This document shows, one piece after another, positions 1 through 64,000 of a DNA stretch of 64,000 nt. The DNA is taken from assembly GCF_900091495.1 (NCBI RefSeq), contig NZ_LT607413.1, positions 186,001 to 250,000 on the forward strand, written 5' to 3'. A model generated the notes under the pieces. It was not told where the DNA came from. It saw only the letters and a list, made by a program, of their open reading frames with translations, and did not search any database. This DNA is from Micromonospora echinospora. Its GTDB lineage: Bacteria; Actinomycetota; Actinomycetes; Mycobacteriales; Micromonosporaceae. The number at the start of each line of letters is the position of its first letter. The stretch's first letter is position 1. Position numbers and translations under genes: made by a program.

Positions 1-1
1 C

Positions 2-295
2 CGGCGCAACGTCTACCTCGACACCGGGGGTTTCGCCGGCTCGCCCGGCACCGGCTGGCCGCAGCGGTTGAACCGGCTGTTCCGCATGGGCGTCAACCAC
101 AAGATCATTTTTGGTACGGACTGGCCGTTGAACCAGCTCACCGGTGGGCTGCCCCGGCTGCTCGCCGAGGTGTGCGACGGGTCCGAGGTCTTCGCCGGGG
201 TGTCCCGTGGCGACCGGGCGCTGCTGCTCGGCGGCAACCTGCTGCGGGTGCTCGCGTCGGCCGCCCGGCCGGCGCGGGCCGGGGCGGGACCGTGA
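2..295 (+). CDS. Amidohydrolase_2 family protein, C-terminal part (truncated by window edge)
   Basis: Only the last 97 codons are present; the frame is open from base 2 and stops at TGA 293-295. The piece carries the typical end of the amidohydrolase_2 (PF04909) TIM barrel: a GTDWP segment, whose Asp is the usual last-strand metal or catalytic Asp, and near the end GGNLLRVL, the helix that follows the barrel. Members are metal-dependent hydrolases or decarboxylases of lactones and aromatic acids. The substrate cannot be read from this fragment. Another family member lies at 30441-31286. The next gene converges on it. Confidence 0.75.
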   Translation, partial: RRNVYLDTGGFAGSPGTGWPQRLNRLFRMGVNHKIIFGTDWPLNQLTGGLPRLLAEVCDGSEVFAGVSRGDRALLLGGNLLRVLASAARPARAGAGP

Positions 296-357
296 CCGGC
301 CCGGCCGTCCCGCGCGGGCGGGTGACGGCCGGGCCGGGCCCGGTCAGCGCGCTCCGG

Positions 358-1242
358 TCAGGATCCGATCGCCCCGGCGAACTGTCCCCGGACGATCCGG
401 TCGAGGAACCGGTCGAGGAACTCCTCCAGATGGTCGAAGGAGTCAGCGCAGAAGAGCACGGGCTGGTAGTCCTCCACCCGGTACCGCTGCGCGCCCATCG
501 TCGCCGCGTCCAGCGGTCGGATCTCCGCCGCCGTCCGGAACTGGTCCAGCTCACCGATCGAGGAGAGCAGGCTCGCCCCGCAGGCGCGCACCTCGCCGTC
601 CTCGCGGACCAGGCCGTACTCGAGGGTGAACCAGAAGACCCGGGAGAGCACGGAGAGCGCCTCGTGGCTCTCCAGCCGCCGGGCGGCCTCCCCCACCCGC
701 CGGTAGATCGCCGCGAGCCGGTCGCTGGCCAACGCGCTGCCGTGCCCGACCACCTCGTGGATCATGTCCGGCTCCGGGGAGAACCGGGGCATCGAGCAGT
801 GCCGGATGTACTGGGTCGCCTGGAACAGCCCGTCGGCGAGCGAGCCGTAGAAGTCGCCCATCTCGACGATGCCCGCGGCCGGCCGGAAGCGGAACCCGGT
901 CAGCTCGGTCAGGCGCGCCGAGGCCGCCCCGAGCTGCGGCAGCCGGTCGGTGGGCAGGTCGAGCCGGCGCACCCCGTCGAGGAACTCCCGGCAGGCGTAC
1001 CGCTGGTGTCGTTCCCGCAGCTCGGGACCGACGATCCGCCACAGTTCGTGCTCCTCGTCGGTGTACTCCACGTCGGCGACCGGGCCGCCGGGCACGTGGT
1101 CCAGGGCGGCCTTCGCGATCTGCGCGCGGTGCCGCTGGTAGCCCGGGTCGTCCCGGCCCGGGTGTCCGTCGGCGAACACCACGGAGACCGCGCCGTTCTC
1201 GGTACGGATCACCGGCGAGTACAACGTCGCTTCCTTGAACAT
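358..1242 (-). CDS. Pterin-dependent aromatic amino acid hydroxylase
   Basis: A 294-residue catalytic domain of the phenylalanine/tyrosine/tryptophan hydroxylase family, without the N-terminal ACT domain of animal enzymes. The iron site is complete: PEPDMIHEVVGH gives His162 and His167, and FWFTLEYG gives Glu208. GASLLSSIGEL and TQYIRH are also family signatures. The family hydroxylates an aromatic ring with tetrahydrobiopterin and O2. Start ATG 1242 is chosen because GGAGGA lies 7 nt upstream and the family homology begins there; an in-frame ATG at 1380 would add 46 basic, low-complexity residues. It lies divergent from the P450 in an NRPS locus, so I infer it makes a hydroxylated Phe, Tyr or Trp building block. 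Whether it acts at ring position 3, 4 or 5 cannot be read. Confidence 0.88.
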   Translation of the reverse strand: MFKEATLYSPVIRTENGAVSVVFADGHPGRDDPGYQRHRAQIAKAALDHVPGGPVADVEYTDEEHELWRIVGPELRERHQRYACREFLDGVRRLDLPTDRLPQLGAASARLTELTGFRFRPAAGIVEMGDFYGSLADGLFQATQYIRHCSMPRFSPEPDMIHEVVGHGSALASDRLAAIYRRVGEAARRLESHEALSVLSRVFWFTLEYGLVREDGEVRACGASLLSSIGELDQFRTAAEIRPLDAATMGAQRYRVEDYQPVLFCADSFDHLEEFLDRFLDRIVRGQFAGAIGS

Positions 1243-1552
1243 CGTCGCTTCCTCCCCCACGCCCGGCGGACGCGCGTCGAGGGACCGACGTGGTTCCACA
1301 CGCACCCGGCCGGTCCCGCGTTGCCATCGGATCGGGCGGCGGCATTTCCGCACCAGCCCGGCACGACCTCGTCCGCACAATTACGGGTGGTCACATGAGC
1401 CGAGCCTAACCCACAAATCCATATTTTCGAACGCCAGGAAATAAGTGATGGAAAACGCTCCGGAATGAGCTGGGAACCGGCGGCGTGCGACGCGCGCTGC
1501 CCATTTACGGCACTACCGCCACGGCCATTCCGCGTCTCGATCGGAGGGATCC
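1243..1552. promoter_or_regulatory. Divergent intergenic region between hydroxylase and P450
   Basis: 310 bases with no convincing gene. Bases about 1380-1450 are clearly richer in A/T than the surroundings, as expected of a promoter region serving both divergent genes. The P450 ribosome site GGAGGG is at 1543-1548 and the hydroxylase site lies just right of 1242. I could not fix -35/-10 boxes or an operator with confidence, and no regulator gene is seen in this biosynthetic locus. Confidence 0.4.
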
Positions 1553-2824
1553 GTGCTGACCCGTACTCCCCTGTTCACCGCCGGCGGCGCGGACTTCGAC
1601 CCGGCCGATCCCCACCTGTTCACCACCGACCGGCCCCACCAGGTCTGGCGGCAGGCCCGGCGCCGGCACCCCGTCGCCTGGCAGGAGTCGGCCGACGGCG
1701 GCTTCTGGTCGGTCACCGGCCACCGGCCGGGCAGTGAGCTGCTCCGGCGGCCCGCCGAGTTCACCTCGACCCTCGGCATGCGCCTGGGCAGCAGTCCGCA
1801 GGCCGTCCGCGCCGCCGCCGGACGGATGCTCGTGGTCGCCGACGGCCCCGCGCACCGTCGCCTGCGGACCGCCCACTCGGCCTGGTTCACGCCCCGGGCG
1901 CTGGCCGGGCTCCGCGCCGAACTGCTCCGCCGGCTCGACGCGCGGCTGGCCGAACTGCTCGACCGGGGCACCCCGTTCGACGTGGTCGGCGAACTCACCG
2001 CGCCGCTGCCCGCGTGGGCGCTGCTCGGCATGATGGGCGTCCCGGCCGCCGACTGGGACCACCTGGTCGGGCTGACCCTGCGGGCCTTCGACGACGACGA
2101 ACGCGGTCCGGAGGCGGCGGCGGCCCGGACCGAGGCGCACACCGAGGTCTTCCTGTACTTCGCCGACCTGCTCGACCGGCGCCGGGCCGAGCCGGGCGAC
2201 GACATGGTGAGCGCACTGGCGCAGGCGGTGGTGGACGGCCAGCCACTGACCGACGAGGAGATCGTCCTCAACTGCGACGGACTGATGAACGGGGGGTTGG
2301 AGACGACCCCGCACGCCGCCTCCGGCGCGATGCTCGCGTTCGCCCGGCACCCGGAGGTCTGGCGGCGGCTGCGGCAGGACCCGGAGCTGACCGACCGGGC
2401 GGTGGAGGAGATCCTCCGCTACACGTCACCGCCCATGCACGCGATGCGGACCGCCACCGTCGACGCCACCCTGGGCGACGCCTCGATCCGGGCCGGGGAC
2501 CGGGTGGTGGTGTGGTTCCCGGCCTGCAACGCCGACGACACCGTCTTCACCGATCCGGAGCGGTTCCTCGTCGACCGGTGGCCCAACCCCCACCTCGGGT
2601 TCGGCGGCGGGCCGCACTACTGCATCGGCGCGGCCCTCGCCCGGCTGGAGCTGCGCTGTCTGCTGGAGACCCTGGCCCGGCGGGTCGAGGCGTTCGAGGT
2701 CGCCGGCGCGGTGGTCCGTCAGGCGTCGAACTTCCTGAACGGCCTGCGCCGCCTGGACCTGGCGCTCACCCCGACGGCACCGACGCTCACCGAGGCTCGT
2801 CGGCGCTCCGGGACGCCTCGATGA
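1553..2824 (+). CDS. Cytochrome P450
   Basis: 423 residues, normal length for a soluble bacterial P450. The haem-binding loop FGGGPHYCIG places the thiolate ligand at Cys357. The K-helix ExxR is Glu286-Ile-Leu-Arg289. The I-helix reads NGGLETT, a variant of the usual (A/G)GxxT oxygen-activation motif. It starts at GTG 1553 with GGAGGG 4 nt before. P450s beside an NRPS often hydroxylate a carrier-bound amino acid or the released product; which applies here is not visible. Its 3' end overlaps the convergent methyltransferase by 38 bp. No ferredoxin or reductase gene is adjacent, so electrons must come from elsewhere. Confidence 0.93.
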   Translation: MLTRTPLFTAGGADFDPADPHLFTTDRPHQVWRQARRRHPVAWQESADGGFWSVTGHRPGSELLRRPAEFTSTLGMRLGSSPQAVRAAAGRMLVVADGPAHRRLRTAHSAWFTPRALAGLRAELLRRLDARLAELLDRGTPFDVVGELTAPLPAWALLGMMGVPAADWDHLVGLTLRAFDDDERGPEAAAARTEAHTEVFLYFADLLDRRRAEPGDDMVSALAQAVVDGQPLTDEEIVLNCDGLMNGGLETTPHAASGAMLAFARHPEVWRRLRQDPELTDRAVEEILRYTSPPMHAMRTATVDATLGDASIRAGDRVVVWFPACNADDTVFTDPERFLVDRWPNPHLGFGGGPHYCIGAALARLELRCLLETLARRVEAFEVAGAVVRQASNFLNGLRRLDLALTPTAPTLTEARRRSGTPR

Positions 2825-3815
2825 CGTGCATCCCGGGTGGACCGGCCACCGTCCGCCGGAACGCCCAGCCCGCCCGCTCCAGCAGTTCGCGGTACTGCCC
2901 GAGGGTCCGTTCCCGGGCCCCCGGGTACAGCACCATCATCACCACGTCCGACCACGCCTGGGTCGCCGCCAGCGGCCCCGACTCGGGAAGCAGGTCCTCG
3001 AAGATCCGCAGTCGCGCGCCCGGGGACGCGCCCCGGGCGAGGGCGTCGAGGATCCCGACCACCGCGTCGTCGTCCCAGTCGTGCAGCACCCGGGAGAGCA
3101 GGTACACGTCGCCGGCCGGCACCGGCGCGAAGAGGTCGTGCGGCCGGACGTCGGCCCGGTCGGCCAGCCCGCGTTCCCGGAACCGGTCCACCGCCCGGGG
3201 CAGCACCTGCGGCTGGTCCAGCAGGATCCCCTTCAGGCCGGGCGCGGCGTCGAGCACCGCGGCCAGCAGCACTCCGCTGCCGCCGCCGACGTCCACCACC
3301 GTGCCGCCGTCGGGCCAGTCCAGCAGGGGCACGCAGGGCAGCGAGAGCAGCCGCGCCTGCTCCGCCATCGCCTGGCTGAACACCGCCTGCTGGTCGGGAC
3401 GGTCCGCCAGGTACTCCCAGAACCCGGCGCCCAACGCGCCGGGGACGGCGGGACGGCCGGTGCGGATCGTGTCGACCAGCCGGTGTGCCACGTCGGAGAC
3501 GCCGAGCGTGGCGAAGGTGGCCCAGACGGACATCGAATGGTCCCGGCGGAGCAGCTCGCCCCGGTCGGTGAGCCACACCCGGTCCGTCTCGCGGTGGTGC
3601 GTCACGATCTCGTACCCGTCGAGCAGGCGCAGCACCCGGCGCAGCGCGTCCGGGTCGGCGGCCACCTCGACCGCGAGCTCGGACACCGGTCGGGGCCCGT
3701 CCGCGAGCCGGTCCGGAATCTCCAGCCTGGCCACCGCGCAGATCGCGTGGAAAACCAGTCCGGACTGATAGACGTGGAACAGCTCAGCGATTTCCGCGAT
3801 CGGCTCCCGGAACAC
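2787..3815 (-). CDS. SAM-dependent O-methyltransferase (plant-type, Methyltransf_2)
   Basis: 342 residues. The N-terminal 90 residues form the winged-helix dimerisation domain; the Rossmann fold follows, with SAM loop DVGGGSG at 175-181. HDWDD at 245-249 is the signature of this family, and His245 is the expected catalytic base that deprotonates a phenolic hydroxyl. Start is GTG 3815 with GGAGGT 9 nt upstream. It is divergent from the NRPS gene across about 190 bp and convergent with the P450. The likely role is methylation of the hydroxyl installed by the aromatic hydroxylase or the P450; this is inferred from neighbourhood only. Confidence 0.9.
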   Translation of the reverse strand: MFREPIAEIAELFHVYQSGLVFHAICAVARLEIPDRLADGPRPVSELAVEVAADPDALRRVLRLLDGYEIVTHHRETDRVWLTDRGELLRRDHSMSVWATFATLGVSDVAHRLVDTIRTGRPAVPGALGAGFWEYLADRPDQQAVFSQAMAEQARLLSLPCVPLLDWPDGGTVVDVGGGSGVLLAAVLDAAPGLKGILLDQPQVLPRAVDRFRERGLADRADVRPHDLFAPVPAGDVYLLSRVLHDWDDDAVVGILDALARGASPGARLRIFEDLLPESGPLAATQAWSDVVMMVLYPGARERTLGQYRELLERAGWAFRRTVAGPPGMHVIEASRSADEPR

Positions 3816-4008
3816 CAGAAATCAACCTCCCCGCGTTCGGACAACGAAGGAAATCTAGCAAGGTTTGTCAATGCATACACCACCCGGACGAACACCTTCG
3901 ACGCGCCATCGGACAGCAGTCCGAACAGGACACGAGAAATCCGGAGAAACACCGGTGACACCTCCGACGTCCCCCTACGACCGGTCGACCCGTGAAAGGA
4001 TGCCGACG

Positions 4009-7000
4009 ATGACGTCCCCTGCCCCCACGGTGGGCGGCGTGCTCCCGGAAGCCGCCGCGCCGGCCGTGAGCACCCGGCTGCCACTCTCCTTCGCGCAGGA
4101 GCAGTTGTGGTTGGTGGACCAGCTCAGTCCCGGCGAGTCCACGTACCACAGCCCCCTCGTCTACCGCCTGCGCGGGACGCTGGACGTCACCGCGCTCCGG
4201 GCCGCGCTGACCCACCTGGTGGCCCGGCACGACGCGCTGCGGGCCACGTTCGGCACCGAGGACGGCACGCCGTACCAGGAGATCGCCCCGCCCGCCCCGG
4301 TCCGGCTCGACGTACGCCCGGTGCCCGGCGACACCCCGGACGACCGGGAGGCGGCCCTGCACCAGGCGCTACGGGCGGAGGTCACCACCCCGTTCGACCT
4401 GCGGGTCGGCCCGCTGTACCGCTTCCTGCTGCTGCGGCTCGCCGACGACGACCACGTGCTCCTGCTGCTCCTGCACCACATCGTCACCGACGGCTGGTCG
4501 GCCGGGGTGCTCCGGCGGGACCTGGCCGACGGGTACGCCGCCGCGGTCGCCGGCCACGCCCCGCGACTGCCTCCGCCCGGCCGCACGTACGCCGCGCACG
4601 TGCTGGCCCAGCGTGCCCGGCTGACCTCGGAGACGCTGGAGTCCGGACTCCGGCACTGGGAGCGGGCGCTACGCGACGTCCCGCCGGTGGAACTGCCCAC
4701 CGACCGGCCCCGGACGGCCGCCTCCGGGCGGCCCGGCGCGACGGTCGTCCGCTCCCTGCCCGACGCGCTGCGCCACCGGGTGGCGGCGTTCTGCCGCGAC
4801 CGCCAGGTGTCCCCGTTCATGCTGTTGACCGCCGCTCTCGGGGCGGTGCTCGCCACCGAGGCCGGCCAGGAGGACCTGCCGCTCGGCGTGCCGCTGCTGG
4901 GCCGGTCCGAGGCAGAGTCAGAGGAGGTCGTCGGGCTCTTCGTCAACATGGTGGTGCTCCGTCTCGACCTCTCCGGCGACCCCACCTTCGACGAACTGGT
5001 GGACCGGGTCGCCGAGGCGAGTCTCGGTCTGTACGACCACGACGAGGTGCCCTTCTCCGCGGTGGTCGAACGGGTCCGGCCGGTCCGCGCCGAGGGCCGC
5101 AACCCGCTGTTCCAGGCCTGCGTGCAGTTGCTCGGCGCGGATACCACGGGGGCCGGGCTGTCCCTGCCGGGCCTCGCCGTCGAGCTGGTTCCGCCCCCGT
5201 CGGAGCGGTCCCCGTTCGACCTCTCCGTCGACTTCGCGGTCACGCCCGACCGCGTCGACGTCCACCTCACCTACGCGACCGACCTGTTCGACCGGTGGCG
5301 GATCGAGGCGCTGCTCGACCACCTCACCACCCTGCTGACGGCCGGGTGCGCCGACCCGGCCCGTCCGCTGTCGCGTCTCGCGCTGCTCTCCGACCGGGAA
5401 CGGGCCGCGCTGCTCGAACTCGGCGACGGCGGTCCAGCTCGGACCGACGAACGCCCGCTGGACGTCCGGATCGCGGCGGTCGCCACCGCCCGCCCCGACG
5501 CGGTGGCGGCGGTCTGCCGGGGACGCGAGCTGACCTACGGCGACCTGCTCCGCCGGGCGGACGCGCTGGCCCACCGGCTGGTCCGGCGCGGCGGCGGTCC
5601 GGAACGGGTGGTCGCCGTCGTCGCCGACCGGGACCTCGACCTGGTCATCGCCGTGCTCGGGGTGCTGCGGGCCGGGGCCGCGGTGACCATCCTCGACCCG
5701 ACGCATCCGGCCCGGCGGCTGGCCCGCCTGGTCGACGCGGTCGACCCGCCGGTGGTGCTGACCCGGTCCACCCTGGTCGACCGCCTGCCGCCGCTGCCGG
5801 GCCGGCACGTGCTGGCCTGGGACGATCCGGCGGCCGGGCCGACCGCGCCGGGGCCGCTGCCGGCCCACACCGCCGCGAACCTGGCCGCCGTGGTGACCAC
5901 CTCCGGGTCGACCGGTCGACCCAAGCCGGTGGCGCTCGACCACGCCGGACTGGCCAGCTTCGTCGACCGCAACCGCCGGGTGCTCGACCTCGGTCCGGCC
6001 GACCGGATGCTCCAGTTCTGCTCGCTCACCTTCGACCTGGCCCTCGGCGAGGTGCTCACCGCGCTCACGGTCGGCGCCACGCTGGTGCTCGTCTCCCCCG
6101 AGGAGGGGTCCGCGCCGGACGAGGTGGCGGCGCTGATGCGGACGCAGCGGGTCACCTACCTCGGGCTGACCCCGACCATGCTCGGCAGCCTCGACCCGAC
6201 CGGTCACCCCGACCTCCGGGTCGTGCTGAGCGCCGGCGAGGTGCTGACCACGGACCTGGTCGACGCCTGGCACGCACCGGGCCGCCGCGTGGTCAACCTG
6301 TACGGCCCGACCGAGGTCTCGGTGGCCTGCACCGACCACGACTGCCCGCCCGGTCAGGGGCACTGCCCGCCGCCGATCGGCCGACCCCACCCGGGGCGGT
6401 GGCTGTACGTGGTGGACCGGTACGGACGGCTCGCGCCCCGGGGCGCCCCCGGTGAGCTGCTCGTCGGGGGTGTCGGGGTGGCCCGGGGATACCTCAACCA
6501 GCCCGCGCTGACCGCCGAACGCTTCGTCCCCGACCCGTTCCGGCCCGGAAGCCGGGTCTACCGCACCGGTGACCTGGTGCGCTGGAACGGCGCCGGTGAG
6601 CTCGAATTCCTCGGCCGCCTCGACGACCAGGTCAAGCTGCGCGGGTTGCGGATCGAGCCCGGCGAGATCGAGTCGGCGCTGCTGACCCACCCGCGCGTGC
6701 GCCGGGCGGCGGTGGTGGTCCGTTCCGACCCGCGCGGGGAGCCCCGCCTGGTCGGGTACGTCAGCGCGGACGGGCCGCCGCCGACCCCGGCGGAACTCCG
6801 GGCCCACCTCGACGCGGTGCTCCCCGCGTACCTGGTGCCGGGCGTGTGGTGCGTGCTCGACGAGTTCCCGCTGACCAGCTCGCAGAAGATCGACCGGGCC
6901 GCCCTGCCCGACCCGGAGCCGGCCACCGGCCGGGACGGTGCCGTTCCCCCGGCCACCCCGACCGAGGCCGCCCTGGTGACGATCTTCGGGGAGGTGCTCG

Positions 7001-7188
7001 GTGTGCCGGAGGTCGGCGCGGACGCCAACCTCTTCGCCCTGGGCGGCAGCTCGTTGCAGGGCATGCGGGTGGTCAGCCGGATCAACCGCGCCTTCGGGGT
7101 GCGACTGAACCTGCGCCTGCTCTACGGCACCGCCACGGTCCGCGACCTCGCCGCCCGGATCGACACGAGGCGGGGGGCGGACCGATGA
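4009..7188 (+). CDS. Single-module nonribosomal peptide synthetase (C-A-PCP)
   Basis: 1059 residues. The condensation domain (about 15-460) has the catalytic HHxxxDG as His156-His157 to Gly162. The adenylation domain (about 480-970) has A3 TTSGSTGRPK at 630-639, A5 YGPTE at 765-769, A8 starting at Gly869 and the A10 lysine Lys960. The carrier domain has LGGSS with the phosphopantetheine serine at Ser1015. There is no epimerase, methyltransferase or thioesterase domain. ATG 4009 is chosen because GAAAGG (3994-3999) is 9 nt upstream; ATG 4000 is possible. Hand alignment to PheA gives the pocket code D-L-G-G-L-A-L-V-A-K, which I cannot assign. The C domain has no upstream carrier, so it must take a free, CoA-bound or trans-supplied donor. 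It is translationally coupled (ATGA) to the thioesterase. Confidence 0.95.
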   Translation: MTSPAPTVGGVLPEAAAPAVSTRLPLSFAQEQLWLVDQLSPGESTYHSPLVYRLRGTLDVTALRAALTHLVARHDALRATFGTEDGTPYQEIAPPAPVRLDVRPVPGDTPDDREAALHQALRAEVTTPFDLRVGPLYRFLLLRLADDDHVLLLLLHHIVTDGWSAGVLRRDLADGYAAAVAGHAPRLPPPGRTYAAHVLAQRARLTSETLESGLRHWERALRDVPPVELPTDRPRTAASGRPGATVVRSLPDALRHRVAAFCRDRQVSPFMLLTAALGAVLATEAGQEDLPLGVPLLGRSEAESEEVVGLFVNMVVLRLDLSGDPTFDELVDRVAEASLGLYDHDEVPFSAVVERVRPVRAEGRNPLFQACVQLLGADTTGAGLSLPGLAVELVPPPSERSPFDLSVDFAVTPDRVDVHLTYATDLFDRWRIEALLDHLTTLLTAGCADPARPLSRLALLSDRERAALLELGDGGPARTDERPLDVRIAAVATARPDAVAAVCRGRELTYGDLLRRADALAHRLVRRGGGPERVVAVVADRDLDLVIAVLGVLRAGAAVTILDPTHPARRLARLVDAVDPPVVLTRSTLVDRLPPLPGRHVLAWDDPAAGPTAPGPLPAHTAANLAAVVTTSGSTGRPKPVALDHAGLASFVDRNRRVLDLGPADRMLQFCSLTFDLALGEVLTALTVGATLVLVSPEEGSAPDEVAALMRTQRVTYLGLTPTMLGSLDPTGHPDLRVVLSAGEVLTTDLVDAWHAPGRRVVNLYGPTEVSVACTDHDCPPGQGHCPPPIGRPHPGRWLYVVDRYGRLAPRGAPGELLVGGVGVARGYLNQPALTAERFVPDPFRPGSRVYRTGDLVRWNGAGELEFLGRLDDQVKLRGLRIEPGEIESALLTHPRVRRAAVVVRSDPRGEPRLVGYVSADGPPPTPAELRAHLDAVLPAYLVPGVWCVLDEFPLTSSQKIDRAALPDPEPATGRDGAVPPATPTEAALVTIFGEVLGVPEVGADANLFALGGSSLQGMRVVSRINRAFGVRLNLRLLYGTATVRDLAARIDTRRGADR

Positions 7189-8060
7189 CCGACGACGGGG
7201 CGGTGCTCACCATCCGCGCCACCGGACGCCGGCCGGCGCTGTGCTGCGTACCGGCCATCTCCGGGTCCCCCTACCCCTACCTGCCGCTGGCCGCCCTGCT
7301 CGACGCCGACCAGCCCGTCCTCGCCCTGGAAGCGCCCGGCTTCGAGGACGACCGTCCGCCGGCCGGCTCGCTGCCCGACCTCACGGCCGGCTACCGGGAC
7401 ACGTTGCGCCGGGTGCGTCCCGACCGGGCGTACGCCCTGCTCGGGTGGTCGATGGGGGGTGTGGTCGCGTACCACCTGGCGCAGCGGCTGCGGGCCGACG
7501 GTCTCGACGTGCCGGCGCTGGTCCTCGTCGACAGCGTCGTACCGACCCTGATGCGGCATCCCGAGGGGGCGGAGCGGACGACGAGGTTCGTGGTGGACCT
7601 GCTCGCCACCTCGGGCCAGCCGGTCGAGCCGGCCCGGGCGGTGCTCGACGGCCTGCCCGCCGGAAGCACCCCGGGGGCGGCGTTCACCGCCCTGGTCCGG
7701 GCCGGTGTCCTTCCGGAGGACCTCGACCACTCCTTCCTGCTGCACCGGTACGCGTTGTTCGACGCCCACCTCACGGCGTTGAGCCACTACCGGCCCACCG
7801 GCGGGTACGACGGGCCGGTCACCGTGGTCCGCGCCGCCGAGTCCCCCGCCGACCTGATGCGCTGGGACGGCCTGGCCGCCGACGTGACGGAACTCGTCGT
7901 CCCCGGCGACCACTACTCGATCTGGCGGGGCGAGGGGTTGGTCGCGCTCGGCCGGGCCCTGCGCCGCTGCCTGTCCGGCACCGACACCGACGACCACGGG
8001 CGTCCGTACGCCCAGAAAGGAACGGCCGACGAATGGCCTCCGCCACCTGGCGGCGCGTGA
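7185..8060 (+). CDS. Stand-alone alpha/beta-hydrolase thioesterase of the NRPS locus
   Basis: 291 residues of the thioesterase fold. The nucleophile elbow GWSMGG puts the serine at residue 89; LVLVDS follows about 25 residues later and PGDHYSI near the C terminus supplies the histidine. The fold matches NRPS/PKS thioesterases, which either release the finished chain or clear misloaded carriers. Because the NRPS lacks its own thioesterase domain, product release in trans is a reasonable inference. Its ATG 7185 overlaps the NRPS stop (ATGA) and its last 28 bases overlap the exporter gene, so the three genes are one transcription unit. Confidence 0.9.
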   Translation: MTDDGAVLTIRATGRRPALCCVPAISGSPYPYLPLAALLDADQPVLALEAPGFEDDRPPAGSLPDLTAGYRDTLRRVRPDRAYALLGWSMGGVVAYHLAQRLRADGLDVPALVLVDSVVPTLMRHPEGAERTTRFVVDLLATSGQPVEPARAVLDGLPAGSTPGAAFTALVRAGVLPEDLDHSFLLHRYALFDAHLTALSHYRPTGGYDGPVTVVRAAESPADLMRWDGLAADVTELVVPGDHYSIWRGEGLVALGRALRRCLSGTDTDDHGRPYAQKGTADEWPPPPGGA

Positions 8061-9244
8061 CCGTACTGCTGGCTCTCGCCCTGTCCGCCTTCACCTTCAA
8101 CACCACCGAGAACCTGCCGATCGGCCTGCTCCCGCTGATCTCCGAGGACCTGGACGTCACGTTCTCCTCGGTCGGCTATCTCGTCACCGGCTACGGCCTG
8201 ACGGTGGCCGTCGTCTCGCTGCCGCTCGCCCAGGTGACCCGGGACCTGCCCCGCCGGTGGGTGCTCACCGGCGTACTGGCGGTGCTCGTGGTGTCCACCC
8301 TGATCTCGATCGTGGCGGCCAGCTACTGGGTGCTGCTGACCGCCCGGATCGCGACCGCCGTCGCCCAGGCCCTCTTCTGGGCGGTGATGGCGCCCGTCGC
8401 GGTGGGGCTCTTCGCACCCGAGGTACGCGGGCGGGTGATCGCGGTGATGTCGGTCGGGGGCTCGCTGGCCACCGTGCTCGGCGTGCCTGCCGGCACCTGG
8501 CTCGGGCAGCAGGGCGGCTGGCGGGCACCGTTCCTGGTGCTGACCGCGCTGTCCCTCGCCGCGCTGGTGCTGATCGCGGTGCTGTTGCCGACCAGCCGTC
8601 CGCAGGACAGCCACGGGGCGTACGGTTCCGCCCCGCACACCGGCCGGTTCGTGGTCACCCTGCTGGCCACCGCGGTCTCGGTGACCGGCATGTTCGCCGG
8701 GTTCACCTACGTCGTCCGGTTGCTCACCGACGTCACCGGCTTCACCGACGAGACGGTGAGCGCGTTGCTCTTCGTCTTCGGGCTCGCCGGCATCGCCGGG
8801 GTGAGCGGGGTCGGCCAGATCCTCGACCGGTTCCCCAACGGCGCGCTGGTGCTGACCATCGGACTCCAGGCGGTCGCCCTGCTCGGCCTCTGGCTGTTCG
8901 CCACCGAGAAGGTCGTGGTGGTCGCCATGCTCGCCCTGCTCGGCGCGTCGGCGGCACCGGTGTTCATGGCCACCCAGGCCCGGATCCTGGTGGTCGCCCC
9001 GGGGCGGACCGAGATCGGCTTCGCGGCGAACTCGGCGGCGTTCAACGTGGGCATCGCGGTCGGCGCGGCGGTCGGCGGACTGGTGCTGACGCCGCTGGGC
9101 GCGCGCGGCGTGTTCGGCATCGGCGCGCTGGTCACTGTCGCGGCACTGGCGGTCGTCGTGGGCGAGTCGCTGCTGGCCGGTCGTCCGGAGGCGACCCCGC
9201 CCGCTCCGACGCCCGCCCCGGAACAGGTCGACAGGGCCTCCTGA
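8033..9244 (+). CDS. MFS transporter, DHA1-type drug/product exporter
   Basis: 403 residues with about twelve hydrophobic segments. The first helix carries TENLPIGLLP, the form seen in AraJ/Cmx-type exporters of the DHA1 branch (AraJ, CmlR, NepI relatives). Start ATG 8033 lies 12 nt after GAAAGGA. The gene begins inside the end of the thioesterase gene and is last in the NRPS operon, so it probably exports the metabolite and gives self-resistance. A palindromic terminator follows directly. Confidence 0.9.
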   Translation: MASATWRRVTVLLALALSAFTFNTTENLPIGLLPLISEDLDVTFSSVGYLVTGYGLTVAVVSLPLAQVTRDLPRRWVLTGVLAVLVVSTLISIVAASYWVLLTARIATAVAQALFWAVMAPVAVGLFAPEVRGRVIAVMSVGGSLATVLGVPAGTWLGQQGGWRAPFLVLTALSLAALVLIAVLLPTSRPQDSHGAYGSAPHTGRFVVTLLATAVSVTGMFAGFTYVVRLLTDVTGFTDETVSALLFVFGLAGIAGVSGVGQILDRFPNGALVLTIGLQAVALLGLWLFATEKVVVVAMLALLGASAAPVFMATQARILVVAPGRTEIGFAANSAAFNVGIAVGAAVGGLVLTPLGARGVFGIGALVTVAALAVVVGESLLAGRPEATPPAPTPAPEQVDRAS

Positions 9245-9258
9245 CCCGGCCGACGGTC

Positions 9259-9280
9259 GTCCGGGCGCGCGCGCCCGGAC
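9259..9280. terminator. Bidirectional terminator-like perfect palindrome
   Basis: The 22 bases read identically on both strands (11-bp arms, all G/C except the outer GTC/GAC ends). It sits exactly between the convergent exporter (ends 9244) and phosphatase-like gene (ends 9283). No U-tract is present, which is usual for actinomycete hairpin terminators. Confidence 0.65.
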
Positions 9281-9282
9281 GG

Positions 9283-9729
9283 TCAGCCGTCGCTGCCGGT
9301 GGGACGGAAGCTCGCCACGTAGCGCTTCTGCCAGAACGTCTCCACCGCGCGGCGGTGGTAGTGCCGCCGGACGAACGCCACCGCCTCGGCCGGTGGCACC
9401 CCGTCGATGACCGCCAGGCAGGCCAGGGCGGTGCCGGTGCGGCCCCGGCCGCCGCCGCAGGCCACCTCCACCCGCCCGGTCGCCGCCCGCTCCCACGCCT
9501 CGCGCAGCAACGGTCCGACGGCGGCCCGGTCCCGGGGCAGCCGGAAGTCGGGCCAGGGCAGCCACCGGCTCTCCCAGTCCACCGGGGGTGGCGGCGCGCC
9601 GAGCAGGTAGACGCCGAAGGTCGGGGCGGGACCGGCCGGCGGTCCGGCCCGCAGCCCACGCCCCCGGACCAGTCGGCCCGAGGGCAGGCGCAGCACCCCC
9701 GGAGCGGTCGGCTCCCACGTCGTGTCCAT
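9283..9729 (-). CDS. Protein-tyrosine-phosphatase-like protein (Cx5R family)
   Basis: 148 residues. The P-loop CGGGRGRTG gives catalytic Cys91 and Arg97, the CX5R signature of the dual-specificity/tyrosine phosphatase fold. The His that usually precedes the Cys is replaced by Ala (VACGGG). It is a compact single domain; the general-acid Asp is probably in the PWPDF segment (59-63). Substrate unknown. The upstream sequence has TACGAT (9736-9741) 6 nt before ATG 9729, suggesting a leaderless mRNA. Confidence 0.75.
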   Translation of the reverse strand: MDTTWEPTAPGVLRLPSGRLVRGRGLRAGPPAGPAPTFGVYLLGAPPPPVDWESRWLPWPDFRLPRDRAAVGPLLREAWERAATGRVEVACGGGRGRTGTALACLAVIDGVPPAEAVAFVRRHYHRRAVETFWQKRYVASFRPTGSDG

Positions 9730-9818
9730 GAGTCGATCGTAGGGAGCGGGCGGTCCACGGGACGAGCCCCGTGGTCCGTCCGCGCGCGGCTGTCGTACGT
9801 GCCCGCGAGGATGCCGGC

Positions 9819-10961
9819 GTGCATGCTCTCGACCACTACACCGATCTGCTCGCCCGGCCCGACGTGCCCACCGTGGCGCTCTGCCTGACGGTGGTCGCCG
9901 TCGGCGACACCGACGAGGCGCTGCTCCGTTACGACGCCTTCCAGCCCGACCGGCGGGCCACCCTGGTCGACCTTGCCGAGGAGGTGTGGATGGAGCCGGT
10001 GCGGATCGTCGTGGCGGACCGGCACGGCGACGGGGTCCTGCTGGTGGAGCCGAACGGCTTCCACGGCACGCGGCCGCCGGTGCTGCGGCGACTCTCCCGG
10101 GGCACGACGGCCGCCAGCGTGTACTGGAACGTCAACGCGGTCAGCCGGCTCAGCTACGCGTGTGACGGCGAGGTGATCGCCGCTTTCGAGATCCTGGGCG
10201 GCCCACCCCGGGACCTGCCGCCGGTGCTCGTCCCGTTCCTCGATGGACTGGACTTCGGCCCGGGGCTCGCCTGGGCCTCCGCGTTGACCTTCCTCGAACG
10301 GGTCGCCGGTGCTCGGCTGACCGCGGACTGGTTCCACGCACCGCACCCGGCCTCATTGATCGTCGACCCGGAGCGGTTCGATCGCCCCGCGACACTGGCC
10401 GCCCTGCTGCCCGGAATCCGCGACCACCACTGGTCGTCGCGGAGCGTGGGTGGACCGAACCTGCCCGAGCCGGCCCGGGCGGTCTTTCGGCGACGCGCCG
10501 AGGGGCGGGGCCGGCTACTCCGCCGGGCCGCCGACCTGACCGTACGGCAGGTGCTCCCGGACGTGGCGCTGTCCGACCCGGCGAGTCTGACAGAGACCGA
10601 ACGGCAACAATGCCGGGCGGACCTGATGGCGGCGGCCCGGGAGAGCTACCGGGCGGGAGCCGGACGGTACTGGGCCGACGAGGACGATGACGACGACGGG
10701 CCGACCGGCGGCGGCATCGAGGATCTGGTCGCCGAGATCTCCGCCGAGCAGGCGGCCGAGGAGGCGGCCCAGGCCGCGCTGCGCCGGAGCCACGCCCTCG
10801 CCGCCGCTCGGCACCGGTTGCTCGCCGACCCCCGCGCGGCTCTCGCCGGTGCCCTGGCCCAGGCCCGGTCCGCCGACCCGGTGGGTTGGCCGCACCTCCG
10901 TCAGCAGGTCACCGACCTGCTGACCCGGACCGACCCGGACGCCGTGGCAGAGGAGGCGTGA
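9819..10961 (+). CDS. DUF6461-like protein of unknown function
   Basis: 380 residues. The first 180 contain segments such as YWNVNAVSRLSYA and an EPNGF strand that I associate with the DUF6461 family, which has no known activity. The C-terminal half is rich in Arg, Ala and acidic runs, including a DEDDDDD stretch, and may form helices. GTG 9819 is favoured because GAGG (9807-9810) is 8 nt upstream and the recognisable domain begins right after; GTG 9771 would add 16 residues. It stands alone between convergent and co-directional small genes. Confidence 0.65.
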   Translation: MHALDHYTDLLARPDVPTVALCLTVVAVGDTDEALLRYDAFQPDRRATLVDLAEEVWMEPVRIVVADRHGDGVLLVEPNGFHGTRPPVLRRLSRGTTAASVYWNVNAVSRLSYACDGEVIAAFEILGGPPRDLPPVLVPFLDGLDFGPGLAWASALTFLERVAGARLTADWFHAPHPASLIVDPERFDRPATLAALLPGIRDHHWSSRSVGGPNLPEPARAVFRRRAEGRGRLLRRAADLTVRQVLPDVALSDPASLTETERQQCRADLMAAARESYRAGAGRYWADEDDDDDGPTGGGIEDLVAEISAEQAAEEAAQAALRRSHALAAARHRLLADPRAALAGALAQARSADPVGWPHLRQQVTDLLTRTDPDAVAEEA

Positions 10962-11109
10962 CCCATGGAGGTCGTCACCGGGAGGTGGCTCTCCCGACCG
11001 GACGCGCCGGTCGACCGTCCGGCATGGACGGACCCCCGGCGGTCACCTGATCTGCTACGGTTCCGCGTGCTGATCCACGTTCTCGGATGAACTCTCGAAG
11101 GGCCGGGAC

Positions 11110-11484
11110 ATGAACGTCGCCCTGTGGGCCATCGCAGGTCTGCTCGCCGCCGTCTTCCTGGTCATCGGCGGCATCAAGCTGACCCGCCCCAAAGAGAAGC
11201 TCCTCGCCAACGGCATGGAGGCCCTGGAGCCGTTGCCGCCCGGTCTGATCAAGTTCATCGGCGCGGCCGAGGTGCTCGCCGCGTTCGGGCTGATCCTGCC
11301 CGGCCTGCTCGACATCGCCCCGGTGCTCGTGCCGTTGGCCGCCGTCGGGCTGCTCGTCATCATGGTCGGCGCGGTCGTCACGCACGCCCTGCGCCGAGAG
11401 GTCGGCCCGGTCCTGCGGAACCTGGTGCTGGTCGCCCTGCTCGTGCTGGTGGTCTGGGGCCGTTTCGGGCCGTACGCCTTCTGA
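11110..11484 (+). CDS. DoxX-like small membrane protein
   Basis: 124 residues with four hydrophobic segments (about 3-22, 50-72, 76-94, 101-117). The arrangement, including IKLTRPKEKL after the first helix and EVLAAFGLILPG, fits the DoxX/DoxX-like family of small bacterial membrane proteins, some of which act in redox or sulfur-stress complexes. No partner gene is adjacent. A purine-rich AAGGG site lies just upstream of ATG 11110. Confidence 0.75.
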   Translation: MNVALWAIAGLLAAVFLVIGGIKLTRPKEKLLANGMEALEPLPPGLIKFIGAAEVLAAFGLILPGLLDIAPVLVPLAAVGLLVIMVGAVVTHALRREVGPVLRNLVLVALLVLVVWGRFGPYAF

Positions 11485-11504
11485 CCGGCCGGGCTGACCG
11501 TGGT

Positions 11505-11523
11505 CGCGCTGGTCGCCAGCGCG
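11505..11523. terminator. Hairpin between convergent genes
   Basis: An 8-bp GC-rich stem (CGCGCTGG / CCAGCGCG) with a 3-nt loop lies between the ends of the DoxX-like gene (11484) and the DUF2087 gene (11555). It probably terminates both. Confidence 0.5.
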
Positions 11524-11554
11524 GGCCCCGACGGCACCACGGGCCGCGACGGCG

Positions 11555-12127
11555 TCAGCTCAGACCCATCGCCCGGACGTGCCGTTCCGCCCGGCCGGGC
11601 TCGCCGGCCGGCTCCGGGCCGAGCCGGTAGACGCCGTCCGCCCGGGAGAGGATCCGCAGGTCGACGAGGTACCGGCGGATCGTCACATGGTCCACTTCTC
11701 CCCCGTCGCACCAGGCGCGGAGCCGCTCGTTGACGGCCGCCTCGGGGTAGTCGACGCCGGGCGTGAAGGACCGTTCGGCGACGTGCCGCAGCAGGTCCCG
11801 GCGGCGGCCCTGCTGGGCCGGGAGGCTGACCAGCCGGTCGCCGCGCAGGAACGGCCGGAACCCGACCTCACCGCCGGGCCCGTCGGCGACGGGCGACGTG
11901 GCGCGCGCCAGCTGGCGCAGCCGGTCGTAGTCCACCCGGAGGACGTCGCCCTCCGCGACCACGAGTTCCTGCTCACGCAGCCGGCGCAGCGCCAGCAGGG
12001 CCGCCTTCGCGCCGACGCCGGAGGCCGCCACCACCGCGTCGGGCGTCACCGCCCCGAGCGCGACCGCGCCGAGCACCCGCAGCCGATCCGGCTCCGCCAT
12101 CAACCGCACCACCGTCTCAGGAGTCAC
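11555..12127 (-). CDS. DUF2087 / ArsR-like DNA-binding protein
   Basis: 190 residues. The N-terminal part (TPETVVRLM, AEPDRLRVLGAVALGA, VVAASGVGAKAALLALRRL) reads as a winged helix of ArsR type. The C-terminal DUF2087 domain ends with VDHVTIRRYLVDLRILSR and YRLG, its hallmark. Proteins with this pair are presumed transcription factors. GTG 12127 is chosen: it follows AAAGGG and begins the helix-turn-helix; the upstream in-frame ATG at 12211 would add 28 charged, non-conserved residues. No obvious target gene. Confidence 0.75.
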   Translation of the reverse strand: MTPETVVRLMAEPDRLRVLGAVALGAVTPDAVVAASGVGAKAALLALRRLREQELVVAEGDVLRVDYDRLRQLARATSPVADGPGGEVGFRPFLRGDRLVSLPAQQGRRRDLLRHVAERSFTPGVDYPEAAVNERLRAWCDGGEVDHVTIRRYLVDLRILSRADGVYRLGPEPAGEPGRAERHVRAMGLS

Positions 12128-12265
12128 GTTCCCTTTCTCGCCGTTCCGTGCTCGTCCCTCAACAGGTTTTCCGTCGCCGGGCGACCCTTCTGCCGATCTC
12201 CTCGCCGACAACGACGGGACAACTCACCCGGAGTGACCGCACTGGCACCGCCCCACCCCGTACAT

Positions 12266-12392
12266 CCTTTGCTCTGCACCCTTTCACGCACCAGACACCC
12301 TCGGTCACTGGCGGCTCCTCGCACCGGGACACGTCGGCACACCACAACACCTGCTCAGCACCGGTGTCGCGCATCCGGGTGCAGAGCAAAGG
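12266..12392. repeat. Long-spaced perfect inverted repeat (16-bp arms)
   Basis: CCTTTGCTCTGCACCC at 12266-12281 is repeated exactly in reverse complement at 12377-12392; the 95-nt spacer shows no gene. The repeat lies in a 386-base stretch (12128-12513) that otherwise holds no supported coding sequence. It could be a dispersed chromosomal repeat pair, the ends of a small non-autonomous element, or the stem of a long RNA hairpin. No second copy was noticed in this window. Confidence 0.7.
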
Positions 12393-12513
12393 GGAAAGCC
12401 AGGAAACATGTCGACCAGCAGAGGGTCACCCAGCGTGAGAACCCACTGCCACCTCAGCCAGCGACACGTACCGTGACCCGGCGGGACGGCGGGGAGTCCG
12501 GTACCGTCCGGCT

Positions 12514-12876
12514 GTGCTTTTCCACATCGCCGAGGTGGCGGACTGGCAGCGGGCCCGCGAGGCCGGGGACTACCGGGTGTCCACCCGGGGCCGCACCCTC
12601 GCCGAGGAGGGCTTCATCCACGCCTCGCGGCGTGACCAGATCCTCGGCGTCGCCGAGGCGTTCTACGCCGATGCCGGGCCGCTCCTGCTGCTGCACATCG
12701 ACCCGGCCCGGCTGACCGCTCCGGTCCGCGACGACGAGGTCGCGCCGGGGGTGGTGTTCCCGCACGTCTACGGCCCGCTCAACCTCGACGCCGTCGTCGC
12801 CGTGACCCCGCTGCCCCGGGCCGCCGACGGGACGTTCCGCCTTCCCGACGAGCTGCGGGACGATCCGGACGCTTGA
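12514..12876 (+). CDS. DUF952 family protein
   Basis: 120 residues, the full length of the DUF952 fold. MLFHIAEVADW, EEGFIHAS and HVYGPLNLDAV are typical family segments. The function is unknown; the fold is related to ADP-ribosyltransferase-like small domains. Start GTG 12514 is supported by TACCGT at 12502-12507, six bases before, which looks like a -10 box of a leaderless transcript; no ribosome site is visible. Confidence 0.85.
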   Translation: MLFHIAEVADWQRAREAGDYRVSTRGRTLAEEGFIHASRRDQILGVAEAFYADAGPLLLLHIDPARLTAPVRDDEVAPGVVFPHVYGPLNLDAVVAVTPLPRAADGTFRLPDELRDDPDA

Positions 12877-12925
12877 CCGGTCGTGGCAGCGTGGCTGTCG
12901 CACCGCAACGGACCGGGAGGCCCGC

Positions 12926-13429
12926 ATGTCCTCACCCGCGCAGAAGCCCGGATCGCCCCTGCTCGCGGTCGACGGCGGCATGCTCGTGGCCACCCTGCTC
13001 GCCCTCGCCGGGTACCTGCTGCCCTGGTTCCGCAAGGGCGACGGCTACGCCTGGTCCTTCTCCGGCTGGGCCTACGCGTCGCTCAGCGACGGCGGCGGCT
13101 GGACCCTGCTGACCTTCGGGTGGCTGCTGGTGGCGGGCGGGGCTGCCCTGCTGGCCCGGGGCAGCACGGCAGCGGCGATGACCGGGGTGGTCGCTGCCGT
13201 GGGCACCCTGGTCACCAGCCTCGCCGTGGTGGCGGCCAGCTTCGCCGTCGTCGGTGAGCAGACCGCGCTGAACCCGGTGGCGCAGCTGCCCTTCGACGTC
13301 GGCCTGCCGGTCCTGGCCGCCGGGCTGGGGCTGCTGCTGGCCACCTCGTGCCGGGCAATCGTCCGGGGTGAGGCGCATGGTCGGGGCGGCCCGGACGCAC
13401 CGGGCCGGCCGCCCGCGAATATGTCGTAG
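12926..13429 (+). CDS. Hypothetical four-helix membrane protein
   Basis: 167 residues with four predicted membrane spans (about 15-33, 58-76, 84-109, 121-140) and a hydrophilic Gly/Pro-rich C-terminal tail. A WAYASLSDGGGWTLL loop lies between spans 1 and 2. I do not recognise the family. ATG 12926 is preceded by GGGAGG. It stands in a run of unrelated small plus-strand genes. Confidence 0.65.
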   Translation: MSSPAQKPGSPLLAVDGGMLVATLLALAGYLLPWFRKGDGYAWSFSGWAYASLSDGGGWTLLTFGWLLVAGGAALLARGSTAAAMTGVVAAVGTLVTSLAVVAASFAVVGEQTALNPVAQLPFDVGLPVLAAGLGLLLATSCRAIVRGEAHGRGGPDAPGRPPANMS

Positions 13430-13500
13430 ATCTGTCCCGAACGGTTGGCCGGGTCGGGGAGACGGTCCAGGTAGAAACCCTCTCCCGAAAGGAAACGGCC

Positions 13501-13962
13501 ATGAATCGCAGGATCCGTCCGCTGGCCGCGGTGACCGCTCTGACCGCCCTCCTCGCAGCCGGGCTGGTCGCGCCGGGCACCGCCCAGGCCGGATCGGGCG
13601 CGACGCCCGGGCCGGCGGCGCACGGTTGCGCCCCGCTCCGGCCCGAGTCCGACTTCTACGCCGGCGGCCGGGTGGCCACCGTGCTGCTGACCGTGCCGGA
13701 GAACCCGACCTGCACCACCATCAGCGTCTCGCACATCGTGGACGTGGCCGCGCCAGCGGACCGCTGCCAGGACTTCCTCGTCATCTTCTACCCCACCGAC
13801 GGCAGCGAGCCGGTCGCCACCGAGCCGGTCACGGCCTGCTCCCACGGCCCGCGTTCCCGCCCGGTGGTCCTCGCCACCGACGTGCCGGACGGCGCGCCGT
13901 ACCGGGTGCTCTACGAGATCGACTACCTGGGCCAGGACGTCCGGTTCACCGTCCGGCACTGA
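13501..13962 (+). CDS. Secreted hypothetical protein
   Basis: 153 residues. The start has a classic signal peptide: MNRRIRPLAA, a hydrophobic run rich in Ala/Leu, and a probable AQA cleavage site near residue 30. The mature part has four cysteines (in HGCAP, PTCTT, DRCQD, TACSH), which could form two disulfides, and is likely beta-rich. Unknown family. GAAAGGA precedes ATG 13501 at good spacing. Confidence 0.7.
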   Translation: MNRRIRPLAAVTALTALLAAGLVAPGTAQAGSGATPGPAAHGCAPLRPESDFYAGGRVATVLLTVPENPTCTTISVSHIVDVAAPADRCQDFLVIFYPTDGSEPVATEPVTACSHGPRSRPVVLATDVPDGAPYRVLYEIDYLGQDVRFTVRH

Positions 13963-13989
13963 CAGCGGCCCGAACCAGCGCCCGCAGCC

Positions 13990-14030
13990 GGCCCGTCATC
14001 CCCCGGACCAGGTCCGGGGGATGACGGGCC
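13990..14030. terminator. 20-bp perfect inverted repeat, 1-nt loop; bidirectional terminator
   Basis: Bases 13990-14009 are exactly complementary to 14011-14030 with a single A between. The element lies between the convergent secreted-protein gene (ends 13962) and the EmrB-type transporter (ends 14085). It could form a very stable RNA hairpin in either direction. Confidence 0.75.
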
Positions 14031-14084
14031 GGTCCCGGTCGGCGCGCAGCGGGCGGCGACGTCCGCCCGGGACCGGTCCCGGGC

Positions 14085-15596
14085 TCAGTCGACCCGGCGG
14101 GCCGCGCGGTGCAGGAGCAGGGCGGCCAGCAGGCCGCCGACCAGGACGGCAACCGCGCCGACGGTCTGGCCGACGACCACGGCCGAGGAGAACGCCTCGG
14201 CGACCGACTGGCGTTCGGGTTCGCTCCGGGCGGCGGCCATGGCGGCGGGGAACGAGGCGGCGCCCGCCAGGGCGACCGGCAGCGCCGCCGTGAACCGGGT
14301 GTTCATCACCGCGCCGAGCACGGCCACGCCGAGGCTCGTGCCGACCTCCGTCATGGTGCCGTCCACCCCGGCCCCCGAACCGGCCCGGTCGACGGGGATC
14401 GCGCTCATCACCGCCTCCACGATGGCCGGATTGGCCACGGCACAGCCAGCGCCCATCAGCACCAGACCGCCGAGCAGCACACCGTAGCCGTCGGTCGGGG
14501 CGTGCGCGGCGACCACGAGCCCGGCGGCGAGCGACGTCATGCCGGCGGCGATGGCCGCCGGGATGCCGAGCGCCCGGATCAGCCGGGCGACGACGCCGAC
14601 CAGGTTGAGCAGGACCACGGTCGACGCGAACGGCACCATCCGCAGTCCCGCCTCCCAGGCGGTGTGCCCCCGGACGAACTGCAACTGCTGGGCCAGCAGG
14701 AACAGCGCGCCCGCGCTGCCGAAGGTGATCAGGACGACGCCGGCCACCGCGCCGACGAACCGCCGGTCCCGGAACAGGTCCATGTCGAGCATGGGATACG
14801 GGGTACGCCGTTCCCAGCCGACGAAGAGGCCGACCAACGCCACGCCGGCCAGGGCCGCGCCGAGCACCGACGGGGCGCCCCAGCCGTCCTCGGGACCACG
14901 GATGACCGCGTAGACCAGCGCGGTCAGCCCGCCGGTGGAGAGCACCGCCCCGACCAAGTCGAGGCGTCCGCCGGTGGCTCCACGTGACTCGGGGACGAGC
15001 GACGCGACGGCGACCACGCAGAGCAGCACGATCGGCACGTTCAGCAGGAAGATCGCCGGCCAGGCGAAGTGCGCGAGGACGAGCCCGCCCACCGGTGGAC
15101 CGGCGGCGAACCCGAGCGCGCTCACCGCCGCCCAGATGCCGATCGCCCGGGGCCGCTCCTCGGCGTCGAAGACCTGCATGGCCACCGCCAGGGTGCCGGT
15201 CACCAGGAGCGCGCCACCGACGCCGAGACCCGCCCGGGCGGCGATCAACTGCCCGCTGGACTGCGCGGCCGCGGCGGCGAGCGAGGCGAGCCCGAACAGG
15301 ACGAGCCCGGCCAGCAGCATCCGCCGCCGGCCGTAGCGGTCGACCACGCTGCCGGCGGTGAGCAGCAGACCGGACTGCACCAGGGCGTACGCGTTGATCA
15401 CCCACTGGATGTCGGCGGTGCTGGCGTTCAGGTCCCGGGTCAGCGCCGGCACCGCCACGGTGAGCACGGTGTTGTCGAGCACCACGACCAGCTGGGCGAG
15501 GCTGAGCACGGCGAGGATGAGCCAGCGGGTCGGCAGCCGGCTCGAGACGGTCTCGTCGCGGGTCGGGGGGCCGGCCGTGGTGGGCGCGGCGGTCAC
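14085..15596 (-). CDS. MFS transporter, DHA2 (EmrB/QacA) 14-TM family
   Basis: 503 residues with fourteen hydrophobic segments. LVVVLDNTVLTVAVPAL in helix 1 and DRYGRRRMLLAG in the first cytoplasmic loop are the family signatures. It is a proton-driven exporter of small hydrophobic compounds. GTG 15596 is chosen because the membrane domain begins about 20 residues later; the frame is open further upstream into the preceding gene. It follows the siderophore-interacting protein by 40 nt on the same strand, so it may be co-transcribed under iron control and export a siderophore; that role is inference. Confidence 0.85.
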   Translation of the reverse strand: MTAAPTTAGPPTRDETVSSRLPTRWLILAVLSLAQLVVVLDNTVLTVAVPALTRDLNASTADIQWVINAYALVQSGLLLTAGSVVDRYGRRRMLLAGLVLFGLASLAAAAAQSSGQLIAARAGLGVGGALLVTGTLAVAMQVFDAEERPRAIGIWAAVSALGFAAGPPVGGLVLAHFAWPAIFLLNVPIVLLCVVAVASLVPESRGATGGRLDLVGAVLSTGGLTALVYAVIRGPEDGWGAPSVLGAALAGVALVGLFVGWERRTPYPMLDMDLFRDRRFVGAVAGVVLITFGSAGALFLLAQQLQFVRGHTAWEAGLRMVPFASTVVLLNLVGVVARLIRALGIPAAIAAGMTSLAAGLVVAAHAPTDGYGVLLGGLVLMGAGCAVANPAIVEAVMSAIPVDRAGSGAGVDGTMTEVGTSLGVAVLGAVMNTRFTAALPVALAGAASFPAAMAAARSEPERQSVAEAFSSAVVVGQTVGAVAVLVGGLLAALLLHRAARRVD

Positions 15597-15636
15597 CGGG
15601 CACCCACCGCCGGCGGGCCGGAGTGAACGACTGGGG

Positions 15637-16353
15637 TCACCGGGCGGTCCAGTAGGCGAGCGAGGAGACCTGCTGCTTGCCGGCACCGAGGCCGCGCCGG
15701 AGGTGCCGGGCGATGCTCCGGTTGCTGCCCGCCTCGCAGGCAACCCAGTAGTAGGCCCCCTCGGTGTCCGGCGGGATCGCCGCGCACACCGTGTCGACCA
15801 GGTACTGGCCACCGTCCTGACGAGGCACCCACATCACCTTGTGGTGTCCCCGGGCACGCGGGGTCAACGCCTGCTCGTCGTCGTGGGCGTACTCCAGCCA
15901 GACCGTGGCGGGCACGTCCCCGGCGTGGTCGAGCAGGCTGTTGACCGCCGGCAGGGAGGCGGCGTCGCCGACCAGGTAGAGGTGGCGCGGGGCGGGGTCG
16001 TCAGGCAGGGCGAACCCGGTGCCCTGGACGGTGGCGTCGATGGTGTCGCCGGGGCGGGCGCCGGTGGCCCACCGGGCGGCGACGCCGTCGTGCAGGGCGA
16101 ACTCCAGGTGGAACCGCCCGGTGTCCGGGTCCGGGTCGACCAGGGTGTACGCGCGCTGGTGCGCCTTGCCGGCGTTGTCGAACCACAGTCGGACCCACAT
16201 CGTCGGGTGCACGCCGCAGGCTTCCAGCAGGCCGCCGCCGTCGACCAGCAGCCGTTGGTAGCGGGCGTTCACCGACTCGGACTCGAGCACGGTCAGCCGG
16301 AAGTCCCTGCCTCCCATGGCCTTGAGCACCAGGGCTTCCCAGTTCCGTTTCAC
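15637..16353 (-). CDS. Siderophore-interacting protein (FAD-dependent ferric reductase)
   Basis: 238 residues with the FAD_binding_9 and SIP domains. RAYT at 67-70 is the flavin-binding motif; YLVGDAASLPAV and the C-terminal YYWVACEAGSNRSIARHL region match the NAD(P)H-binding SIP domain. These cytosolic enzymes release iron from imported ferric siderophores by reduction. Start GTG 16353 has GGGAGGA upstream. An iron box lies 28 bp upstream and a divergent siderophore-type acyltransferase begins beyond it. Confidence 0.92.
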   Translation of the reverse strand: MKRNWEALVLKAMGGRDFRLTVLESESVNARYQRLLVDGGGLLEACGVHPTMWVRLWFDNAGKAHQRAYTLVDPDPDTGRFHLEFALHDGVAARWATGARPGDTIDATVQGTGFALPDDPAPRHLYLVGDAASLPAVNSLLDHAGDVPATVWLEYAHDDEQALTPRARGHHKVMWVPRQDGGQYLVDTVCAAIPPDTEGAYYWVACEAGSNRSIARHLRRGLGAGKQQVSSLAYWTAR

Positions 16354-16380
16354 GCGGTCCTCCCGTACAGTCCTGCCCAG

Positions 16381-16399
16381 TTAGGCAAGGCTAACCTAA
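16381..16399. promoter_or_regulatory. IdeR/DmdR-type iron box
   Basis: TTAGGCAAGGCTAACCTAA matches the actinobacterial DtxR-family consensus (TTAGGTTAGGCTAACCTAA) at 17 of 19 positions. It lies between divergent SIP and acyltransferase genes, where a repressor loaded with ferrous iron would block both promoters. The palindromic outer halves TTAGG/CCTAA are intact. Confidence 0.88.
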
Positions 16400-16470
16400 A
16401 CGATCGGTTCTGGGGAGAGGTGTCGTGCCGCGCACCGGACGACCCGCACGACCATGAGATGAGGCACGTG

Positions 16471-17034
16471 ATGTACGAGGAGACGATCCCCGGCTTCGGC
16501 ACCCTGTCGCTGACACCGGTGGACCCCGCGGTCCACGCCGGACTGTTGCACGGATGGGTCACCCAGCCCCGGGCAGTGTACTGGGGTATGGGCTCCTACA
16601 CGCCGGACGACGTCCGCGAGATCTACGAGTTCATCGACGGGCTGACCACCCACCACGCCTACCTGATCCGACTGGACGACGTGCCGGTGGGCCTGTTCCA
16701 GACCTACGAGCCGGCAGCCGACCCGGTCGGCGAGCGGTACGAGGTGCGCCCCGGCGACATCGGCATGCACCTGCTGCTGGCCCCGCCCACGGGCACCGGG
16801 CGCGGCCTGACCACGGCGGTCGGGCCGGTGCTGGCCCGGTTCCTGTTCCGCAATCCCGCGCACCTGCGCATCGTGGTCGAGCCCGACGTGCGCAACGAAC
16901 TGGCCCTGCGCCGGCTGGAGCGCGAGGGCTTCACCTTCGACGACGAGATCGACATGCCCGACAAGCGCGCCCAGCTGGCCTTCCTCACCCGCGAGCGCTT
17001 CGAGGCCGACCACCCGCAGCCGGTGGCCCGCTAG
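16471..17034 (+). CDS. Siderophore-biosynthesis-type GNAT acyltransferase (IucB/RhbD/MbtK-like)
   Basis: 187 residues. The layout follows the AlcB/IucB/MbtK acyltransferase family: LTPVDPAVHAGLLHGWV near the start, then ATPase-like GNAT core with GDIGMHLLLAPP, GRGLTTAVGPVL (acyl-CoA binding) and RIVVEPDVRNELALRRLEREGF. Such enzymes acylate N-hydroxylysine or N-hydroxyornithine in hydroxamate siderophores. ATG 16471 has TGAGG 6 nt before; ATG 16459 lacks a ribosome site. It is under the iron box. No siderophore synthetase or N-hydroxylase is in the window. Confidence 0.82.
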   Translation: MYEETIPGFGTLSLTPVDPAVHAGLLHGWVTQPRAVYWGMGSYTPDDVREIYEFIDGLTTHHAYLIRLDDVPVGLFQTYEPAADPVGERYEVRPGDIGMHLLLAPPTGTGRGLTTAVGPVLARFLFRNPAHLRIVVEPDVRNELALRRLEREGFTFDDEIDMPDKRAQLAFLTRERFEADHPQPVAR

Positions 17035-17078
17035 CCGACGCCCCGACCCGTCACCCCGACGCGCCGCAATCCGGGCCA

Positions 17079-17114
17079 CCCCGACCGCCAATCACGTGAG
17101 CGGGACGGTCGGGG
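17079..17114. terminator. Inverted repeat between convergent genes
   Basis: CCCCGACCG at 17079-17087 pairs with CGGTCGGGG at 17106-17114 across an 18-nt loop. It lies between the ends of the acyltransferase (17034) and the glycoside-hydrolase-like gene (17171). It probably works as a terminator, though the loop is long. Confidence 0.45.
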
Positions 17115-17170
17115 CGGCGCGGGTGGGTGAGCCGGGGCGGGGCGGTCCCGAGCCGGGCCGCCCGGCGACG

Positions 17171-18754
17171 TCAGGAGGCGGCGGAGTGGGCGTGCCGGGC
17201 GGCGCGTTCGGCCAGCCACAGCCAGCGGCGCTGCACGTCCCCGGCGGTGGCCGCGACCATGGCCAGGGCGTCCGACCGGACGGCGTCGAGCGCCTCCGCC
17301 GTGGCGGCGGCGTCGTCCAGCACGGCCGCGCCGTCGGCGAACGCCTGCGCCTCCGCCGGGCCGCCGAAGCGGGGGGCGACGTCGTCGCGCCAGAAGTCGG
17401 CCCAGGCCAGCTCCGGGTTCCAGGTGAACCGGGCGTACGCCAGGTAGCTGACCTCGTTCGTCGGGTGGTACGCCGACGGCTCGGCGAAGATGGTCAGCCC
17501 GCGCAGTCCGGCCGCCCCGGAGCGGGTGGCCATGTCGGCGTACATCTCCGGCACCCAGGAGTGCCGCTGCCGGTTCCACTGCGAGCCGGCGTGGGTGCGC
17601 AGCACGTTGGTGGTGTGCGGGAGCCGTTCGACGTGGTCGGCGGTGAGCCGGTCCCGGTTGTCGTACCAGAAGCCCCGGTTCACGCAGTACTGGTACGCCA
17701 CGTCGTCGGGCAGGTCCGCGAGGGGCTTCTGCGCGTCCAGGTCGAAGATGTTGTCCCAGTAGACCTCGACCAGGTGCCGCAGCGGGACCCCGGCCGGGCC
17801 GGTCCGCCGGGCGGTGTCCAGCAGGGTCGGGTACACCGACCGCATCGCCTCGTACGACCACGAGGTGCGTTCCCCGCCGGTGCGGGCGGCGCACCGGGCG
17901 CAGGCGCAGCTGCCGTAGTCACCGGTCTCGAAGTTGATCCCGCCCACCGGCAGGGTGTCCAGCAGCCAGTCCACGGCGTCGCGGTGCCAGGCCAGGTTGT
18001 CCGGCTGGGACGGGCAGGCGGCCATCATGTACTCGCTGGCCGGGAAGTGCAGGTCGCCGAACTCGTCAATGTCGAAGCCGACCTTCTTCGGCAGTTCGGC
18101 GGCGAGGTCGGGGCGCTGGCGCAGCCAGGTGGCGAGGTTGTAGCGGTGCCGGCCGTCGAAGTAGATGCCGCCGTAGGCGTTGATCCCGATGCCGGCGACG
18201 ATCCGCACACCGCGCTCGTTGGCGTACTCGCACAGCTCACGGGCCGCCTCGACGCCGCCGTGGGCGTCGCGCAGCAGCCCGTACACGACGATGCCGCCGA
18301 TCCGCTCCCGGCTACAGAAGTCGACCAGCCGCCGGTAGTCCGCGCCGAACGCCTCGGCCGACTTGGCGTACGGGTTGAGCGCGCCGATCTCCTGCTGGCC
18401 GAGCTGGCGCAGGTCCCAGTTGGTGGAGTGGTCCCAGGTCCACAGGGTGCGCAGCGGCAGGCCCGGCGCCCCGGTCCGCACGCCCACCGGCAGGCCGGCC
18501 GGGGTGGCGGAGTCGGCCAGTTCCCGGGCGGCGTACACCAGCCCGGCGAAGGGGTCGCCGCTGACCCGGATCTCCCCGGTCTCGGGCACCTCGATCCGGT
18601 AGCCGCCCTCGGGTAGGGCCGGGTCGGCGGTGAACCGGACCGACACCCCCTCGGACGCCCGGCCCAGGGCCTCCTCCACCAGCCGGGCGGCGTACGGCGC
18701 GGACTCGGCGCCGTGCACCCGGACCCCGGCGATCCGGCGGTACTGCGACATCAT
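17171..18754 (-). CDS. GH67/DUF4838-like glycoside hydrolase-type protein
   Basis: 527 residues. The first 90 look like the GH20b/GH67-type N-terminal domain (GYRIEVPETGEIRVSG, GLVYAARELAD). A TIM-barrel-like region follows, with WTWDHSTNWD, RIGGIVVYGLL, INAYGGIYF and ETGDYGSCACARC; the Cys-x-Cys-x-x-Cys recalls DUF4838 proteins, where a cysteine cluster sits in the catalytic face. There is no signal peptide, so it acts inside the cell, probably on an imported oligosaccharide or glycoside. The exact family and catalytic acids are not certain. It is the last gene of a minus-strand run, with ATGA overlap to the YciI gene. Confidence 0.6.
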   Translation of the reverse strand: MMSQYRRIAGVRVHGAESAPYAARLVEEALGRASEGVSVRFTADPALPEGGYRIEVPETGEIRVSGDPFAGLVYAARELADSATPAGLPVGVRTGAPGLPLRTLWTWDHSTNWDLRQLGQQEIGALNPYAKSAEAFGADYRRLVDFCSRERIGGIVVYGLLRDAHGGVEAARELCEYANERGVRIVAGIGINAYGGIYFDGRHRYNLATWLRQRPDLAAELPKKVGFDIDEFGDLHFPASEYMMAACPSQPDNLAWHRDAVDWLLDTLPVGGINFETGDYGSCACARCAARTGGERTSWSYEAMRSVYPTLLDTARRTGPAGVPLRHLVEVYWDNIFDLDAQKPLADLPDDVAYQYCVNRGFWYDNRDRLTADHVERLPHTTNVLRTHAGSQWNRQRHSWVPEMYADMATRSGAAGLRGLTIFAEPSAYHPTNEVSYLAYARFTWNPELAWADFWRDDVAPRFGGPAEAQAFADGAAVLDDAAATAEALDAVRSDALAMVAATAGDVQRRWLWLAERAARHAHSAAS

Positions 18755-19050
18755 GACCTCCCGAGGGACTGCGGGGTGGCGGCGAGGTACTCGACCACCT
18801 CGATGGCCGTCCAGACCCCGTGCTGCCAGTACGGATCGTGTTCACAGCGGGCCCGTGCCGCGTCGGCGTCGGCAGCCCGCAGGACGAGGACGGAGGCGGC
18901 CAGGTCGGCCCGCGCCCCGGCGACCAGGGCGGTGCCGTCGGCCAGCAGAGACGCCACGTGGGCGAGGTGGGCGGCGCGGTACGGCTCCCGCCGGGTGCCG
19001 GCGTCGGCGGCGAAGGTGGCGGTGACCAGGTAGGTGGGCTCGAACCTCAC
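18751..19050 (-). CDS. YciI-family (dimeric alpha/beta barrel) protein
   Basis: 99 residues. The order YLVTATF, HLAHVASLLADGTALVAGA, ASVLVLRAADADAARARCEHDPYW fits the YCII/ferredoxin-like fold, related to muconolactone isomerase. Some members are lyases or hydrolases on chlorinated or lactone substrates; the role here is unknown. Both ends overlap neighbours (GTGA with the regulator, ATGA with the hydrolase), so it is part of one tightly coupled operon. Confidence 0.75.
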   Translation of the reverse strand: MRFEPTYLVTATFAADAGTRREPYRAAHLAHVASLLADGTALVAGARADLAASVLVLRAADADAARARCEHDPYWQHGVWTAIEVVEYLAATPQSLGRS

Positions 19051-20369
19051 GTGCCACCGCCGATCGCCTCGCCGAGGCGCTGCATGGCCACCCGGTAGAC
19101 GGTCTGCGGCCGGCCCGCGCCGGTGCTGACGTGCAGCCCGACCTCCTCGGCGAAGCCCGCCGCCCGCAGCGCCTTGAGCAGCCGGCGCGCGGAGCGGGCC
19201 TCCACCCCGTACGCGTCGGCGAGCCCGCGCGCGGTCACCTGGTTCGGGTCCATCTGGTGCAGCGCCTCCAGCAGCCGGCGGGTGGAGAGCGGCCCCAGCC
19301 GGAGCTGTTCGGAGACCCGCAGGACGCCCGGCGCGGTCTCCCGGAGCCGCTGCTTGACCGGGCTCTCCCGGCTGGAGTAGATCTCCCCGTCCGGGAAGAC
19401 CACGTGGGTGTCGCCGCTGCCCCGGCCGAGCGCCAGCGCCTTGCGGGCGTTGTCCTCGGCGGCGGCGATGGTGGTGCCGGCCCCGAAGCCGACGGTGTGC
19501 TCGACGTCGACGCCGCGCAGGGTGAGCAGGGAGGCGTGCCCGGCCCGGTACCGGGCGATGGCGCTCTCCACGGTGCCCCGGGTGGTGGTGATGAGCATCG
19601 TCCGGTCGTCGATCGTGCCCAGCCGGCCGCGCATCCGCTCGGCGTGCTCCAGCAGGGCCTCGCGCAGCCGCAGTCGGGCCCGTTCCGCCTGGTACTGGTC
19701 GCCCTGACGGCCGGCCGGCTCGGCCAGCTCGATCATCATCACCGCGATCTGGGTGCCCCGGGACTGGCGTACCTCGGCGGCGAGCCAGGCCCGGCGCAGC
19801 GCGTCCCGGACCGAGGCGCGGGTGTGCTCGACGCGCCAGACCGGCACCCCGGCGTCCCGCAGGTCCCGGTGCACCGCCCCGAGGCAGGTCAGGCAGGCCT
19901 CGACCGCGCCCGAGGCGTACCGCTCCCGGTGGTACGCGGTGATCTCGTCGAGGCCGGAGAAGAGCAGGCCGGAGGAGTCGGCGATAGGCAGGATCTCGGT
20001 CGGCGGGGCCTGCTCGATGTCGTGGTACGTCTCCCGGACGACGTCGGCCTCGATGGTGTCCACACTCACCCGGGGCAGCCGCCCGCCGTTGGCCAGCAGC
20101 ATCCGGGACAGCGTCCGGTAGAGGTCGATGCCGGCGTGCGGCACGAAGTCGATCTCGGCGCGCAGCCCACCGGTCGCGGCGGCGAACGCGTACGGGATGC
20201 GCCCGGTGAAGAGCATCACCTGGCACAGCTCGTCGAGTTCCCGGGCCAGCTCGGGAGCCTGTTCCGGCCGGGTGTAGGCGCGTACGGTGAGGTCGGCGGC
20301 GCGCTGTTCGCCCTCGGCGACCTCCTGTACGAGCCGGATCGAGTCCTCCGGACCGATGATGCCGATCAT
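19047..20369 (-). CDS. Three-part transcriptional regulator (sensor, GGDEF-like domain, winged helix)
   Basis: 440 residues. The N terminus MIGIIGPEDSIRLVQEVAE with the long following region looks like a ligand-binding or sensory domain. The middle (about 240-330) resembles a degenerate GGDEF or nucleotide-cyclase-like fold, with VDVEHTVGFGAGTTIAAAEDNARKAL. The C terminus (about 370-440) is a winged helix: NQVTARGLADAYGVEARSARRLLKAL, then AGRPQTVYRV. ATG 20369 with GGAGGC upstream is chosen. It lies inside the sugar operon and is its likely local regulator. I know similar proteins only as uncharacterised regulators. Confidence 0.6.
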   Translation of the reverse strand: MIGIIGPEDSIRLVQEVAEGEQRAADLTVRAYTRPEQAPELARELDELCQVMLFTGRIPYAFAAATGGLRAEIDFVPHAGIDLYRTLSRMLLANGGRLPRVSVDTIEADVVRETYHDIEQAPPTEILPIADSSGLLFSGLDEITAYHRERYASGAVEACLTCLGAVHRDLRDAGVPVWRVEHTRASVRDALRRAWLAAEVRQSRGTQIAVMMIELAEPAGRQGDQYQAERARLRLREALLEHAERMRGRLGTIDDRTMLITTTRGTVESAIARYRAGHASLLTLRGVDVEHTVGFGAGTTIAAAEDNARKALALGRGSGDTHVVFPDGEIYSSRESPVKQRLRETAPGVLRVSEQLRLGPLSTRRLLEALHQMDPNQVTARGLADAYGVEARSARRLLKALRAAGFAEEVGLHVSTGAGRPQTVYRVAMQRLGEAIGGGT

Positions 20370-20409
20370 CGTGTTGCCTCCACGTCGTCGCCGCCCTCGG
20401 GTGGGGTGC

Positions 20410-21243
20410 TCAGCCGCTGTGCACGGTGCCGACGACACCGTCGCTGGCCGGCGACGCCAGCAGCACCAGTGCCGACGCCACGTCCTCCGGGCGACCCAGC
20501 GCGGCCTCGATCGCCGCGACCCGGCCCCCGTCGGTGCCGTTGGCCCGCGCCTCGTCCAGCGACCGCCGCATCAGCGGCGTGTCGATGTCGCCGGGACAGA
20601 GCGTGTGCACCCGGATCCCCTGCGGACGTAGCTGCCGGTCGAGGGTGAGCGCCAGCCCGTGCAACCCTCCCTTACTCGCGCCGTAGGGTACCGAGCCCGA
20701 GCCGGTGAGCACGCCGGCCTTCGATCCGACCAGCACCAGCACGCCGCTGCCGGGGGTGAGGTGCCGGGTGGCGTGCTTGGCGACCAGGAACGGCCCGGTC
20801 AGGTTGACCGCGATCACCCGCGCCCACAGCTCGACCGGGACGTCCCGCACGTCCAGCCCCTGGCCGCGCATCACCCCGGCCACGTGCAGCACGGCGTCGA
20901 TACCGCCCAGTTCGGCGGCCACGTCGTCGAGGGCGGTGGCGACCTCGTCCTCGACGGTCACGTCCACCCGGCGGGCACAGGCGGTCGCCCCGGCGCGGCG
21001 GGCCTCGTCGGCGGCGGCGATCGCGCCGTCGCCGTCGGCGTCCAGGACGGCGACCGCCGCGCCCGCGTCGGCGGCGGCCCGTACGGTCGCCAGGCCGATG
21101 CCGGAGGCTCCACCGACCACGACCACCCGCCGGCCGGCCAGCAGACCGGCCGACGGGGTGGAGTTGGCCGACGAATCCGGACCGGCCGACGGGGTGTGGT
21201 CGACCGACGGGTCCGGACCGGCCGAGGGGGTGGGGCTGGTCAT
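20410..21243 (-). CDS. Short-chain dehydrogenase/reductase
   Basis: 277 residues. NAD-binding VVGGASGIGLATV, structural VLHVAGV (variant of NNAG), catalytic Ser in VLVGSKAG and YGASKGG (Tyr-x-x-x-Lys) are complete, followed by the CPGDIDTPL segment. The fold starts only at about residue 38; the first 35 residues are a Ser/Pro/Asp-rich extension coded by a 36-bp tandem repeat. Start ATG 21243 overlaps the E1 beta stop. In this operon it probably oxidises a hydroxyl of a sugar acid, as SDRs do in the diketo deoxysugar pathways; the substrate is inferred. Confidence 0.9.
   Translation of the reverse strand: MTSPTPSAGPDPSVDHTPSAGPDSSANSTPSAGLLAGRRVVVVGGASGIGLATVRAAADAGAAVAVLDADGDGAIAAADEARRAGATACARRVDVTVEDEVATALDDVAAELGGIDAVLHVAGVMRGQGLDVRDVPVELWARVIAVNLTGPFLVAKHATRHLTPGSGVLVLVGSKAGVLTGSGSVPYGASKGGLHGLALTLDRQLRPQGIRVHTLCPGDIDTPLMRRSLDEARANGTDGGRVAAIEAALGRPEDVASALVLLASPASDGVVGTVHSG
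21145..21240. repeat. 36-bp tandem repeat, about 2.7 copies, inside the SDR gene
   Basis: Units 21145-21180 and 21181-21216 differ at only a few bases and a third partial copy runs to 21240. Each starts ACCGGCCGACGGGGTG. On the coding strand each unit gives 12 residues of the type SAGPDxSxxxTP. It forms a flexible N-terminal extension of the dehydrogenase and probably arose by slippage. Confidence 0.85.
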
Positions 21244-22220
21244 CGACCGACCGTCCGCCGCACCGCGGCCACCACGTCGGCCGCCTCGGGCACCACGGCC
21301 TGCTGGAGGGTGGGGGCGGCCGGCATCGGCAGGTCGGGCAGGCCCACCCGGGCCACCGGGGCGCGCAGGTCGGCGAAGCACTCCGCCGCCGCGCGGGCGG
21401 CGATCTCCGCGCCGAACCCGCCGGTCAGGTTCGCCTCGTGGGCCACCACCAGCCGGCCGGTGCGGGCCACCGAGGCGGCCACGGTGTCGAAGTCCAGCGG
21501 GTTGAGCCAGCGCAGGTCGATCACCTCGGCCTCGATGCCCTCCTCGGCGAGGGTGCCGGCCGCCTCCACCGAGGCGGACACCATCCGGGACCAGGTGACC
21601 ACGGTGACGTCGCCGCCGGGGCGGACCACCCGGGCCCCGCCGACCGGCTCGACCGGGGCGTCGGTGCGCACCGGGCCGCGCGTCGGGTAGAGCATCCGGG
21701 CCTCGGCGACCACCACCGGGTCGTCGCTGACCACGGCCGTGCGCAGCATCTGGTACGCGTCGTCCGGCGTGGCCGGCAGCGCGATCCGCAGCCCGGGGGT
21801 GTGCGCGAAGTACGCCTCCGGCGAGTGCGAGTGCTGGGCGCAGGCGCCGGGCGAGTAGCCCTGCTGCATCCGGATCACCAGCGGGGCCTTCCAGCGGCCG
21901 TTGCTGGCGTACCGGATGGTGGAGATCTGGTTGACGAACTGGTCCATCGCCACGAACGAGAAGTCCGCGTACATGATCTCGGCGATCGGCCGCAGGCCGG
22001 TCATCGCCGCCCCCAGCGCCATGCCGAGGAAGCCGGTCTCGGAGATCGGGGTGTCGAAGATCCGCGCGGAGCCGAACCGCTTGTGCAGCCCCTTGGTCGC
22101 GCCGAACGGCCCGCCGGGGAGGGCGACGTCCTCGCCGAAGTAGACGGTGTCCTCCCGGCTGTCCAGCGCCCAGGTGAGCGCGGCGTTGACGGCCTGGATG
22201 TAGCGCAGGGACTCAGACAT
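21240..22220 (-). CDS. TPP-dependent 2-oxoacid/acetoin dehydrogenase E1 component, beta subunit
   Basis: 326 residues, usual length for E1 beta. VYFGEDVALPGGPFGATKGL, TPISETGFLGMALGAAMTGLRP, EIMYADF and QHSHSPEAYFAHTPGL are family motifs; the ISE glutamate activates thiamine diphosphate. It pairs with the alpha subunit whose end overlaps its start by 8 bp. No E2 (lipoyl acyltransferase) or E3 is seen in the window, so it may use a distant E2/E3 or act alone as a decarboxylase or ligase-like enzyme. Confidence 0.92.
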   Translation of the reverse strand: MSESLRYIQAVNAALTWALDSREDTVYFGEDVALPGGPFGATKGLHKRFGSARIFDTPISETGFLGMALGAAMTGLRPIAEIMYADFSFVAMDQFVNQISTIRYASNGRWKAPLVIRMQQGYSPGACAQHSHSPEAYFAHTPGLRIALPATPDDAYQMLRTAVVSDDPVVVAEARMLYPTRGPVRTDAPVEPVGGARVVRPGGDVTVVTWSRMVSASVEAAGTLAEEGIEAEVIDLRWLNPLDFDTVAASVARTGRLVVAHEANLTGGFGAEIAARAAAECFADLRAPVARVGLPDLPMPAAPTLQQAVVPEAADVVAAVRRTVGR

Positions 22221-23148
22221 GGACGTGCTCCTTGACGGTCGCCGGGTCCGGGAACGGCACGGCGCGGGCGGCAGTGACGGCGGCCTCGATCTCGGCGGCC
22301 ACCTCGGCGTCGACGATGTCGAGCCGGGCGGTCAGGTCGGCGTCGGCGGCCTGCCGGATCCGCGCGAGGGGCTCGCGTTCCCGGGCGGCGGCGATCTCGC
22401 CGGCCGGCCGGTAGTGCTGCACGTCGCCGCTGTAGTGGCCGACCAGCCGCTCGGTCATCGCCTCCACGATGGACGGCCCGCCGCCCTCGCGGGCCCGGGT
22501 GACCGCCTCGGCGACCGCCTCGGCGACGGCGTCGCAGTCGTTGCCGTCGACCACCCGGCCGGGCACGCCGTAGGCGGGGGCCCGGTCGGCGAGCTGCCGG
22601 ATCCGCACCATGTCCTCGATCCGGGACATCTCGGAGTAGACGTTGTTCTCGACGACCAGCACCAGCGGCAGGTCGAGCACGGCGGCGAGGTTGATCGCCT
22701 CGTGCACGTTGCCCTGGTTCATCGCGCCGTCGCCGATGCTGACCACGGAGACCGCGCCGCTGCCGGTGCGCTGGGCGGTCAGCGCCGCCCCGGCGGCGAC
22801 CGGCACACCGGCGCCCACGATGGAGTTCTCGCCGATGAACCAACGCCCCGGGTCGGTCAGGTACGGCGAGGCGGCCCGCCCGCCGCACAGCGCCGAGTCA
22901 CGTCCCATCATCTCGGCGAAGAGCCCGACCAGGTCCACGCCCCGGGCGATGGCCCAGCCGTGTCCCCGGTACGTCGCGGTCACGTGGTCGCCGTCGCGCA
23001 GCGCGCGGGCGGCACCGACCGGGATCGCCTCCTGCCCGTTGCACAGGTGGATCGAACCCGGGACCTCACCGGCGTCCTTGAGGGCGGCCAGCCGCTCCTC
23101 GAACCGGCGGATCCGGGCCATCGACCGATAGTCGTCCGGCAGACCCAT
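22213..23148 (-). CDS. TPP-dependent 2-oxoacid/acetoin dehydrogenase E1 component, alpha subunit
   Basis: 311 residues. The thiamine diphosphate motif GDGAMNQGN is at 139-147 with the closing ENN at 167-169. Tyr-Arg-Gly-His-Gly at 60-64 gives the active-site histidine. HLCNGQEAIPVG and MMGR near the active site are those of AcoA/PdhA proteins. ATG 23148 is preceded by GGGGGTG. It is the first gene of the minus-strand run that includes E1 beta, SDR, regulator, YciI and the hydrolase, divergent from the enolase-superfamily dehydratase. Confidence 0.92.
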   Translation of the reverse strand: MGLPDDYRSMARIRRFEERLAALKDAGEVPGSIHLCNGQEAIPVGAARALRDGDHVTATYRGHGWAIARGVDLVGLFAEMMGRDSALCGGRAASPYLTDPGRWFIGENSIVGAGVPVAAGAALTAQRTGSGAVSVVSIGDGAMNQGNVHEAINLAAVLDLPLVLVVENNVYSEMSRIEDMVRIRQLADRAPAYGVPGRVVDGNDCDAVAEAVAEAVTRAREGGGPSIVEAMTERLVGHYSGDVQHYRPAGEIAAAREREPLARIRQAADADLTARLDIVDAEVAAEIEAAVTAARAVPFPDPATVKEHVHV

Positions 23149-23278
23149 CACACCCCCAGTGTTAGTTAGAGCCTTATTCCGGCTCGTTCGCATCGGAGCC
23201 TAGACCAGCGGCGTAAGGCTATGGAAGAGTGCAAGAGCAAGTTTCTGGCCGTTATTGGTCTCTAATTTGGGGGCAGGT
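23149..23278. promoter_or_regulatory. Divergent control region with inverted AGCCTTA sites
   Basis: 130 bases between E1 alpha and the dehydratase. AGCCTTA at 23170-23176 is repeated inverted as TAAGGCT at 23214-23220; both copies continue with a matching CCG two bases further. GAGCC/GGCTC (23169-23173, 23181-23185) forms a smaller palindrome around the first site. These could be operators for the regulator at 19047-20369, but no site has been proven and the promoters could not be fixed. Confidence 0.4.
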
Positions 23279-24409
23279 ATGGAGATCACCGCCGTCGAGT
23301 CGGTGGTGCGGGGCGACGCGCACTTCGTCCAGCTGCGGACGTCGGACGGTCTGGTCGGCGTGGGCCAGTCCGCCTGCTGGGGCTACCCCACCGCCGTGCA
23401 CGCCGTGGTGGAAGCGTTCCGGCCGCACCTGCTCGGCGCGGACCCGAACCGGATCGAGCACCACTGGCACCACCTCTACCGGATGGGTCCGTTCCGGGGC
23501 TCGGTGCTCACCGCCGCCGTCTCCGCGGTGGACATCGCCCTGTGGGACCTGCTCGGCAAGCGACTCGGCGTGCCGGTCTGGCAGTTGCTCGGCGGTCGGG
23601 TACGCGACCGGATCCGGCTGCACCTGCTGCTGCCCGGCACCGGAGCGGAGGCACTGGCCGCGCAGGCGGCGGCGGCCGTGGCCGACGGCTTCACCGCGGT
23701 CAAGTTCGACCCGCTCCCCGCCGACTACGGCGACCTGTCGCTGCACCGGCTGGTCACCGCCACCGAGGCCACCACCGCGGCGGTCCGCGAGACCGTCGGC
23801 CCCGACGTGGACCTGCTGGTCGAGCTGCACCGCAAGCTCACCCCGTTGCAGGCCGAGGCGGTGGTGCCGGCGTTGGCCCGGCACCTGCCGCTGCTGGTCG
23901 AGGACCCGGTGCAGATCGACAGCATCAGCAGCCAGGCCACCGTGGCCCGGCGGGCGCTCGGGGTGCCGATGGCCAACGGGGAACGGCTGCACACCATCTG
24001 GGAGTTCAAGGAGCTGCTCGCCCAGGGCGGCGCCCAGTACGTCCGCCCCGACCTGGGGCTGGCCGGCGGGATCAGCCACGCCCGCAAGATCGCCGCGCTG
24101 GCCGAGGCGTACCACGCCGCCGTGGTCAGCCACAACTGCCTCGGGCCGCTGCTGACCATGGCCTCGGTGCACCTCGACGCGGCCATTCCGAACTTCGTGA
24201 CGCAGGAGTACTCCCCCCTCGACGACCAGCTCGCCGACGGCCCCGCCCGGGCGTGCGTCCGCCGGCAGGGCGGCTGGCTGCCGGTGCCCGAGGAGCCGGG
24301 GCTCGGCGTCACCCTGGACCTGGCCGACGACACCCCGCTGGATCTCACCGGCCGCCCGCTGACCCGCATCCCGCTGCGCGCCGACGGTTCGGTCGCGTAC
24401 GCGGTCTGA
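23279..24409 (+). CDS. Enolase-superfamily sugar-acid dehydratase (mandelate racemase/GalD-like)
   Basis: 376 residues with the capping domain (1-120) and barrel. Metal ligands are readable: Glu182 (VELH), Glu208 (VEDP) and Glu235 (NGER). His184 next to the first ligand and His285 (VSHNCLGP) match the acid/base residues of the galactonate/mannonate dehydratase type; Lys142 is in VKFDP. Such enzymes remove water from an aldonic acid to give a 2-keto-3-deoxy acid. ATG 23279 with a G-rich site is chosen over a start 24 nt upstream. Divergent from the E1/SDR operon. The substrate is probably a hexonate or deoxyhexonate. Confidence 0.88.
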   Translation: MEITAVESVVRGDAHFVQLRTSDGLVGVGQSACWGYPTAVHAVVEAFRPHLLGADPNRIEHHWHHLYRMGPFRGSVLTAAVSAVDIALWDLLGKRLGVPVWQLLGGRVRDRIRLHLLLPGTGAEALAAQAAAAVADGFTAVKFDPLPADYGDLSLHRLVTATEATTAAVRETVGPDVDLLVELHRKLTPLQAEAVVPALARHLPLLVEDPVQIDSISSQATVARRALGVPMANGERLHTIWEFKELLAQGGAQYVRPDLGLAGGISHARKIAALAEAYHAAVVSHNCLGPLLTMASVHLDAAIPNFVTQEYSPLDDQLADGPARACVRRQGGWLPVPEEPGLGVTLDLADDTPLDLTGRPLTRIPLRADGSVAYAV

Positions 24410-24441
24410 CCGCCGGAGCGCGCCGCGCTCCCCGACGACAG

Positions 24442-24479
24442 CGACGTGGCCCGGCGGCAGATCCCGCCGGGCCACGTCG
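24442..24479. terminator. 16-bp hairpin between convergent genes
   Basis: Bases 24442-24457 are fully complementary to 24464-24479 with a 6-nt loop, between the dehydratase (ends 24409) and the mutarotase-like gene (ends 24523). A strong bidirectional terminator candidate. Confidence 0.75.
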
Positions 24480-24522
24480 TCACGCGGCACGCCAGTCCGC
24501 CGGGGCTGGCCGGACCGGCACG

Positions 24523-24921
24523 TCAGTCCGCCGGGGGCCGACCGGCGTGGTGGAAGACCGGGTACGCCCAGAGCGGCTCGCCGTCGGCGTCGGCGATCTC
24601 GGCGAACAGGTGTGCCAGCGACTGGGTCCACCGTCGCTGCACGGCCGACGCACCGGTGACCCGGTCCGCGTACCGGAACCCGTGCCGGGTACGCAGCACA
24701 CAGACGAGCAGCAGCCCGTGCCGGTAGATGTGGTAGTCGTAGATGCCCGCCTCGTCGAGCAGCGCCGACATCTCCGGCCAGATCTCGGCGTGCCGCCGCT
24801 CGTACTCGGCCTCCGCGCCGGGCCGCAGCCGGTACAGGTGACAGACCTGCGCCCCCGGCCCGGCGTCGGCCGGGCCGGGGGTGACCGCAGCCGGGTCCGG
24901 GGTGGCCTCGGCCGGGCTCAC
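24523..24921 (-). CDS. L-rhamnose mutarotase-like protein (DUF718/RhaM)
   Basis: 132 residues. VCHLYRLRPGAEAEYERRHAEIWPEM, then GIYDYHIYRHG and the WAYPVFHHAG end, is the RhaM pattern; in E. coli RhaM a conserved His and Tyr catalyse interconversion of sugar anomers. The first 30 residues (Pro/Ala/Thr-rich) are an extension not needed for the fold. GTG 24921 overlaps the stop of the upstream permease (GTGA). It suggests that a deoxyhexose such as rhamnose or fucose is imported by this operon. Confidence 0.82.
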   Translation of the reverse strand: MSPAEATPDPAAVTPGPADAGPGAQVCHLYRLRPGAEAEYERRHAEIWPEMSALLDEAGIYDYHIYRHGLLLVCVLRTRHGFRYADRVTGASAVQRRWTQSLAHLFAEIADADGEPLWAYPVFHHAGRPPAD

Positions 24922-25751
24922 TTGCCCGAGCCGGCGAGCGCGCCGGAGACCAGTTGCCGCTGGAACACCAGGTAGATGATGAGCACCGGCAGCAGCGCGA
25001 CGATCAGGCCGGCGCTGACCAGCGGCACCGAGACGTCGTACTGCCCACTGAGCAGGGACACCCCGACCATCAGGGTCTTGCTGTCCGAGCCACCCATGAT
25101 CACCAGGGGCAGCAGCAGGTCGTTCCACATCCAGACGAAGTTGAAGATGGCCAGCGCCGCGAGCGCCGGGGTGGCGATCGGGGTGAGCAGGCGGAACAGG
25201 ACGGTGAAGTGCCCGGCCCCGTCCACCCGGGCCGCCTCGATCAGCTCGTCCGGGATCTGCTGGAAGTACCCGGCGAGCTGGTACGTGCCCAGCGGCAGCC
25301 CGAAGGCGGCGTAGGCCAGGATCAGCCCCTGGTACTCGCCGGACATGCCGAGGTCCAGCACGGTCTGGTAGAGCGGGTAGATGATCGCCTGACTGGGGAT
25401 GGTCAGCGAGACGATGATCAGCAGGAAGACCAGTTTCTTGCCCCGGAACCGCAGCTTGGTCACCACGTACGCGACCAGCAGCGCGGCCAGCACCGACAGC
25501 ACCAGCCCGCCCACCGTGGTGACGAGCGAGTTGAACAGCAGTCGGGGCATGTCCATCCGGCGGAACGCCTCGACGTAGTTCTCCAGCGTGATCCCACTGG
25601 TCGGCAGGCCGAGCGGGTCGCGGGCGAAGCCGGTCTGCGTCTTCAGGGAACTGACCACGGTGAACAGCAGCGGGTAGATCGCCGCGACCGCGACGACCAC
25701 CAGCGCGAAGGTCAACAGGTAACGCCCGATCCGGGCGGCGTGCGTGTTCAT
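24918..25751 (-). CDS. ABC sugar transporter permease (MalG/CUT1 type)
   Basis: 277 residues, six membrane spans. The EAA loop reads EAARVDGAGHFTVLFRLLTPI, where the ATPase docks. The long periplasmic-side segment after helix 1 (SSLKTQTGF) is typical of MalG-type subunits. It is coupled to the partner permease (ATGA overlap) and to the mutarotase. No ATP-binding subunit is encoded nearby, as is common in actinomycetes where one MsiK-type ATPase serves several importers. Confidence 0.92.
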   Translation of the reverse strand: MNTHAARIGRYLLTFALVVVAVAAIYPLLFTVVSSLKTQTGFARDPLGLPTSGITLENYVEAFRRMDMPRLLFNSLVTTVGGLVLSVLAALLVAYVVTKLRFRGKKLVFLLIIVSLTIPSQAIIYPLYQTVLDLGMSGEYQGLILAYAAFGLPLGTYQLAGYFQQIPDELIEAARVDGAGHFTVLFRLLTPIATPALAALAIFNFVWMWNDLLLPLVIMGGSDSKTLMVGVSLLSGQYDVSVPLVSAGLIVALLPVLIIYLVFQRQLVSGALAGSGK

Positions 25752-26707
25752 CGCGGCTTGCGGGTCCCCTCTTTGAACATGTGCCGCACGCTGAACACGG
25801 ACAGCAGGGCGACGAAGACGAAGAGCGCGATGCCGATGGCCGAGCCGTAGCCCCGGTCGAGGAACTGGAAGGTGGTCAGGAAGACCAGGTACTCCGGCAT
25901 CATCGTGGCGTCACCGGGGCCGCCCTGGGTCAACGCGTAGATCAGCGGGAACAGCCAGATCAGCACGCCGGACGCGCAGAGCACGCTCCAGTACGCCACC
26001 GTCGGGCGCAGCATCGGCACCACCACCGAGAACAGCCGCCGCCAGAAGCCGGCCCCGTCGAGGTAGGCGGCCTCCAGCACCTCGTCGGGGATGGTGGAAA
26101 GCCCGGCCAGGTAGGTCATCACGCCCAGACCGAAGAAGCTCCACAGCGCCACCGCGACGAGCGAGAAGATCGCGCTCCACCGGCCGTTGAGCCACTCGAT
26201 GGCCAACGGTTCCAGGCCGACCGCGCGCAGCGACGCGTTGATCGGCCCGTCCGGGGCGAGGATCTGCCGGAACATGATGCCGACCACGATCGGCGCGATG
26301 GTGTACGGGACGAAGTAGACGGCCCGGAAGAACTTCCAACCCGGTGCCCGCTGGTGGATGAAGACCGCCAGGATCAGCGGGATCACCACCCAGAACGGCA
26401 GGGTGGCGACCACCAGCAGGGCGTTGCGGAAGCTGGTGAGCACCATCGGGTCGTCGAGCATCCGGGTGTAGTTGTCCGCCCCGGCGAACGACCCGCCGTC
26501 GAACCCACTGGACGACTCGAGGCTGGTGATCACCCCCCGGACCAGGGGCACCAGCTTGAACGTGACCACGAGGGCCAGGGCGGGCAGCACCAGGGCGGCC
26601 CCGAGCCACCACTCCCGCGCCCGGCCCGCCCCGCGTGGCGCGGGGGTGGGCCGGGCGGGTTCGTCGGCGCCCGCCGACTTCGCGACCGGCACGGTCGAAA
26701 CGGTCAT
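25748..26707 (-). CDS. ABC sugar transporter permease (MalF/CUT1 type)
   Basis: 319 residues with six main spans and a cytosolic Pro/Ala/Arg-rich N terminus of about 40 residues. The EAA loop is present as LEAAYLDGAGFWRRLFSVVVPM. ATG 26707 has GAAGGA 5-10 nt upstream; ATG 26731 would add 8 residues. It forms the membrane channel with the next permease and receives sugar from the binding protein encoded just upstream. Confidence 0.92.
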   Translation of the reverse strand: MTVSTVPVAKSAGADEPARPTPAPRGAGRAREWWLGAALVLPALALVVTFKLVPLVRGVITSLESSSGFDGGSFAGADNYTRMLDDPMVLTSFRNALLVVATLPFWVVIPLILAVFIHQRAPGWKFFRAVYFVPYTIAPIVVGIMFRQILAPDGPINASLRAVGLEPLAIEWLNGRWSAIFSLVAVALWSFFGLGVMTYLAGLSTIPDEVLEAAYLDGAGFWRRLFSVVVPMLRPTVAYWSVLCASGVLIWLFPLIYALTQGGPGDATMMPEYLVFLTTFQFLDRGYGSAIGIALFVFVALLSVFSVRHMFKEGTRKPR

Positions 26708-26729
26708 CAGGGTTCCTTCCCCGGGACTC

Positions 26730-26767
26730 ACCGGTCGCAGGCGGCACGTCGGCCGCCTGCGACCGGT
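26730..26767. terminator. Intercistronic hairpin between binding-protein and permease genes
   Basis: 15-base arms 26730-26744 and 26753-26767 are perfectly complementary with an 8-nt loop. The element is inside the operon, after the solute-binding protein (which ends at 26772) and before the permeases. Such hairpins usually protect or partly terminate the upstream message so that more binding protein than permease is made. Confidence 0.7.
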
Positions 26768-26771
26768 ACGG

Positions 26772-28070
26772 TCACTTGCCCTGCTTCTTCGTGGGACTGC
26801 GCTCCAGCGCCTGCTGCATCTGCTCGGCCCACTTGTCGACGGTGAGCTGGCCCAGGGTCACCTGCTGCCAGCCCCGGGCGAGCGCGTCCGCCTCCGGACC
26901 GGAGAGCATCACGCCGGCGTGCAGGGTCGGCTCGGCCACCAGCTCCTGGATCTTCCGGAACGCCGGGGAGGAGGGCAGCAGCGCCGGGTCGACGTTCTTG
27001 TTCAGCGGCTGGCCCTTGGCGTGCTTCACCCAGAGTTCGCCGTTCTCCTTGCCGGCCAGCCAGGTGATGAACTCCAGGCCGGCGTCCTTCTTCTCGCTCC
27101 ACTTGGTGACGCCGTAGACGGCGCCCTCGATGCCGGAGAACTTCTGCGCCAGCGGGGCGTCCGGGTTGATCGTCGGCCAGCGGGTGACGCCCAGCTTGTC
27201 GTCACCGAGGGCCTTGCCGAAGGCGTCCCAGTTGACCGCGTCCGAGATGATCGTGCCGGCGAAGGCGGCGTCGCCGCGCTGGAAGATGTCCGCGCCGTCG
27301 GGCAGCATCGTGATCGACGGGGCGTTCTTGTTCGTCCAGCCCTTGGTGGTGATCTCGGCCAGCTTCTCCAGGACGGACACCAGCTTCGGGTCCGTCCAGG
27401 ACAGGGTGCCGGCCAGCAGGCCCCGGATGTCCTCCTCGGACAGGTAGTTGCGGGCGATCTCCGGGAAGTCCCAGTAGGCGGGGAAGGTGCCGGAGAGGCC
27501 GAGCGCCAGGCAGGTCTTGCCCGACTTCGTCACCGCGTCGCAGGCCGCGCCGAAGTCGGCCCAGGTGGCCGGGGGCTTCTCCGGGTCGAGGCCGGCGGCG
27601 CGCAGGACGTCCTTGTTGTAGTAGAGGACGTTGCCCTGGTACGAGAAGGGCACCCCGTAACACGGCTTGGCGGTGTCGAAGCCCTCGCACGCGCCGCTGT
27701 AGGTGACCAGGTCCTTGTTGATCTCGGCGGCCTTGTCGCCGAGCGGCACGTACGCGCCGCGCCGGTCGAACAGCTCCAGCCCGGCGTTGTTCGCCATCAC
27801 GTCCGGCCCGGACTGCGAGGTGATGTACGGGCCCTGCACCTCGGGGTACTTGTCGAACGGAACGGACTGCATCTCCAACTTGATGTCCGGGTGGGCGGCC
27901 TCGAAGCTGGTCTTGACCTGCTGCCAGTACTCGGTGCCGCCCGGCTCCCAGGTCAGCACCTTGAGGGTGACCGGGCCGTCGGAGGCGTCGTCACCGCCAC
28001 CGCAGCCGGTCAGCAGCGCGGCGACCGCCGTGCCGGCGGCGACGACGCCGGCCAATCTACGTCGAAACAT
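26772..28070 (-). CDS. ABC transporter sugar-binding lipoprotein
   Basis: 432 residues. Lipobox LLTGC places the acylated Cys at residue 23. The mature protein follows the family-1 (MalE-like) solute-binding fold: VTLKVLTWEPGG, GPDVMANNAG, VPFSYQGNVLYYNKD and FITWLAG are recognisable. It delivers a sugar to the two permeases downstream. Its start overlaps the end of the oxidoreductase gene by 14 bp. Confidence 0.93.
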   Translation of the reverse strand: MFRRRLAGVVAAGTAVAALLTGCGGGDDASDGPVTLKVLTWEPGGTEYWQQVKTSFEAAHPDIKLEMQSVPFDKYPEVQGPYITSQSGPDVMANNAGLELFDRRGAYVPLGDKAAEINKDLVTYSGACEGFDTAKPCYGVPFSYQGNVLYYNKDVLRAAGLDPEKPPATWADFGAACDAVTKSGKTCLALGLSGTFPAYWDFPEIARNYLSEEDIRGLLAGTLSWTDPKLVSVLEKLAEITTKGWTNKNAPSITMLPDGADIFQRGDAAFAGTIISDAVNWDAFGKALGDDKLGVTRWPTINPDAPLAQKFSGIEGAVYGVTKWSEKKDAGLEFITWLAGKENGELWVKHAKGQPLNKNVDPALLPSSPAFRKIQELVAEPTLHAGVMLSGPEADALARGWQQVTLGQLTVDKWAEQMQQALERSPTKKQGK

Positions 28071-29085
28071 CGGCAGAAGCTCCTGTCACGTGAGGGGGGC
28101 TCGGGGGGATCCGGCGGACCGCGCCACCGGCGGTGGCGCTGTCGACCACGGCCTCGGCGACCCGGACGACGTGCAATCCGTCGGCGAGCGGGACCACCGC
28201 CGCCGGTTCGGTGCCGTCGACCTGGCCGAGGAAATGCCGCAACTCGGCGGCGAGCGCGCCGCCGCCGTCGGCCGGGGAGAGGAGCCAGTCGGGCGCCTCG
28301 GTCGGCTCGCCCTGGACGAGCAGCGTGGGGTGGCCGAGGTCGACGTGCGCGACCCCGTCGGTGCCGTACACCTCGACCAGGTCCGAGGTGTGGTTGGTGG
28401 CGTGCTCGGGGAGCAGGTAGCTGTTGCGGATCGACGACACGACGTCGTTGGCGTGCCGAAGCTCCGCCCACACCAGGACCGGGCTGGCCGGTCCGGGTCG
28501 GGTTCGGGTCACCGCGCGGACCTCGACCACCGGCGCTCCGGCGTACCAGAGCGCCAGGTCGATGTCGTGGACGGCGGTGAGCAGCGCGGGGTGTTCGCGC
28601 GGGAAGAGGCGGCTCAGCGTCCGGGGCCGGTCCCGGCGGGACGACACGGCGAGCACGTCGCCGAGCCGGCCGGCGCGGACCGCCTCGTACAGGGCCCGGT
28701 GCGGGGCGCTGTGCCGCAGGATGTGGCCGGGCTGGCAGAGCACGCCGGTCCGCTCGGCCGCGGCCACGATCGCGGCGGCGTCGTCGACGGTGGCGGCCAG
28801 CGGCTTCTCCACCAGCACGGGGACCCCGGCGGCGAGCAGGTCGACGGCGACCGCCCGGTGTGCCGGGCCGGGCACGCAGACCGAGGCCGCGTCGGGGCGG
28901 CCGGCGGCGAGCAGGTCGGCGACACAGGCGTGGGTGCGGGGCACCCCGTACTCGGCGGCCACCCGGGCGCGGGTCGGGGCGTCCGGCTCGACCAGCGCCG
29001 TCACCGGCACGCCGAGCGACCGGTACGCGGCCAGGTGCCGTACGCCGAACGCCCCGGCCCCGACCACCGCCACCGCGCGGGTCAT
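28057..29085 (-). CDS. Gfo/Idh/MocA family oxidoreductase
   Basis: 342 residues. The Rossmann start AVVGAGAFGVRHLAAY and the EKPLA segment (Glu-Lys-Pro with the catalytic Lys) define the family; HDIDLALWY supplies the conserved Asp and a possible His general base region. These enzymes oxidise or epimerise sugars and inositols with NAD(P). Fused by overlaps to both neighbours (ATGA with the M20 gene). In this operon it could be the first sugar dehydrogenase producing a lactone. Confidence 0.9.
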   Translation of the reverse strand: MTRAVAVVGAGAFGVRHLAAYRSLGVPVTALVEPDAPTRARVAAEYGVPRTHACVADLLAAGRPDAASVCVPGPAHRAVAVDLLAAGVPVLVEKPLAATVDDAAAIVAAAERTGVLCQPGHILRHSAPHRALYEAVRAGRLGDVLAVSSRRDRPRTLSRLFPREHPALLTAVHDIDLALWYAGAPVVEVRAVTRTRPGPASPVLVWAELRHANDVVSSIRNSYLLPEHATNHTSDLVEVYGTDGVAHVDLGHPTLLVQGEPTEAPDWLLSPADGGGALAAELRHFLGQVDGTEPAAVVPLADGLHVVRVAEAVVDSATAGGAVRRIPPSPPHVTGASADVST

Positions 29086-30329
29086 GCCCGGACCGCCTCG
29101 ACCTCGGTGGACCGTCCGTCGCCGGCCGCGATCCGGTCCCCGCCGACGGCGGCGGCGTCCCCGCTGGCGAGCCGCCCGTCGAGGACGGCCCGGGTGAGTC
29201 GCTCCAGGGCGGTCACGCCCGCCGCGAGACAGCGCTCGTCCACGTCGAAGCTGCCGGAGTGCAACGGCGCGCCGCCGCGCTCGCCGGTCACCCCGAGCTT
29301 GACGTAGAGGCTGGGACCGAGCGCGCCGAGCAGGGCGAAGTCGTCGGTGGTCAGCGGCGGCTCGGCCAGGTCGGCCACCTCGACGGAGCCGGGCAGCTCG
29401 GCGTGCGCGAGCCGCACCAGCGACCCGGCGTTGCGGACCGGGGGCATCTCGTTGGCCCAGGTGAAGCGCACGCCGAGGTCGAGCGCGGCGGCCTGCTGCC
29501 GGGCGATCCGCTCGATGACCTCCTTGAGGCGCTCGCGGGTGGCCTCGTCGTGGGTACGCAGCGTGCCGGTGGCCTCCGCGTGGGCCGCGACCTGGCTCTG
29601 GCTCGCGCCACCGGAGATCGTGCCGATGTTGAAGGCGACCAGTTCGTGCGGGTTGCAAGACCGGGCGACCCCGGCGTGCAGCAGGTTCACGATGCCGCTC
29701 AGGCCGAGGATGGCATCCCGCCCGAGGGCGGGGGTGGCCGCGTGCGCGGCCCGACCGAGCACCTCGATCCGGAAGGCGTCCTTGGCGGCCATCGCCGTCT
29801 CCCGGTCGACGCCGACCGTGCCCACCGGCAGGTCGGGCCAGCAGTGCAGGCCGAGGACGGCGTCGTAGCGCCGCCCGCGCAGGGCCTCGTCGGCGAGCGC
29901 CGCGGCGGCCCCGGACGCCTCGCCGAACGGGATCTCCTCGGCCGGCTGGAAGAGCAGGGTCACCGACCCCCGGGCGGGCGGGTCGGCCGCGAGCCGGGCC
30001 GCGACACCGTAGACGACGGTCATGTGCACGTCGTGCCCGCAGGCGTGGCAGACCCCGGGGTTGACGGAGGCGTAGGCGGCCTCCTTGGCATCCTGGACGG
30101 GATAGGCGTCCATATCGGCCCGAAGTAGCACCGAGGGTCCGGGGGCACATCCGTCGATCTCGACCAGCAGGCCGGTGCCGGCAATTCCGGTCCGGACCTC
30201 GCCGATGGGAGCCAACCGGTCGGCCAGGGCAGCCGCCGTACGGTGCTCCGTGAACCGCAGCTCGGGGTGCTGGTGGAGCTGCCGACGCAGCCGTACCAGA
30301 TCGTCAACGTCCTCGTGCACCTGCACCAC
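29082..30329 (-). CDS. M20D-family amidohydrolase (hippurate hydrolase/amidohydrolase type)
   Basis: 415 residues. RRQLHQHPEL, LLRADMDAYPV, HACGHDVHM and QPAEE mark the metal-binding core of the peptidase M20D family, with the dimerisation domain in the middle. Members cleave N-acyl amino acids, indole-acetyl conjugates or N-acyl sugars. GTG 30329 has GAGGAG 9 nt upstream and is the first gene of the operon running to 24523. Why an amidase is here is unclear; it may remove an acyl group from the imported substrate. Confidence 0.88.
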   Translation of the reverse strand: MVQVHEDVDDLVRLRRQLHQHPELRFTEHRTAAALADRLAPIGEVRTGIAGTGLLVEIDGCAPGPSVLLRADMDAYPVQDAKEAAYASVNPGVCHACGHDVHMTVVYGVAARLAADPPARGSVTLLFQPAEEIPFGEASGAAAALADEALRGRRYDAVLGLHCWPDLPVGTVGVDRETAMAAKDAFRIEVLGRAAHAATPALGRDAILGLSGIVNLLHAGVARSCNPHELVAFNIGTISGGASQSQVAAHAEATGTLRTHDEATRERLKEVIERIARQQAAALDLGVRFTWANEMPPVRNAGSLVRLAHAELPGSVEVADLAEPPLTTDDFALLGALGPSLYVKLGVTGERGGAPLHSGSFDVDERCLAAGVTALERLTRAVLDGRLASGDAAAVGGDRIAAGDGRSTEVEAVRA

Positions 30330-30440
30330 GCGGCTCCACTCCTCGCCTGCGGCCGATAATCCGGACCTAATTGAGACAAGAACTTAAGCGAGCGGTCCTC
30401 CCACGTCAATGGCCTGGTCGGAGTGGGTTAGGGTCCCGCC

Positions 30441-31286
30441 ATGGAACGCGCCGACGCCCATCTGCACCTGTTCGCCGCCGGGTATCCGGGCCGCTACGGA
30501 CGGTCCCCGGCCGGCGGTGACGAACTGGCCGTCTACGAGTCGCTGCGCCGGACGCACGGCATCGACCGCGCACTCGTCGTCGGGTACGAGGGCGCACCCG
30601 AGTTCGCCGGCAACAACGACCACCTGGCCGGCCTCGCCGCCGACCACGACTGGATCGCCCCCGTCGCGTACGTTCCGCCCGCCGGGCCGGCGGACGGCCT
30701 GGACCGCTGGTGGTCGGCGGGTTTCGCCGGGATCTCGGCCTACCTGGCCGACGCGGGAGCCGCCCGGACGTTCGCCGGCTGGCTGGCCGACGCCGCCGCC
30801 GACCTGAACCGGGCAGGTGCGGTGATCAGCCTGAACGCCACCCCCGGCGCGACCGCCCACCTCGGCCCGGCACTGGCCGCTCTGGGCGACTGCGCCGTGC
30901 TGGTCAGCCACCTCGGCCTGCCCGGCGCGCACCCCACGCCGCCCGACCGGGACGCGGCGGCCGTCACGCTCGCGCCCCTGCTCGGGTTGACCGACCTACC
31001 GCACGTCGGGGTCAAGGTCTCCGGCCTGTACGCGGTCAGCGAGCCGGCGCACGCGTGGCCGCACGACAGCGCCCGCCCTTTCGTCGAGGTCCTGCTCGAC
31101 GGCTTCGGACCACGGCGTCTCTACTGGGGTTCGGACTTCTCCCCCAGCCTCGACCACGTCTCGTTCGCCCAGACCCTGCATCCGGTCGGCCTGGACGGGC
31201 TCTCCCCCACCGAGGCAGCCGACGTGTACGGCGGCAACCTCCGCCGCGCGCTACCCGACCAGGGACGCCGCACGGTCGACGGGTGA
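30441..31286 (+). CDS. Amidohydrolase_2 family hydrolase (sugar-lactonase-like)
   Basis: 281 residues. DAHLHLF is the first-strand metal motif; [19 protein letters not shown] and YWGSDFSPS give the later strand residues, with the final Asp in GSDFSP. The family includes fucono- and rhamnonolactonases and the 2-pyrone-dicarboxylate lactonase. Placed divergently from the sugar importer and dehydrogenase operon, a lactonase role in an oxidative sugar pathway fits. TAGGGT at 30429-30434, six bases before ATG 30441, suggests a leaderless transcript. Confidence 0.8.
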
Positions 31287-31446
31287 GCCCAGGCCACCCG
31301 GATCACCGGCGTACCGGGCTCCCAAGATGGTCGCAGTCGGTACCAAGTGGACAGCCATGAGTTACTTTGGATCTTCCATGCCCCCTGGTCGGCTGGTTCA
31401 CTACTCGCGCTACCAATATCAGCCGAGCCTCGGGGAGCCCTCGACC

Positions 31447-32787
31447 ATGCCTGAAACCAACCCCTTCCGGCGCAGCCGGCGCGTCGCGTCCTCGGCGCTC
31501 GTCGGCGTCGTCGCCGGTGTCGTCCTGACGACCGTCCCACCCGCCGCCGCCCATCCGGGCGAGGCGGTCGAGGCGACCAGGGCCGGAAGCGCCACCGAGA
31601 AGATCACCACCCGCCCCGTCATCACCCCGCCCAGCGAGCCGACCACCATCGGCGTGCCGGCCGAGTTCAGCGTTACCAAAGGGGGCGGCAGAACCCCTTA
31701 CGCGTACGTCTACCAGCTGAACGCCGGACCGCCGGCGCAGGTGCCGGCCGACGCCAACGGCGCGGCCACCATTTCCGTGAAGCCGACCTGGTTCACCAAC
31801 ACGCTCACCGTCTACGGCCTGTTCACGGGCGGCCCCGCCGGGGAGAGTTCCACCATCACGTTCAACTCCGATCCGGCCCCCGTCGCCCCCGACGCGGACC
31901 TCACCGGCGACGGGGTCGCCGACCTGCTCACGGTCGGCGGCGCCCACACCCTGCCGGCCGGGCTCTGGCTCGCCACCGGGAACGCCGCGACCGGTATCGA
32001 CCCGGTCAGCACCAACATCGGATTCCGGGGATACGGCATCGACGGCAACGACCCCGCCGACTTCACCGGCAGCCAGATCATTACGGGACGGTTCTTCGGC
32101 GAGTCGTTCCAGGACGTCCTCGTCTACCACCCGACCGGCGACAACGCCGGCGGTGCGGCCATCCTGCGCGGCACCGGCGACGGGTCGCCGCTGCACCCCC
32201 AGCTCAGCGGCAACCACGTGGCCATCATCGCGGACCAGTTGAAGGACGAGTACGGCAACTCGCCCCTTCAACTCGCCAACGCCGGGGACAGCCGCCGGCT
32301 CGGCAACGACATTCCCGACCTGATCGGCATCAGCGGCGACGCGACCAACGGACACCACCTCACCTACTACCCGAACTTCTTCACGCCCGGCGGCTACCTC
32401 CTCGCCACCCGGGCCACCGCGCTGACGCCGACCGGCGGCACCGACTGGAACAACTGGACCATCGCCACCACCCAACTCGCCGGCGGCACCGCCATGTTCC
32501 TGTGGAACCGCACCACCGGCGCACTTCACCTGTGGACCGACCTGACCTTCAGCCAGGACACCGGTCAGCTCACCTACACCGCGTACCACCTGGCCACGAA
32601 CTGGAACACCAACGCCGCTATCGACCTACGCGCCGCCGACATCGACGGAAACGGCACGCCGGACCTGTGGACGGTCGGCGGGGCGGCCTCGGTCACCCCG
32701 TGGCTCGTGTCGAACCTGACGTCCGCCGGCACCGGAACGATCACCGCACAGCCCGCCCAGACCCTGGTCACTCCCAGCCAGCCCTGA
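31447..32787 (+). CDS. Secreted FG-GAP/VCBS-like repeat protein
   Basis: 446 residues. The signal peptide has RRSRR, a hydrophobic stretch and a likely AAA-HP cleavage near residue 36. An Ig-like region follows, then repeats with calcium-type loops such as [15 protein letters not shown] and [15 protein letters not shown], typical of FG-GAP beta-propeller proteins of actinomycetes. It is probably an extracellular binding protein. ATG 31447 has GGGGAG 9 nt upstream. A 160-base gap before it has no gene. Confidence 0.78.
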
Positions 32788-32820
32788 CCGTCCGGGCCAG
32801 CCCCGGAACGCTCGGGACGT

Positions 32821-32852
32821 GACGGGGGAGGACGCTGCCGTTCTCCCCCGTC
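32821..32852. terminator. 10-bp hairpin terminator
   Basis: GACGGGGGAG at 32821-32830 pairs exactly with CTCCCCCGTC at 32843-32852, with a 12-nt loop, between the convergent FG-GAP-like gene and the DUF1501 gene. Confidence 0.65.
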
Positions 32853-32877
32853 TGTTCCCGGCAGGTTGCCGGGCCGG

Positions 32878-34119
32878 TCAGAGGACGCCGGTGAGCCGGC
32901 CCCGCCAACCGGCGAGCACCTCGCCCGGATCGGTGTCGAGGGTCTGCTCCAGCAGGGTGGCGTAGACGTCCCGGAAGTCGGTGGTGAACCTCAGGTCGCC
33001 GTCGTCGAGGTCGGTGAGGCTCGGCGCTTCGCCGTACAGGCCGCCACGCACGCCGTTCCCGAGCAGCAGCACGTTCGAGGCGGTGCCGTGGTCGGTGCCG
33101 TCCGAGGCGTTCGCCCGCACCCGGCGGCCGAACTCCGAGTAGACCGCCACCACCACCTTCCGGCCCGCCTCGGTCCGCGCCATCCGGTCGACGAAGCCGG
33201 CGACCGCACGGTCCACCTGACCGAGCAGGATCTCCTGCAACTGCCTCTCGTCGGCGTGGGTGTCGAAGCCGCCCAACGAGACCGAGAAGACCCGGGTGGC
33301 GACCCCCGCCTCGACGCACTGGGCGACCAGGTCCAGCTGGGCGTCGAGCGGGGTACGCGCGCCGCCGGTCGCGGTGGCCGGCGTCGCCTCGCCCTCCTGC
33401 TCCGGCGCGTCGGCATCTCCGGCGTCGCGCACCTCGCGGATCATCTCGTCGACGCTGCGCAGGTCGGCGAAGCACGCCGCCGCGCGGGCGCGGGCCGGGG
33501 TGTCGTCCGGCGAGCCGGTGGCGAACGCGGCCATCGTCGACTCCGGCAGCCCCCGTCCCGCCTTCCGCTCGGTCACCGGCACCGCCGCGCCCGCGCTCCG
33601 TTCGCCGGCCAGCAGCGGCGGCAGCACCGGCTCGAAGGAGACCGCGAGTCGGGGGTCGCCCCCGGCCCGGTCGAGCCACCGGCCGAGCCAGCCGGTGGTG
33701 CCGGGGCGCTCCGGCTCGGCGGTCTGCCAGATGTCCATCGAGCGGAAGTGGCTGCGGTCCGGCTTCGGGTAGCCGACCCCCTGGACCACCGCCAGCCGCC
33801 CCTCGCCGTACAGCCGGTGCAGGCCCGCCAGCGCCGGGTTCAGCCCGACCTCGTCGTCCAGCCGCCGCACCTCCTCCGCCTCGTACGCCAACTCCGGCCG
33901 GGCGTCCCGATAGGCCGGGTCGGCGTACGGGACGACGGTGTTCAGGCCGTCGTTGCCGCCGTACAGGGTGACCAGCACCAGCGTGCGGGCCTGCGGGTCA
34001 CGGTCGCCCGAGGTGGCGAACAGGTCGTCCAGGCGGTACGCGGTGACCCCGGCCGCCAGCGCGGTCGCCCCGACCACCCCACTGGCCACCAGGAACCGCC
34101 GTCGCGTCACGGTGTCCAC
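32878..34119 (-). CDS. DUF1501 family Tat-exported protein
   Basis: 413 residues. TRRRFLVASGVVGATALAAG is a twin-arginine signal. LVTLYGGNDGLNTVVPY, FDTHADERQLQ, VYSEFGRRVRANASDGTDHG are DUF1501 signatures; the fold is related to alkaline phosphatase/sulfatase-type hydrolases. GTG 34119 is preceded by GGAGGAGG. It is 17 nt behind the DUF1800 gene, the usual partner. The two are co-exported proteins of unknown activity, widespread in planctomycetes and actinomycetes. Confidence 0.88.
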   Translation of the reverse strand: MDTVTRRRFLVASGVVGATALAAGVTAYRLDDLFATSGDRDPQARTLVLVTLYGGNDGLNTVVPYADPAYRDARPELAYEAEEVRRLDDEVGLNPALAGLHRLYGEGRLAVVQGVGYPKPDRSHFRSMDIWQTAEPERPGTTGWLGRWLDRAGGDPRLAVSFEPVLPPLLAGERSAGAAVPVTERKAGRGLPESTMAAFATGSPDDTPARARAAACFADLRSVDEMIREVRDAGDADAPEQEGEATPATATGGARTPLDAQLDLVAQCVEAGVATRVFSVSLGGFDTHADERQLQEILLGQVDRAVAGFVDRMARTEAGRKVVVAVYSEFGRRVRANASDGTDHGTASNVLLLGNGVRGGLYGEAPSLTDLDDGDLRFTTDFRDVYATLLEQTLDTDPGEVLAGWRGRLTGVL

Positions 34120-34136
34120 GGTGCTCCTCCTCCCGG

Positions 34137-35423
34137 TCAGCAGACCACGTACTCGGGGCTGACCAGGCCGGCGGCGATCAGCTTGCGGGGTTGCCCGGCC
34201 AACGGGGTCAGCGCGGCCCGGGTGCGGTCGCTCCACCGGTCGACCACCAGCAGCCGGGCCAGCGCGTCGACCCGCCCGTCAGGCGGCGCGGCCGACAGCC
34301 GGGCCAGCACCGTCGACGCCGCCATCCCCGCCAACGCGTCGGCCGTACGGAGCCGGGCCTGGAGCGACGAGGTGGTCAGCCAGGCTGCGCCGGCCGGCCA
34401 GCCGCCGACGCTCGGTGGCCGCAGCGGCACCTGGTCCAGCGCGGTCAGACCGGCGGTCAGCCGCCGCCGGCCCGCCTCGGGCAGGGCGGCCGGCCGGACG
34501 CCGAGCTGCCGCAGCGCGCCGACCAGCCACTCGACGGGCTGTTTGACCAGGGTGTCCCGGGTCTGCGCGAAGTCGGGCGCGGTGAGGATCCGGCGCAGGG
34601 TGGTGATCGTGTCCGGGCCGGCGAGGTCGGCCGGCGGCGGTAGGTCCGGACCGGCGAAGCGGAACCAGAGCCGGGCGGCCACGAACCGCGCGGTCTCCGG
34701 CCGGTCGGCCAGCAGTTGCGCGTACGAGCCGGCGTCGAAGGCGGCTCGCCGGCCGAGGATGGTCTTCGGGCCGGGATCGTGTCGGCGGGCCTCGAACCGG
34801 GCCGTGCCGGTACGGCGGTCCACCACCCAGCCGGTCAACGCCCGGGCCCCCTCCTTCACGTCCGCCTCGGTGTAGCCGCCGCCGTGGCCGAGGGTGAACA
34901 GCTCCATCAGCTCGCGGGCCAGGTTCTCGTTCGGGGCCTTCCGGGTGTTGCGCTGTCCGTCGAGCCAGAGGATCAGTGCCGGGTCACGGACCATCGCGTC
35001 CACCAGCGGCGGCAGCGGCCCCCGCCCGTACCGGCGCAACGTCTCCAACTGGCGGAGCATCAGCGGGGCGGACCTGACCTTCTGGACGCTGGTCGCCCAG
35101 TGGCCGTGCCAGAAGAAGAGCAGCTTCTCGCCGAGCTGGTCGTCGGTGGTGACCATCCGCTCCAGCCACCACTCGGTCAACCGGAGCACCTGCGCCCGGC
35201 GTTCCTGGTTGGCCTGCTGACGCTGCGCGCGGTCAGCCTCCCGGGTGAGCTGCGCGGCCGGGTCCGGCCCGAGGTCCGGCAGGGGGGACGCCGCCGCGCG
35301 GACGGCGAGCAGCCGGTCGAGCGTGGCCGCCACGCCGACCCGTTCCGCCCGGTCCACCTCGCCGGCGGTCGGCCCGAACGTGGCCCGCCGCAGCAGGTGG
35401 GCGACCGCTTCCCGCTCACTCAT
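34137..35423 (-). CDS. DUF1800 domain protein
   Basis: 428 residues. EAVAHLLRRATFGPT at the start, LLFFWHGHWATS, NENLARELMELFTLG and YTEADVKEGARALTGW are the DUF1800 hallmarks. It lacks an obvious signal peptide and may ride out with DUF1501 or stay inside. A TATCGT box (35431-35436) seven bases before ATG 35423 suggests a leaderless mRNA for the two-gene operon. Confidence 0.88.
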   Translation of the reverse strand: MSEREAVAHLLRRATFGPTAGEVDRAERVGVAATLDRLLAVRAAASPLPDLGPDPAAQLTREADRAQRQQANQERRAQVLRLTEWWLERMVTTDDQLGEKLLFFWHGHWATSVQKVRSAPLMLRQLETLRRYGRGPLPPLVDAMVRDPALILWLDGQRNTRKAPNENLARELMELFTLGHGGGYTEADVKEGARALTGWVVDRRTGTARFEARRHDPGPKTILGRRAAFDAGSYAQLLADRPETARFVAARLWFRFAGPDLPPPADLAGPDTITTLRRILTAPDFAQTRDTLVKQPVEWLVGALRQLGVRPAALPEAGRRRLTAGLTALDQVPLRPPSVGGWPAGAAWLTTSSLQARLRTADALAGMAASTVLARLSAAPPDGRVDALARLLVVDRWSDRTRAALTPLAGQPRKLIAAGLVSPEYVVC

Positions 35424-35508
35424 TCGATCGACGATAGCCGAGACGTGTTCGGGTACGGTACGGACGCGGTACGACCGCTGTGGGTGGTCCCCCGGTTAGT
35501 CTGCGTAC

Positions 35509-36075
35509 GTGGCAGACCTGGAATCCGTCGCCTGGCCGCCCGCCCCGATCAGGACCGAGCGCCTCGTGCTCCGTACGGCCGAGGCCCGGGACCGTGCGGC
35601 GTTCGTCGAGTTGTTCGCCTCGGCAGAGGTCGGCACCTACATCGGTGGCCCCCGATCGCGTGACGAGCTCGAACGCGCCGTGCCCGAGGTGCCCAGGCGG
35701 CGTCGCGGCCACTTCGTGGTCGATCTCGACGGAGCGATGATCGGCATGGTCACGCTCGATCGGCGCGACGCGGAGCGTCCCGACCACGTCGTGCCAGCTG
35801 CCGGCAGGGCCTCGCTGGGCTACATGTTCCTGCGGGAGGCGTGGGGACGCGGGTACGCCGCCGAGGCGTGTGTGGCGGCACTCGGCTGGTTCGCCGGCGC
35901 GTTCCCCGACGAGCCGGTGGTGCTCTGCACCCAGACCGCCAACGACCGCTCGATGCGCCTCGCGGCGAAGCTGGGGTTCACCGAGGTGGAGCGGTTCGAG
36001 GAGTACGGCGCCGAGCAGTGGCTCGGCGTGTGGTCCCCGGTCATGGGCAACCGGTCGCCCGAGTCGGTGCCATAG
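35509..36075 (+). CDS. GNAT N-acetyltransferase (RimJ/RimL-like)
   Basis: 188 residues. IRTERLVLRTAEARDRAAF is the RimJ-type beginning; SLGYMFLREAWGRGYAAEA is the acetyl-CoA loop and NDRSMRLAAKLGF the end of the fold. Target unknown (protein N terminus or antibiotic). The start GTG 35509 has TAGTCT at 35497-35502, six bases ahead, and no ribosome site; a leaderless transcript is likely. After it, bases 36076-36317 hold no gene that I can support. Confidence 0.85.
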   Translation: MADLESVAWPPAPIRTERLVLRTAEARDRAAFVELFASAEVGTYIGGPRSRDELERAVPEVPRRRRGHFVVDLDGAMIGMVTLDRRDAERPDHVVPAAGRASLGYMFLREAWGRGYAAEACVAALGWFAGAFPDEPVVLCTQTANDRSMRLAAKLGFTEVERFEEYGAEQWLGVWSPVMGNRSPESVP

Positions 36076-36317
36076 ACGCAGTGCGCGCCGTACGGCTGTG
36101 CCCCTGTTGCTTCCTGTCCAGCCGCCCCGTCTGTGCGGGCAGCTCCACAGCCTCCGTTGGGCACCCGTTCCGCCGGTAGCCGGACGTCGTCGAGCACCCG
36201 GCTGCGGCTCCACCACCGCCCACCGGGACCACGGACGGACCACGTCTTCCCAGGGCCCGCTGCCCCGCTCACCGGCGGCCGGTACGGCGTCTCCGTGACC
36301 CCGCCGGACCGGCCCGG

Positions 36318-36896
36318 TCAGTCCGCGCCGACCACCAGGACGCTGGCCTCCTCGTCGTCCAGGGCCGCGACGAGCTGTTCCAGCGTCGCCGGTCCCTCGT
36401 GGTCGAGGATCAGGACGGGGCGCAGGTCGTCACCGCAGGGCTCGCCCTCCGGGCTCAGCGCGGCCCGGTGACCGGGGCCCGGCAACAGCCCCGGCTGGTC
36501 GGCAAGGGCCGCCGGGTCGATCCGGATCTCGCGACGCAGCACGACGACCCGGCCGTCCGGGAGTTCCTCCAGCCCCAGCCCTGCGACGATCCGACGGAAC
36601 TCCTCGTCGTGGTGGCGTACCGCCTCGGTGGCGCGCTCCGGGAAGGTCACCAGCCGGACCACGAGCCGGTCGTCGGTGACCTCGACCCGGGCCCACAGGT
36701 CCATGGGGAGCAGGTAGAACACACCCTCCTCGCCCTCGTGACCGTAGTTGAACAGGGCGCAGGCGAGCTGTTCGTCGGCACCGCCCCGGGTGTCGACGCC
36801 CAACACGATGTTCACCTCGTCGGACTCGGACAGGGGCACGGCGGTGACCCACATCCGCACCGAGTCGTCACCGAAGTGGGGCAGCGAGGGGCTCAT
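36318..36896 (-). CDS. Hypothetical protein
   Basis: 192 residues, acidic, no signal peptide or membrane span. SESDEVNIVLGVDTRGGADEQLACALFNYG at the N-terminal side and LPMDLWARVEV look like a compact alpha/beta domain. I do not recognise a family. ATG 36896 is chosen over ATG 36908 because of position only. Codon use matches surrounding genes. Confidence 0.55.
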   Translation of the reverse strand: MSPSLPHFGDDSVRMWVTAVPLSESDEVNIVLGVDTRGGADEQLACALFNYGHEGEEGVFYLLPMDLWARVEVTDDRLVVRLVTFPERATEAVRHHDEEFRRIVAGLGLEELPDGRVVVLRREIRIDPAALADQPGLLPGPGHRAALSPEGEPCGDDLRPVLILDHEGPATLEQLVAALDDEEASVLVVGAD

Positions 36897-37054
36897 GCGA
36901 GTGATCACACCACAGACGTCCGACAGCGAGCTGACCGGCCGTTGGCGTTGGCTCTCCGACCCGTTCGGCTGGTTCGCGGACCGGTGATCCCACCCGACGG
37001 GTGGGCCGACACCCCGGCGGGGCCGCCCCGGCGGGGATCGGCTAGGAACGTCCC

Positions 37055-38617
37055 ATGCCCCGCTACCTGCTCTTTCCCGGTCGGCACCACCTGCTGACCC
37101 GGTTCCAGGCCGAGTACCTCCGCCGACTCGCGACCGACAGCGGTGACACCGCCACGGCCGGTGGCGGCGGTGGCGGTGGCGGTGGCGGGGTCACCGTGGT
37201 CTGGGCGGTCACCTCGGCCAACCACGAGAACACCCGACGCAACCCGGTCCCCTACCACCGGCGCGAGGCGGCGATCGAGCGGTTCAGCGTGCTCACCGGG
37301 CTCCGGTCGGTGGTGGTGCCGGTCTTCGACACCGCCGAGACCGACCGGTTCGCCGAGGTGACCCTGAAGAACGTGGCGGCGGCCACCGGGCGGGAGCTGA
37401 CCCCGGCCGACACCGTGGTCGCCTGCTCGACACCGGAGGTCGCCGCGATGTACGAGCGGCTCGGCTTCACCATCGCCGGCGTGGAGGCCGAGGTCGAGCC
37501 GACCCCCGCCCGGCCGTGGGACGTGCTGCTGCGGCTGGCCGCCGGGGACCCCGCCTGGCGGGAGCTGGCCCACCCCGCGACCGTCGACGTGTACCGCCGC
37601 TACCGGCTGGACGACCTGGTGCGGGCGGTGGTCAACGACCCGGTCGTCGGCGACGAGGGCGGCCTCACCGCCACCCGGGACTACCGGACGTACGCCGAGG
37701 CGTTCGCCGACGCCGCGCAGCGCAAGTGGTCGGCGGTCCGGGAGCACGTCCGGCCGGGGCGGATCGTCGACGTCGGCTGCGGCGCGGGAGCGGTGCTGGA
37801 ACTGGCCGACCGGGAGCCGGCGCTGCGGGAGAGCGACCTGATCGGCGTCGAGGTGGCCCGGCACCTGTTCGAGGAGTGCGTGCACAAGAAGGCGCAGGGC
37901 TTCTTCACCAACCCGAACGTCTTCTTCTACCGCCGTAACGTGCTCGGCGGGGCGGTGTTCGCGCCGCGCTCGGTGGACACCACGTTGACCTTCGCGCTGA
38001 CTCACGAGATCTGGTCGTACGGTGACCGGATGGCGTCGCTGCGCCGGTTCGTGCAGGCCATCTACGACCACACCGTGCCCGGCGGGGTGTGGATCAACAG
38101 CGACGTGTGCGGCCCGGACGGCCGGGACCGGACGGTGCGGTTGCGCCTGTCCACCGAGGACGGCACCAACCCGGCACGGCCCCGGACGGACCTGGCGTCC
38201 CTGCCGCCGGAGGAGGTGGCCGCGTACGTCGGCGGGCTGTCGACCCGGGCCCGGCTGGACCAGTTCGCCGTCGACTACCGGTTCCCGTTCACCTACCGCC
38301 CCGCGCCCGACGCGTCCGGGGCGGTCGTCGAGATGACGCTCGGCGACGCGATGGACTTCCTCACCCGCAAGGACTACACCGACAACTGGCTGTCGGAGAC
38401 CCGCGAGCAGTTCTGCGGCCTGGAGTACGCCGACTGGAAGGCGCTCCTCGCCGACGTCGGCTTCGAGGTCGACCCGGCGAGCGGCCCGAGCCGCAACGAC
38501 TGGATCGTCACCAACCGGCTCGCCCCGGTCGCCGGGCTCTCCACCCCGGACGGCCGACCGCTGGACTGGCCGGTCACCCACGTCTTCCTGGTCGCCCGCC
38601 GTCCGGTCAACACCTGA
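37055..38617 (+). CDS. Nucleotidyltransferase-like/SAM-methyltransferase fusion protein
   Basis: 520 residues. The N-terminal 160 resemble an NMN-adenylyltransferase-type domain: RYLLFPGRHHLLTRFQ resembles the nucleotide-binding first turn and ENTRRNPVPYHRREAAI resembles the ENPFTxxER segment. Within it a run of ten glycines (36-45) comes from a GGTGGC-type repeat at 37161-37188. From about 190 a methyltransferase follows with SAM loop IVDVGCGAGAVLEL (about 240-253) and a large insertion (FALTHEIWSYGDRMASLRRF). Substrate unknown. Whether the first domain is active is doubtful. A weak TAGGAA box is six bases before ATG 37055. It converges with the dehydrogenase gene. Confidence 0.7.
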   Translation: MPRYLLFPGRHHLLTRFQAEYLRRLATDSGDTATAGGGGGGGGGGVTVVWAVTSANHENTRRNPVPYHRREAAIERFSVLTGLRSVVVPVFDTAETDRFAEVTLKNVAAATGRELTPADTVVACSTPEVAAMYERLGFTIAGVEAEVEPTPARPWDVLLRLAAGDPAWRELAHPATVDVYRRYRLDDLVRAVVNDPVVGDEGGLTATRDYRTYAEAFADAAQRKWSAVREHVRPGRIVDVGCGAGAVLELADREPALRESDLIGVEVARHLFEECVHKKAQGFFTNPNVFFYRRNVLGGAVFAPRSVDTTLTFALTHEIWSYGDRMASLRRFVQAIYDHTVPGGVWINSDVCGPDGRDRTVRLRLSTEDGTNPARPRTDLASLPPEEVAAYVGGLSTRARLDQFAVDYRFPFTYRPAPDASGAVVEMTLGDAMDFLTRKDYTDNWLSETREQFCGLEYADWKALLADVGFEVDPASGPSRNDWIVTNRLAPVAGLSTPDGRPLDWPVTHVFLVARRPVNT

Positions 38618-38618
38618 C

Positions 38619-38704
38619 GGGTGGTAGCAGGGGCCCCCTGTTACCGCTTTTTGTCGTGCAGGGGTCCCCTGCTACCACCCACCCCCACACCCCCTGCTAC
38701 CGCC
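38619..38704. repeat. Nested GC-rich inverted repeats, bidirectional terminator
   Basis: Bases 38619-38637 and 38661-38680 form near-perfect inverted arms (GGGTGGTAGCAGGGG with CCCCTGCTACCACCC). Each arm is itself a small palindrome (CAGGGGNCCCCTG). A third partial arm, CCCCTGCTACCGCC at 38691-38704, includes the TAG stop of the minus-strand dehydrogenase. The loop holds a TTTTT run. It separates two convergent genes and resembles a dispersed repeat family that I recall from Micromonospora genomes. Confidence 0.75.
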
Positions 38705-39779
38705 CGGTGGCGACACGCGCCGGGCGCACACCACCCCGGGCGGCCTCCTCGCCGTACGGGGCGATGAACACCTTGTCGGCCTCGCCACCGCCCTGCGCCC
38801 GCAACGCGCGGGTCACCTCGTCCACGCCGTAGAACGCCGGCCGCAGCCGGTCCAGCCCGAGAGTCGGCAGCAGCCCCACCGCGCGGTGGTGGGTGTACGG
38901 GTTGATCACCGCCCCGACGATGGTCAGTTCCCGGGCGAAGATCTCGTTCGGGCGGATCCGTGCCTCGTCCTGCGGTCGGGCGACCCCGAAGACCAGGATG
39001 CGTCCGCCCCGGCTCGCCATCTCCACCGCCGATTCGAGGATCCGGGCCGAGCCGACCGCGTCGACCACGTACGGGAAGCCGAGGCCGTCGGTGTGGGCGC
39101 GGGCCGCCTCGGCGCTGCCCGGTTCGCCCGGGTCGAGGGCCGCGTCGGCGCCCATGCGCAGCGCCAGGTCCCGCCGGTCCGGGCGGGGGTCCATCACCAC
39201 GATCGGGGCGAGTCCGCGCGACCGGGCCAGCGCCACCATCATCGCCCCGGCCGGACCGGCCCCGTAGATCAGCACGGGCAGGCCGGAGCGGGGGTCGAGC
39301 TGGTCCATGCCGTGCACGCAGCACGCCAGCGGCTCGGTGAGCGCCCCGATCCAGGGCGGGGTGTCCGGCGGCAGCCGGTAGGCGATCCGGGCGGGCAGCA
39401 CCATCCGTCCGGTCATGCCACCGTCGAGGCGCACCCCGTAGCCCCGCTTGTGGTCGCAGAGGTGCTCCTGGCCGAGACGGCAGTAGACGCAGGTGGTGCA
39501 GTAGTCGTGCGGCTCGACGGTGACCAGGTCACCGGGGGTGAGCCGGTCGACGTCCGGTCCGACCTCCGTGACCCGGCCGCAGACCTCGTGGCCGAGCACC
39601 ACCGGGTAGGCCGCCGGGAAACTGCCGCCGACGATGTGGCTGTCGGTGCCGCAGACCCCGACGGCCAGCGGGGCGACGGCCACCTCGCCGGGACCGGGGG
39701 GACGGGTCGGCACCCGCTCGGTGCGGACGTCCCCGGGGCCGTGGCACCGTACGGCGAGGACGGTGTCAGCAGGCGGCAC
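38697..39779 (-). CDS. Zinc-dependent MDR dehydrogenase (threonine/sorbitol dehydrogenase-like)
   Basis: 360 residues. Catalytic zinc: GVCGTDSH and GHEVCG; structural zinc: the four cysteines of CTTCVYCRLGQEHLC. The nucleotide fold starts at VLIYGAGPAGAMMVAL. Start GTG 39779 has AAGGAGC 7 nt upstream and overlaps the end of the GntR gene by 14 bp. It oxidises a sugar alcohol, sugar or hydroxy acid. As last gene of the operon from 49293, it likely acts on an intermediate of the same pathway. Confidence 0.9.
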   Translation of the reverse strand: MPPADTVLAVRCHGPGDVRTERVPTRPPGPGEVAVAPLAVGVCGTDSHIVGGSFPAAYPVVLGHEVCGRVTEVGPDVDRLTPGDLVTVEPHDYCTTCVYCRLGQEHLCDHKRGYGVRLDGGMTGRMVLPARIAYRLPPDTPPWIGALTEPLACCVHGMDQLDPRSGLPVLIYGAGPAGAMMVALARSRGLAPIVVMDPRPDRRDLALRMGADAALDPGEPGSAEAARAHTDGLGFPYVVDAVGSARILESAVEMASRGGRILVFGVARPQDEARIRPNEIFARELTIVGAVINPYTHHRAVGLLPTLGLDRLRPAFYGVDEVTRALRAQGGGEADKVFIAPYGEEAARGGVRPARVATGR

Positions 39780-40467
39780 GCAGCAGCTCCTTGAGTCGTC
39801 GGATGTGCGCCCGCGCCGCCTCACCGGCGGCGTCCGGGTCACCGGAGCCGAGCGCCTCGAAGATGGCCTGGTGTTCGGCGACGGCCTGGACCATGCCGCC
39901 GGTGAGGCTGGTCGACCGCATCGCGATCATGACCCGCCCCTGGACGCCGTCGAGCATCCGGATCAGCACCGGGCTCTGCGCGGCCTGCCGGATCTCCCGG
40001 TGGAACGCCGCGTCGAGTTCGATGTGCCGGGCGAAGTCGCCGGCCTCGGCGACCTCCCGGTGCTCGGTGAGCAGGGCGAGCAGGCGGCGGCGCAGCGCCG
40101 GGGTGTAGCGTTCGGCGGCCAGCCGGGCGACCGCCCACTCCAGCGCCTCGCGGGCCTCGTAGAGGCTGACCAGTTCCTCGCCCTCGATCCGGGCGACGAC
40201 CGCGCCCCGGTTCATCTCCTCCCGGGCCAGGTCGTCCTGGACCAGCCGGATCACCGCGTCGCGGACCGGGCTGCGGCTGACCCGGAACTCCTCGGCCAGG
40301 GCGGGGACGCTGAGCCGGGCCCCGGGGCGCAGCTCCCCGGAGATGATCCGGTCCCGGAGGGTGCGGTAGATCAGCTCACCCACCCGCTCGCCGGTCTGGA
40401 GGTCGGTGTCCGGCGGGAGCACCGGCAGCGTCAGGGCGGACGACCCCGACGGGACTTGTGTCGTCAC
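39766..40467 (-). CDS. GntR-family (FadR/FCD) transcriptional regulator
   Basis: 233 residues. The winged helix YRTLRDRIISGELRPGARLSVPALAEEFRVSRSPVRDAVIRL is at about 30-75, followed by the all-helical FCD domain with the metal-binding pattern EAREALEWAVARLA, FHREIRQA and AEHQAIFEAL (Asp/His ligands). It would repress until a sugar acid or similar ligand binds. GTG 40467 follows GAGGTCACCA. Its gene is within the operon it likely controls; the operator candidate is the palindrome at 49318-49331. Confidence 0.88.
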   Translation of the reverse strand: MTTQVPSGSSALTLPVLPPDTDLQTGERVGELIYRTLRDRIISGELRPGARLSVPALAEEFRVSRSPVRDAVIRLVQDDLAREEMNRGAVVARIEGEELVSLYEAREALEWAVARLAAERYTPALRRRLLALLTEHREVAEAGDFARHIELDAAFHREIRQAAQSPVLIRMLDGVQGRVMIAMRSTSLTGGMVQAVAEHQAIFEALGSGDPDAAGEAARAHIRRLKELLRAAC

Positions 40468-40475
40468 TGGTGACC

Positions 40476-41384
40476 TCACTCGTGTGGCTGGGGCCCGTCG
40501 GGCACCGCGGCGAGGAAGGCGGCGGCGAACCGCCGGTAGTTCGCGGCGACCGTCGCCACCGCCCGGGGCCGGGCCAGGTCCCCGGCGAGCAGCCCGCGCA
40601 GTGCGTCCCACCAGATGCTACGTCCGATAGCGAAGCCGGTGAATCCAGCGCCGGCCGCATCGGTCAGCCACTGGTCGACCTGCGGCGCGGGGGCGTTCGC
40701 GCCGAGCAGGATGCACTCCCCGCCGGTCTCGGCGGCGATCCGGTCGGCGGTGCGGTAGTGCTCCGGCGCGGCGAGGTGCTCCAGTTTCCAGACGTCCACC
40801 GGCATGTCGGTGAGGATCTCGGTCATCGCCCGGTGCACCAGGGCGGGACGCAGTTCCCGGTCGAACCGTCCGCTGTCGCCGCCAACCGAGTCGAGCTGGG
40901 CGGGGGTGGGCGGCACGAGCAGCTCGAACAGGAACCGGCCACCGGCGTCGCGGGCGGCGGTGGCGACCTCGGCCAGTCGTTCCCGCTGCACCCGGTTGCC
41001 GTCGGCGTCGCCCTCCACGTTGTAGCGGACCAGCACCTTCGACAGGTCGGGGCGGTGGTGGTCCAGGTAGGACTTCAGGTCCGCCGGTTCGGTCTCGTAG
41101 ATCTCGCAGCCGCCCCGCTCCACCGGCATGCTGACGGTCACCCCGTGCGCGCGGGCCCGCTCGGGGACGCCCGCGCCGAGGGTGTCGTCGACGAGGATGC
41201 CGGCGTGCGCGGCGAGGCGCGGCTCGTCGGCCAGCGCGGCGAGCAGCCCCTCAGCCACCATGTGCTTGCCGTCGCAGATGGCCGCGCGCTGCGCGGGCGT
41301 GGCGGTCCCGGTGTGGCCGTAGAGCGCCTTGGTGAGCCAGGGCCGCTGGTCCACGGCGAGGATGAGCAGGTGCCGCTGGTTCAT
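40476..41384 (-). CDS. DUF2090 class I aldolase-like protein
   Basis: 302 residues. LLILAVDQRPWL, GILVDDTLGAGV, FELLVPPT, VDVWKLEHLA, CILLGANA and GFAIGRSIWWD fit DUF2090, the C-terminal domain of some IolC proteins, thought to be 2-deoxy-5-keto-gluconate-6-phosphate aldolases. The Lys in VWKLEH is the likely Schiff-base residue. The end of the barrel with AIGRSIWWD resembles the phosphate/anion site of YihT and LacD aldolases. It probably cleaves a ketose-phosphate made by the PfkA-like kinase of this operon; substrate is inferred. Confidence 0.8.
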   Translation of the reverse strand: MNQRHLLILAVDQRPWLTKALYGHTGTATPAQRAAICDGKHMVAEGLLAALADEPRLAAHAGILVDDTLGAGVPERARAHGVTVSMPVERGGCEIYETEPADLKSYLDHHRPDLSKVLVRYNVEGDADGNRVQRERLAEVATAARDAGGRFLFELLVPPTPAQLDSVGGDSGRFDRELRPALVHRAMTEILTDMPVDVWKLEHLAAPEHYRTADRIAAETGGECILLGANAPAPQVDQWLTDAAGAGFTGFAIGRSIWWDALRGLLAGDLARPRAVATVAANYRRFAAAFLAAVPDGPQPHE

Positions 41385-42385
41385 CGGGCGTCCTCCGAGA
41401 CGATGCAGGGCTTGAGGTAGTCACCGGCGACGAAGCGGGCGAAGGCGTCGGGCAGGTCGGCGAGGGCCAGCGGGACGGTCAGCCGGTCCCGCAGGGCCGC
41501 GCCGGAGTCCCGCAGCAGGTCCCAGTTCGCCTCGACCTCGCTGGTGGGGAAGTAGAACGAGCGGATGGTGAAGCAGTCGGTCCGCCGCCAGCGGGGCGTC
41601 GCCGGCATGGCGTACGGCTGGTCGGACTCGCCGAGCACGACGACCGCGCCGCCCGGGGCGACCACGCGCTGCGCGGTCTCCCGGGCGGCGGTGGCTCCGC
41701 TGACCTCGATCACCAGGTCGTACTGGTTCTCGGAGTCGAGGTCTTCGGCGGCCCGCGCGCCGAGCGCGACGGCGGTGGCCAGCCGGCCCTCGTGCGGGTC
41801 GGCAACGTCGACCGCGCCGACGCCGAACGCGCCGGCCACGGAGATCACCCCGAGCCCCAGCGGTCCGGCGCCGACGACCAGGGCTCGGTCCACCCCGTCG
41901 GGTTGGACGCGCTGCCACAGCCGCAGCGCGTGCGCGGCGGTGCCGACCGTGTCCAGGCCTAGCACCGCCGTGGTCAGCGGCACGTCGTCGGGGACCGGGA
42001 GCAGGCACCGGGCAGGTACGTCGACGTGCTCGGCGAAGCCGCCGTCGCGCTGCCAGCCGATCAGTTGGGTCAGCCGCAGGCACTGGTTGGTGCGCCCGGC
42101 CGCGCAGCGTCGGCAGGTGCCGCAGAAGACCGGGATGTAGACGATGGCGCGGGTGCCGGTGGGCAGGTCGACCCCGGCGCCGGTCTCGACGACGGTGCCG
42201 CCGATCTCGTGGCCGGGCACCACCGGCGAACCGGAGCGCAGCAGCCGCTTGTCCGAGCCGCACAGGGCGCAGACGTCGACGCGCAGGCGTACCTCGCCGT
42301 CGGCGACCGGGCCGAGGGTGACCGTGTCGAAGTCGATCCGGCCGTCGCCCGGGAACCGGGCACGGACGCTGGTGGTCGTCGTCAC
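41381..42385 (-). CDS. Zinc-dependent alcohol/polyol dehydrogenase
   Basis: 334 residues. Catalytic zinc region CALCGSDKRLL and GHEIGGTV; structural zinc Cys in CGTCRRCAAGRTNQC. The Rossmann turn is VVGAGPLGLGVISVAGAFG. It differs clearly from the other MDR enzyme at 38697. GTGA overlap with the permease and ATGA-type overlap with the aldolase show tight coupling. It probably oxidises an alcohol group of the imported compound. Confidence 0.9.
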   Translation of the reverse strand: MTTTTSVRARFPGDGRIDFDTVTLGPVADGEVRLRVDVCALCGSDKRLLRSGSPVVPGHEIGGTVVETGAGVDLPTGTRAIVYIPVFCGTCRRCAAGRTNQCLRLTQLIGWQRDGGFAEHVDVPARCLLPVPDDVPLTTAVLGLDTVGTAAHALRLWQRVQPDGVDRALVVGAGPLGLGVISVAGAFGVGAVDVADPHEGRLATAVALGARAAEDLDSENQYDLVIEVSGATAARETAQRVVAPGGAVVVLGESDQPYAMPATPRWRRTDCFTIRSFYFPTSEVEANWDLLRDSGAALRDRLTVPLALADLPDAFARFVAGDYLKPCIVSEDAR

Positions 42386-43203
42386 TTGACGGCACCTCCG
42401 GTGATTCCACGTACCAGCCACCGCTGCGCGAAGATCGTCAGCAGCAGCGCGGGCACTGAGATGAGCGTGCTGGCGGCCATCAACCCGCCGAAGTCGTTGG
42501 AGCCCTGCCCGATGAAGTTGAACGCGATGACGGTCAGCGGCAGGGTCCGGTCGTTCGCCAGGGCCAGCGCGAACAGGAAGTAGTTCCAGGAGAAGACGAA
42601 GCTGAGCGTCAGCGCGACGGAGACGCCCGGCATGGCCAGCGGCAGGACGACGCTGCGGAACCGCTGCCAGGTGCTGGCCCCGTCGATGAGCGTGGACTCC
42701 TCGATGCTGATCGGGATGTCCTCGAAGAACGGGATCAGCAGCCAGATGCAGAGCGGCAACGTGATGATCAGGTGCGCCACGATGAGCAGGGCGTAGTTGA
42801 GCCCGGTGTTCGACGGGGCGTCGATGCGGATGGAGAGGACGAACAGCGGCAGGACGAAGAGCACGCCCGGCGCCATCCGGGCGAGCAGCGTGACGAAGCC
42901 CAGCGTGTTGAGCTGCCGCCGGACCACCACGTACGCGGCGGGGGCGCCCAGCACCAAGCCGAGCAGCGTGGACCCACCGGCGACGACGAGGCTGTTGACG
43001 ATGTAGCGGCCGAACTCGAACCGCTCGAACAGGTTGGTGAAGTTCTCCAGCGTCAACGGCGAGCCCACGTCGAACAGGGAGCCGGTGATGTCGACGTTGC
43101 GCCGCAGCGACGACCAGAGCATGAACAGCACCGGACCGAAGAAGATCACGGCAAAGAAGGCGTACGCGGTGTAGACGCCGACCAGCCGCTTGCCCGTGTT
43201 CAC
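42382..43203 (-). CDS. ABC sugar transporter permease (MalG type)
   Basis: 273 residues with six spans; the EAA-like loop is EESTLIDGASTWQRFRSVVLPL. GTG 43203 overlaps the stop of the partner permease and is preceded by AAGGAGGG. It forms the importer with the genes 43200-44153 and 44161-45453; no ATPase gene is present. Confidence 0.92.
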   Translation of the reverse strand: MNTGKRLVGVYTAYAFFAVIFFGPVLFMLWSSLRRNVDITGSLFDVGSPLTLENFTNLFERFEFGRYIVNSLVVAGGSTLLGLVLGAPAAYVVVRRQLNTLGFVTLLARMAPGVLFVLPLFVLSIRIDAPSNTGLNYALLIVAHLIITLPLCIWLLIPFFEDIPISIEESTLIDGASTWQRFRSVVLPLAMPGVSVALTLSFVFSWNYFLFALALANDRTLPLTVIAFNFIGQGSNDFGGLMAASTLISVPALLLTIFAQRWLVRGITGGAVK

Positions 43204-44153
43204 TTCGCGGCCCTCCTTCGTACCAGGGTGAAGACACCGGCGATGAGCACGACCAGCACCAGCAGGGCGATCTGGAGGGTGGCGGCGTAGCTCGGCTCCT
43301 GGTCGACGAACGCCTCGTTGTAGCCGTACACGTTGAGGGTGTTCGTGGCGTCGACCGGACCGCCCTGGGTCATGATGTAGATGGTGTCGAAGAACCGGAC
43401 GAGGTCGACGGTGCGCAGCAGCATCGCGACGGTCAGCACCGGACGCAGCAGCGGCAACCCGATGTTCCACGCGGTACGCCAGCCGCTGGCACCGTCGATG
43501 GAGGCCGCCTCGAACGGCTCCTCGGGCAGCGACCGGATCCCGGCGGCGATGATCAGCGCCATGAACGGCGTCCACTGCCAGATGTCCACCAGGGCGATCG
43601 ACCAGGGGGCGATCTCCGGGTCACCGAGCCAGACCACCGGGTCGATCCCGATCACGGCGAGCAGTTCGTTCGCCGCGCCCAGGCTCGGGTCCATGATCAG
43701 CAGCCAGAGCAGGCCGACCGCCACCGACGCGGTGATCGCCGGGATGAGCATCATCCCCTGGAAGATCCGCCGGCCCGGGACGTCGAGGCTCATCACGTAG
43801 CCGAGTGCGAGTCCCAGCAGGGTCTCCACGAACAGGCAGACCACGAAGAGGAAGAGCGTGACCTTCAGCGAGTTGTAGAAGGCCGGGTCGGCGAACATCG
43901 CCGCGTAGTTGTCGAAGCCGAGGAAGCCGGCGTTCGTGCCGTCGGACTGCCGGTCGGTCACCGACAGCCAGACCGTGTACCCGATCGGCAGCAGGACCAG
44001 CAGGGCGGTGACCGCCGCCGCCGGCACCACGAAGGGCCAGATCCCCCGGGCCGTCGGGTGGACGGAGGTCCGCCTGCGGCGGCCCCCCGGCCCCCGCCCG
44101 GCCGGAGCGGGGCGGGGGACGGATGAGCGTGTCGTCGTCGTGTCGGTGCTCAT
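43200..44153 (-). CDS. ABC sugar transporter permease (MalF type)
   Basis: 317 residues, cytosolic N-terminal 35 residues rich in Arg/Pro/Gly then six spans. The EAA loop EEPFEAASIDGASGWRTAWNIGLPLLRP is complete. ATG 44153 lies 7 nt after the binding-protein stop. Part of the CUT1-type importer of the 49293-38697 operon. Confidence 0.92.
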   Translation of the reverse strand: MSTDTTTTRSSVPRPAPAGRGPGGRRRRTSVHPTARGIWPFVVPAAAVTALLVLLPIGYTVWLSVTDRQSDGTNAGFLGFDNYAAMFADPAFYNSLKVTLFLFVVCLFVETLLGLALGYVMSLDVPGRRIFQGMMLIPAITASVAVGLLWLLIMDPSLGAANELLAVIGIDPVVWLGDPEIAPWSIALVDIWQWTPFMALIIAAGIRSLPEEPFEAASIDGASGWRTAWNIGLPLLRPVLTVAMLLRTVDLVRFFDTIYIMTQGGPVDATNTLNVYGYNEAFVDQEPSYAATLQIALLVLVVLIAGVFTLVRRRAAK

Positions 44154-44160
44154 GGGATAC

Positions 44161-45453
44161 CTACTGGGTGTTCTTCGCCAGCAGCGGGGTGAGGCCGGTC
44201 TGGATCTCCTTGGCCGCTTCCTCGGCGCTGGCCCGGCCGAGGATCACCTTGCCCACGGCGTCGCCGATGACCTTGCGCATCTCGGCGGCCGCGACGCCGA
44301 CCGGGCCGACCTCGGTCTCACCGCCGGTCTGCGCCTTGGTCAGCGCGGTGTTCCACTGCTTGAGGGTCTCGGTGTTCAGGGTGGCGGTGTAGGCCGGGTC
44401 CTGGCTGACCGAGGTGCGCGGCGGGGCGATGCCCGCCTTGGTCAGCTCCAGCTGGGTCTCGGCGCTGGTGGCCCACTGGACGAACTTCCAGGCGGCGTCC
44501 TTGTTCTTCGAGAATGAGGAGATCGCCAGGCCCCAGGAGAGCACGGTGGTCTTCGACCCGGCGGAGCCGGCGGGGAAGTCGAGCACCCCGATGTTCTCGG
44601 CGACCTTGGAGGTCTTCGGGTCGACGATGCTGCTCAGCTCGTTGCTGGACTCCAGCTCCATGGCCGCGTCACCGGCGGCGAACAGGGCGGAGGACTGGGT
44701 GAAGGTGTTGTTGACCACGCCGGGCGGGCCGTACTCGCGGGCCAGGGTGGCGTAGCGGTCGATCGCGGCGACCGCCTTCGGGTCGTCGAAGTTCGGGGTC
44801 CCGTCGTCCTTGGTCCACTTCACGCCCTCGGAGTGCAGGAACGGGCCGAAGGTGAACGGCAGCGCCGCGGACTGTCCGCGCAGCGCGATCGGGGTGACCT
44901 TGCCGCCGGACTTCTGCTTGATCTGCTCGGCGGCGGTGGTCAGCTCGTCGAGCGTGGTCGGGGGCTTGACGCCGTACTGCTGGAACAGGTCGGTGCGGTA
45001 GTAGAGCACCACGCCCTCGACGTTGATCGGCGCGGCGATCATCTTGTCGTTCACGGTCATCCCGGCGCGGACCGCCTCCGGGAAGTCGTCGACCTTGTAC
45101 TCCGTCGCCCCACCGGCCCGCTCGTCGAGCGGCTCGTAGTAGTTGGCCTTGGCGAACTGCGGGCCCTCCCGGGACGGCAGCGTCATGAACACGTCCATCG
45201 ACGAGCTGCGGGACTGGAGGTTGAGCTGCACCTTGTCCCGCATCTGCTGCTCGGCGAAGGTCTGCACCTTCACCGTGACACCGGACTCCTGCTCGAACTC
45301 GTCGATCAACGGCTCGATGGCCCGCTGCCAGGGGTGGTTGGACATGATCAGGTTGATCTCGTTGGCGGAGCCGGCGGAGTCCGAACCGCAGCCGGCGGTG
45401 AGCCCGCCGATCAGGGCCAGGGCGAGCGCCGTGCTCAGGTACCTGTGCCGCAT
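44161..45453 (-). CDS. ABC transporter sugar-binding lipoprotein
   Basis: 430 residues. Lipobox LTAGC gives the acylated Cys at 22. The mature part INLIMSNHPWQRAIEPLIDEFEQESG, DVFMTLPSREGPQFAKANYYEPL and APINVEGVVLYYRTD follows the MalE-like extracellular solute-binding fold. Ligand specificity cannot be read, but if the operon handles a sulfosugar this protein should show a cationic or Ser/Trp-rich anion pocket. GAAAGG lies before ATG 45453. Confidence 0.92.
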   Translation of the reverse strand: MRHRYLSTALALALIGGLTAGCGSDSAGSANEINLIMSNHPWQRAIEPLIDEFEQESGVTVKVQTFAEQQMRDKVQLNLQSRSSSMDVFMTLPSREGPQFAKANYYEPLDERAGGATEYKVDDFPEAVRAGMTVNDKMIAAPINVEGVVLYYRTDLFQQYGVKPPTTLDELTTAAEQIKQKSGGKVTPIALRGQSAALPFTFGPFLHSEGVKWTKDDGTPNFDDPKAVAAIDRYATLAREYGPPGVVNNTFTQSSALFAAGDAAMELESSNELSSIVDPKTSKVAENIGVLDFPAGSAGSKTTVLSWGLAISSFSKNKDAAWKFVQWATSAETQLELTKAGIAPPRTSVSQDPAYTATLNTETLKQWNTALTKAQTGGETEVGPVGVAAAEMRKVIGDAVGKVILGRASAEEAAKEIQTGLTPLLAKNTQ

Positions 45454-45479
45454 GGTGTGCCTTTCCGATTCGAGGGATG

Positions 45480-46589
45480 TCACTCGGTGACGAGGGGGGC
45501 GAGCCATCGGTGGAATTCGTCGAGTTCGGCCGGGTCGGTGGTGCGCCACTCCGGCGGTACGGGTCGGGTCCGGCCGGCGACGTCGGCCAGCGGCACCGGG
45601 TCGTACCCGGCCGCGTACGGGTCGGTGCCGGTGCGGTGCAGCCCGACCATGAGCCCGGTCGCCTTCTCGGCGAGCAGCCGCGCCGCGCACCGGCCGGCCT
45701 CCGCCGCCTCCCGGCGGTCCACCCCGCTGGCCAGGGCGGCGGCCGAGCGCTGCACCATGCCGAGGACCTCGCCCCGGGCGACCACCCCCAGTTCGGCGGT
45801 GACCAGGGCGGCCAGCCGGCGGGACACGCCGCCGGTCAGGATGCGGGTGTGGTTGACCGCGTCGAAGGGCTCGTCGGTCAGCTCGCGGGCGGCACCCTCG
45901 CTGGTCACCACGAACGCCCGGCCGTGCGCGTCGAGGGTGTCGGAGACCCGGTGGAGGAACTCCGCGGAGTCGAACGGCACCTCGGGGAGGAGCACCAGGT
46001 GCGGCGCGTGCGCCGGGTCGTCCCGGTGCCGGGTCGCGGCGAGCGCCAGCCAGCCCACCGACCGGCCCAGGGTCTCCACGATCCGCACCGGCTCGATCGA
46101 CCGCATGGCCGCGTGGTCCCGGGCCAGGTCCGGTACGACCGTGGCCAGGTACCGTGCGGCGGAGCCGAACCCCGGGCAGTGGTCGACACCGACCAGGTCG
46201 TTGTCGACGGTCTTCGGGATGCCGACCGTGCACAGCGGCAGCCCGGCCCGCTCCGCGCGTTCGGTGAGCGCCGCGAGCAGGGCCATCGTGCCGTTGCCGC
46301 CGATCAGCGCGACCCCGTCGACGCGGTGCGCGGCGAGCGTGGCCACCGCCGCGTCGAGGTCGTCGTCGGTGACCGCCCGGCGGCCCGCACCGAGCCAGGA
46401 TCCGCCCCGCCGGGTCCACTCCGGCGGCACGTCGGCGAGGGTGGCCGGGGTGAACCGGCCGTCGACGAGCCCGTCCGGGCCACCGCGCAGGGCGAGCACG
46501 TCGTGCCCCTGCGCGCCGTCGAGGAAGCCGCGCAGGCTCGCGTTGACCACGCTGGTCGGGGCCCCGGTCTGGCCGATGAGCAGGCGCAT
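45480..46589 (-). CDS. PfkA-type 6-phosphofructokinase-like sugar (phosphate) kinase
   Basis: 369 residues. IGQTGAPTSVVNASLRGF, IGGNGTM (97-102), GIPKTVDNDL (catalytic Asp in TVDND, 128-131) and PGFGSAARYL match the PFK family. The motif GGNGT replaces GGDGS, and Lys126 in PKTVDND is the residue seen in PPi-using PFKs, while the Gly at 100 is of the ATP type; phosphate donor is therefore unclear. The C terminus (from 300) differs from glycolytic PFK. In this operon it probably phosphorylates a ketose (or ketose-6-derivative) ahead of the aldolases. Confidence 0.82.
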   Translation of the reverse strand: MRLLIGQTGAPTSVVNASLRGFLDGAQGHDVLALRGGPDGLVDGRFTPATLADVPPEWTRRGGSWLGAGRRAVTDDDLDAAVATLAAHRVDGVALIGGNGTMALLAALTERAERAGLPLCTVGIPKTVDNDLVGVDHCPGFGSAARYLATVVPDLARDHAAMRSIEPVRIVETLGRSVGWLALAATRHRDDPAHAPHLVLLPEVPFDSAEFLHRVSDTLDAHGRAFVVTSEGAARELTDEPFDAVNHTRILTGGVSRRLAALVTAELGVVARGEVLGMVQRSAAALASGVDRREAAEAGRCAARLLAEKATGLMVGLHRTGTDPYAAGYDPVPLADVAGRTRPVPPEWRTTDPAELDEFHRWLAPLVTE

Positions 46590-46594
46590 GGCGG

Positions 46595-48058
46595 TCAGGC
46601 CCCCGCCGGGCGGGACGCGACGCTGAGGAAGGTCTGGAACGCCTCCAGCCCGGGTCGGCCGCCCTCGTAGCCGAGGCCGGAGTCACCGAGCCCGCCGAAC
46701 GGGATCCACGGCGTGTTCGGGGTGCCGGTGTTGACGCCGACGATGCCGGCGCGCAGCCGGCCGGCGACCGCGTGCGCCGCGTCCAGGTCGGTGCCGCAGA
46801 CGTAGCCGGCGAGTCCGTACCCGGTGGCGTGGTGCAGCGCCAGCGCCGCGTCGAGGTCGTCGTAGACGTGCACCGGGGCGACCGGCCCGAAGATCTCGCT
46901 GGTCATGGCGAGGCTGTCCACGGGCGCGTCGAGCAGGACGGTCGGGGTGGCGTAGTGCCCGACGGTCGGGGTCGGGGCGTCCGGGGTGACCGCGCGGGCG
47001 CCCTTGGCGACGGCCTCGTCGACCAGTTCGGCCATCCGGGCCGGGTCGCCGGCCGGGGCGAGCGGCCCGAGGTCGGTGCCGGGGTCCCGGGGGTCGCCGA
47101 CGGTCAGCGCCCGGGTGGCCGCGACGAACGCCTCGGTGAAGTCGGCGGCGACCTCCCGGGCGACCAGGATCTGGTTGGCGGCGATGCAGGACTGGCCGTT
47201 GTTGCGGTACTTCGCCACGACCAGGGTCGCCGCGGCGGCCTGCGGGTCGGCGTCCGGCAGGACGACGAACGGCGCGCAGCCGCCCAACTCCAGGACGGTC
47301 CGCAGGAACCGCGGCGCCGCCTGGGCGGCCACCAGTCGGCCGACCCGGGTCGACCCGGTGAACGAGACCGCCTGCACGGCCGGGTCCGACAGCCACGGGT
47401 CGACCACGTCGGCGGGGGTGCCGAGCACCGTGCCGAGCACCCCGACGGGCAGGTGCCGCTCGCAGACGGCGGCGAGCACCAGGGACGAGACCGGGGTCAG
47501 CTCGGACGGCTTGAACAGCACCGGGCAGCCGGCGGCGAGCGCCGGGGCGATCTTCCGGGCCGGGATGGAGACCGGGAAGTTCCACGGGGTGAGCACGGCC
47601 GCGACGCCGACCGGTCGGGCGGCGACCCGGTGCTCGTGCTGCGGCACCACGGTCAGCCGCTGCTCCTCCTGCCGCTCGACGAGGTCGGCCATGACCCGGA
47701 AGTAGGTGACGGTCAGCCCCAGCTCGGCGGTGGACTCGGCCAGCCGCTTGCCGGTCTCCCGGGTGATCAGCGCCGCCCACTCCGGCCGGGTCGCCAGGGC
47801 CTCGACGTCGTCGGCGATCGCCCGCAGGGCGGCGGCCCGCTGCGGCACCGGGGTCGCCGCCCAGGTCGGCAGCACGGCGGTGGCGGCGGCGAGCGCCCCG
47901 GTGGCCTCGGCGACACCGCCGGTGGCGACCTCGGTGAAGGCGTCGCCGGTGGCCGGGTCCACCACCGGCAGCACCGGGCCGGAGGCGTAGGACTCCGTCC
48001 CGACGCGCACCGCGCTCCGGGCCGCGAGTACCGCGTCGACGATGGAAAAGTCGGTCAC
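46595..48058 (-). CDS. NAD(P)-dependent aldehyde dehydrogenase (SSADH-like)
   Basis: 487 residues. Catalytic Cys291 in NNGQSCIAANQ, Glu in LELGGCAPFVV, nucleotide-binding FTGSTRVG and TPWNFPVSIPARK are all present; the group is that of succinate/glutarate semialdehyde dehydrogenases. Related proteins oxidise sulfolactaldehyde in some sulfoglycolysis pathways. GTG 48058 overlaps the stop of the upstream gene (GTGA). It likely oxidises the aldehyde released by the aldolase step. Confidence 0.9.
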   Translation of the reverse strand: MTDFSIVDAVLAARSAVRVGTESYASGPVLPVVDPATGDAFTEVATGGVAEATGALAAATAVLPTWAATPVPQRAAALRAIADDVEALATRPEWAALITRETGKRLAESTAELGLTVTYFRVMADLVERQEEQRLTVVPQHEHRVAARPVGVAAVLTPWNFPVSIPARKIAPALAAGCPVLFKPSELTPVSSLVLAAVCERHLPVGVLGTVLGTPADVVDPWLSDPAVQAVSFTGSTRVGRLVAAQAAPRFLRTVLELGGCAPFVVLPDADPQAAAATLVVAKYRNNGQSCIAANQILVAREVAADFTEAFVAATRALTVGDPRDPGTDLGPLAPAGDPARMAELVDEAVAKGARAVTPDAPTPTVGHYATPTVLLDAPVDSLAMTSEIFGPVAPVHVYDDLDAALALHHATGYGLAGYVCGTDLDAAHAVAGRLRAGIVGVNTGTPNTPWIPFGGLGDSGLGYEGGRPGLEAFQTFLSVASRPAGA

Positions 48059-49293
48059 AGCTGCTCCTCGTACGGGTCGAGCTGGTCCGGATCGAGGTCG
48101 ATCCCGAGACCGGGGCGGTTCGGCACGACGACCGTGCCGTGGTCGGTCAGGAAGGCGTCGGCGGCCCGGCGCAGCGGGTTGGAGCGCACGTCCCACTCGA
48201 CGAGGGACGTCGCCGGGCTGCTCGCGGCCACCTGCACGGTCGCGGCGGTCGCGATCGCGCCGTTGTAGAGGTGCGGGTTGACGGTCTTTCCCGCCGCCTC
48301 GGCGGCCCGCAGCACGGTCAGGTACTCGCTGATGCCGCCGACCTTGGTGAGGTCCGGTTGGAGGATCGCGACCCCGTCGCCGGCCAGGTACGGGGTGAAG
48401 GCCGCCGCGCCGTAGAGGTTCTCGCCGGTGGCCAGGGGCATGCCGGTGCGGGCGGCGAGTTCGTCCAGTTCCGCCGGTCGGTCACCGGCGAGGGGCTCCT
48501 CGACCCAGGCGACGCCGAGGTCGGCGAGGGCCGGCACCGTCCGCAGCGCCTCCGGCAACGTCCACGCCTGGTTGGCGTCGGCGAAGATCTGCGTGGCGTC
48601 GCCGAGTACCCGCCGGGCGGTGCGGACGTTGGCGAGGTCCCGGTCGTGGCCGAAGCCGACCTTGACCTTGACGGCGGTCAGGCCGAGCGCCGCGCAGTGC
48701 GCCGCGGTCTCGGCGACGCCCTCCGGGCCGAGGCTCGAACCGTAGACGGGCAGCTCGGCGCGGGGGTGGTCGGTGAGCAGCGACGCCAGGCTCCGCCCGG
48801 CGTGCCGGGCGGCCAGGTCCCAGAGCGCGATGTCGACGGCGCTCACCGCCTGGTGGATCGGGCCGGGGGCACCCCACTGCCGGCCCAGCGGGCCGAGCTT
48901 CGCCATCAGGGCACGGTGCGCCGCCTCGGGACTGCCCGGCCGGGTGCCGACCAGCAGCGGCGCCACCCCCTCGTCGATCGTCCAGATCCGCTCCCGCCAG
49001 GCCCAGGACGGGTAGTTGGCCCAGCTCTCGCCGACGCCGACCGAGCCGTCGGCGAGGACCACCTCCACCAGGACCATCACCCGGTGGCTGAGCGGGGCGA
49101 AGGACATCGCGATCAGCTCGTCGGGGCGGGCGCGGAACACCCGGCAGCGCACCTCGGCGACGGGGGCGTCGGGCAGTCGCGGGGCCGCCCCGGCGGGGGC
49201 GACGGCGTCGACCGGGTGGCCGTCGGCCGACTCGGTCACGTCCTCGACCGCCACCCGGTCCACGAGGTGGTGCAGATCTCGACTGGAGCCCAT
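48055..49293 (-). CDS. Enolase-superfamily enzyme (mandelate racemase subgroup dehydratase/racemase)
   Basis: 412 residues, about 40 longer at the N terminus than the family core, which starts near PVAEVRCRVF. Catalytic set: Lys209 and Lys211 (KVKVG), metal ligands Asp239, Glu265 and Glu291, and His341 (NPHLYNG). This is the KxK plus His-Asp dyad of mandelate racemase and several acid-sugar dehydratases or epimerases. ATG 49293 has GAGAGG upstream. It is the first gene of the ten-gene operon. Reaction could be dehydration or epimerisation of a sugar acid; not readable further. Confidence 0.88.
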   Translation of the reverse strand: MGSSRDLHHLVDRVAVEDVTESADGHPVDAVAPAGAAPRLPDAPVAEVRCRVFRARPDELIAMSFAPLSHRVMVLVEVVLADGSVGVGESWANYPSWAWRERIWTIDEGVAPLLVGTRPGSPEAAHRALMAKLGPLGRQWGAPGPIHQAVSAVDIALWDLAARHAGRSLASLLTDHPRAELPVYGSSLGPEGVAETAAHCAALGLTAVKVKVGFGHDRDLANVRTARRVLGDATQIFADANQAWTLPEALRTVPALADLGVAWVEEPLAGDRPAELDELAARTGMPLATGENLYGAAAFTPYLAGDGVAILQPDLTKVGGISEYLTVLRAAEAAGKTVNPHLYNGAIATAATVQVAASSPATSLVEWDVRSNPLRRAADAFLTDHGTVVVPNRPGLGIDLDPDQLDPYEEQL

Positions 49294-49317
49294 GAGTCCT
49301 CTCTCACACCTGTGAAC

Positions 49318-49357
49318 AACTGCATGCAGTTCTAGCCGTCGTTCATCGAGCGGTCAA
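49318..49357 (-). promoter_or_regulatory. Promoter and palindromic operator of the sugar operon
   Basis: On the minus strand TTGACC (49352-49357), a 17-nt spacer, and TAGAAC (49329-49334) form a good sigma-70-type promoter. Overlapping the -10 and the expected start point is the 14-bp perfect palindrome AACTGCATGCAGTT (49318-49331), of the type bound by GntR/FCD repressors. A smaller palindrome TCACACCTGTGA (49304-49315) follows. The rest of the 358-base gap 49294-49651 holds no gene. The GntR protein at 39766-40467 is the likely ligand-responsive repressor. Confidence 0.8.
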
Positions 49358-49651
49358 GAGCTGGAAACAAACCGGAGCACCACGATCAGGCAACGGAGGC
49401 GGCGAGATCGGACACCGCACACCAGACCGGACAGTCGTCCCCGGCGACGTCGCCGGTACTGGTTGATCGACTCCGGTTCGGCGAGACCGGCGTGACACAG
49501 CCGCCCGCACACCGCGACACCGGCGACCTGCGCGGCCAGCGAACGCCGGGCCCGGCCATGGAGGTGGCGGGGCCGCGCGGGCCGGGGCGGGTGGGACGGC
49601 CGGCCACCAGGGCGGCGGGACCGCGCGGTCAGCGGCCGGGCGGTGGGCGGG

Positions 49652-50434
49652 TCAGGCGGGGACGACCCGGATGCCGTTGCGGCGCACCGCCCCGGCCACC
49701 GGCTCGGGCAGCGGCGCGTCGACGACCAGGGTGTCGATCCGGTCGAGCCCGCAGACCTGCACCGGGGCAGCCGCGGTGAGCTTGCTGGCGTCCACCAGCA
49801 GGACGATCTCGTCGGCGATCTCCATCAGCGCGTGCTTCGCGCTGAGTTCGATCTCCGAGCGCACGTAGACCCCACGGTCGTCGACCGCCCCGGCGCCGAG
49901 GAACAGCGTCCGGATCCGTAACCGCCGGGTCAGGTCCCGGACCCCGAAGCCGACCAGGGCCTGGTTGTCGTGCAGCAGTTCGCCGCCGATGCCGATCACC
50001 CGGGCCCGGGGGCGCGACAGCATGTGCCCGAGCACGGGCACCGAGTGGGTGACCACGCACCCGTCGAACTCCGCCGGCAGGGCGTGCGCGACCTCGGCGG
50101 CCGTGGTGCCACTGTCGATGCCGATGGTGTCGCCGGGCCGCACCATACGGGCGGCGGCGGCGCCGATGGCCTGCTTGGCCCGGGTGTGGGTCTGCGCCCG
50201 GGAGGCGAACCCGGGGCCGGCGACGCCGCCCGGCGGCAGGCTCACCCCACCGTGGACGAGCGTGACCTCGTTGGCCTCGGCGAGCTGGCGCAGGTCCCGG
50301 CGGACGGTCATCTGCGAGACGCCGAGCTGGGCGCTGAGTTCGGCCACGGAGAGGAAGCCCGCTCGGCGCAGCGCGGCCATGATCTGCGTGCGACGCCGGG
50401 GGGCGCCCTCGTACCGAGCCGTCTCGACGCTCAC
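49652..50434 (-). CDS. DeoR-family transcriptional regulator
   Basis: 260 residues. The N-terminal winged helix has LSVAELSAQLGVSQMTVRRDLRQL and VHGGVSL, the DeoR signature; the C-terminal domain (about 80-250) is the ribose-5-phosphate-isomerase-like sensor with IGIDSGTTAAEVAHAL and LVDASKL. It responds to sugar phosphates. GTG 50434 has AGGAGG 7 nt upstream. It is divergent from the YihT-like aldolase; in E. coli the sulfoquinovose genes are controlled by the DeoR-type YihW (CsqR), so the arrangement is suggestive. Confidence 0.9.
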   Translation of the reverse strand: MSVETARYEGAPRRRTQIMAALRRAGFLSVAELSAQLGVSQMTVRRDLRQLAEANEVTLVHGGVSLPPGGVAGPGFASRAQTHTRAKQAIGAAAARMVRPGDTIGIDSGTTAAEVAHALPAEFDGCVVTHSVPVLGHMLSRPRARVIGIGGELLHDNQALVGFGVRDLTRRLRIRTLFLGAGAVDDRGVYVRSEIELSAKHALMEIADEIVLLVDASKLTAAAPVQVCGLDRIDTLVVDAPLPEPVAGAVRRNGIRVVPA

Positions 50435-50505
50435 GCCGGGCCTCCTGCCGATCGCCCACACGGGTTCGTCGGAAGTTTAGAGCACCACAGCATCTGTTCG
50501 TTAGT

Positions 50506-50520
50506 TACCAAGCGATGGTA
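50506..50520. promoter_or_regulatory. Putative DeoR operator between divergent genes
   Basis: TACCA-AGCGA-TGGTA is a perfect 5-bp inverted repeat in the AT-richer region between the DeoR gene and the aldolase; the extended half GTTACCAA is echoed inverted in CTGGTAAT at 50536-50543. A regulator site here could control both directions. The pairing of this site with the DeoR protein is inference. Confidence 0.5.
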
Positions 50521-50557
50521 GGTTCCCAACATCTTCTGGTAATCCTGGGGAGGATCC

Positions 50558-51433
50558 ATGACCATCGCCACCGTGTCGCCCACCGTGTTGGCGCGTCCCT
50601 CCGGCGGCTACGCCATGCTCGCCGTCGACCAGCGGGAGGCCCTGCGGGCGATGTTCGCCGCGACGCAGGACCAGCCGGTGACCGACGAACAGATCACCGA
50701 CTTCAAGGTCGCGGCGGCCCGCGCGCTCAGCCCGTACGCCTCGGCGATCCTGGTCGACCGGCAGTTCGCCTGGGACGCCGTCCTCGCCGCGAACGCCGTC
50801 GACCCCGGGTGCGCCCTGATCGCCGCCGCCGACCGCTTCACCGGCAGCGCCACCGAGTTCGTCGCCGACGTCGCCATCGACGACGACGTCGACCCCGCCA
50901 CCGTCCGCGCCCAGGGCGCCAAGGCCCTCAAGCTGCTCGTCCTCTGGCGGCCCGACGAGGACTCCGCCGGCCGGATCTCGCTGGTGACCGACTTCGTCCG
51001 GCGCTGCCGCGACAACGGCCTGGTCAGCATCATCGAGCCGGTGTCCCGGGGCCCCCGCGACGGCGGCTCCTTCGACCACGACGCGGGCATCTTCGCCGCC
51101 GCCCGGGAACTCGGTTCGCTCGGCGCCGACCTCTACAAGGCCGAGGTCCCCACCGCCGGGAAGGGCACCGACGAGGAGATCCGCACCGGCTGCGCGAAGC
51201 TGACCGAAGCGATCACCGGCCCCTGGGTGGTGCTCTCCTCCGGCGTGCCCGCCGAGCGTTTCCCCGACGCGGTGCGCCTCGCCTGCGGGGCCGGCGCCTC
51301 GGGTTTCCTCGCCGGCCGGGCGATCTGGGCCTCTGTCGTCGGCAGCCCGACCATGGCCGACGACCTGCGGACCATCTCGGTGGACCGGTTGCGCCGCCTC
51401 TGCGACGTGGTCGACGACGCGGTGTCCCGCTGA
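50558..51433 (+). CDS. YihT-like class I aldolase (sulfofructosephosphate aldolase family)
   Basis: 291 residues, the length of E. coli YihT (292). Recognisable segments over the whole protein: SGGYAMLAVDQREALRAMF, TDFKVAAARALSPYASAILVD, GAKALKLLVLWR, SIIEPVSRGPR, GADLYKAEVP, WVVLSSGV and ASGFLAGRAIW. Lys194 in LYKAE is the Schiff-base lysine; Arg254 in LAGRAIW corresponds to the anion-site Arg. YihT splits 6-deoxy-6-sulfofructose-1-phosphate into DHAP and sulfolactaldehyde; the related LacD cleaves tagatose-1,6-bisphosphate. Resemblance to YihT is my recollection, not a database search. First gene of a plus-strand operon with a TauE/SafE exporter; GGGGAGG precedes ATG 50558. Confidence 0.85.
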   Translation: MTIATVSPTVLARPSGGYAMLAVDQREALRAMFAATQDQPVTDEQITDFKVAAARALSPYASAILVDRQFAWDAVLAANAVDPGCALIAAADRFTGSATEFVADVAIDDDVDPATVRAQGAKALKLLVLWRPDEDSAGRISLVTDFVRRCRDNGLVSIIEPVSRGPRDGGSFDHDAGIFAAARELGSLGADLYKAEVPTAGKGTDEEIRTGCAKLTEAITGPWVVLSSGVPAERFPDAVRLACGAGASGFLAGRAIWASVVGSPTMADDLRTISVDRLRRLCDVVDDAVSR

Positions 51434-51437
51434 CCCG

Positions 51438-52166
51438 GTGACCGGTCTCGGCGCTGTCCTCGCGGTGACGGCGGTCGCCCTCGGGGCGGCCATGCAGCGC
51501 GCCACCGGGCTCGGCTTCGCCCTGGTCGCCGCGCCCTTCCTGGTCATCATCCTCGGCCCGTTCTCCGGCGTCGTGCTGGCGAACCTGCTCTCCGCCGTGA
51601 TCAACGTCGCCGTCCTGTGCACCACCCTGCGCGGCCTGCGGGGCCGGCTGGCCGCCGAGATGATCGCCGGCGTCCTGGTCGCGGTCCCGCTGGGCGCGTG
51701 GGTGGTGACGGCGCTGCCCGGTCCGCTGCTGCTCATCGGCGTCGGCACGGTCACCGCGGCGTCCGTCGCCTGGGTCGCGCACGGCAACCCGGTGCCGATC
51801 CTGCGCCGACGGGGCGGGCCGCTGCTGTCCGGCTTCACCTCCGGCTTCTTCAACACCACCGCCGGCACCGGCGGCCCACCCCTGGCCGTCTACGCGCTGA
51901 GCACCAACTGGGAACAGCGCAGCTTCGTCCCGACCGTGCAACTCGTCGGCCTGGTCACCAACGTGCTCTCGCTGGCCGCCAAGGGTCCGCCGCAGCTGTC
52001 CTGGCCACTGCTGCTGTCCTGCGTCGCGGCGATGGCCGTCGGCCTCGCCGCCGGTCAGGTCCTGTCCCGCTGGCTGCCCGAGGACCGGGCCCGACGGTGG
52101 GTCGTCGCCCTGGCACTGATCGGCAGCGTCGTCGCCGCCGGAAAGGGAGTGACCGCACTGTGGTAG
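51438..52166 (+). CDS. TauE/SafE family transporter (sulfonate/sulfite exporter type)
   Basis: 242 residues with about seven or eight membrane segments in two halves. GLGFALVAAPFLVIILGP in the first half and SGFTSGFFNTTAGTGGPPLAVY in the second are the TauE/SafE repeats. Family members export sulfite, sulfoacetate, sulfolactate or other organic anions. It starts 4 nt after the aldolase stop, so the two are co-translated. In several described sulfoglycolysis clusters a TauE protein exports the C3 sulfonate, which would fit here. Confidence 0.88.
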   Translation: MTGLGAVLAVTAVALGAAMQRATGLGFALVAAPFLVIILGPFSGVVLANLLSAVINVAVLCTTLRGLRGRLAAEMIAGVLVAVPLGAWVVTALPGPLLLIGVGTVTAASVAWVAHGNPVPILRRRGGPLLSGFTSGFFNTTAGTGGPPLAVYALSTNWEQRSFVPTVQLVGLVTNVLSLAAKGPPQLSWPLLLSCVAAMAVGLAAGQVLSRWLPEDRARRWVVALALIGSVVAAGKGVTALW

Positions 52167-52555
52167 TCGACACCGACGACGACCGTTCCCCAGCCGGCGC
52201 GCCCCGCCGGTGGCCCGGTCGGGTCTTCGACCGGGGCGTGGACCCCGACCCCCGGTTCAGCCTCGCCAACGAGCGCACCTTCCTGGCCTGGATCCGCACC
52301 TCACTGGCCCTCTTCGCCGCCGGTGTCGCCCTGGAGGCGCTGACCCTGCCCATCGCGCCCGGACTCCGTCGGGCGGCGGCCGTCGTCCTGATCCTGCTCG
52401 GCGCCGCCGCCCCGGTCCAGGCGTTCCTCGGCTGGCTCCGCACCGAGGCGGCCCTGCGGCTCGGCCGGAGCCTGCCGCCGCCCACGCTGGCGGTGCCGCT
52501 CGGGCTGGGCCTGGTCGTCGCGGGCGGGCTGATCCTGATCGGTCTCCTGGTGTGA
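52160..52555 (+). CDS. DUF202 (YidH-like) small membrane protein 1
   Basis: 131 residues. RFSLANERTFLAWIRTSLAL is the DUF202 signature at the start of the first membrane helix; two more helices follow. The function is unknown. GTG 52160 lies inside the last codons of the TauE gene (7-nt overlap) with AGGGAG upstream, so the gene belongs to the aldolase/exporter operon. Confidence 0.85.
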   Translation: MVVDTDDDRSPAGAPRRWPGRVFDRGVDPDPRFSLANERTFLAWIRTSLALFAAGVALEALTLPIAPGLRRAAAVVLILLGAAAPVQAFLGWLRTEAALRLGRSLPPPTLAVPLGLGLVVAGGLILIGLLV

Positions 52556-52914
52556 CCCGCCTGGAACGCGGCACACCACGGCAGCCCGCACCGGGCAGAG
52601 GCAGCGACCCGGGCCTCCAACTCGAACGCACCATGCTCGCCTGGCGGCGCACCGCGGCGGCGTTCCTGGTGGCCGCCGCGGTCAGCGCACGCCTGCTCGT
52701 ACCGCTGCTCGGCAGCTGGGCCTATCCCGCCGTGCTGGTACCGGCGCTGGGTGCCTTCGCGGTCGGCGTCGCCGGACGCATGGTGCCGCTGCGGCACCCC
52801 CCGGCGGCCGCGAACCTGACGACGGTCCGACCCCGGCCCGGCTGGCTGGCCGCCGTCGCCGCCCTCACCTGCCTCCTCGGCCTGGCCGGTGCCAGCGCCG
52901 CCCTGGCATCCTGA
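52552..52914 (+). CDS. DUF202 (YidH-like) small membrane protein 2
   Basis: 120 residues. LQLERTMLAWRRTAAAFLVA is a second DUF202 signature and three hydrophobic segments follow. It overlaps the previous DUF202 gene (GTGA). Tandem DUF202 genes are often found together (YidH/YidG in E. coli) and may form a hetero-oligomer. Last gene of the operon starting at 50558. Confidence 0.82.
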   Translation: MTRLERGTPRQPAPGRGSDPGLQLERTMLAWRRTAAAFLVAAAVSARLLVPLLGSWAYPAVLVPALGAFAVGVAGRMVPLRHPPAAANLTTVRPRPGWLAAVAALTCLLGLAGASAALAS

Positions 52915-52983
52915 CCCTCCCGCCCACCACGTCGCACTGGACCGCCCGGGCGAACGTTGCGGTGGTGCAACTACGATCCGGGA

Positions 52984-54198
52984 GTGGTTCGCGAGGGAGA
53001 CGTGGGAGACGAGCAGCGGTTACACCGCATCGAGGCGGTGACCGATGCGACGCTCTCCCGCCTCGACGCCGCCGACCTCTTCGACGAACTCCTCGACCGC
53101 GTCCGCGAACTGCTCCGGGTCGACACGGCCGCCATCCTCCTGCTCGACGTACGCGCCCAGCAGCTCGTGGCCACCGCGGCCCGGGGCCTGGAGGAGGAAG
53201 TGCGGCAGGGCTTCCGCGTCTCGGTCGGCCGGGGGTTCGCCGGCCGGATCGCCCTCACCCGGCAACCGGTGGTGATCGAGGACGTCACTCCCGACCGGGT
53301 CGTCAATCCGGTCCTGCTGAACACCGGTGTCCGGTCCCTGCTCGGCGTACCGATCACCTCCCGCAACGAACTCCTCGGCGTCGTGCACGTCGGCACCCTC
53401 ACCCCGCGCCGCTTCGTCGCCGACGACATCCGCCTGCTGGAACTGGTCGCCGACCGGATCCGGCTCGGCCTCCCCGCCCGGGCCAACAGCCTGGACCAGA
53501 CCGCCGCGCTGGCGCTGCAACGGAGCCTGATCCCCACCGAGCTGCCGAAGGTGCCGGGTCTCGAACTGGCCGGGCGGTACGTCCCGGGTCACGCTTCCGG
53601 CGTCGGCGGCGACTGGTACGACGTCTTCACCCTCCCCTCCGGCTGGCTCGGCATGGTCGTGGGTGACGTGTCCGGCCACGGACTCCAGTCCGCGGTGGTG
53701 ATGGGCCGGGTCCGCAGCGCCCTGCGGGCGTACGCCCTGGTCTGCGACGACCCGGCGGAGGCACTGACCCTGCTGGACCGGAAGGTGGTCCACTTCGAGG
53801 CCGGCAACCTGACCACGGCGCTGTACGCGATGATCTCCCCGGACGGCGCGACCCTGCACGTCTCCCTGGCCGGACACCCCCGCCCGGTCCTGGCCGTGCC
53901 GGACCAGCCGAACGCCGTCCTCCCCGTGCACATCGATCCCCCGCTCGGCATCGGACGCCGGCAAACGCGCCGGCACACCACCACGCTCGACTTCGCACCC
54001 GGCGCGGTCCTGGTCTCCTACACCGACGGGCTGGTCGAGCGGCGCGGCGAACTGTACGACGCCGGGGTCGCCCGGCTGATGGCCGCCATTCCGGTGGCTC
54101 CCGTCGAGACCGTGTGCACGACCGTGATGGCGACCCTCGACGTCGAACACCCGGCCGACGACATCGCCCTGCTGGCCGTGCGGAGACTGCCCGACTAG
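52984..54198 (+). CDS. GAF domain-containing PP2C-type (SpoIIE) serine phosphatase
   Basis: 404 residues. A GAF sensor domain spans about 20-165 (LLLDVRAQQLVATAARGL, GRGFAGRIALTRQPVVI, GVPITSRNELLGVVHVG). The SpoIIE phosphatase follows: GGDWYDVF, VVGDVSGHGLQSA, SYTDGLVE and HPADDIALL supply the metal-binding Asp residues. Such proteins dephosphorylate anti-sigma-factor antagonists in stress signalling. GTG 52984 is favoured because TACGAT (52972-52977) lies six bases upstream, as in other leaderless genes here; GTG 53002 is possible. Its TAG stop is shared as CTAG with the opposite gene. Confidence 0.88.
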   Translation: MVREGDVGDEQRLHRIEAVTDATLSRLDAADLFDELLDRVRELLRVDTAAILLLDVRAQQLVATAARGLEEEVRQGFRVSVGRGFAGRIALTRQPVVIEDVTPDRVVNPVLLNTGVRSLLGVPITSRNELLGVVHVGTLTPRRFVADDIRLLELVADRIRLGLPARANSLDQTAALALQRSLIPTELPKVPGLELAGRYVPGHASGVGGDWYDVFTLPSGWLGMVVGDVSGHGLQSAVVMGRVRSALRAYALVCDDPAEALTLLDRKVVHFEAGNLTTALYAMISPDGATLHVSLAGHPRPVLAVPDQPNAVLPVHIDPPLGIGRRQTRRHTTTLDFAPGAVLVSYTDGLVERRGELYDAGVARLMAAIPVAPVETVCTTVMATLDVEHPADDIALLAVRRLPD

Positions 54199-54845
54199 GC
54201 GCAGTTGTTGCTGGTGCGCCGGACCGTGTACTCGGTGTCGTCGTGGGTGATGCCGGACGGCTGCCCGTCGAAGTGGGCCTCGACCTTCTCCCAGCCCCGG
54301 CGCTGCTCGTAGTGCAGGTGCGGCGCACCGGAGTTGCCTGTGCTGCCCACCTTGCCGATCTGCTCGCCCTGCTCGACCCGCTGGCCGACCTCGACCATGG
54401 GCGGTTCGAGCAGGTGGAGGTACTGCGTCTCCCACCGACCGCCATGGTCGATCTTCACCCAGTAGCCGCCGCCCCGCCCGCGCGGACCGTCCGGGTCCTC
54501 CGGGGTACGGCCACCCAGCGACCCGTTGACGCCGGCCACGGTGACCGTGCCACTGTAGGACGCGAGCACCGGCCTCCCCCACGCCTCCCCCTCGGTGGGG
54601 AACAGGTCGACGTCGTAGTCGTCGTGTCCGGGGTAGGTGCCGAGCTGCCAGGTCTCGCCGCACGCGACGGGAAGCTGGAAGAGCGGTCGCGGCCCCGGCG
54701 GACGGACGAGCGGCACGACGACCACGGCGACGGCGACCAGGGCCGCGACCGCGCCGAGCGCCAGGACGGCGAGGAGGAGGCGGCTCCGGCGGGCGCGGTG
54801 GCTACGCGGTCGGGGCGGTTGGCCGGTGGTCACCGTTCCGAGCAT
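54195..54845 (-). CDS. Membrane-anchored M23 family peptidase
   Basis: 216 residues. After a basic N terminus one membrane helix (about 22-47), then an LytM domain. Zinc ligands: His and Asp in HDDYDVDL, and the HLHY motif (His-x-His) near the C terminus; QYLHLLEPPMVEVGQRVEQGEQIGKVGSTGNSG is the standard segment between them. It would cut peptidoglycan peptides or act as a regulator of hydrolases outside the cell. ATG 54845 is the best start; a GTG 9 nt downstream is an alternative. Stops of this gene and the phosphatase overlap in CTAG. Confidence 0.87.
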   Translation of the reverse strand: MLGTVTTGQPPRPRSHRARRSRLLLAVLALGAVAALVAVAVVVVPLVRPPGPRPLFQLPVACGETWQLGTYPGHDDYDVDLFPTEGEAWGRPVLASYSGTVTVAGVNGSLGGRTPEDPDGPRGRGGGYWVKIDHGGRWETQYLHLLEPPMVEVGQRVEQGEQIGKVGSTGNSGAPHLHYEQRRGWEKVEAHFDGQPSGITHDDTEYTVRRTSNNCA

Positions 54846-54981
54846 GGCAGACGCCGCCAAGACAGCGACTCCCGGCACCGGCGCGTCCAGAGCCGGCACG
54901 CCGAGCCAGGAATCCCAGCGGTCACCTCTTCGTGGATGGTGATCGACATGACGCCACGCCGATCCTCTCCGAGCAGGGTGG

Positions 54982-55179
54982 TCAGTGCGGAAAGACACGG
55001 GACAGGCGGGTCGAGGTCCCGTCGCGGAACTGCTCGATCCCGGCGCACACGTCGAACCCGCCCCCCGCCCCGGCGATCAGGACGCGCTCCGCCCCGTGCA
55101 ACGCGGCGAACAACGGCGGCGTGGCGAGCCCCCAACCGTCACCGCTGCGCCGAGCCTGCCCCGCGCCGTCTGTCGTCAT
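54982..55179 (-). pseudogene. Remnant of a DUF1152 protein (N-terminal piece)
   Basis: 65 codons beginning with ATG 55179. TPPLFAALHGAERVLIAGAGGGFDVCAG is the DUF1152 N-terminal nucleotide-binding signature (normally GAGGGFDV-aGlPL), after which the frame departs (IEQFRDGTSTRL) and stops. Full-length DUF1152 proteins are about 300 residues. No continuation is seen in the bases to the left, so this is a truncated leftover. Confidence 0.55.
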
Positions 55180-55229
55180 CCCTGAATGATCTCGGACGGG
55201 GGTCGGCGGGCCAACGGCTGGCCGACCAC

Positions 55230-55943
55230 TCAGGCCAGGAGCGCGGCTCGCATCTCCGCACCCGGGTTGAACCCGCCGACCACCTGGTTGCCGGCCGGGT
55301 CGAGGACGTCAACCGTGTTGTTCCGGCGCATCAGCTCCCGGACCGGGGGCGGAAGCGGCGGCGGATCGTCCATGGCCGCCCGGATGTCACGAGCGGCCAT
55401 GATCAGCCGGTACGCCAGGGTGGCGGCCTCGGTGTCCACCCGGACCCGGTGGTACTCCCACCCGACGATGGTCAGGTCGAGGATCTCGAACAGGTGGGAC
55501 AGCAGCGGTTTCGGGTCGGTCGTCTGCACGTACCGGGACGCTCCGCTGCCGACGACCGTGACCGCGGCGACCACCTGCACGTACGGATGGAAGCCGGAGG
55601 GCAGCTCGAACAGGGACCAGCGCAGCGCCGGAGCGGCCTCCCTCCACAACGGCCGGTAGTTCCGCCGGTCGACGATCAGCCGGCGACCGGTGCGCCGGTG
55701 CAGTTCGTAGGCCTGGGTGAGGAGGTCCGTGTGGGCGTTCTCGGCGAACTCGTGCAGGATTCGGGCTGCTACGACCAGGCCGTCGTCCCCGTCCAGCAGC
55801 CGGGTGACCGCCTCGACCTGCTCGGAGGGCCGCATCTGCACCCGCGCGCCGAACCGGTGCCGGACCTCCTGGAGCAACGCCTCCTGCCGGCCCGGGTCGT
55901 GCTGGACCTGCTCCTTACCCAACACCCGTTGGAGCCACCGCAT
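55230..55943 (-). CDS. Hypothetical protein
   Basis: 237 residues, soluble, no signal peptide. GDDGLVVAARILHEFAENAHTDLLTQAYELHRRTGR and LFEILDLTIVGWEYHRVRVDTEAATLAYRLIMAARDI suggest an alpha-helical protein; FELPSGFHPYVQVVAAVTVVGSGASRYVQ is a beta-rich middle. I do not recognise a family. ATG 55943 has GAGG upstream. The gap to 56179 (236 bases) has no supported gene. Confidence 0.55.
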   Translation of the reverse strand: MRWLQRVLGKEQVQHDPGRQEALLQEVRHRFGARVQMRPSEQVEAVTRLLDGDDGLVVAARILHEFAENAHTDLLTQAYELHRRTGRRLIVDRRNYRPLWREAAPALRWSLFELPSGFHPYVQVVAAVTVVGSGASRYVQTTDPKPLLSHLFEILDLTIVGWEYHRVRVDTEAATLAYRLIMAARDIRAAMDDPPPLPPPVRELMRRNNTVDVLDPAGNQVVGGFNPGAEMRAALLA

Positions 55944-56179
55944 GTCGCCTCGTCTCCGCAGCCGCCTCGGAACCCAGCAATGCTAGCCGAGCCTCCCCAG
56001 GTGACCGGTTTCCCTCGGTTTCCCGGGGTGTCCACGCCTGCGGTGGGTTCACTCTGCTCCGTCCCGCCTGCCTCGACACAGGCCCCTCGGGCCGCGCGCC
56101 CGGGTGTCTCTCGACACCGCTGACGAAGCTCACCGGCCCGCCGTCTCGGAGGACAGCACGCTCACGAACATCATCTCTG

Positions 56180-57370
56180 TCAGTCGTCGATCGCCTGGTA
56201 GACAGCGGTCCAGAGATCGAGCCACATCGGCAGCGTCTGGTCGCCCGCGTGGGCCCGCTGCATGAAGAAGATCGCCGTCAGGTCCTCGGGGGGATCGTTG
56301 TACCAGGCGGTGCCGTAGTAGCCGGGCCATCCGTAGCTGCCGACCGACGGGCCGAGGTGCGTGCGGCGGGTCCGGACCGACACCCCGAAACCCCAGCCCA
56401 TGGCATCGAAGTACCCCGGCCAGAACCCGGAGACCGCCCTCTGCGCGGGGGTCAGGTGGTCGGTGGTCATCAGGGTCACCGACGGCCGCGAGAGCACCCG
56501 CTCGCCGCGGTGGCTGCCGCCGGCGAGCAGCGCCGAGGCGAAAGCAAGGTAGTCCTCGGCAGTGGAGACGAGCCCACCGCCACCGGACTCGAACGCCGGC
56601 GGCCGGCTCCACCGCCCGTCGGGGGCGTCTTCGACGACCGGCTCACCGGTGACGGCGTTGTCGCGCTCGTACGCCGTCGCCAACCGGTCGATGCTCTCGC
56701 CGCCCACGCTGAACGCGGTGTCCTTCATCCCGAGCGGCCCACAGATCCGCTCGCGCAGGGCGTCCCCGAAGGACATGCCGGTGGCCCGGGCGACGAGCAC
56801 GCCCGTCACGTTGGCGGCGGTGTCGTACATCCAGCGCTCCCCCGGCTGATGGACGAGCGGCAGCGCGCCGAGCCGGCGGATCCATCCGTCCGGCGACGAC
56901 CGGTCGAGTGCGTCCAACGCGTCGGCGATCGGGACCGTTCCGGGCTCGGCGGGGACCATGCCGGTGCCGAGGGTGTAGGTCAGCAGATCCCGCAGCGTGA
57001 TCGGGCGTTCCGCCGCTACGGTGTCCTCCAGCGGCCCGTCCGGGTCGGCGAGCACAGTCATGTCCGCCAGCTCCGGAAGGAAATCGTCGACCGGGTCGTC
57101 GAGACGAAGGGTGCAGTCCTCGACAAGCGTCATCGCACACGCGGCGACGACGGGCTTCGTCATCGAGCCCAGGCGGCAGATCGTGTCGCTGGCCATCGGC
57201 GTCCGCGCCCCAGGGCCCTCGAACGCCAGATTGCCCGTTGCCTCGATGTGCACCTCGCCCTTACGGGCCAGGACGGCCACCACACCCGGGACGAAGCCGG
57301 ACTCGACGTGACGCTCGAGCAACGACCGCAGCCGAGCCAGCCGCTTCGACGAGAAGCCACCAACAGCCAC
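56180..57370 (-). CDS. Class C beta-lactamase-type serine hydrolase (esterase/DD-peptidase family)
   Basis: 396 residues. SMTK at about 69-72 is the Ser-x-x-Lys nucleophile motif and YDTAAN the Tyr of the second motif. FESGGGGLVSTAEDYLAFASALL and GYGWPGYYGTAW-like ends (SYGWPGYYGTAWYNDP) are typical of EstB-like esterases of family VIII. No signal peptide, so likely a cytosolic esterase rather than a penicillinase. GTG 57370 has GAGGAG upstream. A decayed copy of the last third lies at 58880-59213. Confidence 0.88.
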   Translation of the reverse strand: MAVGGFSSKRLARLRSLLERHVESGFVPGVVAVLARKGEVHIEATGNLAFEGPGARTPMASDTICRLGSMTKPVVAACAMTLVEDCTLRLDDPVDDFLPELADMTVLADPDGPLEDTVAAERPITLRDLLTYTLGTGMVPAEPGTVPIADALDALDRSSPDGWIRRLGALPLVHQPGERWMYDTAANVTGVLVARATGMSFGDALRERICGPLGMKDTAFSVGGESIDRLATAYERDNAVTGEPVVEDAPDGRWSRPPAFESGGGGLVSTAEDYLAFASALLAGGSHRGERVLSRPSVTLMTTDHLTPAQRAVSGFWPGYFDAMGWGFGVSVRTRRTHLGPSVGSYGWPGYYGTAWYNDPPEDLTAIFFMQRAHAGDQTLPMWLDLWTAVYQAIDD

Positions 57371-57556
57371 CTTTTCTCCTCAACTCGTCCGTCGCCAGTT
57401 GCGCGTTGCGTGACGACCACACGTTCCGTGCGGAGGTCAGAAAAAGAACCCGCCCGAGCAGTCCCCGGTCGTCGGCATGACCGGACGTTGACCCGATGGC
57501 CCTCCGCCACTGTGCGATGGGCGGCATGACGGACGGCTACCACACTGATCGTGGCA

Positions 57557-57940
57557 TCAAGCGACGCAAAACTCGTTGCCCTCGGGGTCATGCATGACGA
57601 CATGCCCGAGGACGTCGCCGTACCACTCCTCGCGGACCACCGTCGCGCCGGCGGCAACCAGCTCGGGCACCTTCTTCCGGATCAGTCGGGCGCGCTCCGC
57701 CATGTCCCAGGGGCCCGGACCGGCCACCCGAATATCGATATGCGTACGGTTCTTGGCGGACTTGCCCTCGGGGACCTTGAGGAAGCCGATGGCAGGTCCC
57801 CGGCCATCCGGGTCGACGATGGAAGCGTTGTCGGGCTCGTCGAAACCGGGTTCCTTCACATAGCCCAGGGCCAGTGCCCAGAAGGCAGCGAGCCGCTGGG
57901 GATCGTCGGCATCGCATCCCAAGGTCCAGAAAGTGCCCAC
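57557..57940 (-). CDS. VOC (glyoxalase/bleomycin resistance fold) family protein
   Basis: 127 residues. LGCDADDPQRLAAFWALALGY, NRTHIDIRV and VVMHDPEGNEFCV are the two beta-alpha-beta-beta-beta halves with usual His/Glu metal ligands. Most similar proteins have no assigned function. GTG 57940 is supported by TACGGT (57947-57952) six bases upstream, a leaderless pattern. Bases 57371-57556 and 57941-58176 show no gene. Confidence 0.85.
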   Translation of the reverse strand: MGTFWTLGCDADDPQRLAAFWALALGYVKEPGFDEPDNASIVDPDGRGPAIGFLKVPEGKSAKNRTHIDIRVAGPGPWDMAERARLIRKKVPELVAAGATVVREEWYGDVLGHVVMHDPEGNEFCVA

Positions 57941-58176
57941 GGCGCCACCGTACGCGAGCTACGACACGCTGCCGTCGGCACGACAGGCCGTTTCGCCGCC
58001 GACCAGCTCCCGCCCCTGGATCACCAGCCCGGGTCGCGCCCCAGTCGTCGGCAGACCACCTTCGCCGGGCTGCTGTCCCGCGTCCCGGACCTGTCGGTCG
58101 CGGCCCCGCCCGCCTCGCCGGAGTGGCATCCCGGCCCACTGATCCGCAGCCTGCACACCCGCCCGGTTTCGCGGGG

Positions 58177-58740
58177 TCAGCCGTCCACCCGGTAACGCAC
58201 GAAGATCGTTCCCTGCGAGAACGTGTGCTGGTCGAGAAGAGTCAGCTTGCGGCGGACACCGTCGGGGAGGGCGCGCGTGCCGCCACCGACGATCACCGGG
58301 CAGATGACCAGGCAGACCTCGTCGATCAGGCCGGCACGGTGGGCATGGCCGGCCAGATTGGCACCGCCGATCGCCAGGTCCCGCGTGGCCGACTCCTTCA
58401 GCCCGCGGACCGCCTCCGGGTCGAAGGTGCGCTCAATGCGGGTACGGGCGCTGCGCGGCTCCTCCAGCGTGGACGAGTACACGATCTTGTCGGCGGATCG
58501 CCAGATCTCGCTGTAGTCGAGGATGTAGTCGGGGTGGTCGCCGGGCTGTTCGTGGGCGGTCTCCCAGTAGGACATCACGTCGTACAGCCGGCGGCCGTAC
58601 AGGTGGGTTCCGATGCCCCGGTCCAGGTCGTTCAGGAAGCGGTGCACCTCCTCCACCGGCTCGCTCCAGCCGAACTTGCCGTTCTCGTCGTTCACGAACC
58701 CGTCGAGGGACACGATGTCGGTGGTGATCAGCTTGGCCAT
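58177..58740 (-). CDS. Dihydrofolate-reductase-like/RibD C-terminal domain protein
   Basis: 187 residues. SLDGFVNDENG, LYGRRLYDVMSYW, KIVYSSTL, LAIGGANLAGHAHRAGLIDEVCLVICPVIVGGG mark the YyaP/RibD_C family that shares the DHFR fold. Function is unknown; these small reductases are common in actinomycetes. ATG 58740 has GGAG upstream and begins the conserved domain; ATG 58773 would add 11 residues. Confidence 0.88.
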   Translation of the reverse strand: MAKLITTDIVSLDGFVNDENGKFGWSEPVEEVHRFLNDLDRGIGTHLYGRRLYDVMSYWETAHEQPGDHPDYILDYSEIWRSADKIVYSSTLEEPRSARTRIERTFDPEAVRGLKESATRDLAIGGANLAGHAHRAGLIDEVCLVICPVIVGGGTRALPDGVRRKLTLLDQHTFSQGTIFVRYRVDG

Positions 58741-58879
58741 GTCTCCGCCTCCGCATCTGATTGCACTCTGCAACCGGTATCAGCCTAGGCAGACTGATTG
58801 CGAAACACAACCAGTGAGAGATGTCCGGGGCGCGGGGACACTGCCGCGTGACCCGGGACCGCGATCCGGTCCGGCGCGA

Positions 58880-59213
58880 TCAGTCGTCGGTCGCCTGGTA
58901 GACAGCGGTCCAGAGGTTGATCCGCAGGGGCAGCCGCCGGCCGCCCGCGTGCGCCCGCTGCAACATGAAGATCGCCGTCAGGTCCTCGGCAAGATCGTCG
59001 TACCAGGCGGCGCCGCAGTAACCGGGCCATCCGTAGCCGCCGATCGACGGGCCGAGGCATGTATGGCGAGTCCGGACCGACATCCCAAACCCAGCCCCTG
59101 GCATCGAAGTACCCCGGCCACAACCCGGAGACCGCCCCCTGCGCCGGAGTCGGGTGAACGGTGCCATCAGGGGAACTGCCGGCCGCGAGACCACCCGCTC
59201 GCCGCAGTCGATG
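58880..59213 (-). pseudogene. Decayed C-terminal copy of the serine hydrolase
   Basis: The DNA aligns over about 330 bases with the 3' end of the hydrolase gene at 56180-56515. Pieces GERVVSRPAVPLM, TPAQGAVSGLWPGYFDARGW and GFGMSVRTRHTCLGPS, followed by YGWPGYCGAAWYDD, lie in two frames: a one-base loss near 59155 and a two-base loss near 59090 shift and then restore the frame. There is no upstream two thirds and no start codon. It is a partial, non-functional duplication. Confidence 0.85.
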
Positions 59214-59261
59214 CATGACGTCCAAGCATCAGTACCGAGCACCCGCCACAACAGCTCCGGG

Positions 59262-59636
59262 CTACCAGGGACCGTTACCGAACTGGCTGATGCAGGCTTC
59301 CACCAATGCCTGTCGGGCTTTAACGATCGCGAGATCCGCCTCAGCCGACGCGACGCTGCCGGGCTCGGTGCCCTCCGCCTGCTTCACAGCGGCCACCAGC
59401 GCATCACCGGCAGCCCGGGCATCAGCGTTCGTGGACCTCGCAGCGGCGCTGCCGATCGCAGCATTGTCGCGCGGCATGCCGGGCGGTTTCAGTAGGTCAG
59501 CCTTCAGCTCCCGGCACGCCCACCGGTCGTCCGCGCTACTGGACGACGGGACGGCTGCCGGCTCGGTGTTGTCGCTACAGGCGGTGAGGAAGACGACCAG
59601 GAGCAGGGCCAGGGCGCGGGCTCGGGTACGGCTCAC
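59262..59636 (-). CDS. Small hypothetical lipoprotein
   Basis: 124 residues. The signal has RTRARALALLLVVF and lipobox LTAC with the lipidated Cys at about residue 20, then a Ser-rich linker and an Ala-rich helical domain with NADARAAGDALVAAVKQAE. There are two further cysteines (WACREL, EACISQ). No known family. GTG 59636 is the start that gives a normal signal peptide; ATG 59675 would add 13 residues before it. Confidence 0.68.
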   Translation of the reverse strand: MSRTRARALALLLVVFLTACSDNTEPAAVPSSSSADDRWACRELKADLLKPPGMPRDNAAIGSAAARSTNADARAAGDALVAAVKQAEGTEPGSVASAEADLAIVKARQALVEACISQFGNGPW

Positions 59637-59736
59637 ACCAGCACCGTATCGACAGCGACAGATCAGTGATGTCAACCGGACGACACCAGAGGCTCGCGGG
59701 AAAGTGGTTGCGGACCTCGCCGCTCACCGCGCGGCG

Positions 59737-60204
59737 CTATCTGCCGGCGTAAACATCTCGAAGGACCTCACGGATCCGCGGAGCGAACTGGGCCGGGTGC
59801 ACATGGTCGACCGGAAGGCGCCCCACGCCCCTGCTCACCCGCGACTCGATCTCTGGTCCGGTGTATCCCGCCGGCAGCCGCAGGAACCACCGGAAGCCGG
59901 CCGGGCGGGCGGGTATTCCCGCGTCGCCCAGGTACTCGTTGATGGAGTCGTCGATCATCTGCTGGTCCTCTGCCGAGCGCACGACGGTCCTCTCCCGCGT
60001 TCCGCATCGGTCGATGCACACCTCGGTGTATCTGTGGGGCAAACGGTCCGGGCATCGGACCATCCGGCCGGCACCGCTGAACCATCCGATGATGGCACCC
60101 CACCCGTTCTCGGTCAGCTCGTAGTAGCCGTCTCCCGGCGGCTCGTCCAGGACAGGCACGTCGTGCCACCCAGGGATGGCAGTGGCCTGATGGTCGTCGG
60201 ACAT
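59737..60204 (-). CDS. DUF5956-like hypothetical protein
   Basis: 155 residues. ENGWGAIIGWFSGAGRMVRCPDR and AGFRWFLRLPAGYTGPEIESRV are the segments I associate with DUF5956, found in actinomycetes without known function. GAGGAG lies in front of ATG 60204. It stands just left of the tRNA fragment, thus outside the putative element. Confidence 0.6.
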   Translation of the reverse strand: MSDDHQATAIPGWHDVPVLDEPPGDGYYELTENGWGAIIGWFSGAGRMVRCPDRLPHRYTEVCIDRCGTRERTVVRSAEDQQMIDDSINEYLGDAGIPARPAGFRWFLRLPAGYTGPEIESRVSRGVGRLPVDHVHPAQFAPRIREVLRDVYAGR

Positions 60205-60385
60205 GGGGCTCCTCGCCAGCCAGGTGAAGCCGAGGACGCCGGCTCCATCCGCAATCCTCCCAGTTCAGACGGCTTTCACAGGACCAACTTGCACCTGGTG
60301 TCCGTGATCGCCGTATCGTGGCACCTTCGGCTCACCAAACCCGCTTGGGACCTTGCCCAATCAGCTTCTTCCCCTCCTGTAGCGA

Positions 60386-60429
60386 TGTGGGCGCTACCGC
60401 GATCGAACCAGTGACCTCTTCGGTGTGAA
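60386..60429 (-). tRNA. Degenerate 3' fragment of tRNA-Val(CAC), possible attachment site
   Basis: On the minus strand the piece begins in the anticodon loop, TTCACAC, and continues CGAAGAGGTCACTGGTTCGATC, the 3' anticodon stem, variable loop and T arm of a tRNA-Val with anticodon CAC; it ends AGCGCCCAC as in the acceptor end. The 5' half is absent: the bases before TTCACAC do not form the stem. Two changes spoil the 3' side of the T stem, so it is not a functional gene. Such 3' tRNA halves are left at one end of integrated actinomycete elements. Confidence 0.7.
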
Positions 60430-60466
60430 CTGTCGGCGAGGCGGTCGGATCGAGTGTCGTCCGAGG

Positions 60467-60706
60467 TCAACGGGCCTGCTGGGGGTCGTCCCAGTTGGGT
60501 GAGGTCGGCTCGGTTGCTGTACACCGCTGCTGTACTTCTTCGGCCGTACGGAGGACGTCGCGGGCGGCGGTCGCCACCGGGCAGCCTGCGGTCCGGCAGA
60601 TCGGGCAGCGGCCGTCGGGGGCGGGTCGGTGGTCGCGGAGGATCGCGCGGGCGGTGAGGATCAGCCGGTTGCGGATCTGCGCCAGGGACAGGAACGGTGC
60701 GGTCAC
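60467..60706 (-). CDS. Small hypothetical protein with CxxC-like cysteines
   Basis: 79 residues. The centre DGRCPICRTAGCPVATAARDVL has three cysteines in a pattern that may bind zinc; the N terminus LAQIRNRLILTARAILRDH is helical. I know similar small proteins only from actinomycete integrated elements. GTG 60706 starts 3 nt after the stop of the XRE regulator, so both are probably co-transcribed. Confidence 0.6.
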   Translation of the reverse strand: MTAPFLSLAQIRNRLILTARAILRDHRPAPDGRCPICRTAGCPVATAARDVLRTAEEVQQRCTATEPTSPNWDDPQQAR

Positions 60707-60709
60707 CGC

Positions 60710-61912
60710 TCAGCCCAACCCGAGGATGGCGGCAAGCTGGATGATCATCGCTGGAGCGGCGGGTTCGCGGGCAACCTGGGCGAGTGCGTCCCGGCCGGCT
60801 GGTCGGTGGCGGATCTCCGCCGGTGCGATCCGGTCGGCCTCCATCAGGACCCTGCCGGCGTTGACCGGGTCGTCGGCATACAGGTACGCACGGGCGACGT
60901 CGACCAGGTACGCGGCGCGGTGTTCGGCGGGCAGCCAACTCCAGCCGTCCCGCGTGGTCACCTGCTCGTGCCGGGTCACGGCTTCCTCCGCGTCACCGCG
61001 TTCCACCGCCACGACGATCCGGGCCAGATCCACCGCCGTGGTTCCGAACCCCGTCCGGTAGTGGTCATGGCCGTCGCCCACCCGCGCCGCCATCTCGGCG
61101 GCCTCGTCGAGCAGCTCGACAGCGGTGCGGTCATCCCCGTCCCAGGCGGCGGCCAAGGCGGCCTGCACCAGCAACGTCCCGCACAGCGACGACTCGGCGG
61201 GGTCGCCGAACTCGACCACCGGCGGGGCGATCCGGTACGCGGCAGCCAGCATCACCGACTTCGCCACCTTCGTCCGCCCCGAGGCGCGCAACACCTGACC
61301 AAGCTGCACGGCAGCGGCAGCCACCAACACCCGGTCACCGATAGCGACAATCATGGCCCGGTCAACGGCCAGCCACGCCACGTCGGGAGCACCGAGCTTC
61401 ACCAGCAGCGCCGCCGTCACGCGATACGTCTCCACCAGCGGCATCCGACCCCTGCCCGGATCGTGGGCGTAGGTACGTTGCGCGTCGGCTACCAACTGCG
61501 GCAGCAGTTCGACCACCTGCGGGTAGCGGGCGTACTGGAAGGTCGTCCAGGCGTGGGCGACCTCTCGCGCCAGCCTCTCGGCCGGCATGACGGGGCGGCG
61601 GGAAGCCGGCCGCTCCAACGCGATCTCATACGTCGACAGCGCCATCCGGATCCGCTCGACGCCCTCGGCGCGCTCGACCACCGCAGCCGGCTGGACGTCC
61701 CGACCGAACAGCACTGCCGTATCGATCCGCAGCACGGTGGCGATGTCCTGAAGCGTCGACACCTTGTCCAGCGACCGGACACCCCGCTCGACCTTGTCGA
61801 CCCAACTCTTCGATTTGCCCAGTCGATCGGCCAACACCTGCTGCGACAGCTTCCGCCGCCCTCGCCAGTACGCCACCCGCCGACCGACCGGCAACACGTC
61901 ACTGCTGTCCAC
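60710..61912 (-). CDS. XRE-family regulator with TPR-like C-terminal region
   Basis: 400 residues. The helix-turn-helix is at 10-68: RVAYWRGRRKLSQQVLADRLGKSKSWVDKVERGVRSLDKVSTLQDIATVLRI. The remaining 330 residues are alpha-helical and repetitive (for example DDRTAVELLDEAAEMAARVG and HRAAYLVDVARAYLYADD), like TPR sensor regions in actinomycete regulators. GTG 61912 overlaps the end of the small upstream gene by 14 bp. It shares this layout with 62188-63399. Its target is unknown. Confidence 0.82.
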   Translation of the reverse strand: MDSSDVLPVGRRVAYWRGRRKLSQQVLADRLGKSKSWVDKVERGVRSLDKVSTLQDIATVLRIDTAVLFGRDVQPAAVVERAEGVERIRMALSTYEIALERPASRRPVMPAERLAREVAHAWTTFQYARYPQVVELLPQLVADAQRTYAHDPGRGRMPLVETYRVTAALLVKLGAPDVAWLAVDRAMIVAIGDRVLVAAAAVQLGQVLRASGRTKVAKSVMLAAAYRIAPPVVEFGDPAESSLCGTLLVQAALAAAWDGDDRTAVELLDEAAEMAARVGDGHDHYRTGFGTTAVDLARIVVAVERGDAEEAVTRHEQVTTRDGWSWLPAEHRAAYLVDVARAYLYADDPVNAGRVLMEADRIAPAEIRHRPAGRDALAQVAREPAAPAMIIQLAAILGLG

Positions 61913-62063
61913 GACGCCACCGCCGCGCCGGCACCGCCCGGGTCGTCTCCTCCGCCGGTATCCGCTCCGCCTCGGCCAACGCCAGGATGCGCTGCTTTGC
62001 GGCTTCCCGTTCCGCCGTCTGGACCTGCTCGCCCCGGCTCCCGGACAACGAGTTCTCGCTCAT
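61899..62063 (-). CDS. Small hypothetical protein ahead of the XRE regulator
   Basis: 54 residues, hydrophilic: MSENSLSGSRGEQ, then a helical AEREAAKQRILALAEAERIPAEE. ATG 62063 follows GGAGGTGGGG, a strong ribosome site, and the stop overlaps the XRE start, so it may act as a translational leader for it. No family recognised. Confidence 0.5.
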   Translation of the reverse strand: MSENSLSGSRGEQVQTAEREAAKQRILALAEAERIPAEETTRAVPARRWRRGQQ

Positions 62064-62187
62064 CCCCACCTCCGCTGGTAGGGGCGCGGCGGTGTACCCG
62101 TGGAAGGCCAACACCACCCGCCGCATCCCGTAAGCGGAAAGCTACGATCAGTAGCAAGCCGAAACAGGTAAGGTTCCTACCCCTGAA

Positions 62188-63399
62188 TCAGAAAACGAGC
62201 CCGGCCCTGGCCGCGAGGTCACGCGCGTCATCTCGGGTAGAACGTGGCCCCTCAAGTAGGTCCAAGGTGATCTGACGGGCGTACCCGTTGTAACGGATGG
62301 TCTCCGGAGCCGATTCGTACGCCTGCCGCAGCATCGCCACAGCCGATTCCCTGTCGTCCTTGCCGTAATGCGCCCGCGCGACCTCGATGAGATGACGTGC
62401 CCGACGCGGCCTTGACGGGATCGCTGCCGCGTCATGTCGACGGGCCTGCCGCACCGCCTCGCCTGGCTTCTGCAACTCCACCGCCACGGTCACTGCATGA
62501 GGACCCATGATGACCCGGGAAAACGACGTCTGCGGCTGGTAGAAGCTCTCCGGTAGGCGCTGCGCCACCTGATCCGCACGATCCCAGTACCGCCAGGCCC
62601 GCCCCTCCTCACCGGCACGAGCGGCTGTGTACGCGGCCTCGACGTTCAGCGCACCCCACAGCGCCAGCAAATTCGTGCTCCCGTCGACCGCTTGCGTCTC
62701 CAATGCCGACAGCACGTCGAGCGTCACCACCATCGCGGTGTCCCAGTCCCCGGCGTCCCGATGCACCTGGCCCAGGAACCACCCCGCACGTGCAATCGCC
62801 TCCGGATCACCGGACTCCTGAGCCGCCACCATCGCCCGGTCCGTTACCCGCCAGAGCAACTCGGCAGCGGGCTGGTAGGCGATAAACATCTGCGCCAGCC
62901 CGAGCATCTCCGCCCACAAGGCTTGTGCCTGCCGACGTTCGTCACTCTCGTACGCCAACACGGCGCGTTGCCCGTCCCGAAGCAACCCCGGCAACAATCC
63001 GCCCAGCGCCGTACGGTGATCAGCCGCCTGATGACGTGCCCGCCACGCCATCGCAAGCCGCTCCCTCAGACTGGACAACGACTCCGCCGGCGTGTCACCG
63101 GAGAACGCGACATGGTTCACGGCATCCCGGACCGATACCAGTGCCGGATGCTCTGGCCCATTGATTGCAGTAGACCGGTCACCCAGTTCCACGGCCAAGA
63201 CAGAAACATCGATCTTGAGAGCCCGCGCGATCCGATCCAGCATGTGGATACGCGGTGGCAGAATCCGATCGGTCTCCACCGCCTTGACCCACTCGGCGCT
63301 ACGACCCACCAAGCCACCGAGCACCGCCCGAGTCTTCCCGGACCGCTCCCGGTAGACCTTCAACCGCTGCCCGAACGTCAACTCCGGCAAGGAATCCAC
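62188..63399 (-). CDS. XRE-family regulator with TPR-like C-terminal region (second copy type)
   Basis: 403 residues. Helix-turn-helix at 5-65: FGQRLKVYRERSGKTRAVLGGLVGRSAEWVKAVETDRILPPRIHMLDRIARAL. The C-terminal part is helical with repeat-like units (AGDWDTAMVVTLDVLSALE, ESAVAMLRQAYESAPETI). The start GTG 63399 has GAGGAGG 7 nt upstream. It is a distant paralogue of the regulator at 60710. Such proteins are frequent in actinomycete mobile elements and secondary-metabolite control. Confidence 0.82.
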   Translation of the reverse strand: MDSLPELTFGQRLKVYRERSGKTRAVLGGLVGRSAEWVKAVETDRILPPRIHMLDRIARALKIDVSVLAVELGDRSTAINGPEHPALVSVRDAVNHVAFSGDTPAESLSSLRERLAMAWRARHQAADHRTALGGLLPGLLRDGQRAVLAYESDERRQAQALWAEMLGLAQMFIAYQPAAELLWRVTDRAMVAAQESGDPEAIARAGWFLGQVHRDAGDWDTAMVVTLDVLSALETQAVDGSTNLLALWGALNVEAAYTAARAGEEGRAWRYWDRADQVAQRLPESFYQPQTSFSRVIMGPHAVTVAVELQKPGEAVRQARRHDAAAIPSRPRRARHLIEVARAHYGKDDRESAVAMLRQAYESAPETIRYNGYARQITLDLLEGPRSTRDDARDLAARAGLVF

Positions 63400-63690
63400 C
63401 CGGAACCTCCTCGCGTAGCGCGGGACGCACCACCGACTGAACGGCCGCAACCACACCCAACGCTACCGATCCGCAGGCCGCCCCATAACCCCTCACACGC
63501 GGGGAGACTCCCTACGTCCTGGCAGACACTCCGACCTCTCGCTTATGAGCTCTGCGCGCTCCTCCGGACGCGTCTGCTCACGCCTCTGACGTCGGGCGCT
63601 CCAGGGCCCTCTGTGGTCGGCTCTCCGCGTCCAGTCCGGTTGCTGTCACCGTTGCTGTCGACAGCACCCAACGGCAGCTTGCCCGAATAG

Positions 63691-63731
63691 GCGATGGGGA
63701 CCTCCCTCGGACGAAAGAAGGCCCCCATCGC
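63691..63731. other. Hairpin in a gene-free stretch
   Basis: GCGATGGGG (63691-63699) pairs with CCCCATCGC (63723-63731) around a 23-nt loop which itself holds CCT/AGG pairing ends. It lies in the 520-base region 63400-63919, where I see no convincing gene; the short open frame at 63694-63885 has no recognisable protein features. It could be a terminator or a structured RNA element. Confidence 0.4.
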
Positions 63732-63919
63732 GGGTAGAGGAATCGCCTGCGTCCTCGACCGAACCTCAGTGCCAGTGACCGGCTATGAGGAGAACCAAGT
63801 AGACGATCTTCAGCGAAGCCTCGACAACTCGTCCGATCTCGCTGGTTCTCCGCAGCACCTATGCGTGCGAGGAAAGCTGGGTTGAGTCGCGTTGCTCCGC
63901 ACTGGCTAGATTGGGTCGT

Positions 63920-64000
63920 ATGCGAACCATCCCCAGCGACCGCCTCCTGCTGCGCCCGTGGCGCGACGAGGACGCCGACTTCCTTCGGGATCTGGAGTCG
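63920..64000 (+). CDS. GNAT acetyltransferase, N-terminal part (truncated by window edge)
   Basis: 27 codons from ATG 63920 to the end of the window. MRTIPSDRLLLRPWRDEDADFLRDLE is the usual beginning of RimJ/RimL-type GNAT enzymes (xxRLxLRxWxxxDAxxL). TAGATT at 63907-63912, seven bases before the start, suggests a leaderless mRNA. The acetyl-CoA site lies beyond the window. Confidence 0.75.
   Translation, partial: MRTIPSDRLLLRPWRDEDADFLRDLES

Follow-up and report, generated by a model that had tools for sequence, protein, structure and literature searches.

The locus described here raises the question of how a YihT-type aldolase may be used in a genome where neither the isomerase nor the SQase of sulfosugar pathways is detected. 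The breakdown of sulfosugars is one of the main branches of the sulfur cycle, and genome screens identify its pathways by a small set of marker genes. Those two are among the markers, so that such screens would overlook a conserved route that has neither. In a stretch of 64,000 nucleotides from the soil actinobacterium Micromonospora echinospora (the window), a sequence-only reading had correctly placed, with coordinates and strands, an aldolase (50558-51433, plus strand), a TauE/SafE carrier (51438-52166, plus strand) and a DeoR-family regulator (49652-50461, minus strand), and had assigned them to a sulfosugar pathway. These three genes are probably the right edge of a larger catabolic module of 13 genes (38697-52166) with a predicted sulfonated C6 substrate, which we read, with a probability of about 60%, as a sulfo-EMP variant of sulfoglycolysis that does without an aldose isomerase.

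The aldolase (291 aa, ATG start after GGGGAGG) is, by sequence comparison, a YihT-type sulfofructose-1-phosphate (SFP) aldolase. It is 52% identical to E. coli YihT, matches Pfam DeoC/LacD with 129.9 bits and, in a phmmer search of PDB, matches three YihT/SFP aldolase sequences with 292-300 bits (E 5e-86 to 2e-88) over residues 11-289, as against 53-60 bits for nine LacD-type sequences and 56 bits for 8tnf. In the tree it belongs to a 16-row clade with E. coli YihT (100/98), outside which stand one LacD-like and two 8tnf-like rows, and it nests among the aldolases of five clusters that carry an SftI-like isomerase and a PfkB kinase; an aldehyde dehydrogenase is seen in four of these clusters and TauE in two (L046, L108). 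The likeness to YihT noted earlier is thus confirmed, and since the enzyme is of YihT type and lies apart from the LacD clade, the placement named beforehand as speaking against the sequence-only reading was not found. The Schiff-base Lys194 and the later Arg were also identified correctly (K194 and R254, the Arg of FLAGR, correspond to E. coli K193 and R253), but they are not specific to YihT because the Lys and this phosphate-loop Arg are common to all 31 aligned rows. As regards sulfonate-binding residues, S228 of the LSSGV motif is common to 15 of the 31 rows, all in the YihT clade, while the other 16 have N, Q or A. Sulfohexulose phosphate remains the best guess for the substrate, which agrees with the proposed cleavage of sulfofructose phosphate or an analogue.

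The TauE gene (Pfam TauE, 72.2 bits) follows directly on the same strand, its GTG start lying 4 nt past the aldolase stop, and TauE adjoins YihT in all 12 clade A loci, the short L006 included. The regulator, with DeoRC and HTH_DeoR domains, is indeed divergent from the aldolase across a gap of 96 bp. The view that the pathway must be completed elsewhere is unsupported, because kinase, aldehyde dehydrogenase and importer genes adjoin on the minus strand (40476-49293). From the left, the minus-strand genes encode MDR zinc alcohol dehydrogenase 2 (ADH2, 38697-39779; homologues of 62-63% identity in L146 and L148, 55% in L056 and 41.5% in L117), a GntR/FCD regulator (39766-40422), a DUF2090 class I aldolase (40476-41384) that keeps the catalytic K200 and the phosphate loop typical of DHAP-type aldolases, MDR zinc alcohol dehydrogenase 1 (ADH1, 41381-42385, matched by Pfam within a longer frame), which is the proposed entry dehydrogenase, and a sugar ABC importer of three genes, namely permease C (42382-43203, 44% identical to an annotated Shinella permease), permease B (43200-44153) and the solute-binding protein (SBP, 44161-45453). 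They are followed by a PfkA-family kinase with a GGNG motif (45480-46589), SqiK-like and a proposed sulfohexulose kinase, an aldehyde dehydrogenase (46595-48058), proposed to act on sulfolactaldehyde and about 40% identical to those of clusters L117 and L118, and an enolase-superfamily enzyme of the MR subgroup (48055-49293) with K209-x-K211, D239/E265/E291 and D314-H341 present, whose gene overlaps the aldehyde dehydrogenase gene by 4 nt. Families were assigned by a Pfam scan of 12 of the 13 module proteins, all but permease C.

This arrangement is conserved: 11 of the 13 genes are complete in all 11 loci long enough to show the block, nine of them distinct besides the window. The 11-gene block is also present in L148 and, without TauE, in L146, and L149 has neither the aldehyde dehydrogenase nor TauE. 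A related Rhizobiaceae set (L160-L163, from Shinella, Rhizobium and Neorhizobium) shares with the module the SBP and permeases, ADH1, the MR enzyme and a TSUP exporter, and again shows no isomerase match; the aldehyde dehydrogenase is seen in L160 and L161, and not in L162 and L163. Identities of the Shinella proteins (L160) to the module are 40% for SBP, 42-44% for the permeases, 43% for ADH1, and 36% each for the aldehyde dehydrogenase and MR enzyme. The set differs from the module in having a YihV-type kinase and an 8tnf-type aldolase rather than the PfkA-type kinase and YihT/DUF2090 aldolases, and LacI and an SDR rather than DeoR/GntR and ADH2. The best PDB match of the Shinella kinase is sulfofructose kinase (217 bits; next 166), and that of its aldolase is 8tnf (492 bits; best LacD 135), the title of which is sulfohexulose-1-phosphate aldolase. 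No paper on this Rhizobiaceae cluster was found in a search of the open-access literature made without these genus names.

The module has no match to a YihV-type (PfkB) kinase, and the PF00365 kinase (157 bits) is present instead, the family to which SqiK of sulfo-EMP2 belongs in the cited passages of PMC9594981. Matches to this kinase at E<=1e-30 occur in 31 of 396 genomes of the phylum, its own included. Its two nearest outside relatives are 46-48% identical (next 39%), and both adjoin SftI-like isomerase, YihQ and SuyB-like genes; in L105 YihQ reaches 832 bits (cut-off 553), and the SftI-like isomerases, with 495 bits in L105 and 281 in L008, are under the model cut-off of 700. The sister grouping of the PFKs is weak in the tree (80/43), and the sole NCBIfam cut-off passed is that of a PPi-fructose-6-phosphate phosphotransferase subfamily (277 bits against 273), which the L105 kinase passes too. 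Because the Rhizobiaceae set has a YihV-type kinase and an 8tnf homologue, and the relatives of the PfkA-type kinase adjoin SftI-like and YihQ genes, the probable role of the module is to phosphorylate a sulfohexulose, split it into DHAP and sulfolactaldehyde, and oxidise the sulfolactaldehyde.

How sulfohexulose would be formed was examined in ten genomes, including that of the window. YihS was found in none of nine, its own included, the exception being G241, a clade member with a homologue (41%, 324 bits) away from the module. SftI-like genes were absent from seven, again including its own, and were found in two SQ-cluster genomes (G340, G451) and, as a weak match, in G232. The best GH31 in the own genome has 250.8 bits, below the YihQ cut-off of 553; the named control genomes also stayed under that cut-off, but G451 is above it. 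GH188 SQase was found in none of the ten at E<=1e-40, the query being a putative representative (the Gfo/Idh protein of L118) with no positive control. SuyB was not found in the own genome. The lack of a YihS-type isomerase noted for the window, and that of a YihQ-level SQase, therefore holds across the genome, while the expectation that the missing isomerase lies elsewhere gained no support from the searches for YihS or SftI there. Among 37 loci, which are not independent of each other, all eight with SftI have neither ADH1 nor ADH2, and 28 of the 29 without SftI have one of them; the exception, L118, has neither isomerase nor MDR enzyme but has an SDR. This mutual exclusion suggests entry by an alcohol dehydrogenase from another substrate, in place of the isomerase, and an unlinked isomerase as in G241 is possible. 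No naturally occurring sulfohexitol is known to us, and the open-access literature yielded none among the matches listed; the term sulfohexulose was absent from the open-access literature searched.

In the proposed pathway, the CUT1-type ABC importer would bring in the sulfonated substrate, and NAD-dependent ADH1, ADH2 or both would oxidise, for example, 6-sulfohexitol to 6-deoxy-6-sulfohexulose, standing in for YihS or SqvD. Homology and co-conservation then point to phosphorylation at O1 by the PfkA-type kinase, to cleavage of the 1-phosphate into DHAP and sulfolactaldehyde by the YihT-type aldolase, the DUF2090 enzyme perhaps serving another epimer, and to oxidation to sulfolactate by the aldehyde dehydrogenase, whose best models are succinate-semialdehyde dehydrogenases (SSADH). 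The enolase-superfamily enzyme may act on the acid, and TauE may export sulfolactate or sulfite. The earlier view that such carriers export C3 sulfonates stands as far as PMC8873060, in the passage concerned, cites C. necator TauE for sulfolactate export, and is weakened in that the title of a reference names this protein a sulfite exporter.

The MR enzyme is possibly a sulfolactate lyase. The proposed route contains no alpha-hydroxy acid other than sulfolactate, no SuyB is present in the own genome, and the MR gene overlaps the TSUP exporter gene by 4 nt in Shinella L160, as the TauE gene does the MR gene in Sulfitobacter L176; these points argue for a new type of sulfolactate sulfo-lyase giving pyruvate and sulfite. 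The L176 neighbours (fumarase-like, succinate dehydrogenase-like and tripartite transporter genes) would be as expected for conversion of sulfopropanoate through sulfoacrylate to sulfolactate. The full form of this proposal, in which an unrecognised natural sulfohexitol is oxidised to sulfohexulose, the sulfonate is removed by the MR enzyme and TauE exports sulfite, is tentative and on balance rather doubtful. No mandelate racemase in a sulfonate context was found in the open-access literature among the matches listed, where the enolase superfamily and a sulfonate word came together only in other subjects.

The left operon and yihT-tauE seem to be under different regulators. DeoR would control yihT-tauE, with a proposed operator region in the divergent gap (50505-50542; TTACCA...TGGTAG and GATGG...AACATC, conserved by eye); TACCA-n3..8-TGGTA is found in this gap in only 3 of 11 loci, and clade A orthologues of the regulator are 29-31% identical to CsqR (YihW). 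GntR probably controls the minus-strand operon, for which the palindrome AACTGCATGCAGTT (49318-49331), upstream of the MR gene, is a proposed operator; its core TGCATGCA occurs in all 13 module loci examined and in neither of two non-module MR loci.

The MR enzyme has the same PF13378/PF02746 pair as SfcF, the sulfogalactonate dehydratase in the cited part of PMC12421959, and the cluster described there also includes a PF00294 kinase and a PF01791 aldolase. Two arms could accordingly lie in one cluster, a sulfo-ED or sulfofucolytic arm beside an EMP-type arm of PFK and YihT. In the first of these, SQ or sulfofucose would be oxidised at C1 by an MDR dehydrogenase, the sulfoaldonate would lose water through the MR enzyme, and DUF2090 would split the keto-deoxy acid. 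L118 joins SDR, DgoD-type, DHDPS and SMP-30 genes to PfkB, aldolase, aldehyde dehydrogenase and TauE, and in L178, L150 and L177 MR relatives adjoin IlvD-type genes, the last two loci also having a KDPG- or HpcH-type aldolase. We consider this two-arm reading unlikely, as no lactonase, PF03328, DHDPS or KDPG aldolase is among the 12 module proteins scanned, DUF2090 keeps the DHAP-type loop, and the annotated L160 and L161 have MR with a single aldolase, of 8tnf type, which would leave a keto-deoxy acid without a cleaving enzyme.

An ordinary sulfo-EMP of SQ, in which an unlinked or unrecognised isomerase (YihS-type, a promiscuous Pgi or a module enzyme) gives sulfofructose, PFK and YihT finish, and the remaining genes belong to an adjacent sugar-acid pathway, is unlikely: YihS is missing in nine and a strong SftI match in eight of the ten genomes, no YihQ-level SQase is in the own genome, and in L160-L163, as in the module, MR, ADH1 and ABC genes accompany those for kinase, aldolase and TSUP. 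The G241 YihS homologue is in its favour, as is the use of yihS, yihV, yihT, GabD and ABC genes by Arthrobacter AK01 and AK04, the latter also with TauE, in the cited passages of PMC8873060. Still less can be said for a carboxylated ketose such as a heptulosonate, whose aldehyde product would lead to tartrate, a substrate for TtuC in related clusters and for the MR enzyme here. Some enolase-superfamily enzymes are tartrate dehydratases, and a tartrate dehydrogenase gene is present in clusters whose aldolases belong to the same family (551 bits in L117, cut-off 470; homologues of 52-54% in L053, L054, L056, L057 and L109). We nevertheless regard it as very improbable, given TauE/TSUP in the module and the Rhizobiaceae, the SqiK-type kinase, the position of E. 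coli YihT within the clade, and the fact that the Shinella enzymes match sulfofructose kinase and 8tnf best in PDB; moreover, five of the six TtuC loci have LSNGV aldolases, not LSSGV, which only L117 has.

The isomerase-free sulfo-EMP reading, if true, would imply that soil bacteria encounter some sulfonated C6 compound besides sulfoquinovose, or that they arrive at sulfofructose by another path. Should the enolase-superfamily enzyme prove to release sulfite, it would represent a new class of desulfonating enzymes. With the E. coli sulfo-EMP (yihS-yihT-yihV-yihU) the module shares the YihT-type aldolase and DeoR-family regulator, and with the Arthrobacter variant, as presented in parts of PMC8873060, the ABC importer and aldehyde dehydrogenase, as well as TauE in AK04. 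Unlike both, it is without YihS, a YihV-type PfkB kinase, YihU and an SQase, and has in addition the PfkA-type kinase, DUF2090 aldolase, two MDR dehydrogenases, MR enzyme and GntR. Sulfo-EMP2 (SqvD, SqiK, SqiA), as outlined in the cited portion of PMC9594981, likewise uses a PF00365 kinase, whereas the module has a class I YihT-type aldolase instead of PF01116 (none among the 12 proteins scanned) and no SqvD/SftI isomerase. The sulfofucolytic ED cluster of Paracoccus strain Merri differs, in the cited text of PMC12421959, by an SDR (PF13561), lactonase, PF03328 aldolase and SuyAB, families found in none of the 12 proteins scanned. That cluster, like the module, unites an enolase-superfamily enzyme, ABC importer, MDR dehydrogenase, PF01791 aldolase and kinase, and since its kinase and aldolase pair is reported in the same text as not raised on sulfofucose, the module bears on this open point.

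Judged by sequence comparison, the 13-gene module at 38697-52166, which runs from ADH2 to TauE, probably encodes a novel form of sulfo-EMP-type sulfosugar catabolism, in which the entry and enolase-superfamily steps are putative. Gene calls and Pfam confirmed the DeoR, aldolase and TauE genes at its right edge as the sequence-only reading had described them, and its YihT-type call for the aldolase (50558-51433) also held. The aldolase gave 292-300 bits with three PDB YihT/SFP aldolase sequences (residues 11-289) versus 53-60 bits with LacD-type PDB sequences, and shares 52% identity with E. coli YihT; K194, which had been named as the Schiff-base Lys, aligns with K193 of that enzyme and R254 with R253. 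In a maximum-likelihood tree of 35 rows, the module aldolases form a single clade (support 95/89) and belong to a 16-row clade (100/98) together with E. coli YihT, the aldolases of five clusters having an SftI-like isomerase, one type of sulfoquinovose (SQ) isomerase (L008, L045, L046, L107 and L108), and those of L117, L118 and L157; one LacD-like row and two rows like PDB entry 8tnf are placed outside. At the S228 position of the LSSGV motif, 15 of the 31 rows aligned have Ser, every one inside the 16-row clade; the remaining 16 have Asn, Gln or Ala there.

Leftwards from 49293, the minus-strand run consists of the genes for an enolase-superfamily enzyme (MR, 48055..49293), ALDH, a PF00365 kinase (PFK, 45480..46589), an ABC solute-binding protein (SBP), two permeases (permB and permC), ADH1, a DUF2090 aldolase, a GntR/FCD regulator and ADH2, and both ADHs are MDR alcohol dehydrogenases. 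Neighbouring genes in this run are spaced by -14 to 53 nt and overlap by 4 nt at MR-ALDH, permB-permC, permC-ADH1 and ADH1-DUF2090, and DeoR lies 358 nt upstream of MR. TauE is followed on its own strand by a GAF-SpoIIE phosphatase-type regulator (52984-54198), and Pfam assigned an M23 peptidase to 54195-54899 and a beta-lactamase-family serine hydrolase to 56180-57370. The TGCATGCA core was found upstream of MR in all 13 module loci examined, inside CTGCATGCAG in nine of them, and in neither of two other MR loci; positions 49318-49331 of the window hold the palindrome AACTGCATGCAGTT. Since the DeoR-aldolase gap has a different sequence, conserved by eye, two regulators probably control the two operons, the pairing of regulator and site being putative.

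Aldolase matches were obtained in 34 of 300 family genomes (E<=1e-20), eight of which, own genome counted, have at least 79% identity, in 4 of 396 phylum genomes (E<=1e-40, own genome counted), and at six loci in a scan of the genome collection. All 11 sufficiently long loci of clade A, whose aldolases group closely with the window's (L003, L004, L005, L007 and L038-L044), carry DUF2090, ADH1, permC, permB, SBP, PFK, ALDH, MR, DeoR, YihT and TauE, and L006 on a short contig has MR, DeoR, YihT and TauE. With L005 and L041, and L007 and L044, being identical contigs, and DNA identity of the other pairs being at most 96%, nine distinct clade A loci beyond the window have the 11-gene block. DUF2090 and MR were each matched in 10 of 394 class genomes (E<=1e-15 and E<=1e-50, respectively, own genome counted). 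Beyond the family, G823, G881 and G864 hold both, and the block is present at L148 with all 13 module genes, at L146 without TauE, and at L149 without ALDH, TauE and ADH2. The own genome (G000) has a second DUF2090-type stretch (C1:5089305-5090204, 35%), in which the match shows one in-frame TGA.

No YihS, YihV or YihQ (SQase) was matched inside clade A loci at the thresholds used, nor YihS anywhere in the 37 tabulated loci. Among ten genomes searched, YihS was matched in G241 alone, and the SftI-like isomerase of L008 in G340 and G451, with a weak, partial match in G232 and none in the other seven, own genome included; since G340 and G451 are SQ-cluster genomes, this search works. In the table of 37 loci, which are non-independent and include many orthologues, neither ADH was matched (E<=1e-10) in the eight loci with an SftI-like isomerase, and one or the other was matched in 28 of the 29 without it (just 27-34% identical at L053, L054, L057, L058 and L109); the exception, L118, has an SDR. 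The split is near-identical for SBP (28/29 versus 1/8). Because ADH and SBP split against the isomerase, the imported substrate appears to be a different one, which the dehydrogenase would convert to the ketose.

The kinase was matched in 31 of 396 phylum genomes (E<=1e-30, own genome counted). Its nearest outside relatives, in G340 (48%) and G451 (46%; the next is 39%), directly adjoin an L-fucose-isomerase-like gene, and a third, more distant one in Chlorohelix (36%) also has such a gene next to it. At L105, the isomerase-like gene gave 494.6 bits with the NCBIfam sulfoquinovose isomerase model, below the cut-off of 700, a nearby YihQ gave 832 bits (cut-off 553), and SuyB- (sulfolactate lyase subunit), ComC- and PGDH-like genes are in the vicinity. 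The sulfo-EMP2 kinase SqiK is described as a PF00365 protein (PMC9594981). The kinase tree groups the module with L105 and L106 at weak support (80/43) and places L122 elsewhere. In 38 aligned rows, the motif is GGNG in 13 (eight module rows, L105, L106, L122, L080 and L081), GGND in 21, GGEG in three and GGGD in one, where Asp at the last position is the usual PPi signature of PFKs. The sole NCBIfam cut-off passed by the window kinase is that of a PPi-PFK subfamily model (277 versus 273 bits), which the L105 kinase also passes (328.7 bits).

A second sulfo-EMP-like cluster type occurs in Micromonospora and other actinobacteria (L045 7797-19901, L046, L107, L108 and L008), with DeoR, PfkB kinase, YihT (62-66%), SftI-like isomerase, ABC and GH31 genes, and additionally M24 peptidase, ALDH and TauE in some clusters. 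The GH31, alpha-xylosidase-like at L045, may be an unrecognised SQase type. A plasmid of Arthrobacter sp. YA7-1 typed as conjugative (L118 1644-15140) has SDR, DgoD-type dehydratase, DHDPS-type aldolase and SMP-30 lactonase plus PfkB, YihT-like aldolase, ALDH and TauE, that is, ED- and EMP-type sulfosugar arms within one cluster. On Cereibacter sphaeroides plasmid pB (L117 1177-11774), a YihT-like aldolase 60% identical to the window's neighbours a YihV-like kinase, tartrate dehydrogenase, MDR dehydrogenase and ALDH; no isomerase was matched at L117, and the isomerase-free puzzle recurs in this model organism.

The MR enzyme has the residues characteristic of the MR subgroup: K-x-K, three ligands for the metal, and the Asp-His dyad. 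Its nearest PDB sequence, 3ddm (215 bits), bears a putative name only, and SfcF of the sulfofucose pathway is described with an identical Pfam pair (PMC12421959). Its relatives have varied neighbours: IlvD-type genes at L150, L177 and L178, joined at the first two by a KDPG or HpcH aldolase, a tripartite transporter and GntR at L151, and GMC/choline dehydrogenase at L175 and L179; at L176, the gene overlaps TauE, with fumarase-like and SDH-like genes nearby. On this Sulfitobacter sp. THAF37 plasmid (L176 4138-14887), a tripartite transporter also adjoins the TauE/MR-type pair, and the gene set may encode a TCA-like pathway for 3-sulfopropanoate. TauE-linked MR enzymes are not a single clade in a 24-row tree. 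No keto-deoxy acid aldolase is annotated in the Rhizobiaceae clusters L160 and L161, which favours sulfolactate, the C3 acid, as the candidate substrate. SuyB, matched in four of ten genomes searched, had no match in the own genome. A sulfo-lyase role of MR is thus possible, as a hypothesis.

These Rhizobiaceae clusters, on plasmids of Shinella, Rhizobium and Neorhizobium, were obtained by protein searches with SBP and MR. L160 has the order LacI, SBP, permB, permC, ADH, UgpC, kinase, aldolase, ALDH, SDR, MR and TSUP (the TauE/SafE exporter family), with identities to the module of 40% for SBP, 42 and 44% for the permeases, 36% each for ALDH and MR, and 43% to ADH1 and 29% to ADH2 for its ADH. 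No ALDH was found at L162 or L163, and L163 adjoins sulfatase genes. The L160 kinase shares 44% identity with E. coli YihV, and its top PDB match is a sulfofructose kinase (217 bits, runner-up 166). The L160 aldolase gave 492 bits at full length with 8tnf, titled sulfohexulose-1-phosphate aldolase of Paracoccus onubensis strain Merri, versus 135 for the best LacD and 70 for YihT. Thus importer, ADH1, MR and TSUP are common to both lineages, whereas kinase and aldolase are of different types, each tied elsewhere to sulfohexuloses, and this two-lineage comparison is our strongest argument that the substrate would be turned into a sulfohexulose.
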